64,000 nt of DNA from Allocoleopsis franciscana PCC 7113. Its GTDB lineage: Bacteria; Cyanobacteriota; Cyanobacteriia; Cyanobacteriales; Coleofasciculaceae. Made by a program: the position numbers and the translations under genes. Where the stretch lies: positions 5,296,001-5,360,000 of the forward strand of contig NC_019738.1 of NCBI RefSeq assembly GCF_000317515.1, in the 5' to 3' direction. The notes below the pieces were generated by a model. It was not told the DNA's origin. It was given only the letters and a program-made list of their open reading frames with translations, and made no database searches. Below are positions 1 to 64,000 of the stretch, one piece after another. Every line of letters begins with the position of its first letter. Position 1 is the first letter of the stretch.

Positions 1-1
1 T

Positions 2-517
2 CAGCTATTTATTTCAGGTCTAATAGCGATTATTCTCTCTTTTGCAGGCATCCTTATCTACCTGACCTTCCGGTTCCAATTCGACTACGCTTTCTTCGCC
101 TTCGTTGCCTTATTCCACGATGTCTTAATCACCGTTGGCATCTTCTCTATCCTGGGTTTGGTGTTAGGTGTGGAAATTGATAGCCTCTTCGTCGTTGCCA
201 TCCTGACGATTATTGGTTTCTCAGTCAACGATACGGTGGTGATTTACGACCGAGTGCGGGAGGTAATCAAGGAGCATCCAGACATGCACATTAACCAAGT
301 GGTGGATGATGCCGTGAATCAAACCCTAAGTCGCTCGATTAATACCACCTTAACAACGTTGCTGACATTGGTTTCGATCTTCCTGTTTGGAGGAGAAACC
401 CTCAAGTATTTTGCCTTAGCCTTGATTGTGGGCTTTATTGCAGGTGCTTATTCCAGTATTTTTGTTGCGAGTACGATGCTTGCCTGGTGGCGAGAGCGCC
501 AGAGCAAAGCCGCATAA
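2..517 (+). CDS. secF: Protein translocase subunit SecF, C-terminal part
   Basis: The frame is open from base 2 and lacks its start, so this is the last ~171 residues of SecF, an inner/thylakoid membrane subunit of the SecDF complex that uses the proton gradient to help pull proteins through SecYEG. Visible family features are the hydrophobic helix ending [14 protein letters not shown], the conserved loop [14 protein letters not shown], the [12 protein letters not shown] helix and the final helix before a short basic tail ([10 protein letters not shown]). secD would be expected just upstream, outside the window. The identification rests on these motifs and their order and is secure; nothing unusual is seen in the part present. 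Confidence 0.95.
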
Positions 518-658
518 TCGCAAAAGTAAAAGTTCCGGCAAAATCGAGAGGATGGGGAGGCTTTCAGCTCACAATAGACATCTTGAGGAGATTAAGCTTC
601 AGCGACCGTGAAGGATTGCAGGTTAATGATCAAAGATGTCTATTGAACGCTAGAAACC

Positions 659-1093
659 ATGGAGCCGCCAGACGTCCAGATGCCTCGAATATCTAGAAGA
701 GAACCTTCCGACCTTGACCCCACTCTGAAAATACCGATAATGCGGTTACATCGGCTGACGGTTTATGGTCGCTGGTTTGTCGTCAGCTTGCTTTGGGTGA
801 CGCTGACCCCCTTATTTCTGTGGGGTTGGCGCTACGAGATTTCGCTGATGCGATCGCACTTTACTTGGTCAGCACTGCGATATGGCATCATCTTTAATCC
901 TTGGCCCGCCTTGGGTTTAGGTTTGTGTGTTTCTATGACGACTGCTGTCTTAGTTTGGCACAGTCGTAATATTTTATTTGGACTACCACACCAGGAACAA
1001 CTGCACCTAGAGCAACAGGTACGCCGCATTGCTCAACAAGGAGCGAGTCACCCCTTGTGGAAGTGGGTGTTTAAACAAGATTCAACCCATTAA
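659..1093 (+). CDS. Small membrane protein, unknown function
   Basis: A 144-residue protein with two clear hydrophobic stretches (about residues 39-57 and 83-101), an N-terminal soluble part rich in R and D, and a polar C-terminus (QLHLEQQVRRIAQQGASHPLWKW). I do not recognise a named family. It lies about 140 bp after secF on the same strand, so it could be read through from it, but no function follows from that. Starts at 680 (MPRIS) or 740 (MRLHRL) are also possible; neither has a strong ribosome site. Its stop codon overlaps the stop of an open frame on the opposite strand (1090-1287). Confidence 0.6.
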   Translation: MEPPDVQMPRISRREPSDLDPTLKIPIMRLHRLTVYGRWFVVSLLWVTLTPLFLWGWRYEISLMRSHFTWSALRYGIIFNPWPALGLGLCVSMTTAVLVWHSRNILFGLPHQEQLHLEQQVRRIAQQGASHPLWKWVFKQDSTH

Positions 1094-1287
1094 AGCCGTT
1101 TCGACCAGCAGCGCGGATTGATTGGAGTTTTCTTGGCTTTGTCTGCGCCTTGCTCTGGTGACGTTGAAATGTCAACAGCATCCATTAACTTTTTGCGGGT
1201 TTGAGCATGGGGAAGACTTTCTGGGAGTGTCAGAAACTCTTCCCATGTCAGTGCTGGGGATGGCGTCTCTACCCTATCGTTATTAAT
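1090..1287 (-). pseudogene. Out-of-frame C-terminal tail of the coiled-coil gene (no start)
   Basis: Directly after the stop of the coiled-coil gene, a 66-codon open stretch runs on the same strand in another frame. It has no start codon near its head and contains INNDRVETPSPALTWEEF and later HAQTRKKLMDAV. The second piece repeats HAQTRKSLTAVI of the gene itself, including the identical DNA TTTGCGGGTTTGAGCAT on the plus strand. This looks like a lost C-terminal extension created by internal duplication and then cut off by a frameshift near 1283-1290, or a programmed or sequencing slip in the AAATTAATAA run. It could also be chance, but the repeated HAQTRK motif argues against that. Confidence 0.45.
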
Positions 1288-1771
1288 TTATAATTTCCTT
1301 AGACTCAGGTCTAACTTGTTGATTGCCGCGTTCCTTATTTAACTGTTCGATGGTGTCGCCAATCACGGCAGTTAAGCTTTTGCGGGTTTGAGCATGATTA
1401 GATTGCTCGGTTTTTAAGGCATCAATTAGGCGATCGCGTTCTACTAATACTTCTTTCAGCTTTGCCTTCAATTCTTCAGCCGTTAGCAGTCCTGTTACTT
1501 CCTGTTCAAGTGCTGACTCCCCTTCAGGATTATCCGCACTCAGGGGAGAACTTTCTCCTTGGAGTTGCTGAATTTGAACTTTGAGGGATTCGACTTGTTG
1601 TTGTGCTAACTTTGCCTCTGTACGACGTTGCTGTGCTTCATTGGTGTATAGTTTACGCCAGTTATCCGCACTCTCATAAGCGGCATCGCGATCGCTAATA
1701 GTATCTGCCAGTTGCTGCTTGAGCTGCTTAATTTCGTTTAACCACTGCTTGACATCGTTGTTCATTGACAA
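1283..1771 (-). CDS. Coiled-coil protein, unknown function
   Basis: A 162-residue soluble protein made mostly of heptad-like helix (WLNEIKQLKQQLADTISDRDAAYESADNW, split by the WRKLYTNEAQQRR segment, then LAQQQVESLKVQIQQLQ) and a second helix near residues 95-150 (ELKAKLKEVLVERDRLIDAL). No catalytic motif or membrane segment is visible. The pattern resembles cyanobacterial coiled-coil proteins of unknown role. The start at 1771 is preceded on the minus strand by CAGGAGCGG, a good ribosome site. The stop may be premature: see the out-of-frame tail at 1090-1287. Confidence 0.7.
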   Translation of the reverse strand: MSMNNDVKQWLNEIKQLKQQLADTISDRDAAYESADNWRKLYTNEAQQRRTEAKLAQQQVESLKVQIQQLQGESSPLSADNPEGESALEQEVTGLLTAEELKAKLKEVLVERDRLIDALKTEQSNHAQTRKSLTAVIGDTIEQLNKERGNQQVRPESKEIIN

Positions 1772-1902
1772 CCGCTCCTGTAATAGCTTTCTGGTTAACA
1801 GTCTCTTGTGTCGGTCACATGACCGACCTCTTGTGAGCAGTAAATCGCCTATAAATTTGGCAGATTAATCATTAACATACCCTGCTGCCAAACTTAATCT
1901 CT

Positions 1903-2811
1903 ATGCTTTCTGCGCGTTTTTTCCGTTTTTTTCGCCACCTTAATTGGGCAACCCTCAAGAAAACGTTCGCCCGTGCCATAGAACGTCGGTTGATGGGTCT
2001 ATCTGCTGAAATGGCCTACAACGCCATATTAGCCCTGTTTCCAGCAATTTTAGCGATTCTCACGGCAATTGGACTGTTTGAAGAATCTTTACAATCCACC
2101 TTCCGTAACCTAGTACGCCAGATCAGCGAAGTAGCTCCCTACGAGGTTGTGGAACTGATTCGTCAGTTCAAGATAGAAATTAGTCGAACAAAAAGTAGTG
2201 GTCTCTTCTCTCTTAGCTTTGTCTTCGCCATTTGGGCTTCTTCTGGGGTGCTGAGTGCGGCGATGAACGCCTTCGATCAAATGCATAAAATTCCTCCCGA
2301 AGAAACACGACCCTTTTGGAAAGCGAAGTTAGTATCCTTAGGTTTGACGATTGGCAGTATTTTATTCTCAGTTCTGGCTTCTTTCTTGGTCTTCGTCAGT
2401 GACTGGCTAGTCAATAGAATTGTTGATCACAGTGGAGCGTCGGTTCTATTAAGCCTCTGGCGGCTTTTAAGTTGGCCTTTAGCGTTAGGCATTATTGCTA
2501 CAGGTTGTGCCTTTATCTATCGCTATGGTCCAAGCCGTTGGGCTAAAGGCACACCGATTATGCCAGGAGCTGTTTTGGCGGCAATTTTCTGGGCAATTGT
2601 CTCAGCGCTGTTTCGGCTTTATGTCACGAATTTTGGCAATTACAATAAAGTCTACGGAGCTGTTGGTGCCGTCATTGTGTTATTGCTTTGGCTCTATATG
2701 ACTTCTTTGGTACTTTTATTAGGTGACCAGCTTAACGTCACAGTAGGAGAGGCGATGCAAAAAGGCAGATTATTAAACAGTCTCAGAAAAATTACAAAGG
2801 TTAAAGAATGA
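1903..2811 (+). CDS. YihY/BrkB family inner membrane protein
   Basis: A 302-residue membrane protein of the YihY/virulence-factor BrkB family, once mis-named ribonuclease BN. Family signatures are GLSAEMAYNAILALFPAILAI near residues 33-53, the SSGLFSLSFVFAIWASSGVLSA helix region, and the C-terminal VYGAVGAVIVLLLWLYMTSLVLLLGDQLN block. Six hydrophobic helices are visible. The family's biochemical role is not settled; lipid flipping and envelope roles have been proposed. The next gene (DUF4112) starts 51 bp downstream on the same strand, so the two may be co-transcribed. Confidence 0.88.
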   Translation: MLSARFFRFFRHLNWATLKKTFARAIERRLMGLSAEMAYNAILALFPAILAILTAIGLFEESLQSTFRNLVRQISEVAPYEVVELIRQFKIEISRTKSSGLFSLSFVFAIWASSGVLSAAMNAFDQMHKIPPEETRPFWKAKLVSLGLTIGSILFSVLASFLVFVSDWLVNRIVDHSGASVLLSLWRLLSWPLALGIIATGCAFIYRYGPSRWAKGTPIMPGAVLAAIFWAIVSALFRLYVTNFGNYNKVYGAVGAVIVLLLWLYMTSLVLLLGDQLNVTVGEAMQKGRLLNSLRKITKVKE

Positions 2812-2862
2812 AAAAATGACCCGCTTTATTGTTCAAACGTTCAACGCTAAATAAATCAAACA

Positions 2863-3372
2863 ATGTCCCAAATCTCTCCTCAATCTTCCCCTCCATCCGG
2901 CGATGCTAGGATATCTACCTTTCGGCGTTTGCGTCGGTTGAGCCATATCCTGGATAACGCGATTCCCATACCAGGGACATCTTATCGGATTGGGATTGAC
3001 CCGATCATCGGTTTGTTACCGGGGGGTGGCGATTTCTTAGGAACTGCTGTCTCCGCTTATATTGTGCTGGAAGCCGCACGCATGGGTGTAACGCGAGAGA
3101 CTTTGGTGCAAATGGTCTGGAATATTATTGTTGATACACTCAGTGGAACTGTGCCTGTATTGGGAGACTTGGTCGATGTAACTTGGAAGGCTAACACGAA
3201 AAATATTGTTCTACTGGAAGAACACTTAAAAATTCCTCCTTCCTCCTCTAGGAAAAAGGTAGATTGGTTATTTCTGGCGTTGCTATTTGGGGTACTACTT
3301 TTGGTTGTGGTGGGTGTAGCCGCCATCAGCGTTATGCTGTTGAGGTGGCTTTTTAGTGCAATCACAGGTTAA
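2863..3372 (+). CDS. DUF4112 domain protein
   Basis: A 169-residue protein whose residues ~20-125 match the DUF4112 pattern: LRRLSHILDNAIPIPGT, GIDPIIGLLPGGGDFLG, NIIVDTLSGTVPVLGDLVD and WKANTKNIVLLEEHL. The last ~40 residues form one strongly hydrophobic helix (LFLALLFGVLLLVVVGVAAIS), so it is membrane-anchored. No function has been assigned to the family that I know of. It follows the YihY-type gene closely and is followed by a hairpin at 3373-3407. Confidence 0.85.
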   Translation: MSQISPQSSPPSGDARISTFRRLRRLSHILDNAIPIPGTSYRIGIDPIIGLLPGGGDFLGTAVSAYIVLEAARMGVTRETLVQMVWNIIVDTLSGTVPVLGDLVDVTWKANTKNIVLLEEHLKIPPSSSRKKVDWLFLALLFGVLLLVVVGVAAISVMLLRWLFSAITG

Positions 3373-3407
3373 GCGATTGCCCAAAGGGCAGTGCCAAAGG
3401 CAATCGC
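3373..3407 (+). terminator. Hairpin after DUF4112 gene
   Basis: GCGATTGCC (3373-3381) and GGCAATCGC (3399-3407) are exact reverse complements with a 17-base loop, starting right at the stop codon. No long T run follows, so it may end transcription weakly or serve as an mRNA 3' stabiliser. Confidence 0.45.
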
Positions 3408-3463
3408 ACTTTGAACAGGCAATATTCAATGTAGAGAAATCAGGCATCAAACTCTCTAAGGTA

Positions 3464-3564
3464 ATACCAAGTTGCAGTCAAAGATAGTAGATAGGGAGAC
3501 AAGGGAGACAAGGGAAGGGGGACAAGGGGGAGAGAAAATACTACGTTTGAACGCAACTCGGTAT
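3464..3564. repeat. MITE-like element with 12-bp inverted ends
   Basis: ATACCAAGTTGC (3464-3475) and GCAACTCGGTAT (3553-3564) are reverse complements at 11 of 12 positions and bound ~100 bp. The interior is purine-rich low complexity (repeats of GGGAGACAA). There is no coding capacity. The form fits a small non-autonomous inverted-repeat element of the kind common between cyanobacterial genes. Confidence 0.5.
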
Positions 3565-3662
3565 AAGCACTCTGAGTGAACACTCACAACGAAGATGGTG
3601 CCCATCTATTTCCTACACCCTATTTTGCCGATAGTCACGATAAGTGGCAGAGTCAGAGTGCG

Positions 3663-4406
3663 TCAAAAATTACAGCAAAATAAGGTTTCTGGTTCCTCAT
3701 TAAAAATATAGGCATAGTCGAAAACTAAGAAATTCAGATGACGAATCATCAAGAAACCTAAATGCTTTACTGTGTCTGTTGTAAAAGTAGCCATTACTAA
3801 TTCAGTCAGTTTTTTTTCTTTGATGCAAGGTTTTTTGACGAAATAGTTCCGTTTGGCAAAAAAAATATTTTCATGTCTAGGAACAATAATCCCATTGATT
3901 CGATGCGTATTTTGAATGGGTTTTATATAATTATTGATAAAACTATCTTGATTTTTCTGGAGTCCATATAAGCGTTCATGCTGTAACCAACTCATCTGAA
4001 AAATCATTTGTAGGATTTCAAAACCCAAAATATAATAAAAAATATGATTAGTTTCTTTTTGATTAGAGACTAAGCGTAAAGATAATTCATAGTGTGCATC
4101 ACTATGGGTTCTTAAATCTTGAGCTAAATGGACGTAGAACTGTTTAACATAGTCTCTTAAAACAAAATCATTGAGTTCTTTATTAATATGAAATTTTTTA
4201 AGATACTTTTCGATGATTTGTTGAGGAAACTGTCCCAAAAGATTAGTTATCGCTAAGTCTTTTGATTTAGAGGGAGTTAAAGAGTTTGATTTACTTTCTC
4301 TAGCAATGGCACACATTCCATCACCCAATGATAATTTAACTGTATTAGAACTCATGAGATTTTTACACTCATTCTCTAATTTGTAGCACTTAAAAACAAC
4401 TAACAT
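3663..4406 (-). CDS. AT-rich orphan protein, unknown function
   Basis: A 247-residue protein I do not recognise. It is clearly more AT-rich than its neighbours and full of K, N, F, I and Y, which suggests recent acquisition. Visible pieces include FPQQIIEKYLKKFHINKEL, FYYILGFEILQMIFQMSWLQHERLYG and RHENIFFAKRNYFVKKPC; no known catalytic motif stands out and there is no signal peptide. The ATG at 4406 has a purine run directly touching it, so the internal ATG at 4355 (MSSNTVKLSLGD) may be the real start. Nothing nearby suggests a pathway. Confidence 0.55.
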   Translation of the reverse strand: MLVVFKCYKLENECKNLMSSNTVKLSLGDGMCAIARESKSNSLTPSKSKDLAITNLLGQFPQQIIEKYLKKFHINKELNDFVLRDYVKQFYVHLAQDLRTHSDAHYELSLRLVSNQKETNHIFYYILGFEILQMIFQMSWLQHERLYGLQKNQDSFINNYIKPIQNTHRINGIIVPRHENIFFAKRNYFVKKPCIKEKKLTELVMATFTTDTVKHLGFLMIRHLNFLVFDYAYIFNEEPETLFCCNF

Positions 4407-4559
4407 CCCTCTTTAGTGTAGCTTTCGTTACCTCTGGAGAGATGGGTTTATCCATTACTCTTAAGAATTGAACAAGAAATATTCAGAAAATTAAATTCAA
4501 AGAACTTCATTTTTCGCCAAAGTTGATTGAAACAATCCTTGAATTTTGAGCATAAGAAG

Positions 4560-4731
4560 CAGAACTGAAACACAAGCAATCAACCGCATTATCCCTAAGC
4601 GGAGAGTCCTGGATACAGACAGCTTGATTAGCCTGTGCGGATTAGGTGAAAAACCGGAGTAATCTAACGAGAATAGGTTTCATCTTCCTCCAGAAAATAG
4701 TACGCTAACGCCACAGGATAGGAGTTTCGTC
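4560..4731 (+). promoter_or_regulatory. Possible structured leader of the 44-residue ORF
   Basis: The stretch between the orphan gene and the small ORF is GC-richer than its flanks. GCCTGTG near 4632 can pair with CCACAGG at 4711-4717, enclosing shorter possible stems, and it ends in the ribosome site of the small ORF. I could not match it to a known riboswitch class; it may simply be a 5' untranslated region. The rest of the 4407-5114 gap shows no gene other than the small ORF. Confidence 0.25.
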
Positions 4732-4866
4732 ATGAGCCGTCAAGCGGACTCCAAAGCCGTTTGGAAATTGAGTGATAGCAACTCAGTTGTTAATGGTAAA
4801 GCCTTCGGTAATTTTGCCGCTAAATCAGTTAGCAGCTCAAGGGTGCGGTACGTGAATCTGACGTGA
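4732..4866 (+). CDS. Small ORF, 44 residues
   Basis: An ATG at 4732 preceded by TAGGAG with seven bases between opens a 45-codon frame ending TGA. The product starts MSRQADSKAVWKLSD, contains GKAFGNFAAKSVSSSRV and ends RYVNLT; it is basic and hydrophilic with no membrane segment. The good ribosome site, the GC-richer composition than the surrounding gap and a leader with potential pairing argue that it is real. No family is recognised, and a chance ORF cannot be excluded. Confidence 0.4.
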   Translation: MSRQADSKAVWKLSDSNSVVNGKAFGNFAAKSVSSSRVRYVNLT

Positions 4867-5114
4867 ACGCAGCCATCAAATCTGTGCCAATCATTCTATA
4901 CCTTCTTGAGAAGAATCAGCCAACTTAGTAGGACAGAAAGAAATCTGGCTCCCTCCCCCTGTTCTGTTCACCCCTTTTTAAGCCAAAGCGACTGCCGGAG
5001 ATGAGAGTAAGGATGAGGAGGTTGGGGGGATCGAGGTGCAACCTCTTCATCGTTAAATGCTATCAGGTGGGCAATGCCCACCTTACGTGTCGTGCGATTC
5101 TCTTAGGTATGAGG

Positions 5115-7712
5115 TCACGCAAGAGTCGGTGGCTGAGGGATCTTCAAGCCAGCCGTTTCTTGGCTGTACTCTTTTAAGTCAATCTTAACTGGCTCCACTT
5201 TCCAGATATCCTGGCAATATTCCCGAATGGTGCGATCGCTGGAAAAGAAACCCATACGCGCCGAGTTGAGAATCGACATCCGAGTCCAGTTCTCCTGATG
5301 GCGATAAGCTTGACTGACTTGCTCCTGACACTGGATATAAGACTGGTAGTCTGCAAACAGCAGATATTCGTCTTTGTGCATCAGCGAATCGACAATCGGC
5401 TGGAACAAATGGGGATTCTCTGGACAGAAGTATCCCGAAGCAATCCGCTCCATCACTTCCCGCAGTTCCCCATTGGTATTGTAGTAGTCCATTGGATTGT
5501 ATCCCTTGGCTTTCAGGGCGTAAACTTCCTCAGTGGTGAGACCAAACAGGAAGAAATTTTCTGCCCCCACAGCTTCTCGAATCTCAATATTGGCACCATC
5601 CAGGGTACCAATCGTCAGCGCCCCATTCATCGCAAACTTCATATTACCCGTGCCGGACGCTTCCTTCCCGGCAGTGGAGATTTGCTCCGAAAGTTCAGCC
5701 GCCGGGTAAACTCGCTCACCCAGAGACACAGAGAAGCCCTCTAGGAACACAACCTTGAGGCGATCGCGCACATCGGGGTCGTTGTTCACCACTTTCGCCA
5801 CCGAATTGATTAACTTAATAATCAGCTTGGCGATGAAGTAGCCCGGAGCAGCTTTCCCGGCGAAGATAAAGGTTCGGGGCAGGATATCAATATTCGGATT
5901 CTTCTTAATCCGGTTGTACAGCGTAATGATATACAACACATTGAGCAACTGACGTTTGTATTCATGAAGCCGCTTGACTTGAACATCAAACAAAGAATTG
6001 GGATCGATGACAATATCGTTGTAGAGCAGAATGTATTCCGCTAATTCTTGCTTACGTTCTTGCTTAATCTGACGCCAGCGCTGGCAAAACTCAGCATCAT
6101 CCACCAAGGGTTCTAGTTGCTTGAATTGTTCTAGCTGAGTCACCCAACCCAAGCCAATCTTCTCGGTAATCAGTTCAGATAATTTGGGATTGCTCGACAA
6201 CAGCCAGCGACGTGGTGTCACCCCATTCGTCTTATTATTAAACCGCTCAGGCCACAAGGCATAAAAGTCTCGAAGGACATCCTGCTGAAGCAATTCTGTA
6301 TGTAGCGCCGCCACTCCATTAATCGAATGGCTACCGACACAAGCTAAGTGTGCCATGCGGACGTACTTTTCACCCCCTTCCTCAATCAGGGACATGCGAG
6401 CAAGTCGTCCCGTATCATCGGGATACTTGGCACGTACTTCATCCAGGAAGCGGCGGTTGATTTCATAGATAATCTCCAGATGCCTAGGCAGCAGGCGTTC
6501 AAACAGGCTCACAGGCCAGCGTTCCAGAGCTTCTGCCAGCAGGGTATGGTTGGTATAGGCAAAGGTGTTTTTGGTGATGTACCAAGCTCGGTTCCAACCC
6601 AAGTGATACCGATCCACCAACAGCCGCATTAACTCAGCCACACCAATAGAAGGGTGAGTGTCATTGAGTTGGATGGCTACTTTCTCATGGAATTGGTCGA
6701 AATTCTGGTGATTTCGGCGATAGGTCTTGATTATGTCCTGTAAAGAACAGCTCACGAAGAAATACTGCTGCTCTAGGCGTAGTTGCTTACCCTGCTCTGT
6801 ATTGTCGTTGGGATAGAGAACTTTGGAGATATTCTCGGAGAATATCTTACTGGTGACAGAACCGACATAGTCACCACTATCGAACACGCGAAAATCGAAC
6901 TCTTCAGAAGCACCCGCACGCCACAGACGTAGGACGTTCACCGTATGGTTGTTGTACCCAGGCACGGGTGTATCGTAGGGCGTGCCTAAAACTTTCCGCT
7001 CTGGAATCCAACGCACTCGATAATTGCCTTCTGCGTCCTGATAAGCTTCGGTGTACCCTCCGAAGAGTACCTCAGCGGTTAATTCTGGGCGTCGGAGTTC
7101 CCAGGGGTTGCCGAAGCGGAGCCACTTGTCCGGGTATTCGACTTGAGCACCATCCTGAATCCGTTGGTCAAAGATGCCAAATTCGTAACGTATCCCGTAG
7201 CCAACCGCCGGAATTTCTAAGGTTGCTAGGGAGTCGAGGAAGCAAGCTGCCAGACGCCCCAACCCTCCATTGCCCAGTCCGGGTTCTGCTTCGAGTACAG
7301 TTAGGTCATTCAGGTTGAGACCCGATTCGTGCAGCGCTTGCAGAACTCGTTGGTACAGACCTAAGTTAAGCAGGTTATTGCTCAACTGCCGCCCCATTAA
7401 AAATTCTGCCGACAGGTAATGTACACTCTTGACATCTTGCTCAAGATATGTAGTGGTTGTATTAATCCAGCGATGGAGTAGGCGATCGCGCACGGTATAG
7501 GCGAGCGCCATGTAATAGTCGAAGGGTGTCGCTAAAGACTCATTTTTTCCCTGAATATAGTACAGGTTATCGGCAAAGGCTCGTTTGAGTGTCTCAACCG
7601 TCAAGCCAGTGCGATCATCTTCAATCTGAATCCGTACATCCTCTGGGGGAGCAATGTCGGGCTGTACAGGTCTACGATGAGGATGCTCGAATAAATTTTC
7701 ATGGGTAGTCAT
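5115..7712 (-). CDS. glgP: Glycogen/starch/maltodextrin phosphorylase
   Basis: An 865-residue cytoplasmic enzyme that releases glucose-1-phosphate from glycogen by phosphorolysis, using pyridoxal phosphate. Seen directly: [14 protein letters not shown] near the N-terminus, [19 protein letters not shown], the [16 protein letters not shown] loop, [10 protein letters not shown], and the cofactor site [13 protein letters not shown] with the Schiff-base lysine at residue 692, followed by [12 protein letters not shown]. Length is normal for the family (~815-860). No other glycogen gene is nearby. Upstream (7713-8174) lie two inverted-repeat elements rather than a clear promoter. Confidence 0.97.
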
Positions 7713-7750
7713 TGTGTCTAGGTGCCTGCGATCATCAGTACATGAGCAAA

Positions 7751-7838
7751 CAGGACTTATGCACAGCCTTTACTAGCAGAGTAGAAAGACTTACTCTACG
7801 GGGGTAGAGTTTAAACCTTCAATAAGGTATAAGTCCTG
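7751..7838. repeat. Inverted-repeat element, CAGGACTTAT ends
   Basis: CAGGACTTAT (7751-7760) and ATAAGTCCTG (7829-7838) are exact 10-bp inverted repeats bounding 88 bp; inside is a second hairpin, CTCTAC-GGGG-GTAGAG. Ends of the CAGGACTTA type are familiar from small palindromic elements in cyanobacterial intergenic DNA. It is non-coding. Confidence 0.55.
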
Positions 7839-7980
7839 CCTAATCAACATTAGCTTAGTAGCGCCTAATCACTACTCCTACCCCGTTGCGCTCAAAGATT
7901 GAGCTGTCTGCATGGAGGGATGGTTCCCACAATAAGCAGGGGAGCGGGGGAGCAGGGGTGCGCTTTTATCCTGTTTTCAG

Positions 7981-8067
7981 AAGATGTAATTTAAATGCAC
8001 GCTAGCTTACCCAAGTTGAGGCGTTAGTTGCTGGAAGGAAATTATGCCTATCCCTGCATTACATCTT
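7981..8067. repeat. Inverted-repeat element, AAGATGTAAT ends
   Basis: AAGATGTAAT (7981-7990) and ATTACATCTT (8058-8067) are exact 10-bp inverted repeats bounding 87 bp, almost the same length as the element at 7751-7838 but with unrelated ends. It is non-coding and lies upstream of the gene at 8175. A TATAAT (8119-8124) and a TTGACA (8079-8084) occur nearby but 34 bases apart, so they do not form one promoter. Confidence 0.45.
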
Positions 8068-8174
8068 GTGTTGTATTCTTGACAAAATGGTTAAAACCCC
8101 TATCCGTGGGGTACCTCCTATAATTTGGGAAGCGTGCAATAATAATCCGTCTATCACTTGGCGATCGCTTCCCT

Positions 8175-9215
8175 ATGGCTCAAGTCCCCCAATCTACCGC
8201 TGAACTAGCTGCTGTCCTGCAAGAACCCGTCGATCTCAATTTTGACCTCCCCGATCCAGAAGATGAAGGGATTCTGGAGTATGACTTTCAGCAACTGGTT
8301 GATAATGCTTGGCTAGTCTGCGATCGCTTCGACTTGCAAACCGAAATCTGGCGGGGGCGAATTTTGCGTGTCGTCCGTGACAGGGAGAAAAAAGGCGGCG
8401 ACGGACGGGGAACAGGATTTTTAAACTGGCTCAAAAGTCGAGAAATCAGCAAAAGTCAAGCCTACTCCTTAATTGAACTCGCCAATAGTGCAGATACCCT
8501 ATTAGCCGAAGGCAAACTCAGCACTGATGCCATCCGCAACTTTAGCAAACGAGCCTTTGTGGAAACAGCCAAATCTGCCCCAGAAGTGCAGCAACTGGTA
8601 ACCGAGGCAGCGGAAAAAGGCGATCGCATTACCCGCCGTGAGGTGAAGCAACTCTCGGATGAATGGACGGCGATGTCTTCAGAATTGCTACCCGATGAAG
8701 TGAAGGAAAAAGCCTCTGCGGGTACAATGCCAGCGCGTTACCTGGCACCGCTGGTGAAAGAGATGGAGAAGTTGCCCGAAATCCACCTCAAACCCTTACA
8801 AGAGGAAGTCGCCTCAAATCCCGATGTCGATACCATTAAACAGGTGACATCCGACGCCCGTTATTTAGCGAAGTATCTTGATTCCGCTGCCCAAGTTCAG
8901 GCGATTCAGGCATCATCTTTGGATATGGAAATGGCACTCGAAGAAGCCCTGCGACTCGATTGTTTGAATACTGCTGCTGATTTAGTGAAACAAGCATCTA
9001 CGCTTGAACAAACGGTTGGTAAACTCTACACCACCTGGAAACGTCTCGGCAGTTTGTCTGACCGATTATATGTTGATACGGGTGCGAGTACACCGCATTT
9101 GCGATCACTCCTCAGTTGCCTAGAGAGCCTTGTTAATGAAGTGATCGAAGTGCCGTTAGATGATACGGGTGAGCAGATTGTTCGGCTGAAAATCCTGACC
9201 GATTCCAATTCCTAA
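8175..9215 (+). CDS. Conserved helical protein, unknown function
   Basis: A 346-residue soluble, acidic, almost entirely helical protein without membrane segments. The region LKSREISKSQAYSLIELANSAD (around residues 96-117) looks like a helix-turn-helix-type segment, and RITRREVKQLSDEW follows near residue 150. The overall arrangement resembles a cyanobacterial protein family that has no assigned role; a DNA- or partner-binding function is only an inference from the helical segment. The start lies just after a GCGATCGC site; no strong ribosome site is seen. Nothing on either side suggests an operon. Confidence 0.65.
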   Translation: MAQVPQSTAELAAVLQEPVDLNFDLPDPEDEGILEYDFQQLVDNAWLVCDRFDLQTEIWRGRILRVVRDREKKGGDGRGTGFLNWLKSREISKSQAYSLIELANSADTLLAEGKLSTDAIRNFSKRAFVETAKSAPEVQQLVTEAAEKGDRITRREVKQLSDEWTAMSSELLPDEVKEKASAGTMPARYLAPLVKEMEKLPEIHLKPLQEEVASNPDVDTIKQVTSDARYLAKYLDSAAQVQAIQASSLDMEMALEEALRLDCLNTAADLVKQASTLEQTVGKLYTTWKRLGSLSDRLYVDTGASTPHLRSLLSCLESLVNEVIEVPLDDTGEQIVRLKILTDSNS

Positions 9216-9284
9216 TCCCCGCTTTTTCTGGGCAAGCGCAGACGCATAACGGCTAGCAAACTCCTATGTCGACTTGCTCAATGA

Positions 9285-9605
9285 TTAAGCATGAACCATC
9301 AAATATTGCCCGTTACCATTATATTCACCATCACAACAGGCGAAATTGGCAACAAACCATATCAAATAGAACCGCCATATCCGGCGAAACTTGGCATAAT
9401 CCATGCCATAATTTAAATCTTTGATGCTTGCCTGGTTCTCGTCAAAATTACGTAACCAATTGGCTAGTGTTTTAGAGTAATTAGAGCCATTAATATACCA
9501 TCTTTTAATGGTTTTGAGGTCTTTGTTATGGCTAGGGACTGCATCGTTATTCCAGTAGCGACTGTGGGGGAAAATGTATTTATGAGTGTAAACACTGGAT
9601 ATCTT
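9285..9605 (-). pseudogene. CFA synthase-like methyltransferase, C-terminal remnant
   Basis: On the minus strand a 106-codon open stretch without a start encodes the tail of a cyclopropane-fatty-acyl-phospholipid-synthase-like SAM methyltransferase: YTHKYIFPHSRYW, then LANWLRNFDEN, FRRIWRFYLIWFVANFACC and DGEYNGNGQYLMVHA before a TAA. The order and spacing match the family's C-terminus. An in-frame TAG lies just upstream (9606-9608) and the SAM-binding part is absent, so this is a truncated gene. It sits 130 bp from a fatty acid desaturase gene on the other strand; the pair may once have formed a lipid-modification locus. Confidence 0.8.
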
Positions 9606-9736
9606 CTAGACTCGTGATAGAGTTCATGAGTATACTCCTTAGGCTCCCCAAAATTGCTGCAACTATATCACACTAAAGAAGTTTTTGAATTTAGTTATTT
9701 TTTTCTTACTGCCTTCTGAAAAATCAATCAAAATCT

Positions 9737-10825
9737 ATGACTATTGATAGAGAAGAAACACTGATTACTCAAGTAGAATATGCAAAAAAAATACGTCCCC
9801 TACTGCCGGATATAGCTTTTATCCCCGATCCAAGTAAATTAGTCATATTGTTTATTAATCTGGCAATTTTAATACTCGGCTGGGTGATCGCGTCTCATCT
9901 GGATCGTTGGTCTCCATACCTTTTATGGCTATATTTACCCCTAGCTGTGGTGATGGGCAATAGCATCACTGTCTTGCTATTTAGCTCTCATGAAGTCATG
10001 CATGGCAGCGTAATTAGGAACCCCAAGCTGATTCGTATGATTGGCTTCCTGGGGTTCGCGATAGGATGGATGCCACCAACCTTCTGGAAATCTGTTCATA
10101 ACCGAGTGCATCACAGTAAAACAAATTCCTTCGATGATCCTGATCGTAATTACTTATACGAGCAGCCTAATACCTGGGGGAAATGGTTTCAGCATCTTAT
10201 AGAACCTTCTAGTGAAGTCAATTTCATAGGGTTGGCATTGGGAATGCCGACTTCATGGTTACTTTATACGTTTCGCAATCTGACTTCCGTGCTGTTCTTT
10301 AATGATGAATCTGTTGATTATGTTCCTGCCGTCGTTAGGGTCAGTGCTAAAGACCGTCTGGCGATCGCAGGAGAATTTTTTCTGATCTTAATGATTCATC
10401 TAAGTATCATGGCTTATCTGCAATTTGACTTAATAAAACTCGTTTTTAGCTACTTTATACCCTTGGGGATTGGCTATGCTGGAATGTTTTTTTATATTTA
10501 TACAAATCACATGATTTGCCCCATGACACTCGTTAACGATCCACTATTGAATAGTGTTTCTCTACGAGTTTATAAACTCTTTGATAAGTTGCATTTAAAT
10601 TTTTCTTACCATACCGAGCATCATATTTTTCCAGGCATGAATTCTGATTATTATCCAATGGTTCAAGAGTTATTAGAAACTCACTATCCTGAGCGTATGA
10701 ACTTAATAGATGCTGGGGAAGCTTGGCGCTTACTGCGGCAAACTCCTCGGCATTACAAAAATGAAAATACTTTTACAAATTGGTCAGGAGAGAAGGATGT
10801 TGCTTGCCCTCTGCTCCATAAATAA
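9737..10825 (+). CDS. Membrane fatty acid desaturase family protein
   Basis: A 362-residue membrane protein with the three histidine boxes of the di-iron desaturase/hydroxylase superfamily: HEVMH (residues 85-89), HNRVHH (121-126) and HTEHH (292-296). Hydrophobic helices lie between them (ILILGWVIASHL, AGEFFLILMIHLSIMAYL, PLGIGYAGMFFYIY). It should introduce a double bond or hydroxyl into an acyl chain or similar lipid; the exact substrate cannot be read from sequence, and it is not obviously DesA, DesB, DesC or DesD. The gene is AT-richer than the alkane block and sits between two decayed genes, one of them also a lipid-modifying enzyme. Confidence 0.85.
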   Translation: MTIDREETLITQVEYAKKIRPLLPDIAFIPDPSKLVILFINLAILILGWVIASHLDRWSPYLLWLYLPLAVVMGNSITVLLFSSHEVMHGSVIRNPKLIRMIGFLGFAIGWMPPTFWKSVHNRVHHSKTNSFDDPDRNYLYEQPNTWGKWFQHLIEPSSEVNFIGLALGMPTSWLLYTFRNLTSVLFFNDESVDYVPAVVRVSAKDRLAIAGEFFLILMIHLSIMAYLQFDLIKLVFSYFIPLGIGYAGMFFYIYTNHMICPMTLVNDPLLNSVSLRVYKLFDKLHLNFSYHTEHHIFPGMNSDYYPMVQELLETHYPERMNLIDAGEAWRLLRQTPRHYKNENTFTNWSGEKDVACPLLHK

Positions 10826-11203
10826 TTAGTTACAAGGGCGACCTTTAGAGTTACACTCTTTAGCCCAACATGCTTCTAAAAGCTGAACTCTATAGAGATA
10901 GGCAAACTCTCTGGGATTCAGGATGAGTTTAGTTTTGGAACTAAAGACGGGCTGGTTGAGAAACGACCAGAGGGGAAATTTAATTTTGATGTCTTTTTCA
11001 GCCATGTACTTTGCCAGATTGTCGAGTTCGATAAAGCGAGAACGCTCTCAACTGTTAGTTAGACTTCTGTCTAAGGAAACCTCTTTTCCAGTAAAATTTG
11101 ATAAATTTACTTGTCTAGGAATTGAGGAAAATTCCTGACTTGAGCCAAGAAAAGTCCCTTGGTGAGCATCCAACACACAGCCAAGGGGATTTTCCAACCA
11201 CTT
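10826..11203 (-). pseudogene. Decayed minus-strand gene with internal TGA, unidentified
   Basis: The minus strand carries one frame of 125 codons interrupted by a single TGA (11048-11050). Before it reads NPLGCVLDAHQGTFLGS and NLSNFTGKEVSLDRSL; after it ERSRFIELDNLAKYMAEKD, KFPLWSFLNQPVF and NPREFAYLYRVQLLEACW, ending GRPCN. The composition is protein-like on both sides of the stop, and no start codon is present at the head because a TAG precedes it (11204-11206). I do not recognise the family. A plus-strand ORF (10923-11138) overlaps it but looks like its shadow. Confidence 0.45.
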
Positions 11204-11406
11204 CTACAGGAGGATAACGACAAGATTTATTTCGTTTCAAACTCCTTCTTTAAACAGTCTGAAATCCTGCCAGGGGATTTAGGTTTAGCAATGATGAAGA
11301 GTTTGTAAAGTTTTTATGAAATTGTGACAGAAGAACAGTTTTAAGAAAAATTCTTTTTATCAAACTAAATGTTAGTCAGAGTATTCTAAGACTCATTGAT
11401 CTCAGC

Positions 11407-12336
11407 TCAATTCTTAATTCCGGTTGTAGCAATGCCTTGGATAAACTGCCGCTGACCGAAAAGAAACACCACGACTACTGGTAAAGTCGCTATCACTACA
11501 GCCGCCATCAGTAATGACCAGTTATTGGTAAATTGTTCCTGAAACTCTGCCAAAGCGAGTTGAACTGTTCTTAATTCCGGTCGTGTGGTGAAAACAAGGG
11601 GCTTGAACAAATCATTCCACTCGCCGATAAAGGTAAACAAAAATAGCGTCACCAACGCAGGGCGAGACAAAGGTAGCATGACTCGCCCAAGAATTTGGAG
11701 CCGGTTTGCCCCATCTAGTGCCGCCGCTTCTTCCAACTCCACAGGCACGGTGAGGAAAAACTGCCGTAAAAGAAAAATACCAAAGCCACTCGCGGCTGTG
11801 GGCAGAATCAGCGCCCCGTAAGTATTGATCAGATGCCCCCACTTCAGAACGAGAAAAATGGGCACCACTAAAATCTGAAAAGGAATCACCAGAGTTGCCA
11901 AAATCAGCAGCAGCAGCGCTTGACGCCCCCGAAATTTGAGCCGTGCCAAGGCATAGCCTGCTAGGGCAGAGGTAATCACCTGAAACCCTGTTACGGTAAG
12001 GGCGACAACGGTGGAATTCGCAAATGCCAACAGAAAGTTCCCACTAGCCCAAGCTTGTCGATAGTGATCGAGGCTGAGTCCCTTTGGTGCGAGGTTGCCA
12101 CTGGTAGCACTTGTCCCAGTAGGTGCCAAAGACATTAACAAAACAATGGCTAAGGGAAGTAGAACAAGAGCTGCCCCGATAAGTAGCAAAGCCACAATTA
12201 GCCATTTCCCAAACGACGGGGAGGGTTTTTTAGGGAGGATTTTAGGCATTTCTACCGGTTTAATTTTATGCTTGAAATGTTTAATGGAATATTCTGTCTG
12301 GAGGGCTATTGCCTGAGGACAAGCAACGTATAACAT
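11407..12336 (-). CDS. Carbohydrate-type ABC transporter permease (MalG-like)
   Basis: A 309-residue permease with six hydrophobic helices and the ABC-permease EAA loop (EEAAALDGANRLQILGRVMLP), typical of the MalG/carbohydrate importer class. It would pair with a second permease, a substrate-binding protein and an ATPase, none of which are in the window, so it is an orphan here. The substrate is not predictable. The annotated N-terminus carries ~29 extra residues; an internal ATG at 12249 (MPKILPKKPSP) gives a more usual start just before the first helix. It is divergent from ado. Confidence 0.85.
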   Translation of the reverse strand: MLYVACPQAIALQTEYSIKHFKHKIKPVEMPKILPKKPSPSFGKWLIVALLLIGAALVLLPLAIVLLMSLAPTGTSATSGNLAPKGLSLDHYRQAWASGNFLLAFANSTVVALTVTGFQVITSALAGYALARLKFRGRQALLLLILATLVIPFQILVVPIFLVLKWGHLINTYGALILPTAASGFGIFLLRQFFLTVPVELEEAAALDGANRLQILGRVMLPLSRPALVTLFLFTFIGEWNDLFKPLVFTTRPELRTVQLALAEFQEQFTNNWSLLMAAVVIATLPVVVVFLFGQRQFIQGIATTGIKN

Positions 12337-12445
12337 TGACAGGTTAAGTACAAATAAAGGGTTTTGACCCTACCTCAAGGTACCAGGTACCGGGTTAAGC
12401 AACGTTCTAGCATCCTATCTCATGCAAACAGGAGACAATCGACCT

Positions 12446-13141
12446 ATGCAGCAGCTTGCAGTCAGTCCAGAGTTTGATTTCACTAGTGAATCCTACAAGG
12501 ACGCCTACAGCCGCATCAATGCGATCGTGATTGAAGGTGAACAAGAGGCTCACGATAATTACATCACACTGGCCCAACTGCTGCCAGACCACAAAGATGA
12601 ACTCCAGCGCCTCTCGAAGATGGAAAGCCGCCACATGAAGGGTTTTCAAGCCTGTGGTCGGAATCTCAGTGTGACGCCCGATATGGAGTTTGCTAAGCAG
12701 TACTTTAGCCAGTTGCACGGCAACTTTCAGACGGCAGCCGCAACGGGCAATGTGGTGACGTGTTTGTTGATTCAATCACTGATTATCGAGTGTTTCGCGA
12801 TCGCGGCTTACAACATCTATATTCCCGTCGCTGACGACTTCGCTAGAAAAATTACCGAAGGGGTTGTTAAAGACGAGTACATGCACCTCAATTTCGGTGA
12901 AGTTTGGCTGAAAGACCACTTTGAAGAATCTAAAGCCGAACTCGAACAAGCCAATCGTCAAAACCTTCCCTTAGTTTGGCGGATGCTTAACCAAGTTGAA
13001 GATGATGCTCATATCCTGGGCATGGAAAAAGATGCTCTGGTTGAAGACTTTATGATTGCCTACGGGGAAGCCTTGAGCAACATTGGTTTTACCACTCGTG
13101 ACATTATGCGGATGTCAGCCTACGGTCTAACAGCGGCTTAA
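12446..13141 (+). CDS. ado: Aldehyde-deformylating oxygenase
   Basis: A 231-residue ferritin-like di-iron enzyme that converts fatty aldehydes to alkanes plus formate, the last step of cyanobacterial hydrocarbon synthesis. All six metal ligands are in place from this start: E32, E60, H63, E115, E144 and H147 (motifs [41 protein letters not shown]). The start at 12446 ([12 protein letters not shown]) has AGGAG at 12430-12434 and gives the canonical length; an ATG at 12422 lacks a ribosome site. It belongs with aar, accA, an SDR and folE downstream, a block conserved in cyanobacteria, though here a decayed gene separates it from aar. Confidence 0.98.
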
Positions 13142-13232
13142 CACAACTTAACCTATGGCCTAATCGGTTAAGAAAGGGCGGTGGGATAAGGGGGGGTAAT
13201 TTAAGAAAATCCTAGTTTTTAGGAAAAAACCC

Positions 13233-13509
13233 ATGAAAGCTTTATTACTTTACCCTCGCTTTCCCCAAACCTTCTTTCCAAAAGTTCTAGAAGCAATCGT
13301 CAAAGAAGAAGATCGAGGCATCTTGCAATTCGTGCCCAATTTTGGCAAAAATTTAGGATTATTCTCCGTACCAAGCCACAATTTCTTAATATGTATTTAG
13401 GACTGTGTGCTGCTGGCGAGCCTTTCTGGGAGTACCGGGTTTTAGCCAGAGAACGAATGACTCAGCAGCTAGGGTTCGACCCGTTGACACAGACTGTAAT
13501 ACCAGAATG
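13233..13509 (+). pseudogene. Remnant of a B12-binding radical SAM (DUF4070-like) gene
   Basis: An ATG at 13233 after AGGA opens MKALLLYPRFPQTFF, the characteristic N-terminus of the B12-binding radical SAM/DUF4070 family. The frame stops after 55 codons. In a second frame the text continues AIRAQFWQKFRIILR, TKPQFLNMYLGLCAAGEPFW and EYRVLARERMTQQLGFDP to a TGA at 13507-13509, which fits the family's C-terminus. The whole cobalamin and radical-SAM core (several hundred residues) is missing. So the gene suffered a large internal deletion plus a frameshift, leaving both ends between ado and aar. Confidence 0.65.
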
Positions 13510-13596
13510 AGAACCCGCACTTGTAGGAGGTTAATCCTAGCTTTGAGCGCCACTCCTTTAAAATCGAGCCGAGAGAATCTATACTCTTTTTTCAGC

Positions 13597-13624
13597 TTGC
13601 CGCTCTTGGATGCGGCAATTTTTT
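13597..13624 (+). terminator. Rho-independent terminator upstream of aar
   Basis: TTGCCGC (13597-13603), an 8-base loop, GCGGCAA (13612-13618), then six T (13619-13624): a textbook intrinsic terminator. It should end transcripts coming from ado and the remnant, so aar probably needs its own promoter in 13625-13706. Confidence 0.85.
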
Positions 13625-13706
13625 GTAATATTTTGTAAAGTCCTTAACGATTTCTTTCCCTTAACCCCACGTCTGCCTGATTGACAGGTTTACAAGCGAG
13701 CAATAC

Positions 13707-14729
13707 ATGTTTGGTCTTATCGGTCACCTTACCAGTTTGGAACACGCTCAAGCCGTTGCTAAAGAGCTAGGCTACCCAGAATATGCCGACCAAGGGTTAG
13801 ATTTTTGGTGCAGTGCGCCGCCTCAAATCGTTGATACCATCAAGGTCACGAGCATCACTGGGCAAGTCATTGAAGGTCGGTACGTAGAATCTTGCTTTCT
13901 CCCTGAGATGCTCGCCAATCGCCGAATCAAGGCAGCCATCCGGAAAATTCTGAACGCGATGGCTCACGCCCAAAAGTATGGCATCAATATTACCGCATTA
14001 GGAGGCTTTTCCTCGATTATTTTTGAAGAATTCAAATTGCACGAAAGCAAGCAGGTTCGCAATATCAAGCTAGAGTTTGATCGCTTCACCACTGGTAACA
14101 CCCACACGGCTTACATCCTCTGTCGCCAAGTGGAACAAGCCTCGCAAAAGTTAGGGATTGAACTGTCCAAAGCCACAGTTGCGGTATGTGGGGCAACGGG
14201 AGATATTGGGAGTGCCGTCTGCCGTTGGCTGGATGCCAGAACGGATGTCGCGGAGTTGTTGTTAATTGCCCGCAATCAAGAGCGTTTACAAGCCTTGCAG
14301 GACGAACTGGGTCGCGGCAAAATCATGGGATTGGAAGAAGCCCTACCCCAGGCGGATATTGTCGTTTGGGTGGCGAGTATGCCCAAGGGAATCGAAATCG
14401 ACTTCTCGGTGTTGAAGGAGCCTTGTTTGCTAATTGATGGTGGCTACCCGAAAAACATGGGGAATCAGATTCAGCATCCGGGTGTCTACGTTCTAAATGG
14501 TGGCATTGTCGAGCATTCCCTCGATATTGACTGGAAAATCATGCAAATCGTCAATATGCAGGTTCCAGGGCGTCAGCTATTTGCCTGTTTTGCCGAGTCA
14601 ATGCTCCTAGAGTTTGAAAAGTGGTACACCAACTTTTCTTGGGGACGCAATCAGATTACGGTAGAAAACATGGACAAAATTGGACAGATTTCCGTTAAAC
14701 ACGGATTTAGACCCTTACTGAGCTTTTAG
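13707..14729 (+). CDS. aar: Long-chain acyl-[acyl-carrier-protein] reductase
   Basis: A 340-residue NADPH-dependent enzyme that reduces fatty acyl-ACP to fatty aldehyde, the substrate of ADO. The N-terminal part has [15 protein letters not shown] typical of the family; the Rossmann motif [10 protein letters not shown] is at residues 161-170, and the catalytic cysteine falls exactly at C294 (LFACFAE), as in characterised cyanobacterial enzymes. Length is normal. It is preceded by a strong terminator and followed by two hairpins, so it may form its own transcript although it belongs functionally with ado and accA. Confidence 0.98.
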
Positions 14730-14742
14730 CAAAGGGTTACAG

Positions 14743-14790
14743 GTTAGCAAGGCTAACGGGTTGAAGATTGGAACACTCCATCTTCAACCC
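14743..14790 (+). terminator. Two hairpins in the aar-accA gap
   Basis: GTTAGC-AAG-GCTAAC (14743-14757) is followed by GGGTTGAAGAT (14758-14768) and its exact complement ATCTTCAACCC (14780-14790). The second belongs to the GGTTGAA/TTCAACC repeat family seen in other gaps of this window. They could act as terminators or processing sites; no long T run follows. Confidence 0.5.
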
Positions 14791-14843
14791 TTCAACCTTG
14801 TAGTCTTTAACTCTTGAACCTTCAACTCTTTAACGCATCACTC

Positions 14844-15821
14844 ATGACCCCCGAAAACAGAACCTTGCTTCTCGATTTTGAAAAGCCACTCTTTGAGTTG
14901 GAGGCACGAATTAACCAGATTCGTGAACTTGCTGAGGAAAATAACGTCGATGTTTCTGAGCAAATCCGCCAACTGGAGGCACGGGCTGTGCAATTGCGTC
15001 AGGAAATTTTCAGTGGCTTATCGCCCGGACAACGGTTACAACTAGCCCGTCATCCTAGGCGTCCAAGTACCCTGGATTACATTCAGGCCATTAGTGATGA
15101 ATGGATGGAACTGCATGGAGATCGGGGCGGTTCGGATGACCCAGCGTTAGTGGGTGGCGTCGGGCGTCTGGGTGGGTGTTCCGTGGTGATGCTAGGTCAT
15201 CAAAAAGGTCGAGATACTAAAGATAATATTGCCCGCAATTTTGGGCAAGCGTCCCCTGGTGGTTACCGTAAGGCGCTGCGGTTGATGGAACATGCCGATC
15301 GCTTTGGGATGCCGATTTTGACGTTTATCGATACCCCAGGGGCTTGGGCCGGTGTCAAAGCGGAACAATTGGGTCAGGGAGAAGCGATCGCTTACAATCT
15401 CCGAGAAATGTTTAAATTCGATGTCCCGATTATCTGTACCGTGATCGGAGAAGGGGGTTCGGGCGGGGCTTTGGGTATTGGCGTGGGTGAGCGATTATTA
15501 ATGTTTGAACACTCGGTTTATACCGTCGCGACACCTGAAGCGTGTGCCGCTATTCTTTGGCGAGACGCTGCCAAAGCCCCAGAAGCCGCCGCCGCGTTGA
15601 AGATGACCGCTTTAGATCTCAAAGAGTTGGGTATTATTGACCAAATCCTGCTAGAACCCGTTGGAGGTGCCCATTCAGACCCCTTAACAGCCGCTTCTAT
15701 CCTGAAAGAAGCCCTACTCCAAAACCTAGAAACTCTGAACCAGATGACCCCAGGGCAGCGCCGGGAGTTACGCTATCAAAAATTCCGCAGCATTGGCGTT
15801 TTTACAGAACTTTCGGCCTAA
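14844..15821 (+). CDS. accA: Acetyl-CoA carboxylase carboxyltransferase subunit alpha
   Basis: A 325-residue subunit that with AccD transfers carboxyl from carboxybiotin to acetyl-CoA, making malonyl-CoA for fatty acid synthesis. Family text is clear: [16 protein letters not shown] at the N-terminus, [64 protein letters not shown] and [18 protein letters not shown]. The frame is open ten codons further up from a TTG, but the ATG at 14844 ([12 protein letters not shown]) gives the usual start. It lies in the conserved hydrocarbon block, linking precursor supply to acyl-ACP reduction. Confidence 0.97.
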
Positions 15822-15915
15822 ATAGAGTGAAAATTTCTAGAGGCGAGGGTTATTCCTGAGGGAGAGTGGAAAAGCCATAGATTAGGTCTTCGAGGTGACA
15901 TTGAAAAATCCAATG

Positions 15916-15987
15916 GGTCAAAACTTTGACCTTATTGCTGATTAGACTTTAAAGAAAGTAGGCTCTGGGATTAACACAGCCTACTTT
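15916..15987 (+). terminator. Hairpins after accA
   Basis: GGTCAAA-AC-TTTGACC (15916-15931) is followed by AAAGTAGGCT (15955-15964) and its exact complement AGCCTACTTT (15978-15987), with TTTT at the end. The second is a good transcription-end candidate. The rest of the 15822-16374 gap shows no convincing gene; a 63-codon minus-strand ORF there looks like chance. Confidence 0.6.
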
Positions 15988-16374
15988 TGAGGGATGACAT
16001 CAGTTCTGGTGGGTTTGGCCTCGTTAACCTTTCCTAGTGATATAATTTTTAAGTAACATTTTTTTACATTGGCTTCATTCGAGGGATTTAGTCTATTTCC
16101 CCCCCAGGGTCAGCAGCCTAAACCATTAGTTGTGTCTTTGGGGAGTGACTGCCGAATAGATAAAAAAAGAATCTGTGCTATCCAAAAGCCAGGAGAAATT
16201 TTGTAGAGTTGAATCTCGTTTAGGGATGGCAGCAGACTTAACTTAAAGGCAAGAGTTACAAGAATTAGCAGGTTAATGCATGTTAGCAGCTCCTCTGCCA
16301 AAATTCAGTTATTAAACAGAAAGTGCTGGCAGGATCTAGCGGGAGCATTGAGGTAGAGAGTACTGGAAGATTTC

Positions 16375-17100
16375 ATGACTTCTCAAAATCAACGACGTGC
16401 CCTGATTACTGGGGCAAGCAGTGGTATTGGCAAGGCAACGGCTTTGGCGTTTGCCCAGGCAGGGATTGATGTTGCCCTAGTCAGCCGTTCTCAGGATAAG
16501 TTAGAAGCGATCGCGACAAAGGCTCGTGAAGCCGGGGTGGAAGCGAAGGCGTATCCTCTCGATTTAGCCAAGATAGAGCAGGTTAAATCAGAGATTAGTG
16601 CAATCGCCACCGATTTTGCTCCCATTGATATCCTGGTTAATAACGCTGGGATGGGTTACACCAACCCCCTACTAGAGACCCCTTTATCAGACTGGCAGCG
16701 AGTCATTGACCTCAATCTGACTAGCGTATTTCAGTGTATTCAGGGTGTTTTACCGGCGATGCGCCAGCAGCAACGGGGCACCATTATCAATGTTGCCTCA
16801 ATCGCAGGTCAGCAACCCTTTCCCGATTGGGGTGCCTATAGCGTCAGTAAAGCAGGTCTTATTGCTCTATCCAAAACTCTGGCAGCAGAAGAACGTCCTC
16901 ATGGCATTCGCGTTGTCACCTTCTCTCCTGGTGCTGTGAATACTCCCATCTGGGATACAGATACCGTTCAAATTGACTTAAATCGGTCAGCCATGCTGAC
17001 ACCTGAAATTGTGGCACAGTCAATTCTGCACGCCGTCATGATGCCAGAACAAGCCGTCATCGATTCAGTAACTTTGATGCCTAGTGCGGGGGCACTTTAA
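16375..17100 (+). CDS. Short-chain dehydrogenase/reductase (SDR)
   Basis: A 241-residue classical SDR: cofactor motif TGASSGIG (12-19), NNAG (89-92), catalytic S142 (NVASIAG), Y155 and K159 (YSVSK). After the lysine comes the usual RVVTFSPGAVNTPIWD segment. It should oxidise or reduce a hydroxyl/keto group with NAD(P)(H); the substrate is unknown. An SDR sits at this place beside accA and folE in many cyanobacterial hydrocarbon clusters, but a role in alkane synthesis has not been shown to my knowledge. No strong ribosome site is seen. Confidence 0.92.
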   Translation: MTSQNQRRALITGASSGIGKATALAFAQAGIDVALVSRSQDKLEAIATKAREAGVEAKAYPLDLAKIEQVKSEISAIATDFAPIDILVNNAGMGYTNPLLETPLSDWQRVIDLNLTSVFQCIQGVLPAMRQQQRGTIINVASIAGQQPFPDWGAYSVSKAGLIALSKTLAAEERPHGIRVVTFSPGAVNTPIWDTDTVQIDLNRSAMLTPEIVAQSILHAVMMPEQAVIDSVTLMPSAGAL

Positions 17101-17252
17101 AGTCACTGTCGGGTTGTTGGGTTGTTGGTGATGGATCAAAAGATTTGGCCAGTTGAAAGGTCTAACCTTCAATCTCCACTCTCTAACCTTCCCGTGACAA
17201 CAAACAACAAAAAGCACACCTATTTTTCTAGAAAAAATCAATCAGGCTCATT

Positions 17253-17969
17253 ATGACTATTGCTTCTTCCAACGCATTCAATAGCTCTAACTCGGCTTCA
17301 AGTTCCAACAGCTCAAATCCCATCCCCCAGGTCGAGACACGACCCGATCGCAACACCCACAATGGTCGGGAACCCAATTTAAAACCGCCCTCGGAAGAAC
17401 TGAACGAGGACATGATGAAGGCTGTGCGGACGATGCTGTTGGGCGTTGGCGAAGACCCAGAGCGCGAGGGACTGCTGAAAACTCCTAAGCGGGTGGCAGA
17501 GGCGATGCGCTTCCTGACGAGTGGCTACAATCAGTCTCTGGAAGAATTAGTCAATGGAGCCATCTTTGATGAAGGCCATAATGAAATGGTTCTTGTCCGG
17601 GATATCAATTTTTTCAGCTTGTGCGAACACCACATGCTGCCCTTTATGGGTAAGGCTCACGTTGCCTACATCCCAAATCAAAAAGTCGTGGGTTTGAGTA
17701 AGTTAGCTCGTGTGGTTGAGATGTATGCACGGCGGCTGCAAGTGCAAGAACGCCTGACCCGCCAGATTGCTGAAGCCGTTCAAACCATCTTGGAACCTCA
17801 GGGCGTAGCGGTCGTCATGGAAGGCACTCACATGTGTATGGCGATGCGCGGTGTGCAAAAGCCCGGTTCTTGGACAGCCACGAGCGCGATGGTGGGTGTT
17901 TTTCAGGACGACCAAAAAACCCGTGAAGAATTCCTTAACCTAATCCGTCATCAGCCGAGTTTCTTTTAA
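17253..17969 (+). CDS. folE: GTP cyclohydrolase I
   Basis: A 238-residue enzyme that converts GTP to dihydroneopterin triphosphate, the first step of folate/pterin synthesis. The zinc ligands C124 and H127 ([10 protein letters not shown]) and C195 (HMCMAMRG) are present, with the family blocks [13 protein letters not shown] and [18 protein letters not shown]. The first ~45 residues are S/N-rich and poorly conserved-looking ([12 protein letters not shown]), a normal variable extension. It is followed by a 14-bp perfect hairpin. It ends the conserved ado-aar-accA-SDR-folE order. Confidence 0.97.
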
Positions 17970-17989
17970 CTTTGCCATCGATTAAAAGG

Positions 17990-18029
17990 TAATGGGTAAT
18001 TGGAAAGACAACGAGCCAATTACCCATTA
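17990..18029 (+). terminator. 14-bp hairpin after folE
   Basis: TAATGGGTAATTGG (17990-18003) and CCAATTACCCATTA (18016-18029) are perfect complements with a 12-base loop. It probably ends the folE transcript, though no T run follows. Downstream to 18388 I see no gene; a TATAAT at 18179-18184 has only a weak matching -35, so the kinase promoter is not firmly placed. Confidence 0.6.
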
Positions 18030-18388
18030 CTTATGAGCGATGGATTGATTCACTACGGCTGGATACGCAACATTTCCGGTCACATGATAGCGATTCTCAA
18101 TGGAGCAAACTTATAGATGTAGAGCCTTTCCGACCCTGCGTCTGTACAGAGGGCGCATTCCACGCGGATGAAAACCGCTATAATAAAGTCGCTGTTGAAC
18201 TGAATTGGGAACTCAGGAGACTGAGAGTGAACCTGTCTAGAAGGTTGTATCCCTATGTATAAAAACTAACTGAGCTACTCCTCAATATACTGAAAGACTG
18301 GAGAGATGTAGCTAACAAAGTCTCAAAAGCGAACCATAAAACTCACAGCGATAATTATTGTGAATCCAAAAGCGGTAAACGTAAAACG

Positions 18389-20119
18389 ATGTCAGCCAAG
18401 ATTCTCGTTGTCGATGATGAGTCCGCCATGGAAAGCCTCATTAGGCAGAAATTTAGACGCCAAATTAGAGATAAAAACTTAGATTTTATATTTGCCTATA
18501 ACGGCAGAGAAGCCCTAGAAAAACTGCAATCTGATCAATCAGTAGATGTAGTTTTAGTCGATATTAATATGCCAGAAATGGATGGTCTAACGTTTATAGA
18601 GCGACTAAAAGACTTAGAACCAAACATTAAAGCCGTAGTCGTATCAGCCTATGATGATGTGACCAATATTAGGTCTGCGATGAATCGGGGGGCTTTTGAT
18701 TTTATTACTAAACCGATAGATTTTAATGACTTAGAAATCACCATTAATAAAAGCTTAGAGCATGTACGAGAAATTAAAGAAAAACAACAAAAGTTACAAC
18801 AAGCTCAAAACCAACTCCTTCAGAGCAATCAGGCACTGAGGGAAAGTGAACAGCGCTTTCGCCAACTGGCAGAAAACATTAAAGAGGTTTTTTGGGTCAC
18901 TTCTGTCGATAGAACTCAGGTCATTTACGTTAGTCCAGGATATGAACTCGTCTGGCACTCCAGCAGCAAGCAATTGTATGAGCAGCCAATGTCTTGGGTA
19001 GACGCCGTTCATCCAGAAGATCGAGAGCGCGTATGTACCACAATCGAGACACGTCAGGGAGAAGAGTACGAGCAGGAATATCGGATTATGGGACCGGATA
19101 GGTCAATTTATTGGATACGCGATCGGGCTTTTCCTGTAAAAAACGAGATGGGTCAAGTGTATCGACTAGTCGGTCTTTCCGAAGATATCACTGTTCGCAA
19201 GCTTGCGGAAGAGGAAATTTGTAAGGCGCTGCAACGAGAAAGGGAACTTTCGGAACTCAAAACCAGCTTTGTCGCTATGACAAGCCATGAATTTCGCACC
19301 CCTCTCACCACAATTCAATCATCGGTTGAGTTGCTAGAACATTACAGCCATAATTTATCCGAAGAAAAACAACAGATTCATCTCCACCGCATATCGAGAT
19401 CGGTTGAACGTATGGTTGAGATGTTGAATGACATTTTGCTCATCTCGGAATCGGAAGCCGGTCAACTGAAATTTAACCCAACTCCCATAGATTTGGTGAA
19501 ATTTTGTCAGCGTGTTGTAGAAGAGTTGGGACACAATGACCAACGCCAACCTGCCCGAAGCAACCCTATATCCGTTTGCCATCGTAAATCATCTATTCCC
19601 GATGCTTCGCTTACAGCGAACTTGCCTGTGCATCATCTGAACGCTAACGAAGGGGCACCTTCAGAGCAAGTACAAACCTTGGAACACGCTTCAGCATTCT
19701 TTCTAGGAGTAGGGCGTATCGCTTTCAAGTTACGAGGCGCACTTCCGACTCACGACGGCTTAGCTTTAATGGATGCAAAACTGCTTCTCCAAATCCTGAC
19801 CAACCTCTTGTTAAATGCACTCAAATATTCTGCGGCTGATAGTACTGTCCAGTTTGACCTAATCTACCTTGATCACAAAGCTGTATTCCGAATTCAAGAC
19901 CAAGGGATTGGTATTCCCACGGCAGACCAATGCCATTTGTTTGAGTCCTTCTTTCGTGCCAGCAATATCGGTACGATTCAGGGAACAGGATTAGGATTAG
20001 CGATTGTCAAACAGTGCGTGGATTTACATCAGGGTGAGATTACTGTCGATAGTGTTGAAGGTATGGGTACAACCTTTACTGTGACATTGCCTTTAGAGTG
20101 GTACACCTCGACTCACTAA
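18389..20119 (+). CDS. REC-PAS-histidine kinase hybrid
   Basis: A 576-residue cytoplasmic signalling protein. Order: receiver domain (1-125; acidic pair D9/D10, phospho-acceptor D58 in VLVDINMPEMDG, TKPIDF), a short coiled linker, PAS/PAC domain (~155-280; YWIRDRAFPV, GLSEDIT), HisKA (SHEFRTPL with H300) and HATPase (NLLLNALKYS, QDQGIGIP, GTGLGLAIVKQ). It has no membrane segment, so it likely senses an internal cue or takes phosphate from another kinase. Odd: about 55 extra residues (codons 19553-19717) lie between HisKA and the ATP-binding N box, where relatives have a short link; the insert looks repeat-derived. The neighbouring genes do not identify a target. Confidence 0.93.
   Translation: MSAKILVVDDESAMESLIRQKFRRQIRDKNLDFIFAYNGREALEKLQSDQSVDVVLVDINMPEMDGLTFIERLKDLEPNIKAVVVSAYDDVTNIRSAMNRGAFDFITKPIDFNDLEITINKSLEHVREIKEKQQKLQQAQNQLLQSNQALRESEQRFRQLAENIKEVFWVTSVDRTQVIYVSPGYELVWHSSSKQLYEQPMSWVDAVHPEDRERVCTTIETRQGEEYEQEYRIMGPDRSIYWIRDRAFPVKNEMGQVYRLVGLSEDITVRKLAEEEICKALQRERELSELKTSFVAMTSHEFRTPLTTIQSSVELLEHYSHNLSEEKQQIHLHRISRSVERMVEMLNDILLISESEAGQLKFNPTPIDLVKFCQRVVEELGHNDQRQPARSNPISVCHRKSSIPDASLTANLPVHHLNANEGAPSEQVQTLEHASAFFLGVGRIAFKLRGALPTHDGLALMDAKLLLQILTNLLLNALKYSAADSTVQFDLIYLDHKAVFRIQDQGIGIPTADQCHLFESFFRASNIGTIQGTGLGLAIVKQCVDLHQGEITVDSVEGMGTTFTVTLPLEWYTSTH
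19553..19717 (+). repeat. In-frame insertion inside the kinase gene
   Basis: Between QRQP and IAFKLRG the reading frame carries ~165 bases coding a low-complexity, non-domain-like stretch (ARSNPISVCHRKSS to AFFLGVG). It contains palindromic pieces such as TTCGCTTACAGCGAA and AACGCTAACGAAGGGGC, resembling the intergenic repeat at 20152-20258 (GGGGCGTTAGCGT). It is a multiple of three and has no stops, so the kinase stays open. Likely a small repeat inserted into the gene. Confidence 0.4.
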
Positions 20120-20151
20120 TTACAGCAGATTGCAGGTAAATAGAGTACATC

Positions 20152-20258
20152 TGTAGGGGCGTTAGCGTAGCGGTAGCGAGGAACGAGCGTCAGCATTTGG
20201 GCGATCAGCTATAAATTAATTAAGAGGATTTTCTCACCAAATGCTTCGCCCCTTCCCC
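20152..20258. repeat. Palindromic intergenic element
   Basis: AGCATTTGG (20192-20200) and CCAAATGCT (20237-20245) are exact inverted repeats, flanked outward by GGGGCG and CGCCCC. Non-coding. Together with the (TA)n run at 20333-20345 and a repeated TATATATTGACA motif (near 20337 and 20427) it fills the gap before the next gene. Confidence 0.45.
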
Positions 20259-20456
20259 TAACTTTGCTGTCTCTAAAGAAATGTAAAGGGGACGGAAGCA
20301 GGTGATCGCGTCCTCCAACTCTTGAACTTTTATATATATATATATTGACAGATTAAATATTATATGGGTTAGGCGGAGTGGGTCAGGTTAACTTGTGAAA
20401 AAGTGATCAATTTTTATCAATTTTTATATATTGACAAATTTAAGTGCGATATTGAT

Positions 20457-20768
20457 ATGCAATCAATCAAAGCTGAGGTGGAGAACTTCTACGCCCGTTT
20501 AGGACAGTTTGAGAGTCAGTTATATTTTCGTATTGAGCAGGGTGATACCCAACTTTATAATTGGACTCTCGAACAACTTATTGCCCTTCAAGGTTGCTTA
20601 ACCGATCGCCAAGCTCTGGTTGAGATGTTTGAACTCTTCGCCCGTAACCTTAAAAACCAACTGGATGGTGCTGAATGTGTTCATCCTAATCGGTTTACCC
20701 CTTGGGTAAGAAGAACTTCGCAAGCACAAATTGAGCCTATGCAGCCTCAGCAACTGCCAAACGCTTAA
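20457..20768 (+). CDS. Small conserved-looking protein, unknown function
   Basis: A ~103-residue soluble protein (MQSIKAEVENFYARLGQFE), mainly helical, with aromatic-rich YFRIEQGDTQLYNWTLEQLI and a proline/glutamine tail. The frame is open up to a GTG at 20403, but that would add an AT-rich tail not resembling protein; the ATG at 20457 is preferred, though neither has a good ribosome site. I do not recognise a family. It lies between the kinase and the repeat adhesin, convergent with the latter. Confidence 0.5.
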   Translation: MQSIKAEVENFYARLGQFESQLYFRIEQGDTQLYNWTLEQLIALQGCLTDRQALVEMFELFARNLKNQLDGAECVHPNRFTPWVRRTSQAQIEPMQPQQLPNA

Positions 20769-20838
20769 TTATCCCGACTACCGCATAGATAAGCCGCGAT
20801 CGCTCCTAGATAAAGCCAAAGCGATCGCGGCTTAGGCA

Positions 20839-23800
20839 TTACATTACGCTGATAAAGTCGGCTTGGGTAATTAGACTAGAATTGACATCCGCCAGGATTG
20901 CCAGCACCTCACCACAATTCTTGCTGATCAGGGTGTTGTCGTTGCTAGAACCAATCGTCAGTTGCTCAAAGGTGAGTCCTCCTATCTTACCGATCTTGTC
21001 TTCACCATCGGTGAAATCCTGAATGGTGTCTCGACCACTTTGGGTCATTAGCACAAAGATGTTACTCCCCAACCCACCCGTTAATAAATCGTTGCCGCGA
21101 CCACCATACAGCCGATCTTTGCCCTCTCCACCTTGCAACTTATCCATCCCATTGCCACCCAACAAGATATCGTCTCCTGCTAAGCCGAGTAAGATATCAT
21201 TCCTGTTACCGCCATTGAGTACGTCATCCCCTGCGGTGCCGGTGAGGGTATCTTTGCCGTTACCGCCATTTAGGGTCGTACCTACTAGCAGCGTCACGAT
21301 CGCAGAGTCGGTTCCCCCGTTACCATCGCTGAGAGTGTACTCAAAGCTGGCGGTGCTGACATTGGCATTGGCAGTAAAGACTACATTGCCGTTACTATCG
21401 AGGGCAACAGTGCCATTTTGAGCATTACTAACATGGGTGAGGCTGAGCGTGTTACCCTCAACGTCAGTATCGTTAGCCAGCAGCTCAGCAGCCAGGATAG
21501 TTTTGGGTGTACATTGTCGAGCGGTTAGGATGTCATCGACAGCATCGGGATTATCGTTGGTGTTAGCGATCGCGAGGATAAAGATATCTTCTGCTGTTGC
21601 ACCTGAACTATTTGCTGCAATTACCTTGATATTTAGGCTAGCGACATCACCATTTTCAGGAGTGCCACTGAAGGTTTTAGTTGTTGCATCAAAAGACAGC
21701 CAGGATGGTAGAGCAGAACCATCTGCGAGTGTTGCACTGTAGGTCAGGGTGTCCCCATCGACGTCACTGAAGGTATTAGCAGGAATGGTGAAGATAAATG
21801 CAGTGTCTTCTGTGGCAGATTGATCAGCGATCGCATTCGTGACGACTGGAGCATTATTGCTTACATCTAGAGTCCAAAGTTCAGCACCATTTATGCCGTT
21901 GTCAGCACGAAGATAGAGCTTGCCATTTTCGTAACCCAGGATTGCTACGTTAGAACTGGCTGTACCGGGGTTAAAGTCAGCAACGAGTTCTGGCGTGTTG
22001 GTATTAGGATTGATTCTCCATAATTCTCTGCCATTGCTGCTGTTGTAGGCAGTGAAGTACAGCGTGCCGTTGGCGTTCGTCAGATATTCCGGAAAGGAAC
22101 CGCCGCCACTGCCTGGTTCCATATCGGTGAGGCGCACCGCATTGCCCGTTGCCGAGTCAATCTTCCATAATTGTCTGCCATTGCTGCCGTCGGCGGCACT
22201 GAAGTACAGCGTGCCGTTGACGTTCGTCAGCTTCTCCGGAAAGGAACCGCCACTGCCTGGTTCGATATCGGTGAGGCGCACTGGATTGCCAGTTGCCGGG
22301 TCAATCTTCCACAGTTCATTGCCATTGCTGCCGTTGTCGGCAGTGAAGTACAGCGTACCGTTGACGTTCGTCAGCTTGTCCGGAGAGAAAATGCCACTGC
22401 TTGCTCCGACATCGATGACGCGCACCGGATTGTCGGTTGCCGGGTCAATCTTCCACACTTGGTAGCCAAAGACGAAGTTGCCAGTACGGAAGTACAGCGT
22501 GCCGTTGACGTTCGTCAGATTGTCCGGAGAGGAACTGCCACTGCCTGGTTCGATATCGGTGACGCGCACCGGATTGCCGGTTGCCGGGTCAATTTTCCAC
22601 AGTTCGCCACCATTGCTGGTGTTGTAGGCAAGAAAGTACAGGGTGCCATTGACGTTCGTCAGATAGAACGGATTGGAACTGCCACTGCCTGGTTCAATTT
22701 CCAAGCGCACCGGCTCGTCGGTTGCCTGGTCAATCTTCCACAGTTCGTCACCATTACTCTGGTTGTAGGCACGGAAGTACAGCGTGCCGTTGACGTTCGT
22801 CAGTTTGTACGGAGAAGAACTGCCACTGCCCGGTTCGATATCGGTGACGCGCACCGGATTGTCTGTGGCTGGGTCAATCTTCCACAGTTCGTCACCATTG
22901 CTCTGGTTGTAGGCACTAAAGTACAGCGTGCCGTTGACGTTCGTCAGATTGGACGGAGAAGAACTGCCACTGCCTGGTTCGATATTGGTGACACGCACCG
23001 GATTGCCCGTTGTCGGGTCAATCATCCACAGTTCAGTGCCATTGCTGCCGTTGGTAGCACTCAAGTACAACGTGCCGTTGACATTAGTTAGATTACTAGG
23101 ATTGGAGCCAAAATCCTGTGTATTAACATCTATGCTTGATAAATTGCCAGTTGCCGGGTCAATCTTCCACACTTCAAAACCAATGCTGGTGTTGTAGGCA
23201 CGGAAGTACAGTGTGCCGTTGACGTTCGTCAGTTTGAATGGAGAGGAACTGCCACTGCCTGGTTCAATTTCCAGGCGCACCGGATTGCCCGTGATTGGGT
23301 CAATCTTCCACAGTTCTTCACCATTGCTGGTGTTGGTGGCACGGAAGTACAGCGTGCCGTTGACGTTCATCAGATCTTGCGGAAAGGAACTGCCGCTGCC
23401 TGGTTCGATATCGGTTACACGCACCGGATTGCCTGTGGCGGGGTCAATCTTCCACAGTTCATTGCCATTGCTGGTGTTGGAGGCACGGAAGTACAGTGTG
23501 CCGTTGACGTTCGTCAGCTCGAACGGATTGGAACTACCACTGCCTGGTTCAATTTCCAGGCGCACCGGATTGCCTGTGATTGGGTCAATTTTCCACAGTT
23601 CAGTGCCATTGCTGGTGTTGGTGGCACTGAAGTACAGTGTGCCGTTGACGTTCGTCAGATTGTTCGCAAAGGAACTGCCACTGCCTGGTTCGATATCGGT
23701 GAGGCGCACCGGATTGCCTGTGGAGGGGTCAATCTTCCACACTTCAGACCCATTGCTACTGTTGGTGGCACGGAAGTACAGTGTGCCGTTGACGTTCGTC

Positions 23801-25134
23801 AGATTATCCGGAAAGAAACTGCCGTTGCCTGGTTCGATATCAGTGACGCGCACCGGATTGCCTGTGGCGGGGTCAATCTTCCACAGTTGGTAGCCAAAGG
23901 CGAAGTTGCCGAAACGGAAGTACAGCGTGCCGTTGACGTTCGTCAGATAGTCCGGAGAGGAATTGCCACTGCCTGCTTCGATTTCCAACGGCACCGGATT
24001 GCCGCTTGCCGGGTCAATCTTCCACAGTTGGTAGCCATTGCTACTGTTGGTGGCAATAAAGTACAGCGTACCGTTGATGTTGGTCAGATTGTACGGAGTG
24101 GAACTGCCAGTGCCTGGTTCAATTTCCAGGCGCACCGGATTGCCTGTGGCGGGGTCAATCTTCCATAATTCTCTGCCATTGCTGCTGTTGGTGGCACTGA
24201 AGTACAGTGTACCGTTGACGTTCGTCAGATTGTACGGAGTGGAACTGCCACTGCCTGCTTCGATTTCCAAGCGCACCGGATTGCCCGTTGCCGGGTCAAT
24301 CTTCCACAGTTCAGAGCCATTGCTGGTGTTGTAGGCACTGAAGTACAGCGTGCCGTTGACGTTGGTCAGATTGTACGGATTGGAACTGCCACTGCCTGGT
24401 TCGATTTCCAAGCGCACCGGATTGCCCGTTGCCGGGTCAATCTTCCACAGTTCGTAGCCATTGCTATCGTTGTAGGCACTGAAGTATAGCGTGCCGTTGA
24501 CATCCGTAAAATTGCTTGGATTAGAACTATCGGTTGCTAAGTTAATGTTGTACTGAATTGGCTCATTGCTTAATGTTGCAGCATATTGCTCAAGCACCGT
24601 AGATGTGAATGCTAAACTAGCCGCGCTAAGCGCAGTAGTCGTTTCTAATGCCCAGTTTCCACCTTGAGCGGCGCAACCTGTTATCACTGCCGATGCTGCT
24701 ACATTCGCGCCAATTATGGTGTGCAGCATATTGACAAAGACCCGCCCTCTGTCGCCCTTTGCTACCTCACATCCATAAATCAGCAACTCGGCTGCATCCG
24801 TCAGTGCCTCTGCCCAAGCCTGAAGTTGCCAAGCATCGCGATTTATTGTCTCCAGGCTTAACTCGATCGCACCTAATTGCACCCGTCCTGGTGAGCCATG
24901 CGAAACCAGGTGAACAGCCGTCAAATCCTTACGCTGTGCCAAGACTTCGCTGATTTGCTCAACGCCATCTCGCATCGCATCTAGCACGATTACCTCAACA
25001 CGCGATCGCACCCCCGCCACCAAATCTGGATAATCCGTTACGGCTGAATCAATAAAGACAATTTCGCGGGTAGCGGAGGCTGAAATACTGAGGCTTTGAG
25101 AAGCGAATTGGGTTCTGTGCAAAGTAGCTGTCAT
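20839..25134 (-). CDS. DUF4347 / ELWK-repeat / cadherin-like / RTX surface protein
   Basis: A 1431-residue presumed secreted protein. Order: DUF4347 (about 24-185; [25 protein letters not shown] with H79, [11 protein letters not shown] with C122); 18-19 ELWK repeats of ~47 residues (pattern [27 protein letters not shown]); a putative-Ig/dystroglycan-like domain ([13 protein letters not shown]); a cadherin-like VCBS-type domain ([15 protein letters not shown]); RTX calcium repeats ([15 protein letters not shown]); and a C-terminal segment typical of type I secretion substrates. There is no Sec signal peptide. DUF4347 often heads large cyanobacterial adhesins. The repeats are nearly identical at DNA level. 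The upstream gap to the tRNA (25135-25552) shows no gene. Confidence 0.9.
21870..24510 (-). repeat. Homogenised 141-144 bp tandem array (ELWK units)
   Basis: About 18 coding units in tandem, 47-48 codons each, with long stretches identical at DNA level, e.g. AAGTACAGCGTGCCGTTGAC on the plus strand in most units. Two unit types alternate ([10 protein letters not shown] and [11 protein letters not shown]), differing by one codon in length. Such conservation of synonymous positions implies recent expansion or gene conversion. Confidence 0.9.
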
Positions 25135-25552
25135 GGGTTGGCCTCAAACTGATACACAAGGGAACGACAGCCGAATTCGAGCGGTGATGGCAATTACCGC
25201 GCATTCTCTGCTCAACGGCAGCAAGAATCTGTTAGCTCATGGGAACTGGTTAAAACCAAATGCTTGGTCTAGCAGAGGCTGCAACAACAGCCAGAGCGAT
25301 TGACAACCTAATTTCAGTAATCAGACCAACTAATGCTCTCACCGTCAGTCTGGATTAAATGAACTAATAATTCTTTCTCGGCGAATATAGATCCCAAGGA
25401 TAGATGAGGCAAAGTGTAATGTCTAATGCAAATCTCTTGCTTTACAGTATTTTCTTATAGTTCTTTGCAAGAACTTCATAATTTATCGCTAATTTCATCT
25501 TGGTGACAGCAATGCGTTACCGATGACATATAAATAGTCACTGTACATAAAA

Positions 25553-25624
25553 AGCCGATGGGCGGATTTGAACCGCCGACCGTTCGATTACGAATCGAAT
25601 GCTCTACCACTGAGCTACACCGGC
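25553..25624 (-). tRNA. trnT-CGU: tRNA-Thr (CGT anticodon)
   Basis: On the minus strand GCCGGTG pairs with CATCGGC (one G-U), followed by the D arm GCTC-AGTGGTA-GAGC, the anticodon arm TTCGA-TTCGTAA-TCGAA with anticodon CGT (codon ACG, threonine), and the T arm GGCGG-TTCAAAT-CCGCC. The 3' CCA is not encoded, as is common in cyanobacteria. 72 bases. Confidence 0.97.
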
Positions 25625-25790
25625 ACCGATAGACTAATATAGCAAGCTTTTTCCAAGAAATTCAAATTTTAGCTAAAATTTTTCGCTGATTTCACTCGGC
25701 AGCGTTCGGCACAGCTACTTCTTGTCCTTAGCAGAACAATTCCCCGAAGTCATGTCACCATTAAGGTAAAGAAGGAAAACTTTACAACTG

Positions 25791-26090
25791 ATGACCAACT
25801 CAACACCTAAAAATCAGAATCTCAATCGCAAAATTAACCCACGACAGCTAAGTCCAGAAAAATATGCAAAATTAAGAGCAGAGGCAAAAGCGCCTTACCG
25901 GGTCTTAAGGCAATTTATTTACTTAGCTTTTGGGGCGTCCGGCTTTATCGGTGCCTTTGTCTTCCTGGGACAATTAGCAGCGGGTCATGAAGTTGCTACA
26001 GCCCTCCCCAACTTTGCCCTACAAATAGGTGTAGTCGCTCTGATGGTTTGGCTGTTTCGGGTGGATCGGCAGGCAGAACGTAAACCCTAA
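25791..26090 (+). CDS. DUF3493 protein (LPA3-like)
   Basis: A 99-residue membrane protein: basic N-terminus (NRKINPRQLSPEKYAKLRAEAK), then APYRVLRQFIYLAFGASGFIGAFV and a second helix NFALQIGVVALMVWLFRVDR. This is the DUF3493 pattern, related to plant LPA3 (low PSII accumulation 3), suggesting a thylakoid location and a part in photosystem II assembly; that role is known for the plant protein and inferred here. It is a normal small-family size. The next gene is 240 bp away and unrelated. Confidence 0.75.
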   Translation: MTNSTPKNQNLNRKINPRQLSPEKYAKLRAEAKAPYRVLRQFIYLAFGASGFIGAFVFLGQLAAGHEVATALPNFALQIGVVALMVWLFRVDRQAERKP

Positions 26091-26328
26091 CACAGATTAA
26101 CTTTCGTCATCAAGTCCATACTTTTAAGGGTGGAGGCGCTTTGAGCTAAAACCGATCAGTTTCACTGGGATTAAATCACCCATGGCTATGTGACGGTGTG
26201 AGTCAGCCAGTGATATGGTATGACTGACTGATTAGAGTTGATCGTTACACAACTTAACGACTACCGTCCTCTCTCTCCCCTTTCAGGCTCTACAGATACT
26301 CTGCCTGGAGTCGAGTTCATCCGAAACT

Positions 26329-27075
26329 ATGGAAATCGAACAGCGACTAGGTCTATATCAAGTTTTTCTCAAGCTCTACGAGCATCATCGCACTCTGCTC
26401 GACGAAATTCTCCAGCTTGAAAAAACCAGTAGTAAAAGTCTTTCCAGCGTCCCAACCCGATGTATCACGGGTATTATTCAGGGTGAGCAAGTCTATGTAG
26501 TAACAAACCTGGCAGATGGGAAAACTCAGACCTTACTACAGTCTCAAGGAATCTGGACGATCGGACGCGATCGCCAACTTTCCATCCCGATTGCGGATCG
26601 GCGGTTGTCTCGGCGACATGCTGTGATTCAGTATATTAAGGACGAGGGTTTTTACCTGGTTGACCTCGACAGCACCAATGGCTCTTTCATCAATGGTGAG
26701 CCGGTACATGGTCGTATGCCCCTAAAAGATGGCGATCGCATTCGACTGAGTAACCTAGCCTTCTCCTTTTTTTTGTGTAACGACATGCACACCTTAGACG
26801 AAACACCTGCGGATATCCTGACGAAACTGAACGCTGCAACCGTCATACCTACTCCGGTAACGGCACAACAATCAGCGGTACCCGTGTCAGAACAAAACTT
26901 AAAGACCCCACCCGTTGAGCACAAAGAGCAAACGTCAGAATTTTTGCAAGATGACTTTAACCTGGAAGATTTAGCCTCTGACGTTGCTATACCCCAGTTA
27001 AGCCAGACTCAACAGTCAGAAATCTTAGATCGTTTTTTCAGTCGGCAGATTCAGAAAGTGACGGATCAAAATTAA
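26329..27075 (+). CDS. FHA-domain protein
   Basis: A 248-residue soluble protein with one forkhead-associated domain (residues ~74-145), which binds phosphothreonine peptides. Key residues are present: G79-R80 (WTIGRD), S94-RRH97 (LSRRH), and T116-N117-G118 (DSTNGSFING). The N-terminus is a short helical segment (RLGLYQVFLKLYEHHRTLLDEI) and the C-terminal ~90 residues are low complexity, T/Q/P-rich. It likely bridges a Ser/Thr kinase target; partners cannot be named. It converges on recA across a repeat-rich gap. Confidence 0.88.
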   Translation: MEIEQRLGLYQVFLKLYEHHRTLLDEILQLEKTSSKSLSSVPTRCITGIIQGEQVYVVTNLADGKTQTLLQSQGIWTIGRDRQLSIPIADRRLSRRHAVIQYIKDEGFYLVDLDSTNGSFINGEPVHGRMPLKDGDRIRLSNLAFSFFLCNDMHTLDETPADILTKLNAATVIPTPVTAQQSAVPVSEQNLKTPPVEHKEQTSEFLQDDFNLEDLASDVAIPQLSQTQQSEILDRFFSRQIQKVTDQN

Positions 27076-27080
27076 ACCAA

Positions 27081-27181
27081 GGTTGAAGGTTGAAAGTTAT
27101 GAGGCTGGACACTGAGTCAGTTGGTAAGTTAGCAGATTGATTCGTTCTAACCTAGAACCAGCAACTTCCTAACCTTCAACC
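27081..27181. repeat. GGTTGAAGGTT / AACCTTCAACC inverted repeat
   Basis: GGTTGAAGGTT (27081-27091) and AACCTTCAACC (27171-27181) are exact 11-bp inverted repeats between two convergent genes. The flanks hold further copies (CCTTTAACC twice). It may double as a two-way terminator. Related motifs recur at 14758-14790, 17155-17195 and 37372-37430. Confidence 0.5.
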
Positions 27182-27204
27182 CTTTAACCCTTTAACCCAT
27201 CCAA

Positions 27205-28281
27205 TTAAATTTCCTCAAACAGCTCGTCTTCCTCCTCAACCTCTACAGGAGAGACGGAATTCGCTTGAACAACGGCTCCCATATCCAGTTTCTCGCGCAC
27301 TTGTTTGTCAACATTCGCGGCAAACTCAGCATTTTCTTCCAGATACTTGACAGTGTTATCGCGACCTTGGGCAATATTGTCACCGTTGTAGCTGTACCAA
27401 GCTCCTTTACGAGTAATAACGCCGGTTTGCTCAGCTAAGTCAACCAAACATCCCAACCGAGAAATCCCACTGCCAAAGATAATGTCGAACTCGGCAATGC
27501 GGAAAGGAGGTGCAACTTTATTCTTCGCCACCTTGACTTTGGCACGGATGCCGTATTCGCCTTCACTCCCCTTCTTCAGGGTTTGAATCCGACGAATATC
27601 TAGCCGAACCGAAGCATAGAATTTAAGGGCATTACCACCGGTTGTCACTTCTGGACTACCATAGGTAACGCCAATTTTTTGGCGAAGCTGGTTGAGGAAA
27701 ATCACTGTACAGCCTGATTTTCCAATGTTACCAGCGACTTTACGCAGCGCTTTGCTCATCAATCGCGCCTGTAAACCCACCTGGTTATCGCCCATTTCGC
27801 CTTCGATTTCTGCACGCGGCACTAAAGCAGCAACAGAGTCGATAATCACGATATCCACTGCCGAAGAACGCACGAGCTGATCGACAATTTCCAGTGCGGC
27901 TTCGCCGTTGTCCGGCTGAGAAACCAACAGGTTGGCGATGTCAACGCCTAAAGCTGCTGAGTAGGTGGGGTCTAGGGCGTGTTCCGCATCAACAAACGCG
28001 GCAACGCCTCCAGCTTTCTGCACTTCCGCCACCGCATGTAAGGCTAAAGTGGTCTTACCGGAACTTTCTGGTCCATAAATTTCAATAACGCGCCCTTTCG
28101 GCAAGCCACCGCCTAGGGCTAAATCCAACGTAATTGCGCCCGTGGAGATCGTCTCCACCTTCATGCGAGTGGCATCTCCCAAACGCATAATGGAGCCTTT
28201 GCCAAAGGTGCGCTCGATCTGGTTTAGCACCAAGTTCAGGGCTTTTTCCTTGTCGGGACTGTTTGTGATTTGGGTAGCCAT
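27205..28281 (-). CDS. recA: Recombinase RecA
   Basis: A 358-residue DNA strand-exchange ATPase for recombinational repair. Walker A GPESSGKT (70-77), the [14 protein letters not shown] and [14 protein letters not shown] (Walker B) blocks, the [15 protein letters not shown] region, the [18 protein letters not shown] loop and the acidic C-terminus ([12 protein letters not shown]) are all present. Length is typical. No obvious LexA box was found upstream (28282-28671). nurA and both exonuclease VII genes are within 10 kb. Confidence 0.98.
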
Positions 28282-28564
28282 TAATGCCTCAACAACGGGG
28301 GACTAGGATGTGTTGTAAATTACAGTTCAAGTGTTCTCATATTTTAACGCTCAGCCAGGAAGAGTTGAAGGCGAGTTTATCATTCTATAAGATGCTCAAA
28401 ACCTGTATTTACAGCCATTTTGGCACATTTATCTGCCCAACATCAGGGTTTTTTATACCTGGTCAATATAATATCTCTTGGCAAGCAACAGCGCTGTAAT
28501 ACAGGTTGCCAATTTCCTTGGTTCCTTGAGTCTCTTGCTTACTATTTGAGCCACTTGAGAGATT

Positions 28565-28594
28565 CCCGCACCAACGGCCTATCGTTGGTGCGGG
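28565..28594. promoter_or_regulatory. 12-bp perfect palindrome upstream of xseA
   Basis: CCCGCACCAACG (28565-28576), loop GCCTAT, CGTTGGTGCGGG (28583-28594). It lies in the divergent recA-xseA gap, 77 bases before xseA. No T run follows, so it is either a strong mRNA hairpin or a protein-binding palindrome. The remaining gap (28282-28671) holds nothing else I can name. Confidence 0.5.
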
Positions 28595-28671
28595 TTAAAC
28601 CGGGTTCATCGCTAAGTTGACTTTCTGCTCTCCATCAATTACGTAATTTCCGCAAAATTAAAGTAAAAAAT

Positions 28672-29904
28672 ATGACTTTAAATGTCCATGATTCACTGAT
28701 ACCAGAGGCGGCTCTCTCGGTTACAGGATTAACCGACTACATCCAGGACTTGTTAGAGCAGGATGACCAACTTCGGCAGGTTTGGGTGATCGGGGAAGTT
28801 TCTAGTGCGAACCCACATCGGAGTGGAATATTTTTCACACTCCAAGACCCGGATTCTAAGGCGTCGATTCAGTGTGTCGTTTGGACGAGCCAACTCGGTA
28901 AGCTGGTGCAGTTACCGGTGGCAGGGGAGCAGTTGATTATTTTGGGTAGTATCCGAGTTTATCCACAGCGGGGACAGTACCAACTAACAATTTGGCAGGC
29001 ATTGCCAGCCGGTGAGGGATTGCAGGCGTTGCGTTATCGCCAGTTGCGAAATCGACTGGAGGCAGAAGGGTTATTGGCTCAATCACGGAAGCGTCCGCTC
29101 CCCACTCATCCTCAAATTATTGCCGTCGTTACTTCGCCACAAGCTGCGGCCTGGGGGGATATTCAACGCACACTTTGGCATCGGTATCCGGGGTTGCAGG
29201 TATTGTTGTCACCCGCGCAGGTACAGGGAGAATTGGCTCCCGCCTCCATTGTGGAAGCGATTGAGCGAGTTGAGCAGGATGGCAGAGCACAACTGCTGAT
29301 TTTATCGCGAGGGGGTGGAGCCTCTGAGGATTTGGCTTGCTTTAATGATGAACGGGTGGTGAGGGCGATCGCACAATGTTCGATTCCCGTACTCACTGGA
29401 ATTGGTCATCAACGGGATGAATCTTTGGCTGATTTGGTGGCGGATGTCTGCGCTCACACTCCTACGGCAGCCGCAGAATTAGCGGTGCCTGAATTGGCGA
29501 CGTTTTATGCGGAACACCAACAGCGGCAACAGGCTCTTAATAACGCCGTGCATCAAGTTTTGAATGCCTCCAACCAGCAACTGCAACAGTTCAAAGAGCG
29601 ATTGCAACGCTTACCAATCAAGCGACAATTGCGGGATGAACAAAAAGCGATCGCATCCAAACGTCAGCAATTAATTCAATACACATCACGCCGTCTTAGT
29701 CAAGATAGCCAGCACTGTGAGTTCTTGCGGCAAAGATTAGCAACTCTTGACCCAGAGAATGTCTTGAAACGAGGCTATGCGGTGGTGCGAACGGAAAATG
29801 GAATGATTGCTCGTTCAACTGCGAATTTAGTTACCGGACAGGAATTACAGATTCAGCTAGGAGAGGGTCAAGTTAAAGTTAACGTGACAGAAATTCTGGA
29901 CTAG
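28672..29904 (+). CDS. xseA: Exodeoxyribonuclease VII large subunit
   Basis: A 410-residue catalytic subunit of exonuclease VII, which degrades single-stranded DNA. N-terminal OB-fold domain ([35 protein letters not shown]), central nuclease domain ([65 protein letters not shown]) and a coiled-coil C-terminus. Complete. Its partner xseB usually lies next to it but here begins 5.2 kb downstream on the same strand. Confidence 0.97.
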
Positions 29905-29963
29905 TAATAGATTTATTTTGCTTCTGTCTCAACAAAAAACCCTACTTGGAGGACATACCTGAG

Positions 29964-30569
29964 ATGCCATACAGTCAATTTAGCATAGACCAAATCGAGA
30001 CAAATTTTGGAATAACTATCTCTGAAAGAGTCGGGATTTTTGCTGATATATCTGAGGTTACGTACAGTGATTTTCTTGCAGAACTTTTGCAAGAATATAT
30101 ACCTTTAGCTCTGGCTATTGATACAGAAAAATCTCGTTCAGAATTAATAATAGCACCAATTTTAGTTGAACTCAAAAAGCAATTAAATTATCAGGTAAGT
30201 TTATTTTCAGGGAAAGAATTTAATGTTGCCCCTGAAAGAGGCTTAAGTGGTTTTTGTGATTTTTTAATCAGCCGTTCACCAGAACAGTTATTGATTAAGG
30301 CACCAGTGATCACTTTAGTGGAGGCAAAAAATGATAACATTCAATCCGGGTTGGGGCAATGTATGGCAGAAATGTTAGCGGCTCAGTTATTTAACGAGCG
30401 TAAAGGAAATGAAATTAAAACAATCTATGGTGCTGTGACCACAGGAAGTATCTGGAAATTCATGAGACTAGAAGGGCAAGTGATTGAAATTGACTTAAAT
30501 GAGTATTTCCTGAGTAATGTGGGGAAAATATTAGGAATTTTCCGCAGCGGCCTTGAGTCTAATCGTTAA
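29964..30569 (+). CDS. Putative PD-(D/E)XK nuclease-like protein
   Basis: A 201-residue AT-rich protein. [34 protein letters not shown] and [18 protein letters not shown] give an arrangement of E, D and E-x-K (GFCDFLI...LVEAKND) that fits a restriction-endonuclease-like fold, as in type I-R-related stand-alone proteins; catalysis is inferred. The ATG at 29964 ([12 protein letters not shown]) has GGAGG at 29948-29952; a TTG at 29946 is less likely. It starts 60 bp after xseA. Composition unlike recA/xseA suggests insertion between xseA and xseB. Confidence 0.6.
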
Positions 30570-30615
30570 TTAGACAACAATAAAAAAAGCGATAAATTTG
30601 TTTGCGGATGCTGCC

Positions 30616-31395
30616 TTAGTATGAATTTCTGTAGCGAGCGCTCGCATCCAATGCCATCTGTTTGTAAGAGGCATCTTTGACAGTTTTGGCAACCTCAAGG
30701 GCTTTGTCGTCCTGACCTTTCTCTGCTAAGATTATTGCGATCGTTGCTAATGCCCTCGCTTTGAAATCGGCGTGGTTGATACTTTGAACTGCCTCAAGAG
30801 CTTTGTCGTACTGACCAGCAGTGGCATAACTGAGGGAATTATAAGCCAACGCCGAATCCGTATCTAACAACGTATGTCCTGGACCTCGGCCACCGAGCAA
30901 ACCGTATGCTTCTGTGTTGGGGCCGCATTCTATGCCGTTCTCTCGTATGATTGGAGGCTCGGCAGGACGTGGGATTTTAGACCAGTTGGATCGCCCATCA
31001 TCTTTGGTTTTACAGATGAGTACTGTTGTCAAAATTTCACCTGTCTGTTCATTAGGAACTAATAGGTAGACAGTCGAAACATAGCCTCTGAGTCCGTTTT
31101 TGCGAGGGGTTGCATAGTTAAATACCGCTAAGGGCGTGGCACGAATTGAATAGTCGTAGTTTTTTGTCTGAGGTTTAATGCTAATACCCAGAGATGCCAT
31201 GGAATCGGAAAACTTTTGCTGCTCTAGAAAGTAAGCACTCTGGGCACGGTTCATGCTGCCGAGATTGTTTATTGCTTCCCTTTCCTTATCCTTCCGACTT
31301 TGGCGAAACATAGAAGGGATGACTATGACAAAAAGCAAGGCGACAATAATATATTGAAGACTCTTCAACAACGGCTCTTTCACTATATGTAGCAA
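30616..31395 (-). CDS. Type IV pilin-like G/H protein with TPR tail
   Basis: A ~259-residue protein: one N-terminal hydrophobic helix (LQYIIVALLFVIVIPSMF), then the pilin-like G/H region (INNLGSMNRAQSAYFLEQQ, KFSDSMASLGI, NYDYSIRATPLAVFNYA) and TPR-like helices at the end (AYNSLSYATAGQYDKALEAV, ILAEKGQDDKALEVAKTV). The fold family is that of cyanobacterial pilin-like proteins of unknown role. The start is uncertain: TTG at 31395 or GTG at 31383. It is the downstream neighbour, same strand, of a kinase gene that carries the same pilin-like module, so one may derive from the other. Confidence 0.75.
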   Translation of the reverse strand: MLHIVKEPLLKSLQYIIVALLFVIVIPSMFRQSRKDKEREAINNLGSMNRAQSAYFLEQQKFSDSMASLGISIKPQTKNYDYSIRATPLAVFNYATPRKNGLRGYVSTVYLLVPNEQTGEILTTVLICKTKDDGRSNWSKIPRPAEPPIIRENGIECGPNTEAYGLLGGRGPGHTLLDTDSALAYNSLSYATAGQYDKALEAVQSINHADFKARALATIAIILAEKGQDDKALEVAKTVKDASYKQMALDASARYRNSY

Positions 31396-31431
31396 ACATT
31401 TAGCTAATTGATATGATAGCCGCTAAAAAGT

Positions 31432-33258
31432 TTAGCGATCGCCTTCAGTCTCTTCAGCCCTTTGGGACAGAATCCCTACTGCTTGGGATTTTGGTTCGGC
31501 TACGGCATACTGCTGGGAAATATCTGCCCAAATCATGGCTTTAGTATCAGCCTCTTTGAGGGTGTTGGCGATTTCAAGAGCTTGGGACAGAATTTCCATC
31601 GCTTGGGATTGTTGCCCTGCGACGGCATACTGTTGGGCAATATCTGTTAACACCCAAGCTTTGATGTCATCATCGGGGATGGTTTTGGCGACCTCAAGGG
31701 CTTGGGAGAGGCTGGGAGTGGATTGCACCCTTTGATGAGTGTTGGCACGAGTAATTGCCTTTAACGCCTTCTCTTTGAGAGGACTCGAATCGATGGCTTG
31801 GGCTACTACCAGGGCTTGGTTGTACTGTCCCGTGACGGCATAATTAACAGAGTTATAGGCCAAAGCCGAATCTTTGCCTAACATAATCCGTCCTGTTGGA
31901 TTGTCGGTGGTGCGATTGAGGTATTGGGTATTGGAGCCACACTCTAGGACGTTACCCTGCACAATTGGCTCAGTGAGGTCACTTTGTTCCTCTAGCACAA
32001 TAGGCTCACAAGCGATCGCGATCGTTACAAGCTCATCCTTTCCCTCGTTACCCGATTCCAGGAACACACCCCCCACATAGCTTGTCACCTCCTTGTTGCG
32101 GGACGTTGCATAGTTAAATACAGCTAAAGGTGTAGCATGAGTGGAATATTCATAGTTTTCGGTCGGATTTTTCATGCCAATTGCCAAGGTTTGGACGGAA
32201 TCGGCAAACTTCTGATGCTTTAAGAAATACGATTGCTGGGCACGGTTGATGATACCAAGACCGCTTTTGCCTTGGCACGACTTGCAGCCCCCTCGGTAAA
32301 CCATAAAATTGGGCACAGCAACCGCAAAAACCAAGACAGCCGCAGATTGGAGTAACGCTAAGCCCCCAATCCGACCATAGCGTGCTTTCTGGACAGTTCC
32401 TTCACTCTTATGACTGGCGGCTTGCAATGCCATCAGGGCTTGACGTGCCTGGGAAAAGCGTCGTTCGGGAGCGGGGTCTGTGAGTTTCTCAATCCAGTGA
32501 GCGAAACTAGGGGTAAGGGTGACTTTATCCTGAAATTGCAGACGCATCCGCTGCTGGGGTAAGTTCGCTGGAGATGTGCCTGTTAACAAATGAATCAGGG
32601 TTGCTCCCAAAGCATACAGATCACTGGCACTCACGGCACGTCCCCACAGTTGTTCCGGTGGAGCATAACCGCCAGTTCCTACTACTGTGAAAGTAACTTT
32701 CTCTGCCTTGGCTTTTTCTTGCACCGCCCCGAAATCCACCAAGTAAACTTGCTCATTTTCTGCCCAAATAATATTGCTGGGCTTGATGTCGCGATGTAGA
32801 ACTGGCGGACTTAATTCATGTAAATAAATCAAGATATTGAGCAACTGGGTGGCTATCTCTTTGGCCTCAGCTTCACTAAAGCGCTGGCGACTGTTGAAAA
32901 GTTGTTGTAAGGATAGGCCTTTGATGTAGTCCTGCACTAATCCAAACCAAGGTAGACCTCCGCCTGTCTCCTTGTCCACCGAAAAATAATCGCGATACCG
33001 AGGAATTTGGGGATGGTTAAGATGTTTTAAAACTTGCGCCTCTCGTTCAAATAACTTCAGGTCGTCCCACTGAGTCTGAGGGCTAAAAGGCAACAGTTTA
33101 ACAATGACTGGCTGTTTGGGTTCTGCTGCTAAATCAAAAGCCAGCCAAGTTTGACGACTGGGATTGTTGCTCAATTTTTGAGAGAGTTGATAACGTCCCT
33201 GTAAAATCTGTTCGGCTTGCAGCATAATTTCTTGTTGTTTGTTGTGCGTTGATCTCAA
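31432..33258 (-). CDS. Ser/Thr protein kinase fused to pilin-like and TPR domains
   Basis: A 608-residue membrane protein (597 if the ATG at 33225, MLQAEQILQGRY, is used). Kinase domain ~20-270 with the lysine K54, HRDIKPSN (155-162; catalytic D157) and DFG (175-177); a membrane helix ~297-316; then an extracytoplasmic pilin-like G/H segment (GIINRAQQSYFLKHQKFAD, YEYSTHATPLAVFNYA) and TPR-like repeats (AYNSVNYAVTGQYNQALVVA, then two DIAQQYAVAGQQSQAMEIL-type units). It should phosphorylate proteins in response to something sensed outside through the pilin-like part. The module is shared with the gene directly downstream. Confidence 0.88.
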   Translation of the reverse strand: MRSTHNKQQEIMLQAEQILQGRYQLSQKLSNNPSRQTWLAFDLAAEPKQPVIVKLLPFSPQTQWDDLKLFEREAQVLKHLNHPQIPRYRDYFSVDKETGGGLPWFGLVQDYIKGLSLQQLFNSRQRFSEAEAKEIATQLLNILIYLHELSPPVLHRDIKPSNIIWAENEQVYLVDFGAVQEKAKAEKVTFTVVGTGGYAPPEQLWGRAVSASDLYALGATLIHLLTGTSPANLPQQRMRLQFQDKVTLTPSFAHWIEKLTDPAPERRFSQARQALMALQAASHKSEGTVQKARYGRIGGLALLQSAAVLVFAVAVPNFMVYRGGCKSCQGKSGLGIINRAQQSYFLKHQKFADSVQTLAIGMKNPTENYEYSTHATPLAVFNYATSRNKEVTSYVGGVFLESGNEGKDELVTIAIACEPIVLEEQSDLTEPIVQGNVLECGSNTQYLNRTTDNPTGRIMLGKDSALAYNSVNYAVTGQYNQALVVAQAIDSSPLKEKALKAITRANTHQRVQSTPSLSQALEVAKTIPDDDIKAWVLTDIAQQYAVAGQQSQAMEILSQALEIANTLKEADTKAMIWADISQQYAVAEPKSQAVGILSQRAEETEGDR

Positions 33259-33421
33259 GTCTGGACTTCACCCCGCTAGACCTCATAGTCTGGCTTCGTC
33301 ACTATCCTGTGTTAGCCCAGCGAGACAACCTAAACTGACTTGTCAAATACCCTAGGGGAGAGATCAATCCACTATCTAAACCATCAAATAGAGCAACTTT
33401 AACTTTCATCTCTTTCCTCAT

Positions 33422-34270
33422 TTATCCGGCTGACAGCCAATTTTTAATTTTTTGGGCCAACCATTCGCACTCCGCTTCCCATAGTTCCTCGCCTAACACA
33501 TATCTCTGATTGCCAGAGTGGATCACTATTCCTTCAAACGGTATCGCTTCAATGCTTTTAATGTCTGAGATTCGGCAAGAGCTGTAGCGTTCATTATTAA
33601 AACTCAATAAAAATTTATTAATGATCCTATTGTCAAAAGGTCGATCAAAGATTATATGGTTTCCTTTTTTATAGATATAGAGGCTCTGAATGCCAAAGCA
33701 AGCCAATCGGGCTTGATTGATATCATCTCGAACTATTTTCAGTTCTTTTACGGTCTTTTTAGCTGACCATGATAGAAAGAGAGTTAACGGAATAACTAGC
33801 AACAACGCAGATAGCTTTAAATTCCCCGTTAGTATGGCAAAGACTACCGAAAAACCCCCTAATAGTCCTATCACCATCGGTGAAATCAGCAAGAGCAAGG
33901 ATGCTAAACTGAGAAGTAATTTCCCGCCAAACCGAATCAGGTTATGAAGGGAGAGTTGACCGACATGAACTTGAATCCATAATTGATTTTGATCGGCTTG
34001 AGCTTGAATGTGCCGTGTTGCAGGCTTACGGATTGTTGGTTCGGAAAAGGGCAGTGAACGACCCGTTTTAAGAGCCTCTAGGGCCTGAGTGGCGCTGACA
34101 AATCGCCGTTCTAAATCGGGTTCTGTCATGGATTCAATCCATGAAGGTAAATCATAATCTCCAGGACTTGGGTGGCAATGGCTTTTACCTGCTCTTCTGA
34201 AAAGCGCTGACTCTCATCCAACCGTTGCTCAAGGGAGTAGCCTGGAATAGAATCTTGCACTGTAACGGTA
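33422..34270 (-). pseudogene. Decayed Ser/Thr kinase with internal deletion
   Basis: The 235-residue C-terminal part (TEPDLERRFVSATQALEAL, two membrane helices, then an SH3/PH-like tail) is intact from an ATG at 34129. Just upstream, in another frame, the minus strand encodes kinase subdomains V-VI: VQDSIPGYSLEQRLDES, RFSEEQVKAIATQVLE, IYLHGLNP, then TGA. The HRD and DFG parts are missing. The two pieces overlap at GATTATGATTTACCTTCATGG, readable as both halves, so a deletion removed the catalytic core there. The tail could still be expressed as a small membrane protein. Confidence 0.75.
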
Positions 34271-34609
34271 GTACCTATCTCGTGGGTGTGACCACTTATG
34301 CAAGAAAACTCATGAAAGAACCGGATTTTTCAAGGGAAAAGACTGGCGCATTGAGTTCTTGCTTCCATCCTCAGCCCTTCACCTCAAGGATTTAAAGCTG
34401 AATTAACGTTCCGACTCCTGACTTGCAGCGCTGTGAGCTTTGATACTTGTGTGAACTTTTTAAAGGTAAAGGAGGAGTTAGATTTTTTCCTGCCTCTATC
34501 CTCCAAAATCCCGCAAAACCTGTCAATGTCTGCCCTTTGATAGTGTGTGCCTGATCAGATGCAAATTTAAGCTGGAACTTGTCAGTTAGCTGTTTTGAAG
34601 CAAAATTGT
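34271..34609. other. Gap without a recognisable gene
   Basis: Nothing on either strand continues the kinase remnant upstream of ~34270, and no RNA structure or repeat stands out. It must contain the promoter of the small ORF at 34610, but no clear boxes were found. Confidence 0.4.
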
Positions 34610-34837
34610 ATGAGTTCTGAACAACCCAATTCGTCTATCAACCCAGAAAAGGAGCGGCATCAAGAGGACTCTGTGCTCAAAGATACTGTCGATCCACAAG
34701 ATTTAGCTTATACGAGTGGCTCTGTCTCAAATCCAGATGAACTTCGCAGTAACCCGGCAGTAGTTCCTCAAACCCTCGATGAACCTGCTGATATCCGAGA
34801 GGGTTTCAAGTTCGACAGAGATAGAGACACCGAGTAA
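34610..34837 (+). CDS. Small acidic disordered protein
   Basis: A 75-residue hydrophilic protein (MSSEQPNSSINPEKERHQED) rich in D, E, P and S, ending GFKFDRDRDTE, with no predicted helix core. The frame is open five codons earlier from a TTG; ATG at 34610 is preferred. Composition is protein-like and it is followed by a hairpin CCACTCCT/AGGAGTGG (34855-34881). No family is recognised. Confidence 0.5.
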   Translation: MSSEQPNSSINPEKERHQEDSVLKDTVDPQDLAYTSGSVSNPDELRSNPAVVPQTLDEPADIREGFKFDRDRDTE

Positions 34838-34854
34838 TCATCAATCCGGTTCGT

Positions 34855-34881
34855 CCACTCCTTTAATCCTCCTAGGAGTGG
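34855..34881 (+). terminator. Hairpin after small acidic ORF
   Basis: CCACTCCT (34855-34862) and AGGAGTGG (34874-34881) are exact complements with an 11-base loop. No T run follows; probably an mRNA 3' end. Confidence 0.4.
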
Positions 34882-35069
34882 GTATGGCTACCCGAAGTAT
34901 TTATCCAACGGCAACTGCCAGTGTGGTTAGTTATGGGATGGACAAGAGTGATTGGCGCTTTATCCTAACCAGTGATATTTGAGTCCGCGAGGGGCTGAGA
35001 TGGGTTAAGCCCTTGCAGGGAGATTGAGTTCTTTGTCACAGTGAGAGAGTCAACTCTATTACTGCTGTT

Positions 35070-35327
35070 ATGATTAAACCTGCTCGTGCCTCTAATTCCC
35101 CTCAAGTTGATGCCTCACTTCCGGAAAATTGGAACTACGAGACAACTGTTGCTCAAGTGGAAACGATTATTCACCAGATTGAAACGGGTGAATTAGAACT
35201 CGCAGACGTTTTTGAACAATTTGCCGCCGCTGTGAGGTACCTACGTCAGTGTGAGGCTTTCCTACAACAGCGGCAGCAACAAATGGATTTGGTGATTGAG
35301 ACACTCGAAGAAGAGTCAGATTTTTAG
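35070..35327 (+). CDS. xseB: Exodeoxyribonuclease VII small subunit
   Basis: An 85-residue helical protein. [32 protein letters not shown] with [18 protein letters not shown] matches XseB, which binds the large subunit in several copies. The N-terminal ~18 residues are a short extension. It is separated from xseA by 5.2 kb containing a nuclease-like gene, pilin-like and kinase genes and a decayed kinase, an unusual split. Confidence 0.92.
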
Positions 35328-35368
35328 GGGTTGCAACCCTAAATTTGACTTTGATTTTGACCGATTAT

Positions 35369-35986
35369 CTAGCCCAGTCTTTGAATTCCCACATGTTTGA
35401 TAAAGGCATACCAATCTGTATTAAAACCCTTAAATTCAAGGTCTTTTAGGGTAAATTTTACATGATTCCGATCAAGGGGTAATTTAACAACGTTATTGGC
35501 ATCTGGCTTGTCGGTTAAAAGCACCAGTTCAGTGCCTGCGGGTATAACTTGTTTTGATTGATCGTTGAGTACGCTACTATCGTCAACGGGTTCTCGCTTG
35601 ATGACGGTGTCTACGTTGAAGACCATTTTCAGGAAACCTTGTTGATTCCCGATGGTTGTTTTATCCACGGGAATTTTTACGATATTTTTTTCGGTTTGCT
35701 TGGAAACCATTGCATCGATCGTTGTTACAGAGCTGAGTACTTTCTGAGTAATTTCGGCATCCCTTGAATAAGCATACCAATCACTATTAAAGCCCTTGAA
35801 TTGAAGTTTTTCAAAGGTTAATCTATAGTGGTCTTGGTTGCTGGAGGGTGGCCCATAGGACTGGATCACAAGTAACGTACCCACAGGAACCGACTGACGC
35901 TTATTACTTGGCAGGTCTGAGGCTTGAATAACTTCTCGTTTCAGAATTGTATCTCGTTTAAAGAGAATTCGGGTTAAGCTTGCCAT
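35369..35986 (-). CDS. Two-repeat protein, DTxxKRE / FKGFNxDWYAF module
   Basis: A 205-residue protein made of two ~85-residue units: ILFKRDTILKREVIQASDLP, PVGTLLVIQSY and LQFKGFNSDWYAYSRDAEI; then VFNVDTVIKREPVDDSSVL, PAGTELVLLTD and LEFKGFNTDWYAFIKHVGI. The module resembles beta-rich, SH3-like units found beside amidase or peptidase domains in cyanobacterial proteins, but no enzyme domain is present here. No signal peptide. Function unknown; a binding role is inferred from the fold type only. Confidence 0.65.
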   Translation of the reverse strand: MASLTRILFKRDTILKREVIQASDLPSNKRQSVPVGTLLVIQSYGPPSSNQDHYRLTFEKLQFKGFNSDWYAYSRDAEITQKVLSSVTTIDAMVSKQTEKNIVKIPVDKTTIGNQQGFLKMVFNVDTVIKREPVDDSSVLNDQSKQVIPAGTELVLLTDKPDANNVVKLPLDRNHVKFTLKDLEFKGFNTDWYAFIKHVGIQRLG

Positions 35987-36026
35987 ATTTTATCCTGAAC
36001 ATTAGATAAGTTTGACAATGTATTCT

Positions 36027-36140
36027 TCAACTGATACTGCCACGTTTCCAGACTTACTTGTTAGATATTTATATATTTCTTAAGCCTGCACGAATGATTT
36101 GTTGTTTCGACAAGGAGAAACAAAGGAGTGCGATCGCATC
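36027..36140 (-). pseudogene. Decayed copy of the nurA 3' end
   Basis: This stretch repeats the last ~110 bases of nurA in the same orientation. Its minus strand reads KQQIIRAGLRNI, stop, ISNK, stop, VWKRGSIS, stop, beside nurA's EQQMIRVGLRNVGTSYKEARKRGSIS (two pieces). Shared DNA includes AACTGATACTGCC and GATTTGTTGTT versus CATTTGTTGTT. It is a tandem duplication of the gene end that has since acquired stops. Confidence 0.85.
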
Positions 36141-36163
36141 CTTCACCCTTTCAAAAGCGTGAT

Positions 36164-37357
36164 TTAACTGATACTGCCCCGCTTCCGCGCTTCCTTATAA
36201 GAGGTTCCGACATTTCTTAATCCGACGCGAATCATTTGTTGTTCTAGCAAGGCGAAGAAACGGGCGCGATCGCCACCTCGGACAACGGCTTGATTATGCG
36301 CCTCTGCCAATGCCACCGGATAGCCAAATCCTTTGTGAACCTGTGCTAGGGTCAAGCTGAGAGCTTGATTAAGTAACGAGGAATTCTCTGCAACCCATTG
36401 GGGCATTTCAATCCGAGCCACTTCTGTGCCAACGTGGACATAGCAGAAGTAAATGCGATGATCGCCGTATAAGTCCAAAATTCGGGCAGAACTGCGAAAC
36501 AAGGGGCTGCGCTGTCCTGGTTGCAACAAAGTAGTCCAAAACGCGGCATCTCGCAAGGGGTCAACAATTTGGCAGGGAAACTTATCGATGATGCTAGCGC
36601 AGTGAGTCGCGCAGTCAGGCATCTCGTGAGGACAAGCTTGTAGTCGGAGGAAATTCAATGCTTCCAGGCTACGAGAGGCGCTCAAATATCCTAACAGGGG
36701 AACGTTGACAGAACGCAGTTGATTCCAGGCGTCTAAAATGGGGGGCAAAATGCGATCGCGTGCCTCCCCTGGCATCCCTTCCAAAAACCAGTAAATCAGC
36801 GAACCATCCACCATTGCTAAATTAGGAATATCAAAATGGGAGCCTGGTGGATTGACCCAACGGCAGGCCATTTCTGCTAACATGATTACCTCTGAAACCG
36901 TCCGCCGATGCCCCATCCATTCTTCGGTACGAATACCCCATTGCCGGGAAACATATAAGTCTTCAGGTCGGTAAAATACTTCAGGTAAGCTATCTAACAA
37001 AGGATGCAAACTCTGTCCATAGTGCAACATCACCCGACCGACATTAATCAGATAACAGTAGGCAATTTCATGATGAGAGGGCGCAATTTGTGACCCATCG
37101 GTGGCGAAGATGGTGTGGCTTTCTGGGGGAGAATTAAGGTCAATTCGAGTATCCAGAGGTTCAATCGGTGTGGCGGCGGTGAACGTCATGCGCTCTCGCC
37201 ATTGTTGTTGCCGTTTCACCAATTCTTCCTGTTGAAGCAGAGCTTGTAATAGTAGTTGTTGACCGAGTTCCAAGCGTTGGCGACTTGCCGCTGCCTCTAA
37301 TCTCAAGTGCTGACTAATCCCAGGAATTTGCCCTGCAAGTTTTGTTAAATCTAGCAT
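36164..37357 (-). CDS. nurA: NurA-domain nuclease
   Basis: A 397-residue protein with the NurA core: FATDGSQIAPSHHEIAYCY (near residues 84-102; acidic residue D86 is the expected metal ligand) and later NLAMVDGSLIYWFLEG (second acidic site) and LEALNFLRLQ. In archaea NurA works with HerA in DNA end resection; bacterial homologues occur with HerA-like ATPases, none of which is in the window. The cyanobacterial family is of similar length. A decayed duplicate of its 3' end follows directly. Close to recA and exonuclease VII genes, but not in one operon. Confidence 0.85.
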   Translation of the reverse strand: MLDLTKLAGQIPGISQHLRLEAAASRQRLELGQQLLLQALLQQEELVKRQQQWRERMTFTAATPIEPLDTRIDLNSPPESHTIFATDGSQIAPSHHEIAYCYLINVGRVMLHYGQSLHPLLDSLPEVFYRPEDLYVSRQWGIRTEEWMGHRRTVSEVIMLAEMACRWVNPPGSHFDIPNLAMVDGSLIYWFLEGMPGEARDRILPPILDAWNQLRSVNVPLLGYLSASRSLEALNFLRLQACPHEMPDCATHCASIIDKFPCQIVDPLRDAAFWTTLLQPGQRSPLFRSSARILDLYGDHRIYFCYVHVGTEVARIEMPQWVAENSSLLNQALSLTLAQVHKGFGYPVALAEAHNQAVVRGGDRARFFALLEQQMIRVGLRNVGTSYKEARKRGSIS

Positions 37358-37371
37358 TGGTCAAGAGAGTT

Positions 37372-37440
37372 AAAAGTTGCAAGGTTGAATGTTGGATGTT
37401 TGGGAGAGCCGTCGAACGTTGAAAGGTTTAATATTAGAAA
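37372..37440. repeat. GTTGAA-type low-complexity repeats
   Basis: AAGGTTGAATGTTGG, GAACGTTGAAAGGTTT and similar short units, of the same family as 14758-14790, 17155-17195 and 27081-27181. Non-coding gap between nurA and the tnpB element. Confidence 0.4.
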
Positions 37441-37511
37441 ATTTCTCAGATAAACCGCTAACATTCAACTGACTCACCAACGCTTTGACTGCTGCTGTGC
37501 ACTACAAGCTT

Positions 37512-38820
37512 TTGACATCCTCTCCGGCGTGAACGCACGGAGATTCCCAAACCTCACGATTTAGGTTTCTGCTTCTTTCCATTACTGGTTTTTCGCAACT
37601 GCCCTTTGGACTTATGCCCATCAGGTCTTACGTTCGCTCCACAGACTTTCACCGCAAGCCCTGCGGCGAGAATATTCTGTGCGGCATTGATGTCTCGGTC
37701 GTGGTGAGTTCCGCATTCGGGACAATCCCACTCTCGAACATCAAGCGGCAATTTATCAACAATGTGACCGCAGTTTCCGCAGCGTTTCGAGCTTGGGAAC
37801 CAACGGTCAATCTTAACCAGTGTCCGACCGTACCACTGGCACTTGTATTCCAACTGACGAACCAATTGGGACCTAGAAGCATCAGCAATGGCTTGAGCCA
37901 GCTTGTGGTTCTTCATCATATTCTTCACAGCCAAGTCTTCAACAGCAATCGTTTGGTTTTCACGTACCAGTCGAGTCGTGAGCTTGTGAAGGAAATCTGT
38001 CCTGGAGTCGGCAATAGCGGCATGAATTCGCGCTACTTCAATCCTTGCCTTCTCTCTGTTATTGGAGCCTTTGAGTTTGCGAGACAACGCTTTTTGAGCT
38101 TGTCTCAACTTATATCTAAGGCGCTTAAAATGCTTGGGATTGACAATCTTTTCTCCGTCGCTGGTGGCAATCAAGGAGGTGATTCCCGCATCAATCCCTA
38201 TCGCCCTATCAATAGTCGGCAGCAATTCAATTGTGTGGTCAACCAGGAGCGAGACAAACCAGCGTCCCGATGCGTTTAGTCTGACGGTAACAGTGGAGGG
38301 TTCGCAGCCTGCCGGGATAGTGCGGCTCCAGCGAATACCCAGAGGCTCAGAACACTTGGCGAGAAACAGTTGTCCGTCTTTCCACTTAAATGCTGCACGG
38401 GTAAACTCAGCACTGCCTCCATTCCGCTTTTTCTTAAAGTTGGGATACTTGGTGCGACCTGCCCAGAAGTTAGTAAAGGCTTTTTGCAAGTTTCTCAATC
38501 CTTGCTGCAACGGGACGCTGCTAACTTCGTTGAGGAACTGCAAATCCTCTTGTTTCTTCCATTCGGTCAGCATCCCAGAGGTATGCTTGTAGTCAACTCG
38601 CTCCTGTTTTTCGTACCAGGCTTCGGTTCTGGTATGCAAAGCTCTGTTGTAGACCAACCTCACGCAACCCAGCGTTCGGCGCAAGAGTTGTTCTTGCTCC
38701 TGTGTTGGGTAAAAGCGGTATCGGTAGGCTTTTTGAGTCATGCCTTACATTGTGCCTTTTTTGTGTAAGTAAAGCCGTGCTAGAAGCACCAGGAGCTTTA
38801 GTGAGGAGTTTTAAACCCAA
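37512..38820 (-). mobile_element. Solitary tnpB element (IS200/IS605-type)
   Basis: tnpB plus both presumed ends. Right end on the minus strand: after the stop comes a GC-rich hairpin (37522-37542) and the terminal GAGAGGATGTCAA, the usual cyanobacterial IS605-type end, at 37512. Left side: a GTGCT-AGA-AGCAC hairpin (38777-38789). No tnpA is present, so it cannot move on its own. The exact left boundary is uncertain (about 38810-38830). Confidence 0.75.
37554..38741 (-). CDS. tnpB: RNA-guided endonuclease TnpB
   Basis: A 395-residue intact TnpB. RuvC residues D184 (GIDAG), E268 (AVEDLAVKN) and D350 (HDRDINAAQNI) are all present, and the zinc finger C321-C324...C340-C343 (CGNCG, CPECG) is complete; N-terminal YRYRFYPTQEQEQLL is standard. 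TnpB cuts DNA matching the guide carried by its 3'-derived omega RNA, here expected to span the gene end and the right end, with guide bases just outside 37512. Length is normal for the longer cyanobacterial type. All active-site residues intact suggest it is functional. Confidence 0.95.
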   Translation of the reverse strand: MTQKAYRYRFYPTQEQEQLLRRTLGCVRLVYNRALHTRTEAWYEKQERVDYKHTSGMLTEWKKQEDLQFLNEVSSVPLQQGLRNLQKAFTNFWAGRTKYPNFKKKRNGGSAEFTRAAFKWKDGQLFLAKCSEPLGIRWSRTIPAGCEPSTVTVRLNASGRWFVSLLVDHTIELLPTIDRAIGIDAGITSLIATSDGEKIVNPKHFKRLRYKLRQAQKALSRKLKGSNNREKARIEVARIHAAIADSRTDFLHKLTTRLVRENQTIAVEDLAVKNMMKNHKLAQAIADASRSQLVRQLEYKCQWYGRTLVKIDRWFPSSKRCGNCGHIVDKLPLDVREWDCPECGTHHDRDINAAQNILAAGLAVKVCGANVRPDGHKSKGQLRKTSNGKKQKPKS

Positions 38821-38841
38821 ATTTCCTGATAACCTTACAAC

Positions 38842-39693
38842 CTAAACAGGCCAAACTGAAAAATCCTGTGCAAACTCTGCCAATGACAATAGCTGAATTT
38901 TGGGGTCATTTCGAGCCACTTCCTGATGTGCGGTGGTGTTATAACCCCAATCGGCTAAGTAGAGTCTTACCTCTGTGAGGTCAGGTTGCTGTTGCACAGA
39001 TTGTAAGGTTTTTAGTCGGTCTTCCACAAACCAGAGCGTCGTCGCGTCACCGGGAAATATCTCCAACAGTTGTCGCAGTGTTTGGTGTTTAGGGCGCTTG
39101 CATTCTTTGCCGATAATTCTCTCTTCGGAGAGTTCAATTCCTTGTTGCTGTAAAAGCTGCTTGACGAAACGCCCTTCTTTAGTCGTCACGATGAACAGTT
39201 GTGTTACGATTTCTGGGGATGATGTTTGTCCAGCACACAGCGTTTTAGAAAGCCGCTCGATTACACCCGGATAGAATCGATGCAAACCTAACCAGCTCTC
39301 TAAATCAGTGGCAATCCATTCATCCCGAACCGCATCGACTCGCTTACCGATATCGGCTGAATCCAAGTTTTCGGTTTCAATCAGGGATTGGGCTACTTTT
39401 GACCAATCTTGCAAAATCTTTTCTTCTGAGATGTTGAGTACGAGTGCCCGGAGTAAAATAGGCATTTCCCAGCCAATTTCGACTACGGGTCGTAAGCGGT
39501 AGAATTGGGAGGCTAAATCAATCGGTGGTGTTTGGCTATCGGGTTGCCAGATTTGAGTATAAGTACGCCAGGAAGTCTGGAAATACTCAAGCAATCCGTC
39601 ACAGAGGACACCGTCAAAATCGAGAGCGAGAATTCTGGGGGAACGAGCCGGCATAGTTAGAGTCGATGGAACTTTACTTTCTTGTTTTGACAA
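38842..39693 (-). CDS. HAD-superfamily hydrolase
   Basis: A 283-residue cytoplasmic protein with the HAD nucleophile motif LDFDGVLCDG (D25, D27), a helical cap (WRTYTQIWQPDSQTPP to LESWLGLHRFYPGVIE), motif II/III-like LFIVTTKEGRFVKQLL and KECKRPKHQTL, and a final TLWFVEDRLKTLQS acidic motif IV. It is probably a phosphatase acting on an unknown small phosphate ester. The ATG at 39654 (MPARSPRILALDFDG) is an alternative start. It follows a tnpB element that separates it from nurA. Confidence 0.82.
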   Translation of the reverse strand: MSKQESKVPSTLTMPARSPRILALDFDGVLCDGLLEYFQTSWRTYTQIWQPDSQTPPIDLASQFYRLRPVVEIGWEMPILLRALVLNISEEKILQDWSKVAQSLIETENLDSADIGKRVDAVRDEWIATDLESWLGLHRFYPGVIERLSKTLCAGQTSSPEIVTQLFIVTTKEGRFVKQLLQQQGIELSEERIIGKECKRPKHQTLRQLLEIFPGDATTLWFVEDRLKTLQSVQQQPDLTEVRLYLADWGYNTTAHQEVARNDPKIQLLSLAEFAQDFSVWPV

Positions 39694-40263
39694 AATATCA
39701 TCTATCTTAAGGCTGACAGGAGTGGTGCACTAGATAGGGTAAATTTCCCTTTTGGAAAGCTAGATCTTGCCAAAGGTGGAGGTAAAAAAGAGCGGATTTA
39801 TAGCCTATTCAAATTACAGTGATTGAGATCGTTAGTAGCTGTGATCTAAATCAATACTAGCTGTGACCGAAACTAAAAAAACGAGTCTTTATAAGGGTTT
39901 TAGCTATGTCCGCTTGCCTTGGGATAACGGTGATTTTCAGAAAAAATTGAACTTCTACAAATCTTTAAATATAAGTTACACATACTCATGGCAACTTTAC
40001 AGCTAAGTTAATCGTCTCACATTAGGATAATGTTGTGGAGAGTTAACCGCTGGAGCAAGGAAGCTTGTTATCCGAAGTTTTATCGCCCGAAGTTTAAGCC
40101 AAGCATCGAACCTTAAAAAACTGAAATATTAATTCTAATATGTTCAGTATAACCCATAAAAAAAATTTCCATATAAGGGTGCTTTAAAAACACAAATTTA
40201 TCAGGGACTTAGGTTAAATAGAGGGCTACTGTCTGAAACATATTGAAATCAAAAGAGGCATCG
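39694..40263. other. AT-rich gap before secreted protein
   Basis: No gene on either strand. A 9-base direct repeat TAGCTGTGA occurs twice about 28 bases apart (near 39835 and 39863), a possible operator for the gene at 40264. No clear promoter boxes. Confidence 0.3.
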
Positions 40264-41031
40264 ATGAAATTTAATCAGAAACTAGCTCAACGCTTATTTT
40301 TATGCCTAACGCCTTTCGTCACAGGCTCTATATTCGCCACTTTACCGGGCTTTGCTGCGACTCTAGCTACTTCTGAAGCAACCCTGAATTTTAGCAATTT
40401 TAGTCATAATCCTCTCACCATTGAGACAGAGATAAATCCTAATTTTCCGCAAATTACAAATGACGGTCGAGTGATAACCGAATCCATAGCCAATGCGAAT
40501 TTTAACGTTGATTCCACTCGTCCCTCTGCAACAACAGCTATTATTTCATCGATGAGTACTGTTCATGGAGATGGTGATGAGTATTCGGGGGCAGCACAAA
40601 GCTCTGCAAGATTAGTCGGTTACAATTTCCAAGTTACAGCAGGCGAAACCTTTTCCTTGGACTTTACGGGTTCGTTAAAGCTCAACACCCGTGTGGATTC
40701 TGAGGATGAGACAGCTAATGCTGTTGGCAATCTAGCGTTTCAGTTGTTCGATAGCAATAACTTGAATAACCCGCTAGCTTTCTTCATTATTTCGAGTGGA
40801 TTAGACTCTTTAAATAATAGTGATTTTCTCATTCCACCGTTTACTAGTTCAAACATAACTTTTCTACCCAATCAAACCAGCTATACGACTTCTTTTGGGG
40901 GGAATGAAGAGTCAGCAAATGCTAGTTTCACGGGAAGAGTATCTATGTTTTTCGCTGACGCAACGAATCTAATCTTAAGGCAATTTAGTTCTAATTCTTC
41001 ATCCGCAGGGGCTTCTTGCCCTGCGCGTTAA
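40264..41031 (+). CDS. Secreted protein with PEP-CTERM-like character, anchor missing
   Basis: A 255-residue protein with a signal peptide (KLAQRLFLCLTPFVTGSIF to GFAA), then a beta-rich, S/T/N-rich body (NFSHNPLTIETEIN, YNFQVTAGETFSLDFTGSL, NLAFQLFDSNNLNNPLAFF). ATG at 40264 has AGAGG five bases upstream. The style is that of cyanobacterial PEP-CTERM exported proteins, but the sequence ends SSSAGASCPAR without the VPEP motif, helix and basic tail, so it may have lost its sorting tag or be a soluble relative. Function unknown. Confidence 0.65.
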   Translation: MKFNQKLAQRLFLCLTPFVTGSIFATLPGFAATLATSEATLNFSNFSHNPLTIETEINPNFPQITNDGRVITESIANANFNVDSTRPSATTAIISSMSTVHGDGDEYSGAAQSSARLVGYNFQVTAGETFSLDFTGSLKLNTRVDSEDETANAVGNLAFQLFDSNNLNNPLAFFIISSGLDSLNNSDFLIPPFTSSNITFLPNQTSYTTSFGGNEESANASFTGRVSMFFADATNLILRQFSSNSSSAGASCPAR

Positions 41032-41113
41032 ACGTTCTAGAAGAGGACTACTTGACGAGTTGAGCTATTGACCCATAGCCTCTTCAAATCTGGAGGTAAG
41101 GATTCAGGTCGAG

Positions 41114-41479
41114 CTAAACAGGATAGATCGTCTCATCTTCCTTACGCCATGCAGGATCAACGATGCAAATAAATACCAGCATCTCTTCCCCACAATTACG
41201 AATAAATTGCCTAGCATTCGGTGGAATGTACACCGCATCTCCAGGTTCTACGATCTGAAGTTCACCATCTATATGCATCTCTCCTTTGCCACTAAGAATG
41301 TAATAGACTTCGGAAGTTGTCAAAGAGTGGGGGGTTGATGTTTTTCCAATGGGAACTATTGCATGAGCTAGGCTATATCGTAATTCTAAAGGTTGCTTAT
41401 CAGGATGCAACAGCTCTCGCAAAAGGGTGCCATCTCCGGCGATGAATTCTTCGCACATCCTAAGTTTTTGAATCAACAT
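41114..41479 (-). CDS. Cupin-domain protein
   Basis: A 121-residue single-cupin protein. YSLAHAIVPIGKTSTPHSL begins the first motif; YYILSGKGEMHIDGE is the usual core and PGDAVYIPPNARQFIRN the second motif. Histidine metal ligands are partly present (H in TPHSL). Such small cupins bind a metal and a small molecule; the substrate is unknown. It lies 26 bp downstream of an adenosylhomocysteinase-like remnant on the same strand, so it may be the survivor of an operon. Confidence 0.8.
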   Translation of the reverse strand: MLIQKLRMCEEFIAGDGTLLRELLHPDKQPLELRYSLAHAIVPIGKTSTPHSLTTSEVYYILSGKGEMHIDGELQIVEPGDAVYIPPNARQFIRNCGEEMLVFICIVDPAWRKEDETIYPV

Positions 41480-41505
41480 TTTTTATCCTCTATTTAGAAA
41501 GGAAA

Positions 41506-41760
<255 letters not shown>

Positions 41761-41769
41761 TATCACGCT

Positions 41770-43884
41770 TCAGAGATGGGTGGGAAAGTGAACCACAATC
41801 ATCGACGTATCGGGATGAATTCGTGCGATCGCTTCAGGCTGTACCAGTTGTCCTGGCAGACCCAACAAACTATTCGGTTGAGTATGTGCCGTTAAAATTA
41901 ATAAATCATCCATTTGCAGCATTTGTGAGACTTTTCTGACAAAATTTCCTCGTATTAACGACACGGGAGTATCAGAACTTAAGCCGACAGATTCTGGATT
42001 AAAGGGTGAACTTCCAGGGCTAGTTACAAGCATGACTAACTCAAGAGTCGCTTTAAGTTCTGTGGCAATATTCTTCGCTAGGGTTACAGTTTGCTGGAAT
42101 GCCACCAATGAAGTTTGCTGATCTGCCGCCGCAAAAAGGACTCGTCCTGTATTCTTAATCGGCTGAGGAAAACGGCTAATTAAGACAGGTACATCAGAGC
42201 GCCTGAGTACATTGTCAATCACATTGCCGAAAAAGTTATCGCGGGTGGTTGAATAACCCTTCCAACCACAAATAATTAAAGTGGCATTACGCTCCGATGC
42301 GGTGCGGGTAATCCCTCTATCAATGGCATCATCAACTCGACCAATCGTCTCAACATCACATGCAGCAGCATGAGCAATGGTTTCAGCCGCCGCCAATAGC
42401 TGAGTTTGCAGCATCCTCGCTTCCGGTGCAACACGTCCAGCATTATCAGATAGAACATGAAGAGGTAGCAAGGTGCCATCAGCCGTTTTCGCTAAAATTA
42501 AAGCCAAGTTGAGCAGGTTATCTTCCGTATTAGGGTTGGCAACAGGAACCAAAACTCGCTGGGCTAATGGCTGAACGCTTTCAGATTCATCAATTGAACT
42601 GGATGCTTGTGGATTCACATCCTTACCCCAGCGTTCCGTAATCCAAGGCGAAGCAACACAGGTGACAAGAATCATGGCAATAATGCCATTGACGGTTAAC
42701 TGATCGACCAGTTTGATATTGTAGGCTACCGTAATAGCGGCTAAAGTCGATGCCGCCTGAGCCACAGAAAGGCCAAACATCACCATAATGCTAGGAAACT
42801 GAAATCCAAAAAATTTCCCCGGTCCCCAAGCGGCTAAGAACTTACTCAGTAACTCAGCTGCAATCATGACGACTGCAATCAACAGAGATTTTGGCTCCTT
42901 GATTAAGATCAGTGGGTCAATTAACATTCCTACCGAAATCAGAAAAAAGGGCACAAATAAGGTATTGCCAATGAACTGAATCCGATTCATCAATGGACTG
43001 AACTGAGGGATGAGTTCAGTAATCGCAATTCCTGCTAAGAATGCTCCAATAATCGGCTCAATTTCAATCCGACCCGCCACAAAAGACACGACAAACAAAG
43101 TGGCTAGGACGAAGATAAATTCTGCACTTTCGTCATGCCCAAATTGGCGGAAGAACCAGCGACCTAATTTAGGAACGCCCCATAAAGTGGCAAAGGTATA
43201 AATGGCCAATGCTGGAATTAGGAATAACCAAAAATTGAGGGTGAGATTTCCGCCGTGAGCTTTAACGACAACGGCGAGAACCAAAAGTCCTAGCACATTG
43301 GTAATGAGTGTCCCCCCCAAGGTAGCGGTTACAGGTTGCGATCGCATAATCCCCAACTTGGTGAGGATGGGTAATGCCAACAGCGTGTGAGTCGCAAAAC
43401 AAGATGCTACCAAGATTGAAGCCAGCCAGCTATATCCTAATAGCAACATAGACCCCGTTCCCAGCACCATCGGAATCGAAAAAGTCGCTAACCCAAAAAT
43501 AACCGCTTTGTTGGCATTGTATTTCAGGTCATCGAGGCTAGTTTCCAACCCCGCCATAAACATCAAAAACAGCAGACCCACCGTACCGAGTAGGACAATT
43601 GTCTCATTCCGTGCCAAAAGACCAAGTCCATTTGGACCGACCACCACACCCGCCAGGATTAAACCCACAATCCCAGGAAGTCGCAACCGCTCAAACAGTA
43701 ATGGTGCGACCAGCATAATCGCCAAAATAATCAGAAAGACCGCTACAGGGTCGGTAATCGGACCCGGTAAGAACGCAACAGGAGTCAACCCAGATGCTTG
43801 TATAGCACGGAAAAATTCAGGGTAGATAGCAGACGAGAGTGTTTCCACAACGTTTCTCCAGAAGACTGGTGGGAAAGGGATCAA
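41770..43884 (-). CDS. CPA2-type cation:proton antiporter with universal stress domain
   Basis: A 704-residue protein: twelve or so membrane helices (residues ~45-430) of the KefB/NapA monovalent-cation:proton antiporter-2 class (FERLRLPGIVGLILAGVVVGP, LLFLMFMAGLETSLDDL, GAFLAGIAITELIP, FFLISVGMLIDPLIL), then a cytoplasmic UspA-like tail (RVLVPVANPNTEDNLLNLAL, TLIICGWKGYSTTRDNFFGN with the G-x-S/T nucleotide site, and a second, weaker Usp unit). It should exchange Na+/K+ for H+, tuned by the Usp tail. Normal architecture for cyanobacterial NapA-like proteins. Its start is divergent from the next gene. Confidence 0.93.
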   Translation of the reverse strand: MIPFPPVFWRNVVETLSSAIYPEFFRAIQASGLTPVAFLPGPITDPVAVFLIILAIMLVAPLLFERLRLPGIVGLILAGVVVGPNGLGLLARNETIVLLGTVGLLFLMFMAGLETSLDDLKYNANKAVIFGLATFSIPMVLGTGSMLLLGYSWLASILVASCFATHTLLALPILTKLGIMRSQPVTATLGGTLITNVLGLLVLAVVVKAHGGNLTLNFWLFLIPALAIYTFATLWGVPKLGRWFFRQFGHDESAEFIFVLATLFVVSFVAGRIEIEPIIGAFLAGIAITELIPQFSPLMNRIQFIGNTLFVPFFLISVGMLIDPLILIKEPKSLLIAVVMIAAELLSKFLAAWGPGKFFGFQFPSIMVMFGLSVAQAASTLAAITVAYNIKLVDQLTVNGIIAMILVTCVASPWITERWGKDVNPQASSSIDESESVQPLAQRVLVPVANPNTEDNLLNLALILAKTADGTLLPLHVLSDNAGRVAPEARMLQTQLLAAAETIAHAAACDVETIGRVDDAIDRGITRTASERNATLIICGWKGYSTTRDNFFGNVIDNVLRRSDVPVLISRFPQPIKNTGRVLFAAADQQTSLVAFQQTVTLAKNIATELKATLELVMLVTSPGSSPFNPESVGLSSDTPVSLIRGNFVRKVSQMLQMDDLLILTAHTQPNSLLGLPGQLVQPEAIARIHPDTSMIVVHFPTHL

Positions 43885-44085
43885 CGAGATTCTTTCTTGT
43901 CGATGGTTTAATTACACCAGTGTGGCAGAGTTGCAGACTCGACTGTTTCACACCGTGGGGAGATGACTTTGACCCTCATAGCCAACGATTCTGAACGTTA
44001 TAGAGGAATTAGGTCAAAATCAGGGACTCTTGATTCAAGAATCTTTAGACTTACGCAACATAAAAATTTTGATGAGGGAAAAATC

Positions 44086-47000
44086 ATGTTTGACAGTGGG
44101 GGAATAGTACTGGCAAGCCATAGCTGGGTCGCTTGGTTGGCGCAGCTAGCTCCAGCCGCTACCGATATCGACACGGCAGAGCAAGCCGCTTTGGTCTTTA
44201 GCGGACCCAAATTTTTTACAGCTTTGCTTTCTGGGGTATTGTTGGCGTTTGGTTTTCAGTTATTGTTAACCAACCTCTCCGTTGCCGCCGGGATCTCTTA
44301 CTTGGGGCGTTCATCCGATTCAGATTCAGATAAAGATGATGACGAGAGCGTAGGCAGTACGATTCGCAAAATTAGTACGGGTGTAGGAATTTGGACAGTG
44401 GTGACTGTGACCATTGCCCTATTCATTGCTTGTTTCTTAGCAGTGAAACTGAGCTTATTCAATGCGTGGTGGTTTGGGGCGATTGTTGGTCTAGTGATTT
44501 GGGCCACCTACTTCTCGCTGCTGGTTTGGGTCAGTTCGACCGCCGTGGGTTCTCTCGTTGGGTCAGTCGTCCATGCCGCCACTTCCGGCTTTCAAGCGAT
44601 TGTGGGAACCGCCACCGCTGCGATTGGCGGTGGCGTTGCCAGTCGGCAAATGGTGGCTACGGCTGAAGCCGCTGCCGGTGCTTTCCGCCGTGAATTGACC
44701 GCCGGGATAGACCCGGTGAGTATCCGGGAGAACGTGGAGGATTACTTACAATCGTTGCGTCCCCCAGAACTCAATGTGCAAGCGATTCGCTCTGAGTTTG
44801 AAAACTTACTTAATGACCCAAATTTGAAGGAAGTTGCTAAGAGTGGTAACCTCCGGGATGTTGACCGACAGACATTTGTGGATTTGGTCAGCAGCCGTAG
44901 TGATCTATCAAAACGGGATGTCAATCGGCTGGCTGATCAACTCGAAGCCGCTTGGAAAAAAACGGTGAGCCAGTTACCTCAGCCAAGAGATGCCATGGGG
45001 GAATTGGTCGATTACCTGAAAAATTCCACGGCACAGCAACTATTGGGAAGGGAGTTTTCTCAGAAACTAGATGAACTGGTTGGAGAATTGCGCCAACGCC
45101 GCCAGTCCCACGAGAAAGAGCAACAGCCAGCTAGCCCCATGGCTCAGGCGATGACGCTGGGAGTGAATAGCCTGATTGGGTTGGTGATGGGACGAACCGA
45201 TCTTTCTGATTTGGATGTAGAAAAAGTGGTCGGTCAGCTCAAAAAAGTCAAAGACCAAGTGGGTGACCAAGCGGGTAAAATTACCGCTCAGGTGAGCCGG
45301 GATCAAGCCGCGTTGCCATACAGTACGGTTCGAGCGGATGTAGAAAACTATCTACTCGATACTCCCGTCTGGAAGCTCACGAATCAACAACTTCTTGAGC
45401 GGGAGTTTAGGGATGTACTTTATGACCCAGCCGCTGACCCAGGAACCATTGCTGCTGAGTTGGAGCCTTTGCATCGGTCAGATTTTGCTGACTTACTGCA
45501 ACAGAAGGGTCTGTTGACTCAAAAGCAAATTAGGGAAATTTCCAACTCCTTAGAAGCGATTCGCTTGGAGGTTTTGACTGAAGCGGAGGCGGCTCAAGAG
45601 CGAGGGCAAACCCTGGCTTTATATCATGAAGTGGAACAATATCTGCTCACCACTCCCCAACAAGACCTGACTCCAGAAAAAATTCAGCTCAACTTTAAAC
45701 CGATTCTGGAAGACTCAGATGCGGATCATGGACTCCTGAACAATCGTTTAGCCCAGTTTGACCGCTCTACATTTGCTAGGATTCTCAGCCAGCGACAAGA
45801 CTTAACGATCGAGGAAGTAGACGCGATTATTCCTCACTTAGAACAAGCACGCGATCGCGCTCTAGTTGAATCTCAAGAAGTGCAAGAAGCGGCTAAGGCA
45901 CAAATTGAGGCTCAGTGGCTCAAAGTTCAGTCCTTACTGCGCGATACAGGCAGAGCAGAACTGAATCCCGATCACGTTGAGCGGGAGTTGAAAATGGTTT
46001 TGCATAGCCCACAAGCCGGATTAGCAGCCCTTCGGGCGAGAGCTGCTCGTTTTGACCGGGATACGTTGGTGCAGCTATTGAACCAGCGTCAAGATTTGAG
46101 TGAAGAGCAAATCAATCAAACGTTGGATCGAGTAGAAAGATCGTGGACTCGCATCACTCACACACCCCAACAAATCGCTGGAAAAGCAAAAGAGCAATAC
46201 GACCAAGTCATGTCGTCCCTTGCCGATTACCTGCGATCGACGGGGAAAGCTGAACTCAATCCCGAAGGAATTCAGCGAGACTTAACCAGACTGCTGGACA
46301 ATCCGAGAGCGGGTACATCTGCTTTGAGATCGCGTTTGGCACGTATTGATCGGGATACCTTGGTGAAGTTGCTCTCTCAACGGCAGGATTTGAGTGAGGC
46401 ACAAGTCAATCAGATTATTGACGATGTAGAGTTAACGATTCGCAACATTGTCAAGGCTCCCCGACGCCTTGCCAGACGGACTCAGCGTCAGGTGCAAGAT
46501 TTCCAAGGTGCGATCGCCGATTACCTACGCTCTACCGGGAAGGACGAACTCAATCCCGACGGGATTAAGCGTGATGTTCAGCTACTGCTGCATGATCCCC
46601 GCGCAGGAGTATCCAGTTTGAGTGATCGTTTGTCTCACTTTGACCGAGATACTCTTGTGAAGCTGTTGTCCCAACGGGAGGATATCTCGGAAGCCGATGT
46701 GAACCGGATTGCCGATCAAATTCTGGGCGTGCGCGACCAAATGATGGCACAAATGCGGGATTTACAACTCAGCATTCAGGCAGCAGTTGATCGGATTTTT
46801 GCCAAAATCCGCAATTATCTCAACAGCCTCGACCGTCCGGAACTCAACTACGATGGCATCAAGGCTGACCTGCGTAAGTTGTTTGATGACCCACAAGCGG
46901 GGTTTGAAGCGATGCGCGATCGCTTGAGTCAGTTTGACCGGGATACCCTGGTGGCAGTCATGAGTTCCCGCGAGGATATTTCTGAGGCTGACGTCAACCG

Positions 47001-47223
47001 CATCATTGACCAGATTGAGCGTACCCGTAACAGCGTGTTGCATCGAGCAGAACGTATGCAGCAGGAAGCTCAACGACGTATTGAGCAGGTCAAGTATCAA
47101 GCTCAGCGTCAGGCTGAAGAAACGCGCAAAGCGGCGGCATCGGCGGCTTGGTGGTTGTTTGGTACGGCGTCGGTTTCTGCGATCGCGTCAGCCATTGCCG
47201 GTGCTTTAGCGGTTGCTGGTTAA
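44086..47223 (+). CDS. Membrane protein with eight ~90-residue helical repeats
   Basis: A 1045-residue protein. After a short leader come three hydrophobic helices with an acidic loop (SSDSDSDKDDDESVG), then eight repeats of ~85-100 residues; the best match is DYLRSTGKAELNPEGIQRDL then LLSQRQDLSEAQVNQIIDD, and the units grow more alike toward the C-terminus. The last ~60 residues are a charged coil (RRIEQVKYQAQRQAEETRK) and a hydrophobic AG-rich helix. The repeats resemble a cyanobacterial family with no assigned role; a scaffold or cytoskeleton-like function is inference. ATG at 44086 has GAGGG; the ATG at 43963 lacks one. A strong terminator follows. Confidence 0.75.
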   Translation: MFDSGGIVLASHSWVAWLAQLAPAATDIDTAEQAALVFSGPKFFTALLSGVLLAFGFQLLLTNLSVAAGISYLGRSSDSDSDKDDDESVGSTIRKISTGVGIWTVVTVTIALFIACFLAVKLSLFNAWWFGAIVGLVIWATYFSLLVWVSSTAVGSLVGSVVHAATSGFQAIVGTATAAIGGGVASRQMVATAEAAAGAFRRELTAGIDPVSIRENVEDYLQSLRPPELNVQAIRSEFENLLNDPNLKEVAKSGNLRDVDRQTFVDLVSSRSDLSKRDVNRLADQLEAAWKKTVSQLPQPRDAMGELVDYLKNSTAQQLLGREFSQKLDELVGELRQRRQSHEKEQQPASPMAQAMTLGVNSLIGLVMGRTDLSDLDVEKVVGQLKKVKDQVGDQAGKITAQVSRDQAALPYSTVRADVENYLLDTPVWKLTNQQLLEREFRDVLYDPAADPGTIAAELEPLHRSDFADLLQQKGLLTQKQIREISNSLEAIRLEVLTEAEAAQERGQTLALYHEVEQYLLTTPQQDLTPEKIQLNFKPILEDSDADHGLLNNRLAQFDRSTFARILSQRQDLTIEEVDAIIPHLEQARDRALVESQEVQEAAKAQIEAQWLKVQSLLRDTGRAELNPDHVERELKMVLHSPQAGLAALRARAARFDRDTLVQLLNQRQDLSEEQINQTLDRVERSWTRITHTPQQIAGKAKEQYDQVMSSLADYLRSTGKAELNPEGIQRDLTRLLDNPRAGTSALRSRLARIDRDTLVKLLSQRQDLSEAQVNQIIDDVELTIRNIVKAPRRLARRTQRQVQDFQGAIADYLRSTGKDELNPDGIKRDVQLLLHDPRAGVSSLSDRLSHFDRDTLVKLLSQREDISEADVNRIADQILGVRDQMMAQMRDLQLSIQAAVDRIFAKIRNYLNSLDRPELNYDGIKADLRKLFDDPQAGFEAMRDRLSQFDRDTLVAVMSSREDISEADVNRIIDQIERTRNSVLHRAERMQQEAQRRIEQVKYQAQRQAEETRKAAASAAWWLFGTASVSAIASAIAGALAVAG

Positions 47224-47257
47224 CGGTTGAACGTTTTGCGATCGATTTTCTTGCAGT

Positions 47258-47295
47258 AAGCCACTCTATATCTATATAGAGTGGCTTGTTTTTTT
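47258..47295 (+). terminator. Strong rho-independent terminator
   Basis: AAGCCACTCTATAT (47258-47271) and ATATAGAGTGGCTT (47274-47287) are perfect complements followed by G and seven T. The 14-bp stem is the strongest terminator in the window and ends the repeat-protein gene. Confidence 0.92.
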
Positions 47296-47489
47296 GGGAG
47301 TTAGGGATTGAGAGCAAGACAAATGCAAACAGACTGCCACTTTCTAAACTCTCTGAGGAAAGTGATTTGAGCGCCGTCCAGTTTTTTCTAACGAGACTTA
47401 AACAAAAATCAGCTTGAAATAATTGGATTTCATTGGGGGTAAAGACTCATTACCCCTAATTCTAGCGGCGCAGCCTCTTACACCTAAGC

Positions 47490-48233
47490 TTAAACAATGA
47501 AGTCTAAGGAGGCATAAACGTTGGTTGTATCCTGGACAATAGCAATCAGATCACCATATCGGTAGATAGCCGTATCCAAAGCTGAACTGCCACCAAAATT
47601 CTGAGACTTATCCAATGTATAGTCGCCAATGCTACCGCCGACCCGAATCTTGTCACCTTCCCAATACTTAAAGTCAGTTATAGTAGCGTATCCAGAGCCT
47701 AGATACTTGATCTCGGTATAGGAGCCGTTGTAGCCCAAACCGAATGTGTCAGCCCCAGCACCACCCGTGAGGATGTCCTGATCGGTGGTAGAACCGCCAA
47801 AGGCCCCATCAAGATAATCATTGCCGTTACCACCAACTATCAAGTCGTTGCCACCACCCCCGTATAGAAAATCATTACCATCTTCACCATAGAGGGTGTC
47901 ATTACCTACTGGGGCTGACCCCCCTCCAAGAATGTTATCGCCATAGAGAGCGTCGTTATCTGCTCCACCGTAGAGTTGATCTGCGCCAGCCCCTCCTATG
48001 AGATTGTCGCTGCCATTTTCACCATAGAGAAAATCATTACCATTTTCACCATAGAGAAAATCATTGCCATTCCAGCCCTTCAACGTGTCTTGACCGTCCC
48101 CTCCATATACGGTGTCATTATTAGTATTTCCCCAGATAAAATCATTGCCCCCATAACCCCGTGCCAGAAGGATATCAGAACCCAGGTAATTGAAGTAATC
48201 GTTTCCAGAAGTGCCATTGTAGTTGTAAGTCAT
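47490..48233 (-). CDS. RTX-type calcium-binding secreted protein
   Basis: A 247-residue protein built of glycine-aspartate nonapeptides (GGDGQDTL, GENGNDFLYGENGND, GGAGADQLYGGADND, GGGGNDLIVGGNGNDYLDG), the Ca2+-binding beta roll of hemolysin-type repeats, and a C-terminal segment (ITDFKYWEGDKIRVGG, LIAIVQDTTNVYASLDFIV) typical of type I secretion. No signal peptide. It likely folds outside the cell when calcium is bound. The start follows TTAGGAACAACTGAC. No secretion genes are adjacent. Confidence 0.9.
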   Translation of the reverse strand: MTYNYNGTSGNDYFNYLGSDILLARGYGGNDFIWGNTNNDTVYGGDGQDTLKGWNGNDFLYGENGNDFLYGENGSDNLIGGAGADQLYGGADNDALYGDNILGGGSAPVGNDTLYGEDGNDFLYGGGGNDLIVGGNGNDYLDGAFGGSTTDQDILTGGAGADTFGLGYNGSYTEIKYLGSGYATITDFKYWEGDKIRVGGSIGDYTLDKSQNFGGSSALDTAIYRYGDLIAIVQDTTNVYASLDFIV

Positions 48234-48654
48234 GTCAGTTGTTCCTAAATTTCAAGGGGAGCTTGATTGTTGTGCCTTAGAAGTTGAGCAATTCTTAGCA
48301 AGCGGTCTAACCTGCTTATTAAGATTGAAAGAACGTAATTATCAAGTTGGTCTTTAAACTGAGGGTTAAGCTTCCTTGCCCTCCTTCTGTCTATTACTCA
48401 ACTCAAACACCCGGTGTTTTATGCAAAATTGAAAAATTAATTTATGTAACGAATTGCATAAAATTCTGCTTCTTTAGGTTGAGTAACAATCAGAGGTTCC
48501 TGATTCAATACATCATGAATAAATACTCAACACGACTCGTTAACCAGACACAACTGGAGTATCAAGCTGATGCTTCACCCGCTTATTTGAAGAAACGAAA
48601 ACAATAGTGAACGCTCTATTCAAGAGTTGCACCTCCAGTGGTATTTTCAAGACT
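48234..48654. other. Gap before sigma-like gene
   Basis: An 86-codon frame (48347-48607) looks non-coding in its first half; its end (from ATG 48515, MNKYSTRLVNQTQLEYQ) could be a 30-codon leader peptide that abuts the regulator gene, but has no good ribosome site. No promoter boxes are clear. Confidence 0.3.
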
Positions 48655-49554
48655 ATGGATGAGCGACTCGAAAAGCTAATCACAGAGGTACAACAACACG
48701 CTCCCCAATCTGAGGAGTGGCAGTTGGCGTTAACTCAACTGGTCAAAGAAATTCTCCGATCGCGAAAAATTGGTCGTCCGCCTATCGGTCAATCTCTATC
48801 TGGTGTTTACCAAGAAATTTACGAGCAAGCACAACAGCAACTTATACATAAGGTAGGTGAAGAACTTAGCAACTACAACCCAAAACGTATCCCTGTAAGA
48901 ACATGGGTCAATACCCTGCGAAATCTTGCTTTTAGAACAGTCTTGGATGATGTGCAACTCAAGAAACTAGCCTTAGAAGCTCAACGGCACCCACCCCATA
49001 GCGACTTACGACAACATGCTTTAGAAGAATTAGTGGAAGCCATTCGGCTATCAGGCAAGCTGAGCCACCCACATCGCACAAGATTTTCCCCCCAGTTTTA
49101 TGACCTGCTTTATGAAGAAGCGGTGAATAAAACTTTGATTTATGTCTGTCGGAAGATTGACAAATATGACCCCGAACGTGGTCAGGACAAAAAATTTATG
49201 ACTTGGGTCAATTTCCGACTAGATCGGGTCATTCTAGAGACCAGCAGAGAATTCAAAGACCCCAAAATCGTAGACTTACCTTCAATGAGTGATTTAGAAG
49301 AGAGATTACCCTCCGATGAATCACCTTCATTGTTTGAGCAACTTCGTGAATCTATAGAGGAAGATGCCAAAAATCTGTTTAAAAAGACACATATCCGAAA
49401 TCGTTGTGATGCTAATTTTCAAGCGATAGCCTTAGCCAGATTTTCGGGTCAAAGCTGGGAAGAAATTTCAACCCAATTCAGAATACCCTTACCAACATTA
49501 AGCAGTTTCTTTCAACGTTCTTGCGAAAAATTTCGCTCCCATTTTAGTCAATAG
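48655..49554 (+). CDS. Sigma-70-like regulator with duplicated core
   Basis: A 299-residue protein starting MDERLEKLITEVQQHAPQ, the usual start of the cyanobacterial sigma-70-like family that heads CHAT/DUF1822 clusters. C-terminal helix-turn-helix: NFQAIALARFSGQSWEEIS and FRIPLPTLSSFFQRS. Unusual: the ~95-residue N-terminal unit is repeated (ITEVQQHAPQSEEWQLALTQ / ALEAQRHPPHSDLRQHALEE; SNYNPKRIPVRTWVNTL / DKYDPERGQDKKFMTWVNF), where relatives as I know them have one. A GTG at 48607 allows 16 more residues but lacks support. DUF1822 follows 46 bp downstream. Confidence 0.78.
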   Translation: MDERLEKLITEVQQHAPQSEEWQLALTQLVKEILRSRKIGRPPIGQSLSGVYQEIYEQAQQQLIHKVGEELSNYNPKRIPVRTWVNTLRNLAFRTVLDDVQLKKLALEAQRHPPHSDLRQHALEELVEAIRLSGKLSHPHRTRFSPQFYDLLYEEAVNKTLIYVCRKIDKYDPERGQDKKFMTWVNFRLDRVILETSREFKDPKIVDLPSMSDLEERLPSDESPSLFEQLRESIEEDAKNLFKKTHIRNRCDANFQAIALARFSGQSWEEISTQFRIPLPTLSSFFQRSCEKFRSHFSQ

Positions 49555-49600
49555 TTACCCCAGCTTCAAACTTATTCTCCCCCTCAATGAGGCAACATCC

Positions 49601-50524
49601 ATGAACCCGAATCAATCCATCATTAACCCTGTTCTTGAACCTTGGACTTTCACCGTTCCCTTAGCCTTGGAGGCTCATGGGCGAGCAGAAGAGTTTCGAC
49701 GTTACCAATCGAATCCTGGCAAAGCCAAACAAATTTATCTGAATACCCTCGCTGTGTATGCCGTGCATGTTTACTTACAGTGCCGGGGATTTGAGACGGA
49801 CTTGGAGAGAAGCGATAGTTGGAACCCGATGATGCAGATGCTGATGGATACGGCTGATTTGTTGGTCAAAGATCACGGCAAGTTGGAATGTAGACCCGTG
49901 TTGCCAGAAGCAGAGGTTGTCGGCGTTCCCCCAGAAGTCTGGGAAGAACGGATGGGCTATGTTGCAGTCCAGCTTTCTGAATCCTTGAGAGAAGCAACGC
50001 TGCTGGGATTTGTGCAGAAGGTGGCAAAGTCAGAGGTACCCCTGAGCCAATTGCGATCGCTAGGAGAGTTACCAGGCTATCTGCATCAAATTAAACCCGT
50101 GATCAACCTGAGTCAATGGTTTGAGGATATCTTTGAAGCGGGTTGGCAAGCTGTGGAAGCCCTTTTAGCGGAACCTGCCGAGTTAGCGTTTAACTACAGA
50201 AGCGCTTCCCTTGAGGTGAGGCGGTGCAAGCAGATTGAACTGGCAACGGCAGATCGCTCAGTGGCGCTGATTGTCGCACTCATCGGAGAATCAGAGCAGG
50301 ACATGGATATTAGCGTAGAGGTGCAGCCCACAAACGGTCAATTCTATCTACCTGCCAATCTACAGCTAATGGTACTCAATGAGGATGGAGAAGCGGTGAT
50401 GGATATCCGTGCGGGTAGCAATAATAAGACCATTCAATTAGAGTTTGGTGGGGAAGCCGGAGACCGTTTCGGCGTTAAGGTGGTTTTGGGTGAGGTTAGC
50501 GTAACAGAGAATTTCATCATTTAA
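49601..50524 (+). CDS. DUF1822 protein
   Basis: A 307-residue soluble protein: FTVPLALEAHGRAEEFRRYQ, AKQIYLNTLAVYAVHVYL, QCRGFETDLERSDSWNP and GYVAVQLSESLREATLLGFV mark DUF1822. The second half is beta-rich (VALIVALIGESEQDMDISVEV, GDRFGVKVVLGEVSV). No catalytic motif is known. In cyanobacteria the gene sits between a sigma-like regulator and CHAT/CHASE2 genes, as here, so a part in the same signalling unit is likely. The next gene starts 30 bp downstream after AGGAG. Confidence 0.85.
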   Translation: MNPNQSIINPVLEPWTFTVPLALEAHGRAEEFRRYQSNPGKAKQIYLNTLAVYAVHVYLQCRGFETDLERSDSWNPMMQMLMDTADLLVKDHGKLECRPVLPEAEVVGVPPEVWEERMGYVAVQLSESLREATLLGFVQKVAKSEVPLSQLRSLGELPGYLHQIKPVINLSQWFEDIFEAGWQAVEALLAEPAELAFNYRSASLEVRRCKQIELATADRSVALIVALIGESEQDMDISVEVQPTNGQFYLPANLQLMVLNEDGEAVMDIRAGSNNKTIQLEFGGEAGDRFGVKVVLGEVSVTENFII

Positions 50525-50553
50525 ATAGCCGCAGCAATCGCTAGGAGTTGGCG

Positions 50554-52881
50554 ATGGGGAAGTTAATCGTTCTCAAAGTAGATGGTGATTTCAATCAAGG
50601 TTTTCGGGTAACCCTGGAGATTGGCGACTATGGCGATCGCCCAGAAGTGGAGGTTTTGGGCAACTTGCCCCCCGCGCCGGAACTGGTTGCACAGTATAGC
50701 GGCTGGCAGTCAAGCTATCGCCGTTTGGGCAAGGCTACCCGTATCCTTAAAGCCAAAGGAGCGAAGATTGATGGTTCCCTCAAAACCAGGAAACAAGAAT
50801 GCCGCACCCAATCCTTTGAGTTTTGCGATCGCCTCAATACCTGGCTCAAGGCTGAGTCCTTTCTCTCAATCCGAGAAAAGTGGCTCTCAAAAGTCAGCAC
50901 CTCTGATCAGGTGCGGGTGCTCATTCGTGCCAACAACCCGCAACTCTGGCAACTCCCCTGGCACCAGTGGGATTTATTGGAACGCTACACCTTTGCAGAA
51001 ATTGGAATCAGTTCTCTGGAGTGTGAAGCACCTCCGAGAAGAGAGAAGCCTCCTGATCGCTCACAGGTTAAAATTCTCGCGATTTTGGGCAATAGCCAAG
51101 ACATTCAAGTAGAACAAGACCGACAACGGCTAGAGAATTTACCCAACGCCGCCACAACATTTTTGGTGGAACCGCAACGCCAAGAACTCAATGATCAACT
51201 TTGGCAGCAGCATTGGGATATTTTATTCTTTGCAGGTCATAGTCAGACCGAAGGTGAAAGAGGGCGGATTTATCTCAACCAAACCGATAGCTTAACCCTG
51301 GACGAACTCAAGTATTCCCTACAAAAAGCAGTGGCAGGCGGGTTGCAACTAGCGATTTTCAACTCCTGTGATGGATTGGGATTAGCTAGGGAGTTAGACA
51401 AATTGCACATCCCCCAAATGATTGTGATGCGGGAACCAGTGCCAGACCTTGTGGCACAGGAATTTTTAAAGTATTTTCTTGATAGCTTTGCCAGGGGTGA
51501 GTCTCTCTATCGAGCCGTGCAGGAAGCGCGGCAGCAATTGCAAGGTTTAGAAGATGACTTTCCCTGTGCTAGCTGGTTGCCCGTGATTTATCAGAATCCT
51601 GCGGCTGTGCCTTTGACATGGTTACAATCGCCCGAACCTGCCACAGAACTTCCCTCTGTACAACCGGTTCCCCCAACCTTGCCCCCCTGGCATCGCTGGC
51701 GAACCGTCTTGGTTACCAGTTGGGTGGTTACCAGCTTAGTGCTGGGGGTGCGATCGCTGGGACTCCTGCAACGTTGGGAGTTAAAAAGCTACGATCAGCT
51801 CCTCCGTCAACGTCCTTCAGAATTAGCCGATGCTCGTATCCTGCTAGTGGGAGCCGATGAAGAGGATATTCGTGAATACAAGCATCCGCTACCCGATGCC
51901 GTTCTGGCGAAGCTGATTGAAAAACTGGAGCAATATCGACCCGTTGCGATCGGACTGGATATTTTTCGCGACCAAGCTGTACCGCCCGGTCATAATGCAC
52001 TCGTCACCCAATTAAAGCACAATCAACGTCTGGTTACCGTATGCTTCGGCACCGATCCAGAACATGCGGCTGCCCCTCCGCCCCACAGTCCGGCAGACCA
52101 ATTAGGCTTTAATGACTTACAACATGACAATGACTATACTGTTCGCCGCTATCTCCAATCCCGTACCCCAAATCCGATCGCTCCCCTTTCAGTTTGCAAG
52201 ACACCTTATTCCTTCAGCCTGCAACTAGCCTACCGATATTTAGAAGCTAAAGGTATCCCAGTAAACACAACTCCTGATAAAAACTGGCAGTTGGGTCATG
52301 TCATCTTTAAACGTTTAGAGCCTCATAGCGGAGGATACCAAAAGCTGGATGCACGGGGAAACCAGGTGTTAATCAATTACCGTAACACTCCTCAGATTGC
52401 TCAATTCGTTACTCTCAAACAGGTCTTCGCCGGGAAGTTGGAGCCGGAATGGGTGAAGGATCGGGTCGTTCTGATCGGTGTCACCGCCGCCAGCATTCAA
52501 GATGATCACAATACCCCTTATGGCAGAAGACGAGGACTGGAAGTTCATGCACACTTAGTGAGTCAGATGCTCAGTGCTGTTCAGGATGGACGCCCGCTGA
52601 TTTGGTGGCTGCCTCTATGGGGTGATGCTTTGTGGATTTGGGCTTGGTCACTGACGGGTGGAATACTTGTGTGGCAGATGCGATCGCGTTGTGTGGGCAA
52701 GGCAGAATCACCACGACGATTGGTTCTAGCGGTTGGCATCTCTGTTAGTGTTTTGTATGGACTCTGTTGGGTAATCTTGCTCCAAGGGGGTTGGCTACCC
52801 CTGATTCCGGCAGCAGTCGCTTTAGTAATTACAGGTGGTGCCATCGCCTACATTCCATTTCCCAGCCGTCAGCCGCAGTAG
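50554..52881 (+). CDS. CHAT-CHASE2 transmembrane receptor
   Basis: A 775-residue membrane protein. An N-terminal segment leads to a CHAT (caspase-like) domain with the dyad H229 (FFAGHSQ) and C272 (FNSCDG), cytoplasmic by topology; a membrane helix (~383-401); a CHASE2 sensor outside (YDQLLRQRPSELADARILLV, AIGLDIFRDQAVPPGHN, VLIGVTAASIQDDHNTPYG); then three C-terminal helices. CHASE2 usually precedes a kinase or cyclase; here the only output domain visible is the CHAT domain in front. ATG 50554 has AGGAG at 50543-50547; a TTG at 50548 is less likely. It follows DUF1822 closely. Confidence 0.88.
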   Translation: MGKLIVLKVDGDFNQGFRVTLEIGDYGDRPEVEVLGNLPPAPELVAQYSGWQSSYRRLGKATRILKAKGAKIDGSLKTRKQECRTQSFEFCDRLNTWLKAESFLSIREKWLSKVSTSDQVRVLIRANNPQLWQLPWHQWDLLERYTFAEIGISSLECEAPPRREKPPDRSQVKILAILGNSQDIQVEQDRQRLENLPNAATTFLVEPQRQELNDQLWQQHWDILFFAGHSQTEGERGRIYLNQTDSLTLDELKYSLQKAVAGGLQLAIFNSCDGLGLARELDKLHIPQMIVMREPVPDLVAQEFLKYFLDSFARGESLYRAVQEARQQLQGLEDDFPCASWLPVIYQNPAAVPLTWLQSPEPATELPSVQPVPPTLPPWHRWRTVLVTSWVVTSLVLGVRSLGLLQRWELKSYDQLLRQRPSELADARILLVGADEEDIREYKHPLPDAVLAKLIEKLEQYRPVAIGLDIFRDQAVPPGHNALVTQLKHNQRLVTVCFGTDPEHAAAPPPHSPADQLGFNDLQHDNDYTVRRYLQSRTPNPIAPLSVCKTPYSFSLQLAYRYLEAKGIPVNTTPDKNWQLGHVIFKRLEPHSGGYQKLDARGNQVLINYRNTPQIAQFVTLKQVFAGKLEPEWVKDRVVLIGVTAASIQDDHNTPYGRRRGLEVHAHLVSQMLSAVQDGRPLIWWLPLWGDALWIWAWSLTGGILVWQMRSRCVGKAESPRRLVLAVGISVSVLYGLCWVILLQGGWLPLIPAAVALVITGGAIAYIPFPSRQPQ

Positions 52882-52921
52882 ACATACCGCAGTACTCATC
52901 GTTTCTTGATCAATTTAATCG

Positions 52922-53662
52922 ATGATCTACGTACCGAAACTGAAACTTGGCTTTGTTACTGTTTTTGCGATCGCTGGCTTCACCCTCAATTTGGCACCCG
53001 GATGGACACAATCCAATGCCCAAGTCATGGCAGATTTGTCACTGGCTAAGGTGCCGCTACCACCCGGAACCGGCTCACCTGAAGATCCGCAGAAACCGGC
53101 AGGAACCCGTGATGGTAGTGGAGTTGGAGCCTGCCAGCAGACAGATCAGCCATTTACGGCCTTGGTTCCTAAAAATGCTGATGAAAGTTTAACAACGGCT
53201 GAGTATCCGGTGTTTTGGTTTTATATTCCTCATGCTTCTGAGGACATACACTCCATCGAGTTTTCGCTGCACAATCAAGATGAGACAAAGACTGTTTACA
53301 TAGCTCCCATCCAGCTCACTAAAACACCAGGCGTGATTGGTATTCCCTTGCCACCTAGCGCCAAATCTTCTCTAAAAGAGAATCAGAGCTACCGTTGGCA
53401 ATTAACTGTTAATTGTACGGCACAAACAAAGCCAGAGGATGCCATTGTTTTAGAGGGTTTGGTGACACGAGTTGAGCAAAGCTCTAATCTTGTTGGTGTC
53501 ATTTGGTACGATGAATTGACCAATCGAGCTAGACGCTACCTATCTGAACCACAAAATCCTGAAGTGAAGAAGGCTTGGACAGAATTGTTGAAATCTGTGG
53601 GCTTGGAAGAACTGGTTCAAGCACCTTTGGTGAGTTCAGTCGGGAATGCTAAAAAAGATTGA
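52922..53662 (+). CDS. DUF928 secreted protein
   Basis: A 246-residue exported protein: signal-like hydrophobic start (KLGFVTVFAIAGFTLNLAPG), then DUF928: GTRDGSGVGACQQTDQPFTA, VFWFYIPHASEDIHSIEF, PVT-like loops, GVIGIPLPPSAKSSLKENQ and YRWQLTVNC. DUF928 proteins of unknown role commonly sit next to CHAT/CHASE2 and two-partner-secretion genes in cyanobacteria. It starts 40 bp after the receptor gene, so it is probably in the same operon as the sigma-like, DUF1822 and receptor genes. Confidence 0.85.
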   Translation: MIYVPKLKLGFVTVFAIAGFTLNLAPGWTQSNAQVMADLSLAKVPLPPGTGSPEDPQKPAGTRDGSGVGACQQTDQPFTALVPKNADESLTTAEYPVFWFYIPHASEDIHSIEFSLHNQDETKTVYIAPIQLTKTPGVIGIPLPPSAKSSLKENQSYRWQLTVNCTAQTKPEDAIVLEGLVTRVEQSSNLVGVIWYDELTNRARRYLSEPQNPEVKKAWTELLKSVGLEELVQAPLVSSVGNAKKD

Positions 53663-53781
53663 ATTTATTTTATTTCTCTGGGTGTATATTGTAACTTTAT
53701 ATGACTATCTTAGTTCGGTACACGTAAATCTTTGAAAGGGAGCAGATAGGTAAGTAGAACAATTCAATTTACTTTCCTGGT

Positions 53782-55566
53782 ATGCTGGATTTAACTACAA
53801 ATTCTAAGAGCTTTCTGGAAGCATCTGTTGCTCCTCATTCTGCTAATTTAGGTGAGACCGTAGGAGTGATCGACTTAATTACTCCTGAGTCAGCCATCAT
53901 TAATAGTTCACTGGGTGGCTTGGCATTGAGCATCGATGAGAGCTTTATTGAACCCATTGATTTCCTCTCCTCGAATGTTGAGGCATTGACACTGATTCCG
54001 AACAAGAGCGAAGTTGGGACAAATATCTCTACCAGTACATCTACAGGAAGCAACGATAAAATAACGGGTCAGCCGCTTTCTGATATCGGCGTGACCCAGC
54101 TCAATAATACTTCATTAAATTCCTTCAACCTTACCACAATCAATAGCCAAATCATTTCTGATGTCGCTGTATTAGCTACAGATCCCAACGGCACGATCGC
54201 GACCGCCGATTCCGTAGGTACCTTGACAACCAGTATCACTCAGACGGGTCAAATTGGTGGCAATGAGTCCTATGGGAAGGATACACGCGACTATTGGAAG
54301 TTTAGTGTTAACAGTGATTTCAAGGTTAATTTATCGCTGTCTGGCTTGAGTGGAAATGCTGGTTTAGCCTTATATAACAGTGCCGGTAAATTACTCACTT
54401 GGTCTAACCATGGAGGCGCTAACTCCGAATCCATCAGCCATTGGCTGGGTAAAGGGGACTACTACGCTTTGGTTTATAGTGAGGGTAACTGGGGTGGCAG
54501 CACGAACTACAATCTTGGCCTCCAAGCAGGTACACAGTTAAGTAGTCTCATCACTGACTACACCGTCCACCAAGCTGTATCATCAAGGATTGGAGATGGT
54601 CAGATTGACCGCAATGATATGATTGCCATTTTGCGTAGTACTAAAGATGGCAGCGTCATTGCCGAGGAAATTAACGACCTTCGAGATATTTTGAATGATG
54701 CTAAGGCTTTCGGTCTTGATGGCTACGTGCAAAATCTGGCTAACAAAGTGGTTAATGGTAATGTTGCCAACCAGAAGTACAAAGGTGCAGCTCTGGGTAA
54801 CTTGTTTGCAGGTAGTAGTGCCACCCATATGGAAAGCTTAGTGGATAAGTGGTTCCTAGGAGGCGATCATCCAGTTGCCAAATCTTCAAGTGGTAACACA
54901 ACCTACAGCTACAAGCAGGCTAGTGGATCGCTCTTCCAAAACGGCATCAGCTATCAAGATATAGACCAGGGTGGTGTTGGTGATTGCTACTTCGTCGCGT
55001 CTCTAGCGGGAACAGCTTTCCGTTCGCCCGATACAATTCGGGATATGTTCATCGACAACAATGATGGCACATTTACAGTTCGCTTCTTTAACGGAGATAA
55101 GGCTGACTACGTCACAGTAGACAAATATTTACCAACTACCGCTGGAGGAAATGCTGTGTTCGCTGGTTGGGGCGGTGGTTCCTATAACGAATCTAACAAT
55201 GAATTGTGGGTTGCATTAGCGGAAAAAGCCTACGCTCAAATCAACGAGTCAGCATGGATTGGTCAAGATAACACGAATTCTTACCAAGGCATTGCTTATG
55301 GTACTCTCAAGGCAATTAGCCACATCACAGGGCTTAATAACACTGGGTATAAGGACTTAGAAGCAGGTGACTTCAATTCAGTTGTGAACGCCTTCAATGC
55401 AGATCGCATTATCTATCTCAGTGATGGAGGTCATGCTTACACGCTAGTCGGCTACAATGCCACTACCCAGATGTTTAAAGTCTACAATCCATATGGCTCA
55501 ACGCAAGACATGACTTGGACAGCATTGGACAACAAGTTTGTCCGCTGGGGTTACTCAACCACCTAA
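53782..55566 (+). CDS. PPC-domain calpain-like cysteine protease
   Basis: A 594-residue protein. The N-terminal ~130 residues are low complexity; a bacterial pre-peptidase C-terminal (PPC) beta domain (~135-250; TRDYWKFSVNSDFKVNLSLS) is followed by a helical link and a peptidase C2 (calpain) domain: C402 (GGVGDCYFVASLAG), H551 (DGGHAYTLVGY), N569 (VYNPYGS), the full triad. No Sec signal peptide is evident, so secretion would need another route. It should cleave proteins, possibly calcium-dependent. It sits 120 bp after the DUF928 gene, same strand; a functional link is inferred from position. Confidence 0.85.
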   Translation: MLDLTTNSKSFLEASVAPHSANLGETVGVIDLITPESAIINSSLGGLALSIDESFIEPIDFLSSNVEALTLIPNKSEVGTNISTSTSTGSNDKITGQPLSDIGVTQLNNTSLNSFNLTTINSQIISDVAVLATDPNGTIATADSVGTLTTSITQTGQIGGNESYGKDTRDYWKFSVNSDFKVNLSLSGLSGNAGLALYNSAGKLLTWSNHGGANSESISHWLGKGDYYALVYSEGNWGGSTNYNLGLQAGTQLSSLITDYTVHQAVSSRIGDGQIDRNDMIAILRSTKDGSVIAEEINDLRDILNDAKAFGLDGYVQNLANKVVNGNVANQKYKGAALGNLFAGSSATHMESLVDKWFLGGDHPVAKSSSGNTTYSYKQASGSLFQNGISYQDIDQGGVGDCYFVASLAGTAFRSPDTIRDMFIDNNDGTFTVRFFNGDKADYVTVDKYLPTTAGGNAVFAGWGGGSYNESNNELWVALAEKAYAQINESAWIGQDNTNSYQGIAYGTLKAISHITGLNNTGYKDLEAGDFNSVVNAFNADRIIYLSDGGHAYTLVGYNATTQMFKVYNPYGSTQDMTWTALDNKFVRWGYSTT

Positions 55567-55672
55567 AGAACTCCATCAATACTATTCTGAAAATAGAGAC
55601 GGGGAGACGGGGTGAAGAACTCTTACTCCCCCTCTTCTAAAAGATTAGTATTCTGTTAATTATTGAACTGAT

Positions 55673-56170
55673 ATGGTCAGAATAGTTGTTTTATTGGCTC
55701 TAGCTATTAACGCAGGCTGTAGCAGTCTTCCTGTGACGCAAACGAAAGATTTACAAATATCTCCAATGAAAGAAACCACCATGTCTTATACAACAAATAT
55801 TTCCATTAAAAACATCACTCTCCAAGCCAGAGAAGAAAAAACACCTCCGGATGGAGTACCCAATAAACAAAATCGGGATATTGGATTTGCTTCTGTGTTT
55901 CTCCGCCTTGAAAATGCTAAGGAGGAAGATGTTAGCCTAACTGTTCAACGTGTTGAAATTCGCAATACAGTTGATGGGAATGTTCAACTGTCGGATTCCT
56001 CTCCTCAACAGATTCGTTTGCGCCCCTTAGAAAATTCTGAGGTAGTTTTCCATTTAACCAATAAAACTGGCTATTCTAAACACAACCAGGTTAAGGCGGT
56101 CATAACTTATACAATTGGCGATCACCTGCAAGTAATCGAATCCACTCCGGTTGAGGTTGAAAGATCCTGA
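55673..56170 (+). CDS. Small putative lipoprotein
   Basis: A 165-residue protein with a short hydrophobic start (RIVVLLALAINAGCSSLPV); the C16 could be lipidated, although the -3 residue (N) is not the usual L/V/I. The rest is beta-rich (YTTNISIKNITLQAREEK, GFASVFLRLENAKEEDVSL, HNQVKAVITYTIGDH). No family is recognised. It follows the calpain-like gene by ~105 bp on the same strand and ends convergent with the TPR-CHAT gene. Confidence 0.6.
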   Translation: MVRIVVLLALAINAGCSSLPVTQTKDLQISPMKETTMSYTTNISIKNITLQAREEKTPPDGVPNKQNRDIGFASVFLRLENAKEEDVSLTVQRVEIRNTVDGNVQLSDSSPQQIRLRPLENSEVVFHLTNKTGYSKHNQVKAVITYTIGDHLQVIESTPVEVERS

Positions 56171-56210
56171 ATAGCAAAGTCATCTACTGAGTCATTGGCA
56201 ATCGATCAAA

Positions 56211-58997
56211 CTAAAGCCAATTTCCCACTAGAACATAAGGTGCCCAATAGTAGGGAGCTTTATATTGCTTAAAGAGTTCTAACTGAGCCTGATGCAGTGC
56301 CTCAGCCTTTGTCACTTCAGGCTTAGTTAACTCCTTGTAGAATTGCCCCATCAATTCAGCCGTAGAGCGATCGCTCACTTGCCACAGGGTTGAGAGTACA
56401 CTCCGCGCGCCCGCTCTCACCGCTATCCCAGCTAACCCCAATGTTGCTCGGTTATCTCCTTGCGCTGTCTCACAAGCACTCAGGACGAGTAACTCAACAC
56501 TCCTAGATGGACTTTGGTTGTTAATCCGAAGCAAGTTATTCAAGTCGCTGCTTTTGAGGAGCTGATCGTAAGCCAAAATATAGGTTTCTTCAGGGTCAGA
56601 ACTGAACTTACCATGAGTTGCAATATGAACGGCAGAAAACGCTCCTGAGTTAATCTTTTGTTGCAGATTTGCTTCCGTAAATTTGGGATTCAGCAGTGAT
56701 TCTGAAGGTACTATATTTCCCACTTCTTGCAATTCCTCTGGCACGCTGGGGAGTGCGCTAAACGTTCGCTGCTCAACTTGTCGCTGTTCACTCACTCCCG
56801 CTATCAAAACCTCTAACCGTTCTCGTTGCAGGGGTCGGAGGTCGAAAAGCTGTAAGCCTGGAACCAAAGCAAGCGCATACGGTTTCTGCATCAGATACTC
56901 CTTCCGCTTGCCATCATAAAGCACTGACATGGGAATATTTCGCAGAACCCCATCGAGCACAAACACTAATGTTTTAACTTCTTTAGTGTTTTCTAGGTCT
57001 GGCTCTAGAGGTTTGATTAGCCATTCGTAAACTTGTGTGGCATTTTTGATGACTTCTTCTGGACGGTTACGTCTTAATAGGTATGATCGCAAATCAATTG
57101 CTGTTTTTTCGACCTCACTCCGTTTGACAGAATTGACATGGTGTTTTAGAGGTTGTCCTGGAAGTTTAGCAATCACTTCTAAGCGGTTTTCCAGAATAAT
57201 TGGATAAATAAATGCTGCTTTCTGGTCTACCTTGTCACCCTCTTGGTTAAGCTGTACTCTCTCAGAAAGGTTACAGCTCAAAAAATTTTCCAATTCAGCT
57301 AACTGAAGGGAATCAATAACCTCAATCGCCTCTTGCAGATCGGATTGGCTCGGTTCCGAACTTTCCTCAGTTCTTAATAGCAAATCAACGAGTTTACGGT
57401 GAATCGGTTCTACATTGTCCCGAAAAGAAAACTGTACCTCTGAGTCAATGGTGAGTAAATCGCTCTTGACGGATTTGAGAGTTTTAACGGCTTCTTTATA
57501 GGCAAGAATCGCTCTTTTTCGATTTCCCTGTTTTTCCCATAAACGTCCCAGTTGCCATTCCCAACGGTAGCGAATATCGGGAGCTTGACTCTCCTCAGCT
57601 AGGAGGAGCGCTTTCTGGGTAAGTTCTTGGGCTGCTGACCACTGTTCAGTCAGTTCATACAGCCCACCTAGCTGTCCCAAAGCATAGGACTCAGCCCTTC
57701 GGTCTTTCAGAGTGCGAGCCTGTTGGACAGTATCGGCTAGAATTTGGGCAATTTCTGGCGAGGAAACTGGAACAAGGGTTTGCTGGGGAAGCTGTTCCCT
57801 TCGCTTTTCTTGGCGAGCGCGGCTCATGCATGAAAACGCGCTCGTGTCAAGATTGGGCTGGAGACAAGTCAGACTGCGAGCAAAGTTAAGTCGGGCATAA
57901 ATCGTTGTTTGACTCACCGGTAAACTAACCATCAACCCCTGGATTGTGGATTGTAGTTTGGCGGCTTCTGACCATTGTCCAGTTTCTACCAAAAGACTGA
58001 GCAAATTTAACTGAGCATGAAGTTTGAGGGGAGGTGAATCAGCGGCCTGTTGATAAAATGCGATCGCAGCTTGAGTATGCTTCTTTTCATCTTCTTCCTG
58101 ACCAATCGCGCTCGCTCTATTACCCAAGGCGCGTTCGGTATTTCCCAACTCCAGCAAAGCCGAACCCAGCGCTTTGGAGAGTTGAAAATCTTTAGCCACT
58201 GTCCGACTTTTGAGCAAAACCGCTTGAGACTGTCTTAGTTTGCCAACTTGTCTGAGAGCTTTACCCAGATTCTGCAATCCAGTTGCCTTGAGTTCAGAGT
58301 TTGATTGTTGATTTAGAATTAGCTCAATTTTTTGTAGTTCCGCCTCAGCTTGACTGGTTAAGCCTAAGGATTGTAGAGCTTGGGCGTGGTTAATCAAACT
58401 ACCAATAACACCTGTTTTATTCCCTGCTTTTTCGTAGGTAGCGGCTGCTTTGTTCCAGGTTAAAAGAGCTTCTGACCACTGTCCTTGTGCCCATTGCAGG
58501 CGACCTTGAGTATTTAATACTTTGGCGAAAACATCTAAGTATGCCTGGGTGTTAGCTGTTTGTACCTGGTTATTTAGAAGGTTCAGGCTGTTTGCAATCG
58601 CTCCTTCTGCTTCCTGCCACTGTCCCAAGTGTTGATAAGCCAATGAAAGATAGCGTAAGAGCAGCGCTTGGTTCAGGCTATCTCCTTGAGTTACAAAAGC
58701 AGAAACTGCCTGCTGCCAAACCTCTATCGCCTGCGAAAACTGTCCAGTCTCATAGAGTTCTATACCCTGTTGCAATAACAAGTTGGCATTGGAACTCTGA
58801 GAAATGCCTTGAGCAGTGCCTTCAATCGGTTGAGCTGACAGAGCCGGAACAGATAAGGTTGTTATAAGTGCCAACAGTGCTATAAGGCTTAGTCTGACTA
58901 TCTGTTGGTACGCCCTGCGTGGCGCGGACTTTCTCAAAAGTCGAATGGGATGGCAAAATAGAGGCGATTTGCTGCTCATGGGCTGGTTCTCTAACAC
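56211..58997 (-). CDS. Secreted TPR-CHAT protein
   Basis: A 928-residue protein: signal peptide (IVRLSLIALLALITTLSVPA), ~9 TPR-type helices (NANLLLQQGIELYETGQFSQ; AYLDVFAKVLNTQGRLQWAQ; RYRWEWQLGRLWEKQGNRK), then a CHAT domain with H795 (HIATHGKF) and C842 (LSACETAQGD), plus GLAGIAVRAGARSVLSTLW. CHAT domains are caspase-like proteases in several cases; here the dyad is intact. A start at 58979 (MSSKSPLFCHP) is also possible. Next to it on the same strand lies the TPS exoprotein, a pairing common in cyanobacteria. Confidence 0.9.
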   Translation of the reverse strand: MLENQPMSSKSPLFCHPIRLLRKSAPRRAYQQIVRLSLIALLALITTLSVPALSAQPIEGTAQGISQSSNANLLLQQGIELYETGQFSQAIEVWQQAVSAFVTQGDSLNQALLLRYLSLAYQHLGQWQEAEGAIANSLNLLNNQVQTANTQAYLDVFAKVLNTQGRLQWAQGQWSEALLTWNKAAATYEKAGNKTGVIGSLINHAQALQSLGLTSQAEAELQKIELILNQQSNSELKATGLQNLGKALRQVGKLRQSQAVLLKSRTVAKDFQLSKALGSALLELGNTERALGNRASAIGQEEDEKKHTQAAIAFYQQAADSPPLKLHAQLNLLSLLVETGQWSEAAKLQSTIQGLMVSLPVSQTTIYARLNFARSLTCLQPNLDTSAFSCMSRARQEKRREQLPQQTLVPVSSPEIAQILADTVQQARTLKDRRAESYALGQLGGLYELTEQWSAAQELTQKALLLAEESQAPDIRYRWEWQLGRLWEKQGNRKRAILAYKEAVKTLKSVKSDLLTIDSEVQFSFRDNVEPIHRKLVDLLLRTEESSEPSQSDLQEAIEVIDSLQLAELENFLSCNLSERVQLNQEGDKVDQKAAFIYPIILENRLEVIAKLPGQPLKHHVNSVKRSEVEKTAIDLRSYLLRRNRPEEVIKNATQVYEWLIKPLEPDLENTKEVKTLVFVLDGVLRNIPMSVLYDGKRKEYLMQKPYALALVPGLQLFDLRPLQRERLEVLIAGVSEQRQVEQRTFSALPSVPEELQEVGNIVPSESLLNPKFTEANLQQKINSGAFSAVHIATHGKFSSDPEETYILAYDQLLKSSDLNNLLRINNQSPSRSVELLVLSACETAQGDNRATLGLAGIAVRAGARSVLSTLWQVSDRSTAELMGQFYKELTKPEVTKAEALHQAQLELFKQYKAPYYWAPYVLVGNWL

Positions 58998-59020
58998 TGA
59001 AAAACGAAGAATCAGGATAG

Positions 59021-62000
59021 CTAGCGTAGGCGACAGCGACGTTGGGTGCCAGTGATAGGCACCTCAGCCACGAGGACAACTTCCCCTTTTTGGTTAATCC
59101 GCCACCCTTGAGCCTCGACAATTTGGTCAGGTGGGGTTGCGAGTGCGGCAGAGACAGGAACAGCACGAGCCTCAAGTTCAGTTCCCTGTGTGGCAGAGGG
59201 TACATCTTCCCAAATGTCACTGCTGCTTATCGGTTCGTAAGGATTAGGTGCTAAACCCCCTCTGCCAGTATCGAAAAACTCAACAGCTCCCTGCTGTTCA
59301 GCGGCTTGGCAGCCTTGTGCAACCTCTACGTTGACTGGCTCAATGGGTAAGTTCACTAATCCCTGGCTGGGGTCAACATCGGGCGTGATAATCTGCACAG
59401 TGCCGTTTACCCCAAACTCAGAACTGGCGGTAATATCACTCAACGGAGTCAGGAGGGGGCGGAATTGAAGGCCATAAATACCTTGAGTTGTAATATTGAT
59501 ATTGCCGCCTCGACCTGTGAAGGCATTGGCGGTAATGTCGCTATTCTCTTTAGGGACAGCAAGGATAAACTGAGCATCAATCGCGATATTGCCACCATCT
59601 CCCCCAGCTTGAGCCGTGCCTGCGGTTGTGGATATACGGCTACCATGACGCATCAGTAATAAATCCTGCACCTGTAGGGTAATACCGCCACCTGCGTTAC
59701 TCGCTGTTTCAGCAGAGATTGAAGCATTATTGTTCAGGGTTATAGCACCAGCCTGAATCTGGATGTTACCGCCTTCCCCCGCGCCCTGGCTATCCACTGC
59801 GACACTTGCGCCCTCTCGAATCACCATCGTCTTGGGGTTACTAATGAGAATGCTGCCGCCGTTGCCGATAGAACCGCGCTCTGTGTTGGCAAACAGACCA
59901 CTGTCAGATCCGGCTAGGGTAACATCCTCATGTACTCTTAGGGTGATGTTTCCAGCCTGATTGCTGCCGGCTGTAGTGGTGCGGAGTTGTCCGCCATTGA
60001 TAGCCTCAAAACGATTTGCCGTCACAGCGATACTACCACCAGTGCCACCGGAGGTAGAAGCAGAAACCTGTGCTGTATCCTGGACAGTCAACAGTGGGGT
60101 ATTAACTATCACATTTCCAGCAGCCCCAGTACCTTCAGTCCTAGCAAATAAACCACTGGCAGAGCCATCCGTATCAACTTGATCAAATTGGGCGAGGCGT
60201 GCAGTAAAAGTGGAATCATTGCCAGCTAGGATGACGCGATCGCTGGTATTAACTGTAATGTTACCTGCATCTCCGCTACTGAAGGCCGTGGTGAGGAGTT
60301 GTCCACCATTGGTAACCTCAAGCGTATTGGCATCGACATTGATATTACCGCCCTTAAAGGAACTCCGGCTTACGGCACTCAATACTGCGCCATCCGATAC
60401 TCGCAAGGTACTGGTAGTAACTCGGATATCACCACCCTGACCCCCAGCACCTTCTTCCGTGTTAGTCAATAACCCACTAGAGAAGCCTGTGGTTGAACCC
60501 ACGCCAGAGAGGTTAACAGTATCTGAAATGTTGATTGCAATATTTCCTGAGTTTCCTGCTCCAAAGGTGGCGGCAAAGAGTTGAGCGCCGTTGGTTAACC
60601 AGAGGGATTTAGCTGCAAGCTGGATGTCGCCACCATTGCCCTGTGCTTCCCATGCCACGCCACTGATAATAGCGCTGGTATCACCGATGAGCGAGATAGA
60701 ATCATTCGCCTGTACAAAAATGCTGCCAGCATTTCCTGTGCCGAAGGTGCTGTTAGAGATACGGCTCCCATCTACTAGAGATAGGTAACCTGTCTGGATA
60801 TCAATGTTTCCGGCCTGACCGTTAGCTCCAAAGTCTACATTAGAGTAGATTTTGCTACTGGTAAGGGAAATAAAATCATTGGCTCGAACGGTTATAGTTC
60901 CGGCATTTCCCTGCCCAGCCGTATCAGCAAACAAGACAGAGTTATCAGTCAAGGAAAGTGAACCAACGCTGAGGTTAATGTCACCCCCTGAGCCGATACC
61001 TCCTTCTTCTACGCTGGAATCTAAAGCAGAACCTTCACTTAAGGAGAGTGAGTTAGTTTGTATATTGATTTTGCCCCCTTTCCCGATAGAGCCTTCTCTT
61101 ACAGCGCTGTAGATTCGACCATTTACTAGCAAAATAGATTCGTTAGCCTGCACGGTGATATTGCCAGAATCTCCTTGACCAAAGGTACTCGTACTCAGGT
61201 CAGCACCATCAGTTAAGGAAAGCAACGGAGTCTGGATATTGATGTCGCCACCGTTACCTTCAGCATCAGAACCCACATTGCTCCTGATACTAGTGTTTCC
61301 TGTCAATGAGACAGAGTCCTTGGCCTCAATTAATATTTTTCCAGCGTTTCCCTGCCCGAAAGTAATAGCGCCTATTTGAGCGTTATCGGTTAAAGAAACA
61401 AATGTAGCTTTGATATTTACGTTGCCGCTATTCCCAGTAGAATCCGGAAGTACAGAGTTGGCCACGATACTTCCCTGTCCTATGTTTACCTCTCCTATGG
61501 CATCAAGTGTGATATCTCCTGCCTGAGTGCCATTAAACCCAAAATCGGCATCGAATCCAGCCCTAACACTACTGCGGTCAATGGTTAGATTATCGGCATA
61601 AATGGTAATGCTACCACCATCACCGAGGCTCCTAATTACGCTGCCATTAACTGAGACATCTGTCCGTGCTATAGCTTCAGGAACGTTTAAACGTAGACTG
61701 CTGTTATTAACCTCCAATCCAATGGTTCCCGAATCACTTACCCCCGCCAACTCGACTCGACCCTCCGGAGCCTCCAACAGCGTGCGATTGAGCTGCAAAT
61801 TACCACCGACAAGAGCTAAGGTTTTACCCTCAAGCACTTGGAGTCTAGACCCCTGCGTTTCGATACTTCTGGCATTACCTCCATATTGCAATCCCAGAGG
61901 AACATTAATGGTAAGCAGGGGAGGAGATTGGGGCGCAGTAGCACTAAACGCCAAGCCATTTTCAAACACCAAACTGTTGGCTGTTGTCGCGACAAATGAA

Positions 62001-62482
62001 CTCTCCACATCCAACTGGGCATTGGGTCCAAAGATAATCCCATTGGGATTAATCAAAAATAAGTTAGCTGTCGAATCACCAAAAGTACCGACTAGACCCA
62101 AAATTCTGGATGGATTACCACCCGTCACCCGTGCCAGAATGTTCTGAATACCCGCTGGACTATAGAAGTAGGCTCCTCGATCAGCCTCAACATTAAATGC
62201 TAAAAAGCTGTGGAATAGATTTGTACCTCTAGTTGCTCCACCATCGATTTCGTCAATCGGCAATCCCAGGTCATCAAGGGGTGTAACAACAGAAGGTTCA
62301 GCCCCTAAAGTAGCATCGGGAATAATTTGAGCCAGGGTAGGATTTCCCAAAGAAGCGATCGCTCCACCGAGCAAAAAATTTATTAAGAGAAAAATAGCTC
62401 TATTTAGAATAAATATAGATAAATAATCGGTAAGATTTGCCGAGCCGTTTTCCTCATTTTTTGCTCGGCTATTAATTGACAC
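59021..62482 (-). CDS. Two-partner-secretion exoprotein (filamentous hemagglutinin N-terminal domain)
   Basis: A 1153-residue exported protein. From the GTG at 62482 (AAGGAG at 62489-62494) comes a hydrophobic signal (LNRAIFLLINFLLGGAIASL), then the TPS domain (GGATRGTNLFHSFLAFNV, LFLINPNGIIFGPNAQL, the NPNG motif) and many ~40-residue beta-helix turns (e.g. LSLTDGADLSTSTFGQGDSG; VQANDSISLIGDT). A TTG at 62524 is the open end but less likely. TpsB (the outer-membrane pore) is not in the window. It likely acts at the cell surface as an adhesin or effector. Confidence 0.9.
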   Translation of the reverse strand: MSINSRAKNEENGSANLTDYLSIFILNRAIFLLINFLLGGAIASLGNPTLAQIIPDATLGAEPSVVTPLDDLGLPIDEIDGGATRGTNLFHSFLAFNVEADRGAYFYSPAGIQNILARVTGGNPSRILGLVGTFGDSTANLFLINPNGIIFGPNAQLDVESSFVATTANSLVFENGLAFSATAPQSPPLLTINVPLGLQYGGNARSIETQGSRLQVLEGKTLALVGGNLQLNRTLLEAPEGRVELAGVSDSGTIGLEVNNSSLRLNVPEAIARTDVSVNGSVIRSLGDGGSITIYADNLTIDRSSVRAGFDADFGFNGTQAGDITLDAIGEVNIGQGSIVANSVLPDSTGNSGNVNIKATFVSLTDNAQIGAITFGQGNAGKILIEAKDSVSLTGNTSIRSNVGSDAEGNGGDINIQTPLLSLTDGADLSTSTFGQGDSGNITVQANESILLVNGRIYSAVREGSIGKGGKINIQTNSLSLSEGSALDSSVEEGGIGSGGDINLSVGSLSLTDNSVLFADTAGQGNAGTITVRANDFISLTSSKIYSNVDFGANGQAGNIDIQTGYLSLVDGSRISNSTFGTGNAGSIFVQANDSISLIGDTSAIISGVAWEAQGNGGDIQLAAKSLWLTNGAQLFAATFGAGNSGNIAINISDTVNLSGVGSTTGFSSGLLTNTEEGAGGQGGDIRVTTSTLRVSDGAVLSAVSRSSFKGGNINVDANTLEVTNGGQLLTTAFSSGDAGNITVNTSDRVILAGNDSTFTARLAQFDQVDTDGSASGLFARTEGTGAAGNVIVNTPLLTVQDTAQVSASTSGGTGGSIAVTANRFEAINGGQLRTTTAGSNQAGNITLRVHEDVTLAGSDSGLFANTERGSIGNGGSILISNPKTMVIREGASVAVDSQGAGEGGNIQIQAGAITLNNNASISAETASNAGGGITLQVQDLLLMRHGSRISTTAGTAQAGGDGGNIAIDAQFILAVPKENSDITANAFTGRGGNINITTQGIYGLQFRPLLTPLSDITASSEFGVNGTVQIITPDVDPSQGLVNLPIEPVNVEVAQGCQAAEQQGAVEFFDTGRGGLAPNPYEPISSSDIWEDVPSATQGTELEARAVPVSAALATPPDQIVEAQGWRINQKGEVVLVAEVPITGTQRRCRLR

Positions 62483-62689
62483 TTGGTTTCTCCTTTTTTG
62501 CTTATATATCCTTTTAACTAACAAATTTTAATTAAGATTTTATAGAAAAATGCATACTTAATAAAAATCAATGATTAATTTCCATCAAGAACAATAAATT
62601 CGGAATATCTAAAAATTTTATTTAATTTTAATTTAGCCGTAACCGAAAAGCCGTGTAAAATCCCGATGACCTAAAGCGGAGCTCACCCA

Positions 62690-63997
62690 TTGCAAATTGC
62701 AATTTTTATTCTCACTCTCATCCTCGTAATCTGGCAGCCACGAGGACTCAGTATGGGATTTACGGCTTTAGGTGGAGCGATGCTTGCCCTCATTACTGGT
62801 ATCGTGACCTGGCAGGACGTGGTGATAGTTTGGGGAATGGTATGGAATGCTACATTGACTGCGATCGCTCTCATCATCATTTCCCGCATTCTCGATGAGG
62901 CAGGTTTTTTTCGAGGGTTGGCACTGTGGCTAGCTCACGCCGTATTGGGCCGTGGGCGTCTCTTGTTTCTGGTATCCATCGTGTTGGGAGCCTTACTAAC
63001 GGCTAGCTTGACCAACTACGGGACAGCCTTAATTTGGACACCTACTCTGATGGAAATGCTGCTAATACTGGGTTTTAACTCCCAAGCCACGTTTGCTTTT
63101 GTCTTTGCTACGGGTTTTATCGCTGATGCGGCGAGCTTGCCCTTACCCGTGAGCAATCTGGTCAATCTGATTTCCACCGACTATTTTAATATTTCCTTTT
63201 TTCGCTACCTCTTAGTGATGATACCGGTGCATTTTGTTGCAATCGCTACCGGCACGGGCGTCATTTGGTTCTACTTTGATCGTTATATCCCTTTTACCTA
63301 CAACCTTGACCCTATGCCCCCACCGGATAGCCTTATTCGTGACCCTCTCGTTTGCCAGTGGAGCTTTGCTGTCCTTGGTTCACTCCTTGTAGGCTACGTC
63401 TTGGCTCAACCCTTGGGTGTCCCCATTTCTTCTCTTGCCGTGAGCGGTGCTTTGGTGATGCTAGCCATCTCCGGACGTTGGTTTCACCAGGATAATACCG
63501 CCATCTTTTCTATCAGGAAGATTGGGCGTGAAATTCCCTGGTCAATCATTGGGTTCAGTCTGGGGATGTCAATTCTTGCTTTCAGTTGGCGTCATACAGA
63601 GTTAACCACTCTGCTGAGCCAGTCGTTGCAGCAGCTATCGGGTTGGGGACTTACTCAAGTCGCGGTGGGTACGGGTTTCTTGGCGACTCTGCTATCTGGT
63701 GTGAGCAATAATCTCCCAGCCGTACTGATTAATTCTCTAGCGATTCAAGATGTCTTGGGGATCGAGCCATCCGTTCGAGAAGTGATGGTGTATGCCAATG
63801 TGATCGGTTGTGATCTGGGAGCCAAAATTACGCCGATTGGCAGCCTATCCACCCTCCTCTGGCTGAATATTCTAGCCCGTAAAGGACGACCAATCGCTTG
63901 GGATCAATATATTCCCCTCGCTTTCATTCTCACCATCCCTGTTTTGTTCATCAGTTTACTGAGTTTAGCGATTTGGCTACCCTGGCTTATTGCATAA
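62690..63997 (+). CDS. ArsB/NhaD-type permease
   Basis: A 435-residue membrane protein with 11-12 helices of the ion transporter superfamily (ArsB/NhaD): FRGLALWLAHAVLGRGR, LGALLTASLTNYGTALIWTP, FATGFIADAASLPLPVSNL, SNNLPAVLINSLAIQD and GAKITPIGSLSTLLWLNIL, the last two typical of ArsB. It probably exports arsenite or exchanges a cation; no arsenic gene is adjacent. The start is a TTG with GGAG at 62678-62681 (eight bases spacing). The gene is complete and ends just before the window edge. Confidence 0.85.
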   Translation: MQIAIFILTLILVIWQPRGLSMGFTALGGAMLALITGIVTWQDVVIVWGMVWNATLTAIALIIISRILDEAGFFRGLALWLAHAVLGRGRLLFLVSIVLGALLTASLTNYGTALIWTPTLMEMLLILGFNSQATFAFVFATGFIADAASLPLPVSNLVNLISTDYFNISFFRYLLVMIPVHFVAIATGTGVIWFYFDRYIPFTYNLDPMPPPDSLIRDPLVCQWSFAVLGSLLVGYVLAQPLGVPISSLAVSGALVMLAISGRWFHQDNTAIFSIRKIGREIPWSIIGFSLGMSILAFSWRHTELTTLLSQSLQQLSGWGLTQVAVGTGFLATLLSGVSNNLPAVLINSLAIQDVLGIEPSVREVMVYANVIGCDLGAKITPIGSLSTLLWLNILARKGRPIAWDQYIPLAFILTIPVLFISLLSLAIWLPWLIA

Positions 63998-64000
63998 GTG

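Follow-up and report, generated by a model that had tools for sequence, protein, structure and literature searches.

The locus analysed here lies in Allocoleopsis franciscana PCC 7113 (contig NC_019738.1), within a stretch of 64,000 nucleotides (positions 5,296,001 to 5,360,000) referred to below as the window. Eight genes had been called at this locus from the letters of the sequence alone; all of them were found at the positions claimed, and open reading frames (ORFs) and Pfam domains agreed, the sigma-like protein scoring below the Pfam cut-offs. In window coordinates, the features are as follows.

48607–49554, plus strand: predicted ECF-type sigma factor (sigma-like); ORF, with an alternative ATG start at 48655
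49601–50524, plus strand: DUF1822 protein (Pfam PF08852, E 5e-66)
50548–52881, plus strand: EACC2-CHAT-CHASE2 receptor, 777 aa (Pfam CHAT, E 1e-14; CHASE2, E 2e-66)
51238–51240, plus strand: codon of the predicted catalytic His231 of the receptor (FAGHS), invariant in 86 relatives
51367–51369, plus strand: codon of the predicted catalytic Cys274 of the receptor (NSCDG), invariant in 86 relatives
52922–53662, plus strand: DUF928 protein with an N-terminal signal-like segment (Pfam, E 9e-43)
53782–55566, plus strand: calpain-family protease with a PPC domain, outside the conserved cassette (Peptidase_C2, E 1e-18)
55673–56170, plus strand: small putative lipoprotein (ORF), outside the conserved cassette
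56211–58997, minus strand: secreted TPR-CHAT protein, signal-like segment at residues 36–54 (Pfam CHAT, E 1e-59)
59021–62524, minus strand: TPS-domain (two-partner secretion) exoprotein (Pfam PF05860, E 9e-57)

The first four genes (sigma factor, DUF1822, receptor and DUF928) are spaced by 23–46 bp, and the gaps are 119 bp between DUF928 and the calpain gene and 106 bp between the calpain and lipoprotein genes. A scan for promoter and terminator consensus sequences returned nothing clearly above shuffled sequences. Near the cassette, the window also encodes an RTX-repeat protein (47490–48233) and a 1086-aa ORF (43963–47223) in which a unit of approx. 100 residues, with a motif around FDRDTLV, is repeated several times and hydrophobic segments lie at the ends. 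Such RTX-repeat proteins accompany the cassette in 12 of 83 loci; others occur in L068 (2291–4117), L079 (4691–6184) and L080 (5712–6569), and the one in L079 follows DUF928, in the position held by the calpain gene in the window.

The receptor consists of an EACC2-like region (residues 1–115) and a CHAT domain (120–337), followed by CHASE2 and C-terminal transmembrane helices, with no C-terminal output domain. Its CHAT dyad, His231/Cys274, is intact, and the dyad is kept in all 86 relatives compared. The CHAT domain is remote from the canonical model (approximately 56 bits, vs 200–300 bits for most other CHAT domains of the genome) and is predicted to be a protease. In the 86 relatives, CHAT is preceded by an N-terminal region, conserved and about 115 residues long, and we assign this putative domain to EACC2 by architecture, without a profile match. 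The C-termini vary, being CHASE2 in 72 of the 86 proteins and other, mostly longer, sequences in 14. In three loci (L092, L109 and L129) two ORFs take the place of the receptor gene, which is broken in or before CHASE2 by frameshifts or sequence errors.

The sigma-like protein was below the Pfam cut-offs (Sigma70_r2, E 0.003), and in a profile search of solved structures ECF sigma factors came top, weakly (E 0.002–0.004). Its AlphaFold model (pLDDT 90.2) gave sigma factors for essentially every top structural match, the best being E. coli sigmaE with RseA (1or7, Z 10.3); M. tuberculosis SigK (4nqw) matched with Z 9.3 and an rmsd of 2.6 over 82 residues, and residues 110–315 matched the structures of sigmaE, SigK, SigW and AlgU. 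Three domains can be delineated, namely an N-terminal sigma2-like domain (approximately 15–112), the true sigma2 (110–223) and sigma4 (approximately 255–315). The first two reflect an internal duplication (residues 15–112 vs 113–223, 34% identity over 88). ECF factors have sigma2 and sigma4 only, and this is also the make-up of the window protein save for the extra N-terminal sigma2-like copy. Judged by the model, the fold is clear and the protein is predicted to be an ECF-type sigma factor. Two families of sigma-like genes were found before DUF1822: the short type, as in the window, with 62 loci in all, and a second one of approximately 390–510 residues, with 29 mutually linked loci. Three scanned members of the latter (L159, L161 and L166) have Sigma70 region 4 above the Pfam cut-off, the remaining scanned members having weak Pfam scores or none. 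In Scytonema and Rhizonema (L087, L088), the sigma-like gene before DUF1822 encodes 858 aa, with sigma-like sequence to the C-terminus. The available excerpts of the literature on SigJ, SigI and SigG name no adjoining DUF1822.

The model of the DUF1822 protein (pLDDT 90.6) is mainly beta with few helices and has two parts, an alpha/beta N-terminal region and a C-terminal Ig-like beta sandwich (205–306); no transmembrane segment or signal was predicted, which places the protein in the cytoplasm. Kaur, Iyer, Burroughs and Aravind (eLife 2021, PMC8195603), in the sections available, refer to DUF1822 as a TPR protein, in contrast to this model, which together with the lack of a Pfam TPR match rules out such an assignment. 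Fold searches against solved structures yielded weak generic beta-sandwich matches that extend over the C-terminal part and say little about the N-terminal one, and among solved structures neither sequence nor fold matched known anti-sigma factors or Csx30. We propose that DUF1822 is a soluble anti-sigma factor or adaptor and a CHAT substrate. In small genomes of 1.8–2.2 Mb (family f17; L208–L211 and others), one protein, usually of about 1000 aa (539–1313), contains a stretch weakly matching the N-terminal part of the DUF1822 model; in L210 of this family, neither a sigma nor a CHAT gene was recognised among its neighbours.

The host genome (8 Mb) encodes approximately 50 CHAT, 16 CHASE2, 15 DUF928 and more than 30 TPS proteins, with only four DUF1822. 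Each of the four DUF1822 genes has an EACC2-CHAT gene no more than 6 kb away (permutation random mean 0.03), so that the genome holds four DUF1822/EACC2-CHAT cassettes, and three of the four EACC2-CHAT genes concerned also carry CHASE2. Similarly, DUF928 is near a CHASE2 gene in 12 of 15 cases (random mean 0.4). One host paralogue cassette, L070, has an extra 444-aa gene (7832–9166) between DUF1822 and the EACC2-CHAT-CHASE2 gene.

With the EACC2-CHAT region as query, a scan of 84,980 species genomes gave at least 532 relatives, the best 80 of which were all cyanobacterial to judge by their record titles; none was found in 2.9 million viral contigs, and a viral origin of the cassette was rejected on this ground. 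The fractions that follow were derived from the 80 loci nearest to the window copy and thus describe that neighbourhood of the EACC2-CHAT family. The order sigma, DUF1822, EACC2-CHAT-CHASE2, DUF928 recurs across cyanobacteria: DUF1822 is less than 1 kb upstream in 55 of 64 CHASE2-type receptors and DUF928 less than 1 kb downstream in 54 of 62. DUF928 was downstream of none of the 13 EACC2-CHAT proteins with other C-termini and thus accompanies the CHASE2-bearing version alone. A short-type sigma gene was located at most 3 kb upstream in only 34 of 64 CHASE2-type receptors, partly because the short-type profile misses the second sigma family. The independent annotation of plasmid pC052_D (Nostoc sp. 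C052) lists three consecutive genes, for a sigma-70 factor, a DUF1822 protein and a CHASE2 protein, and DUF928 and CHAT proteins adjoin them. Sigma factor, DUF1822, receptor and DUF928 thus belong together, with linkage far above chance. Furthermore, EACC2-CHAT genes are present on 44 plasmid records, 13 of them predicted to be conjugative (e.g. NC_019428.1, NC_011737.1 and NZ_CP040276.1), so the cassettes may move between strains.

A second sample, centred on DUF1822, comprised 59 genomes spread evenly over the phylum and picked without reference to CHAT, and 44 of these had DUF1822 matches. Among the stronger matches, a sigma-like gene preceded almost every DUF1822, directly so in most loci. 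What came third differed between loci: TPR-CHAT, an EACC2-CHAT protein ending in CHASE2 or in another C-terminus, a TPS exoprotein (L200, L202) or no obvious candidate. Sigma and DUF1822 thus make up the invariant core. In several genomes (L159, L160, L162 and L163), DUF1822 and a sigma-70-like protein of 390 aa form a strongly conserved pair with no recognised CHAT gene after it; hence DUF1822 cannot only be a CHAT substrate (L159–L163).

The genes next to the core fall into two groups. The TPR-CHAT protein, with intact motifs (ATHG, SACET), has counterparts within 6.5 kb in 23 of the 41 CHASE2-type loci with enough flanking sequence, and TPS exoproteins occur within the same distance in 13 of these 41. 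TPR-CHAT is inside the operon in L095, L170 and L176, and in L095 and L170 the genes run on one strand as sigma, TPS, TPR-CHAT, DUF1822, receptor, DUF928. In L200, L202 and plasmid pNsp_b, TPS immediately adjoins DUF1822 or the receptor; on the plasmid, the annotated gene before the receptor is the TPS gene. TPR-CHAT and the TPS exoprotein are probable output or surface partners of the cassette, and their recurrence favours the surface remodelling that the sequence-only reading had offered as one output, as an association only. In the host, nine ORFs of 1243–2470 aa appear, by shared ORF lengths and positions, to hold a TPS domain together with a C-terminal CHAT (e.g. 6133089–6138164, 4237673–4241707, 3984511–3989439 and 1211002–1217016 on C1), suggesting exoproteins with a built-in protease. 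The calpain (intact motifs GDC at 400, GHAY at 550 and NPYG at 569) is the only Peptidase_C2 protein of the host genome. Its relatives were absent from other cassettes save for one marginal match (L156, E 1e-5), and the lipoprotein had none among the ORFs of other loci. Both had been counted as members of the system; having no convincing counterpart in any other cassette, they are ruled out.

Distance correlations were calculated over 49 dereplicated cassettes and, for comparisons with sigma, over the 26 with a short-type sigma. The partial correlation of DUF1822 with the EACC2-CHAT half of the receptor, given CHASE2, was 0.61, vs 0.01 with the CHASE2 half given EACC2-CHAT; for DUF928 the values were 0.56 with the CHASE2 half and 0.22 with the EACC2-CHAT half, each given the other (49 cassettes). 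Sigma followed DUF1822 given CHAT (0.43) and not CHAT given DUF1822 (0.02; 26 cassettes). Bootstrap intervals of the differences excluded zero in the set of 49, and in the set of 26 the interval for DUF1822 touched zero. Along the receptor, the modules change over at about residue 397, which is the boundary of CHASE2; the correlation with DUF928 is highest in the middle of CHASE2, not at its end nearest to DUF928. One polypeptide is thus divided between two modules, {sigma, DUF1822, EACC2-CHAT} and {CHASE2, DUF928}, and the correlations resolve a putative relay order, DUF928-CHASE2 / EACC2-CHAT-DUF1822-sigma. It should be noted that the genes stand in the same order as the steps of the relay, and recombination along the operon could therefore, as a confounder, give part of this pattern. 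A positional control in 25 loci eases this confounder and does not remove it: TPR-CHAT vs DUF928 given CHASE2 gave 0.00, and the two module signals remained in the same loci (0.72 and 0.66). Correlated evolution, conserved linkage and the conserved dyad together support the earlier suggestion of a single signalling system linking the receptor CHAT, DUF1822 and the sigma-like protein; the linkage was not scattered and the His/Cys dyads were not lost, the gene order recurring and the dyad being present in every one of the 86 relatives.

Building on the gene order, the conservation of the dyad, the sigma fold and the two-module split, all of them results of this analysis, we infer a transmembrane protease-to-transcription relay, with a probability of about 0.5 for the whole chain of sensing, cleavage, sigma release and target genes. 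Outside the inner membrane, CHASE2 and the exported DUF928, proposed to be its periplasmic partner, would read the state of the envelope or surface. Their signal would switch the EACC2-CHAT protease, which, as the cytoplasmic N-terminal part of the CHASE2 polypeptide, would act on DUF1822, the protein presumed to hold or adapt the adjoining ECF-type sigma factor. Cleavage or remodelling of DUF1822 would free the sigma factor, which would then transcribe the cassette and probably surface genes, such as those of the adjoining TPS exoprotein and TPR-CHAT. A precedent exists in the CHAT protease Csx29, which cleaves Csx30 and so relieves the inhibition of CASP-sigma (PMC10028731). The cassette, conserved in many cyanobacteria, in which EACC2-CHAT genes are abundant, probably turns cell-surface events into gene expression. 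As the relay order names binding pairs and a cleavage target, a bench test is direct. Tentatively, the scheme may extend to a general cyanobacterial class in which a receptor-borne caspase-like protease frees sigma by cleaving DUF1822, with an exchangeable outside module (CHASE2 and DUF928) and a fixed inside module (EACC2-CHAT, DUF1822 and sigma), and controls surface exoproteins.

According to the proposal of Kaur et al. for EACC2 systems (PMC8195603, as far as available), the stimulated CHAT would instead cleave the polypeptide of which it is part, setting free an active fragment in the cytoplasm, sigma being a later, separate step and DUF1822 a scaffold, not a substrate. A single cut would be enough to free EACC2-CHAT, which precedes the membrane anchor, and the correlation with DUF1822 is stronger for the EACC2 segment than for the CHAT segment, as would be expected of a docking domain. 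However, autoproteolysis leaves unexplained why sigma distances track DUF1822 and not CHAT given DUF1822, and why sigma-DUF1822 pairs exist without a receptor; we consider it rather unlikely. A CHAT domain acting as a conformational signalling domain, with DUF1822 and sigma regulated by binding only, would agree with the lack of a known substrate and with the distance of the receptor CHAT from the canonical model, but His and Cys invariant in 86 divergent relatives are hard to explain without catalysis, and a non-proteolytic switch seems improbable. Just as doubtful is the role in defence or programmed death brought up by the sequence-only reading, in which the triggered receptor or cassette would kill the cell or block phage. 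Kaur et al. class EACC2 systems with the predicted conflict systems of multicellular bacteria (PMC8195603, in the sections available), and related EACC2-CHAT genes are also plasmid-borne, but no PADLOC model matched the core proteins and the DUF1822 family gave scattered chance matches only (PADLOC 2023). Furthermore, the viral contigs contained no relative, the conserved set has no toxin-like effector, the sensor is directed to the envelope and the genes that recur nearby encode surface exoproteins. That unrelated genes merely adjoin in a CHAT-rich genome, where TPS and TPR-CHAT are common, holds for the one-off calpain and lipoprotein genes, but as an account of the locus it is highly improbable, and for the four core genes it is ruled out by the permutation tests, the recurrence of their order across the phylum and the pC052_D annotation.

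The protease-to-transcription relay can be compared with several known systems. The core arrangement has already been predicted: the available text of PMC8195603 describes EACC2-caspase proteins with variable C-termini, including CHASE2, whose genes adjoin an ECF sigma factor and DUF1822, and proposes sensing, autopeptidase activation and transcriptional output. Those systems and the window share an N-terminal domain (alpha+beta in those systems, putatively the same in the window), a caspase-like domain, a CHASE2 C-terminus and the ECF sigma and DUF1822 neighbours. Variable C-termini and both neighbours were found in the window and its relatives, and the window cassette belongs to this group, EACC2 being matched by architecture. 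DUF928, TPS exoproteins and TPR-CHAT are not mentioned with EACC2 systems in the available parts of that main text. Our additions are the constant association of DUF928 with the CHASE2 version, the relay order in two modules, the corrected DUF1822 fold, the invariant core of sigma and DUF1822, and the recurring TPS and TPR-CHAT neighbours. In the literature searched, as far as its text was available, no report of these additions was found, which leaves priority uncertain. A Nostoc punctiforme cluster of CHASE2, DUF928 and WD40 genes (PMC5587647) is similar in its CHASE2 and DUF928 genes, and the available part of that paper does not mention CHAT, DUF1822 or a sigma factor. The literature searched held nothing further on a gene set of CHASE2 with CHAT, DUF928, TPS or HetF-PatU3, no experimental test of the cassette core and no tested function for EACC2-CHAT or DUF1822. 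The cyanobacterial CHAT protein HetF is a distant comparison, its NCBIfam model CellDiv_HetF matching the receptor weakly (36 bits vs a cut-off of 1200) and in the CHAT region alone.

In the regulated proteolysis of RseA/sigmaE by DegS and RseP, an envelope signal activates a protease and an ECF sigma factor is released. The RseA/sigmaE complex is also the closest structural match of the window sigma model. The relay proposed here differs in that the receptor would itself be the protease, its active site lying in the cytoplasm, and in that DUF1822 is predicted to be soluble and not a membrane anti-sigma factor. The type III-E CRISPR system CASP/Craspase (Cas7-11, the TPR-CHAT protein Csx29, Csx30 and CASP-sigma; PMC10028731) likewise encodes a CHAT protease, a sigma-binding protein and an ECF-type sigma factor together, and its protease cleaves the sigma inhibitor. 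However, no relation was detected between DUF1822 and Csx30, no Cas domain was present among the window proteins scanned with Pfam, and the window protease is part of a CHASE2 membrane receptor. By analogy, the cassette is to be read as a likely analogue of the Craspase/Csx30/CASP-sigma circuit, not as a member. If the relay is true, it would be the membrane-receptor counterpart of the CRISPR CHAT/sigma circuit and would offer a way in to surface-protein control in filamentous cyanobacteria.

Follow-up and report, generated by a model that had tools for sequence, protein, structure and literature searches.

How might a signal from outside a cyanobacterial cell be turned into a response by a protease? 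The question is raised by one gene in a 64,000-nucleotide stretch of Allocoleopsis franciscana PCC 7113 (NCBI RefSeq assembly GCF_000317515.1, contig NC_019738.1, positions 5,296,001 to 5,360,000 of the forward strand; hereafter, the window), whose product joins a caspase-like CHAT domain to a CHASE2 sensor domain. A prediction made from the letters of the window (hereafter, the original prediction) had described this product as a receptor with its sensor behind its effector, reminiscent in its logic of death receptors. Analysis of the receptor, its relatives and its neighboring genes suggests how an outside signal might reach a sigma factor (features are collected in Table 1).

Table 1 Features of the receptor gene and its conserved neighbors, in window coordinates
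Feature	Position	Strand	Extent and basis
Sigma-70/ECF-like protein	48607..49554	+	NCBIfam SigK 5.6e-7, TIGR02937 2.1e-4; weak Pfam region 2 and 4
DUF1822 protein	49601..50524	+	Predicted cytoplasmic; Pfam, structure model
CHAT-CHASE2 receptor protease	50554..52881	+	775 aa
N-terminal lobe, alpha/beta	50554..51033	+	aa 1 to about 160; AlphaFold2 model, fold comparison; fits published EACC2 description
Active caspase-like lobe	51067..51624	+	aa 172-357; Pfam, fold comparison
H229 codon, putative catalytic histidine	51238..51240	+	Conservation in core alignment
C272 codon, putative catalytic cysteine	51367..51369	+	Conservation; 43 residues after H229
Disordered linker	51619..51681	+	aa 356-376; AlphaFold2, comparison of relatives
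Membrane helix 1	51685..51756	+	aa 378-401; hydropathy, AlphaFold2
CHASE2 ectodomain	51757..52614	+	aa 402-687; Pfam, AlphaFold2
C497, invariant ectodomain cysteine	52042..52044	+	Comparison of relatives
C548, second such cysteine; putative disulfide partner of C497	52195..52197	+	Comparison of relatives
Membrane helix 2	52615..52689	+	aa 688-712; hydropathy, AlphaFold2
Membrane helix 3	52708..52782	+	aa 719-743; hydropathy, AlphaFold2
Membrane helix 4	52801..52851	+	aa 750-766; hydropathy, AlphaFold2
DUF928 protein	52922..53662	+	Signal-peptide-like N-terminus; Pfam

Receptor architecture and predicted membrane topology

The receptor reading frame opens with an ATG at 50554 and ends with its stop at 52881, an in-frame TTG six bases earlier (50548) being an alternative start. 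Pfam recognizes two domains in the product and nothing else: CHAT (1.1e-14, residues 120-337, 55 bits against a cut-off of 24) and CHASE2 (1.7e-66, residues 395-706, above its curated cut-off), both numbered on the 777-residue reading; no metacaspase (Peptidase C14) profile in Pfam matched the receptor. Nine residues remain beyond the last membrane helix and no kinase, cyclase or other output domain follows it, as the original prediction had stated.

The receptor helices were located from family averages and AlphaFold2, as strict single-sequence prediction missed some of them. Hydropathy averaged over 35 relatives placed helices at residues 381-399, 689-707, 725-743 and 748-766, with a fifth, weaker peak (659-677) inside CHASE2, and the long helices of the AlphaFold2 model (mean pLDDT 83.7, pTM 0.52; residue ranges in Table 1) fall at these same four sites. 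Lysine plus arginine content was 2.9 before helix 1, 4.9 between helices 2 and 3, and 0.2 between helices 3 and 4. Furthermore, all 35 relatives share C497 and C548, and nearly all have no other ectodomain cysteine, which fits a disulfide formed in an oxidizing compartment; among other CHASE2 proteins of this genome, the pair is absent from the cyclase-type and present in a TIR-linked (L062) and a kinase-linked (L061) protein. On the basis of hydropathy, charge pattern, invariant cysteines and the AlphaFold2 model, the CHAT domain and the short C-terminal tail are predicted to be cytoplasmic and CHASE2 to be extracytoplasmic. The original prediction of a CHAT domain ahead of the first membrane helix, followed by CHASE2 and three C-terminal helices, therefore stands, and its placement of the caspase-like domain inside and CHASE2 outside holds as a prediction, also in the structural model that it had proposed as a check. 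Neither of the observations that would have counted against it, a CHAT dyad without catalysis or a CHASE2 facing the cytoplasm, was made.

What did not hold up was the suggestion that an effector placed before its sensor is unusual. Since CHASE2 is flanked by one helix on one side and three on the other, both ends of the module would lie in the cytoplasm and an effector may be attached at either. Canonical CHASE2 receptors share the one-plus-three helices but carry their cyclase or kinase effector C-terminally, and most scanned CHASE2 proteins of this genome end in cyclases or kinases or in nothing recognized, while one bears three N-terminal TIR domains. The latter, a 1066-residue protein (L062:4377-7577, minus strand, near genome position 3796000) with its CHASE2 at the C-terminus, is a second effector-first CHASE2 receptor, and a DUF928 gene adjoins it. 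A comparable protein is known from Trichodesmium erythraeum, where a metacaspase-CHASE2 protein (Jiang et al. 2010, PMC2853523; Asplund-Samuelsson et al. 2012, PMC3501461) combines an N-terminal caspase-like domain, a C-terminal CHASE2 and one plus three helices, and was drawn with this same topology in the second of these papers. That protein was labeled a metacaspase, whereas the window protein matches CHAT rather than C14 in Pfam.

A two-lobed CHAT core with a conserved His-Cys dyad

Of 78 aligned cores, 77 keep H229 and C272, which lie in the translated reading frame exactly where they had been claimed and are flanked by strongly conserved sequence; the dyad is intact and putatively catalytic. 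The remaining core has lost both residues, and one could suppose from such a loss that CHAT is a pseudo-enzyme scaffold that binds partners without cutting them; given the conservation of the dyad and its flanks, we consider this very improbable. A relative without the dyad, from Oscillatoria and with a phosphonate-binding-type sensor (L119:4731-7163, plus strand), has serine and glycine in place of the histidine and cysteine.

The spacing of 43 residues between H229 and C272 equals that of the catalytic H615 and C658 in Csx29, in which, as in separase, a pseudo-caspase lobe is paired with an active one (PMC10028731). In fold comparison, model residues 1-357 matched the protease regions of separase (Z 23) and Csx29/TPR-CHAT (Z 20-21), SAVED-CHAT over the active lobe (Z 19) and, at lower scores of about 12.5, caspases (caspase-6, Z 12.6); PDB sequence searches with receptor, DUF1822 and sigma alignments gave nothing useful. 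Kaur et al. 2021 (eLife, PMC8195603) describe EACC2-caspase systems with the same plan, in which an alpha/beta and caspase-like N-terminus precedes swappable C-termini, CHASE2 with membrane helices among them, and ECF sigma and DUF1822 genes adjoin. Those authors treat EACC2 as a separate novel domain, whereas our models suggest that EACC2 and caspase together form one two-lobed protease fold of the separase/Csx29 type. Because Csx29 is two-lobed and the alignment with the separase/Csx29 protease region begins at model residue 1, the EACC2 region probably corresponds to the pseudo-caspase lobe (CHAT1), the match to EACC2 being made to its description in that paper.

Between CHAT and helix 1, AlphaFold2 predicts a disordered linker of ~20 residues whose length and sequence vary among relatives, and a flexible, non-conserved connection of this kind makes rigid helix-to-helix signaling through helix 1 unlikely. 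Such a linker could instead be the site of self-cutting, a ligand causing CHAT to cleave ahead of helix 1 and release a soluble protease or signaling fragment, and autopeptidase activation was indeed proposed by Kaur et al. (PMC8195603). However, no conserved cleavage site was found in the freely varying linker among relatives, and related CHAT cores also occur C-terminally or on soluble STAND-WD40 proteins; we regard self-cutting as improbable.

Sigma-like, DUF1822 and DUF928 genes beside the receptor

The assignment of the sigma-like protein draws on its NCBIfam matches, its Pfam region 2 and 4 matches lying below cut-off; its N-terminal half repeats the region 2-like part in tandem and in degenerate form (34% identical, E 1e-12), and in some relatives the upstream genes match nothing. 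Ahead of the sigma gene, a block at 48438-48496 (plus strand; TAATTTATGTAACGAATTGCAT and TGAGTAACAATCAGAGG) is conserved in four relatives, and no second copy that could mark a shared promoter motif was found within the window. Further upstream, a 1086-residue membrane protein (43963-47223, plus strand) contains several degenerate repeats of ~80-100 residues in its translation.

In the DUF1822 model (pLDDT 87.9), an alpha/beta N-domain is followed, after a disordered loop (192-201), by an Ig-like sandwich at the C-terminus. The protein accordingly appears in this model to combine alpha/beta and Ig-like domains and not to be the TPR protein named by Kaur et al. 2021 (PMC8195603). A fold search returned generic Ig-like sandwiches with no convincing likeness to an anti-sigma factor or to Csx30, comparison with the PDB set gave no sequence match, and no conserved cleavage site was found in DUF1822. 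The sensor domain of the anti-sigma factor RsgI4 was among the fold matches, indistinct from unrelated ones, and was set aside. Signal-peptide-like starts were seen in 54 of 64 DUF928 relatives, compared to 3 of 72 for DUF1822 and 0 of 27 for sigma.

Directly downstream of DUF928 lies a calpain-family cysteine protease gene (53782-55566, plus strand; Peptidase_C2 and PPC domains). On the minus strand, a TPS exoprotein gene (56211-58997) is followed after ~24 bases by a gene (59021-62524) whose TPR-CHAT product begins like a signal peptide, and such TPS/TPR-CHAT pairs recur across the genome and related loci, often with DUF928 and CHASE2.

The sigma-like and DUF1822 neighbors point to transcription as the output no less than to killing. 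A suicide or immunity receptor, in which an external signal would lead CHAT to cleave many host proteins or a pore-former until the cell dies, is what the analogy of the original prediction and the literature on caspase homologues suggest. It would agree with the caspase fold (the caspase-6 match above), with the filing of EACC2-caspase systems among conflict systems by Kaur et al. (PMC8195603), and with the joining of CHASE2 to three TIR domains in the same genome. Nevertheless, PADLOC returned no match to the receptor, sigma, DUF1822 or DUF928 proteins (its TPR and 2TM hits were marginal and fell on other genes), the conserved gene set includes no toxin or pore gene, and the sigma and DUF1822 partners stay constant in a family with many paralogues per genome. 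We therefore judge a killing role rather unlikely.

Sensor and core modules travel separately

A genome scan for receptor relatives yielded 75 loci. Matches were present in 20 of 20 family genomes, most of which hold full-length CHAT-CHASE2 genes, often in several copies; relatives are multicopy across filamentous cyanobacteria. The A. franciscana genome itself has 54 CHAT matches, 16 CHASE2 genes and four DUF1822 genes, each of the four near an EACC2-CHAT-type gene. Two more EACC2-CHAT-type receptors of this genome (L053:6957-9518, minus strand; L052:9282-11792, plus strand) have as sensors one divergent CHASE2 and one periplasmic-binding (ANF-like) domain.

CHAT cores are combined with CHASE2, periplasmic-binding-protein domains, nSTAND1-WD40, kinase-CHASE2 or TPR, or stand C-terminally behind pentapeptide repeats. 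Placing the CHASE2 label on the tree of cores takes nine changes, at least five of them forced by well-supported branches, which indicates that sensors have been swapped. A single core with swapped sensors fits a receptor family better than it fits a HetF-like role, in which a membrane-anchored CHAT would locally trim a division, envelope or developmental regulator and DUF1822 and sigma would only control its expression. HetF, a cyanobacterial regulatory protein acting in division and development (PMC8406250), likewise has CHAT before a membrane helix and is the nearest NCBIfam model (1.8e-9 over the CHAT part), and secreted TPS and TPR-CHAT proteins are encoded nearby; yet the HetF score is 36.5 against a cut-off of 1200 bits, and HetF has one helix with TPR repeats beside it and no CHASE2. 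Such a role seems to us distinctly unlikely.

The conserved neighbors divide between the two halves of the receptor: the CHASE2 sensor is accompanied by DUF928, the CHAT core by DUF1822 and sigma. Of 46 CHASE2-bearing cores, 42 have a DUF928 gene no farther than 5 kb away, compared to 1 of 23 others (Fisher test, 5e-13, with relatedness ignored), and 12 of the 15 DUF928 genes in the A. franciscana genome lie no more than 6 kb from a CHASE2 gene, where random placement gives 0.36 on average. DUF928 has a different position in eight loci (three of them near-copies), in most cases upstream and on the opposite strand, so the link to CHASE2 does not reflect one fixed gene order. DUF1822, on the other hand, lies upstream of CHASE2-bearing (43/46) and other (19/27) CHAT cores, and when the set was widened to 75 full-length CHAT-CHASE2 genes, 67 had DUF1822 and 54 a sigma-like gene.

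Evolutionary distances between parts were then compared after adding 34 further loci, less three repeats among them, which gave 23 loci with all five parts. Partial correlations were 0.64 for DUF928-CHASE2, 0.60 for DUF1822-sigma and 0.42 for CHAT-DUF1822, compared to 0.04 for CHAT-sigma and -0.16 for CHAT-DUF928, and the new loci alone agree. The first set of 17 loci had a different inner order (CHAT-sigma 0.59, CHAT-DUF1822 about 0), and no clear chain of correlations emerged in sigma group B. The DUF928-CHASE2 correlation is stable in every locus set, whereas the order of the cytoplasmic parts depends on the sample. As the correlation chain follows gene order, block exchange of neighbors could produce it without contact between the proteins.

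Proposed signal relay

We tentatively favor, as a plausible but far from secure reading, that the receptor is a membrane version of a sigma/DUF1822/two-lobed-CHAT unit with a swappable sensor, serving as a relay from signal to sigma factor. Briefly, CHASE2, possibly with the secreted DUF928 protein, would sense a periplasmic signal; the signal would rearrange or cluster the receptor and, via the flexible linker, activate the cytoplasmic CHAT domain; active CHAT would cut or remodel DUF1822, its presumed substrate; and DUF1822, which may otherwise hold the sigma-like protein in check, would free it to change transcription. In this scheme we infer an active CHAT, a DUF1822 that CHAT acts on as its substrate and a sigma factor that DUF1822 holds back. 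The more specific form, in which CHASE2 and secreted DUF928 activate CHAT and CHAT cleaves DUF1822 as a new kind of anti-sigma factor, in many units per genome with interchangeable sensors, is possible but rather doubtful.

The strongest precedent for the relay is the cleavage of a sigma inhibitor, Csx30, by Csx29, which is also a CHAT protease (PMC10028731). The Csx29-Csx30-CASP-sigma system of type III-E CRISPR shares the two-lobed CHAT fold, the His-Cys spacing and the encoding of a sigma factor and its inhibitor alongside the protease; it differs in that Csx29 is RNA-activated through Cas7-11, with no membrane part and no CHASE2, and DUF1822 is not recognizably Csx30. DdvA, a Myxococcus transmembrane anti-sigma factor (8rot, 8rw5) that acts on an ECF sigma factor and contains a CHAT-like fold (residues 706-991, Z 14), may be a further hint that CHAT folds are repeatedly found with sigma control, although DdvA is a single anti-sigma protein with no CHASE2 identified and the likeness is structural only. 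DdvA was rejected as a CHASE2 precedent, as the aligned ranges cover the CHAT half.

The relay would accordingly resemble Csx29-Csx30-sigma more than a death receptor. Metazoan death receptors use a cytoplasmic Death domain to recruit a separate caspase, whereas here the protease is fused to the receptor and Pfam finds no Death domain; the analogy of the original prediction is only a loose one, and a death-receptor role, though possible, has less support than the relay. CHASE2-caspase proteins had already been drawn as surface death receptors in a 2020 review (PMC7475262).

Discussion

The domain order and topology have been known since 2010-2012 from Trichodesmium and the sigma/DUF1822 set since 2021, and both are already published. 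Three small additions, the link to DUF928, the fold of DUF1822 and the reading of EACC2 as part of a two-lobed protease, were not found in the literature searched: no mention of DUF928 was found in Kaur et al. 2021 (PMC8195603), and our search found no paper joining the phrase 'CHAT domain' with CHASE2.

Since the sensor and core parts travel separately, it would take a single protease, candidate substrate and sigma factor to test the relay. If the relay is true, two uncharacterized families, DUF1822 and DUF928, would gain roles, and the CHAT-sigma pairing of type III-E CRISPR would gain a membrane-receptor counterpart. Filamentous cyanobacteria would then carry many one-piece receptors in which caspase-like proteolysis turns an outside signal into gene expression.
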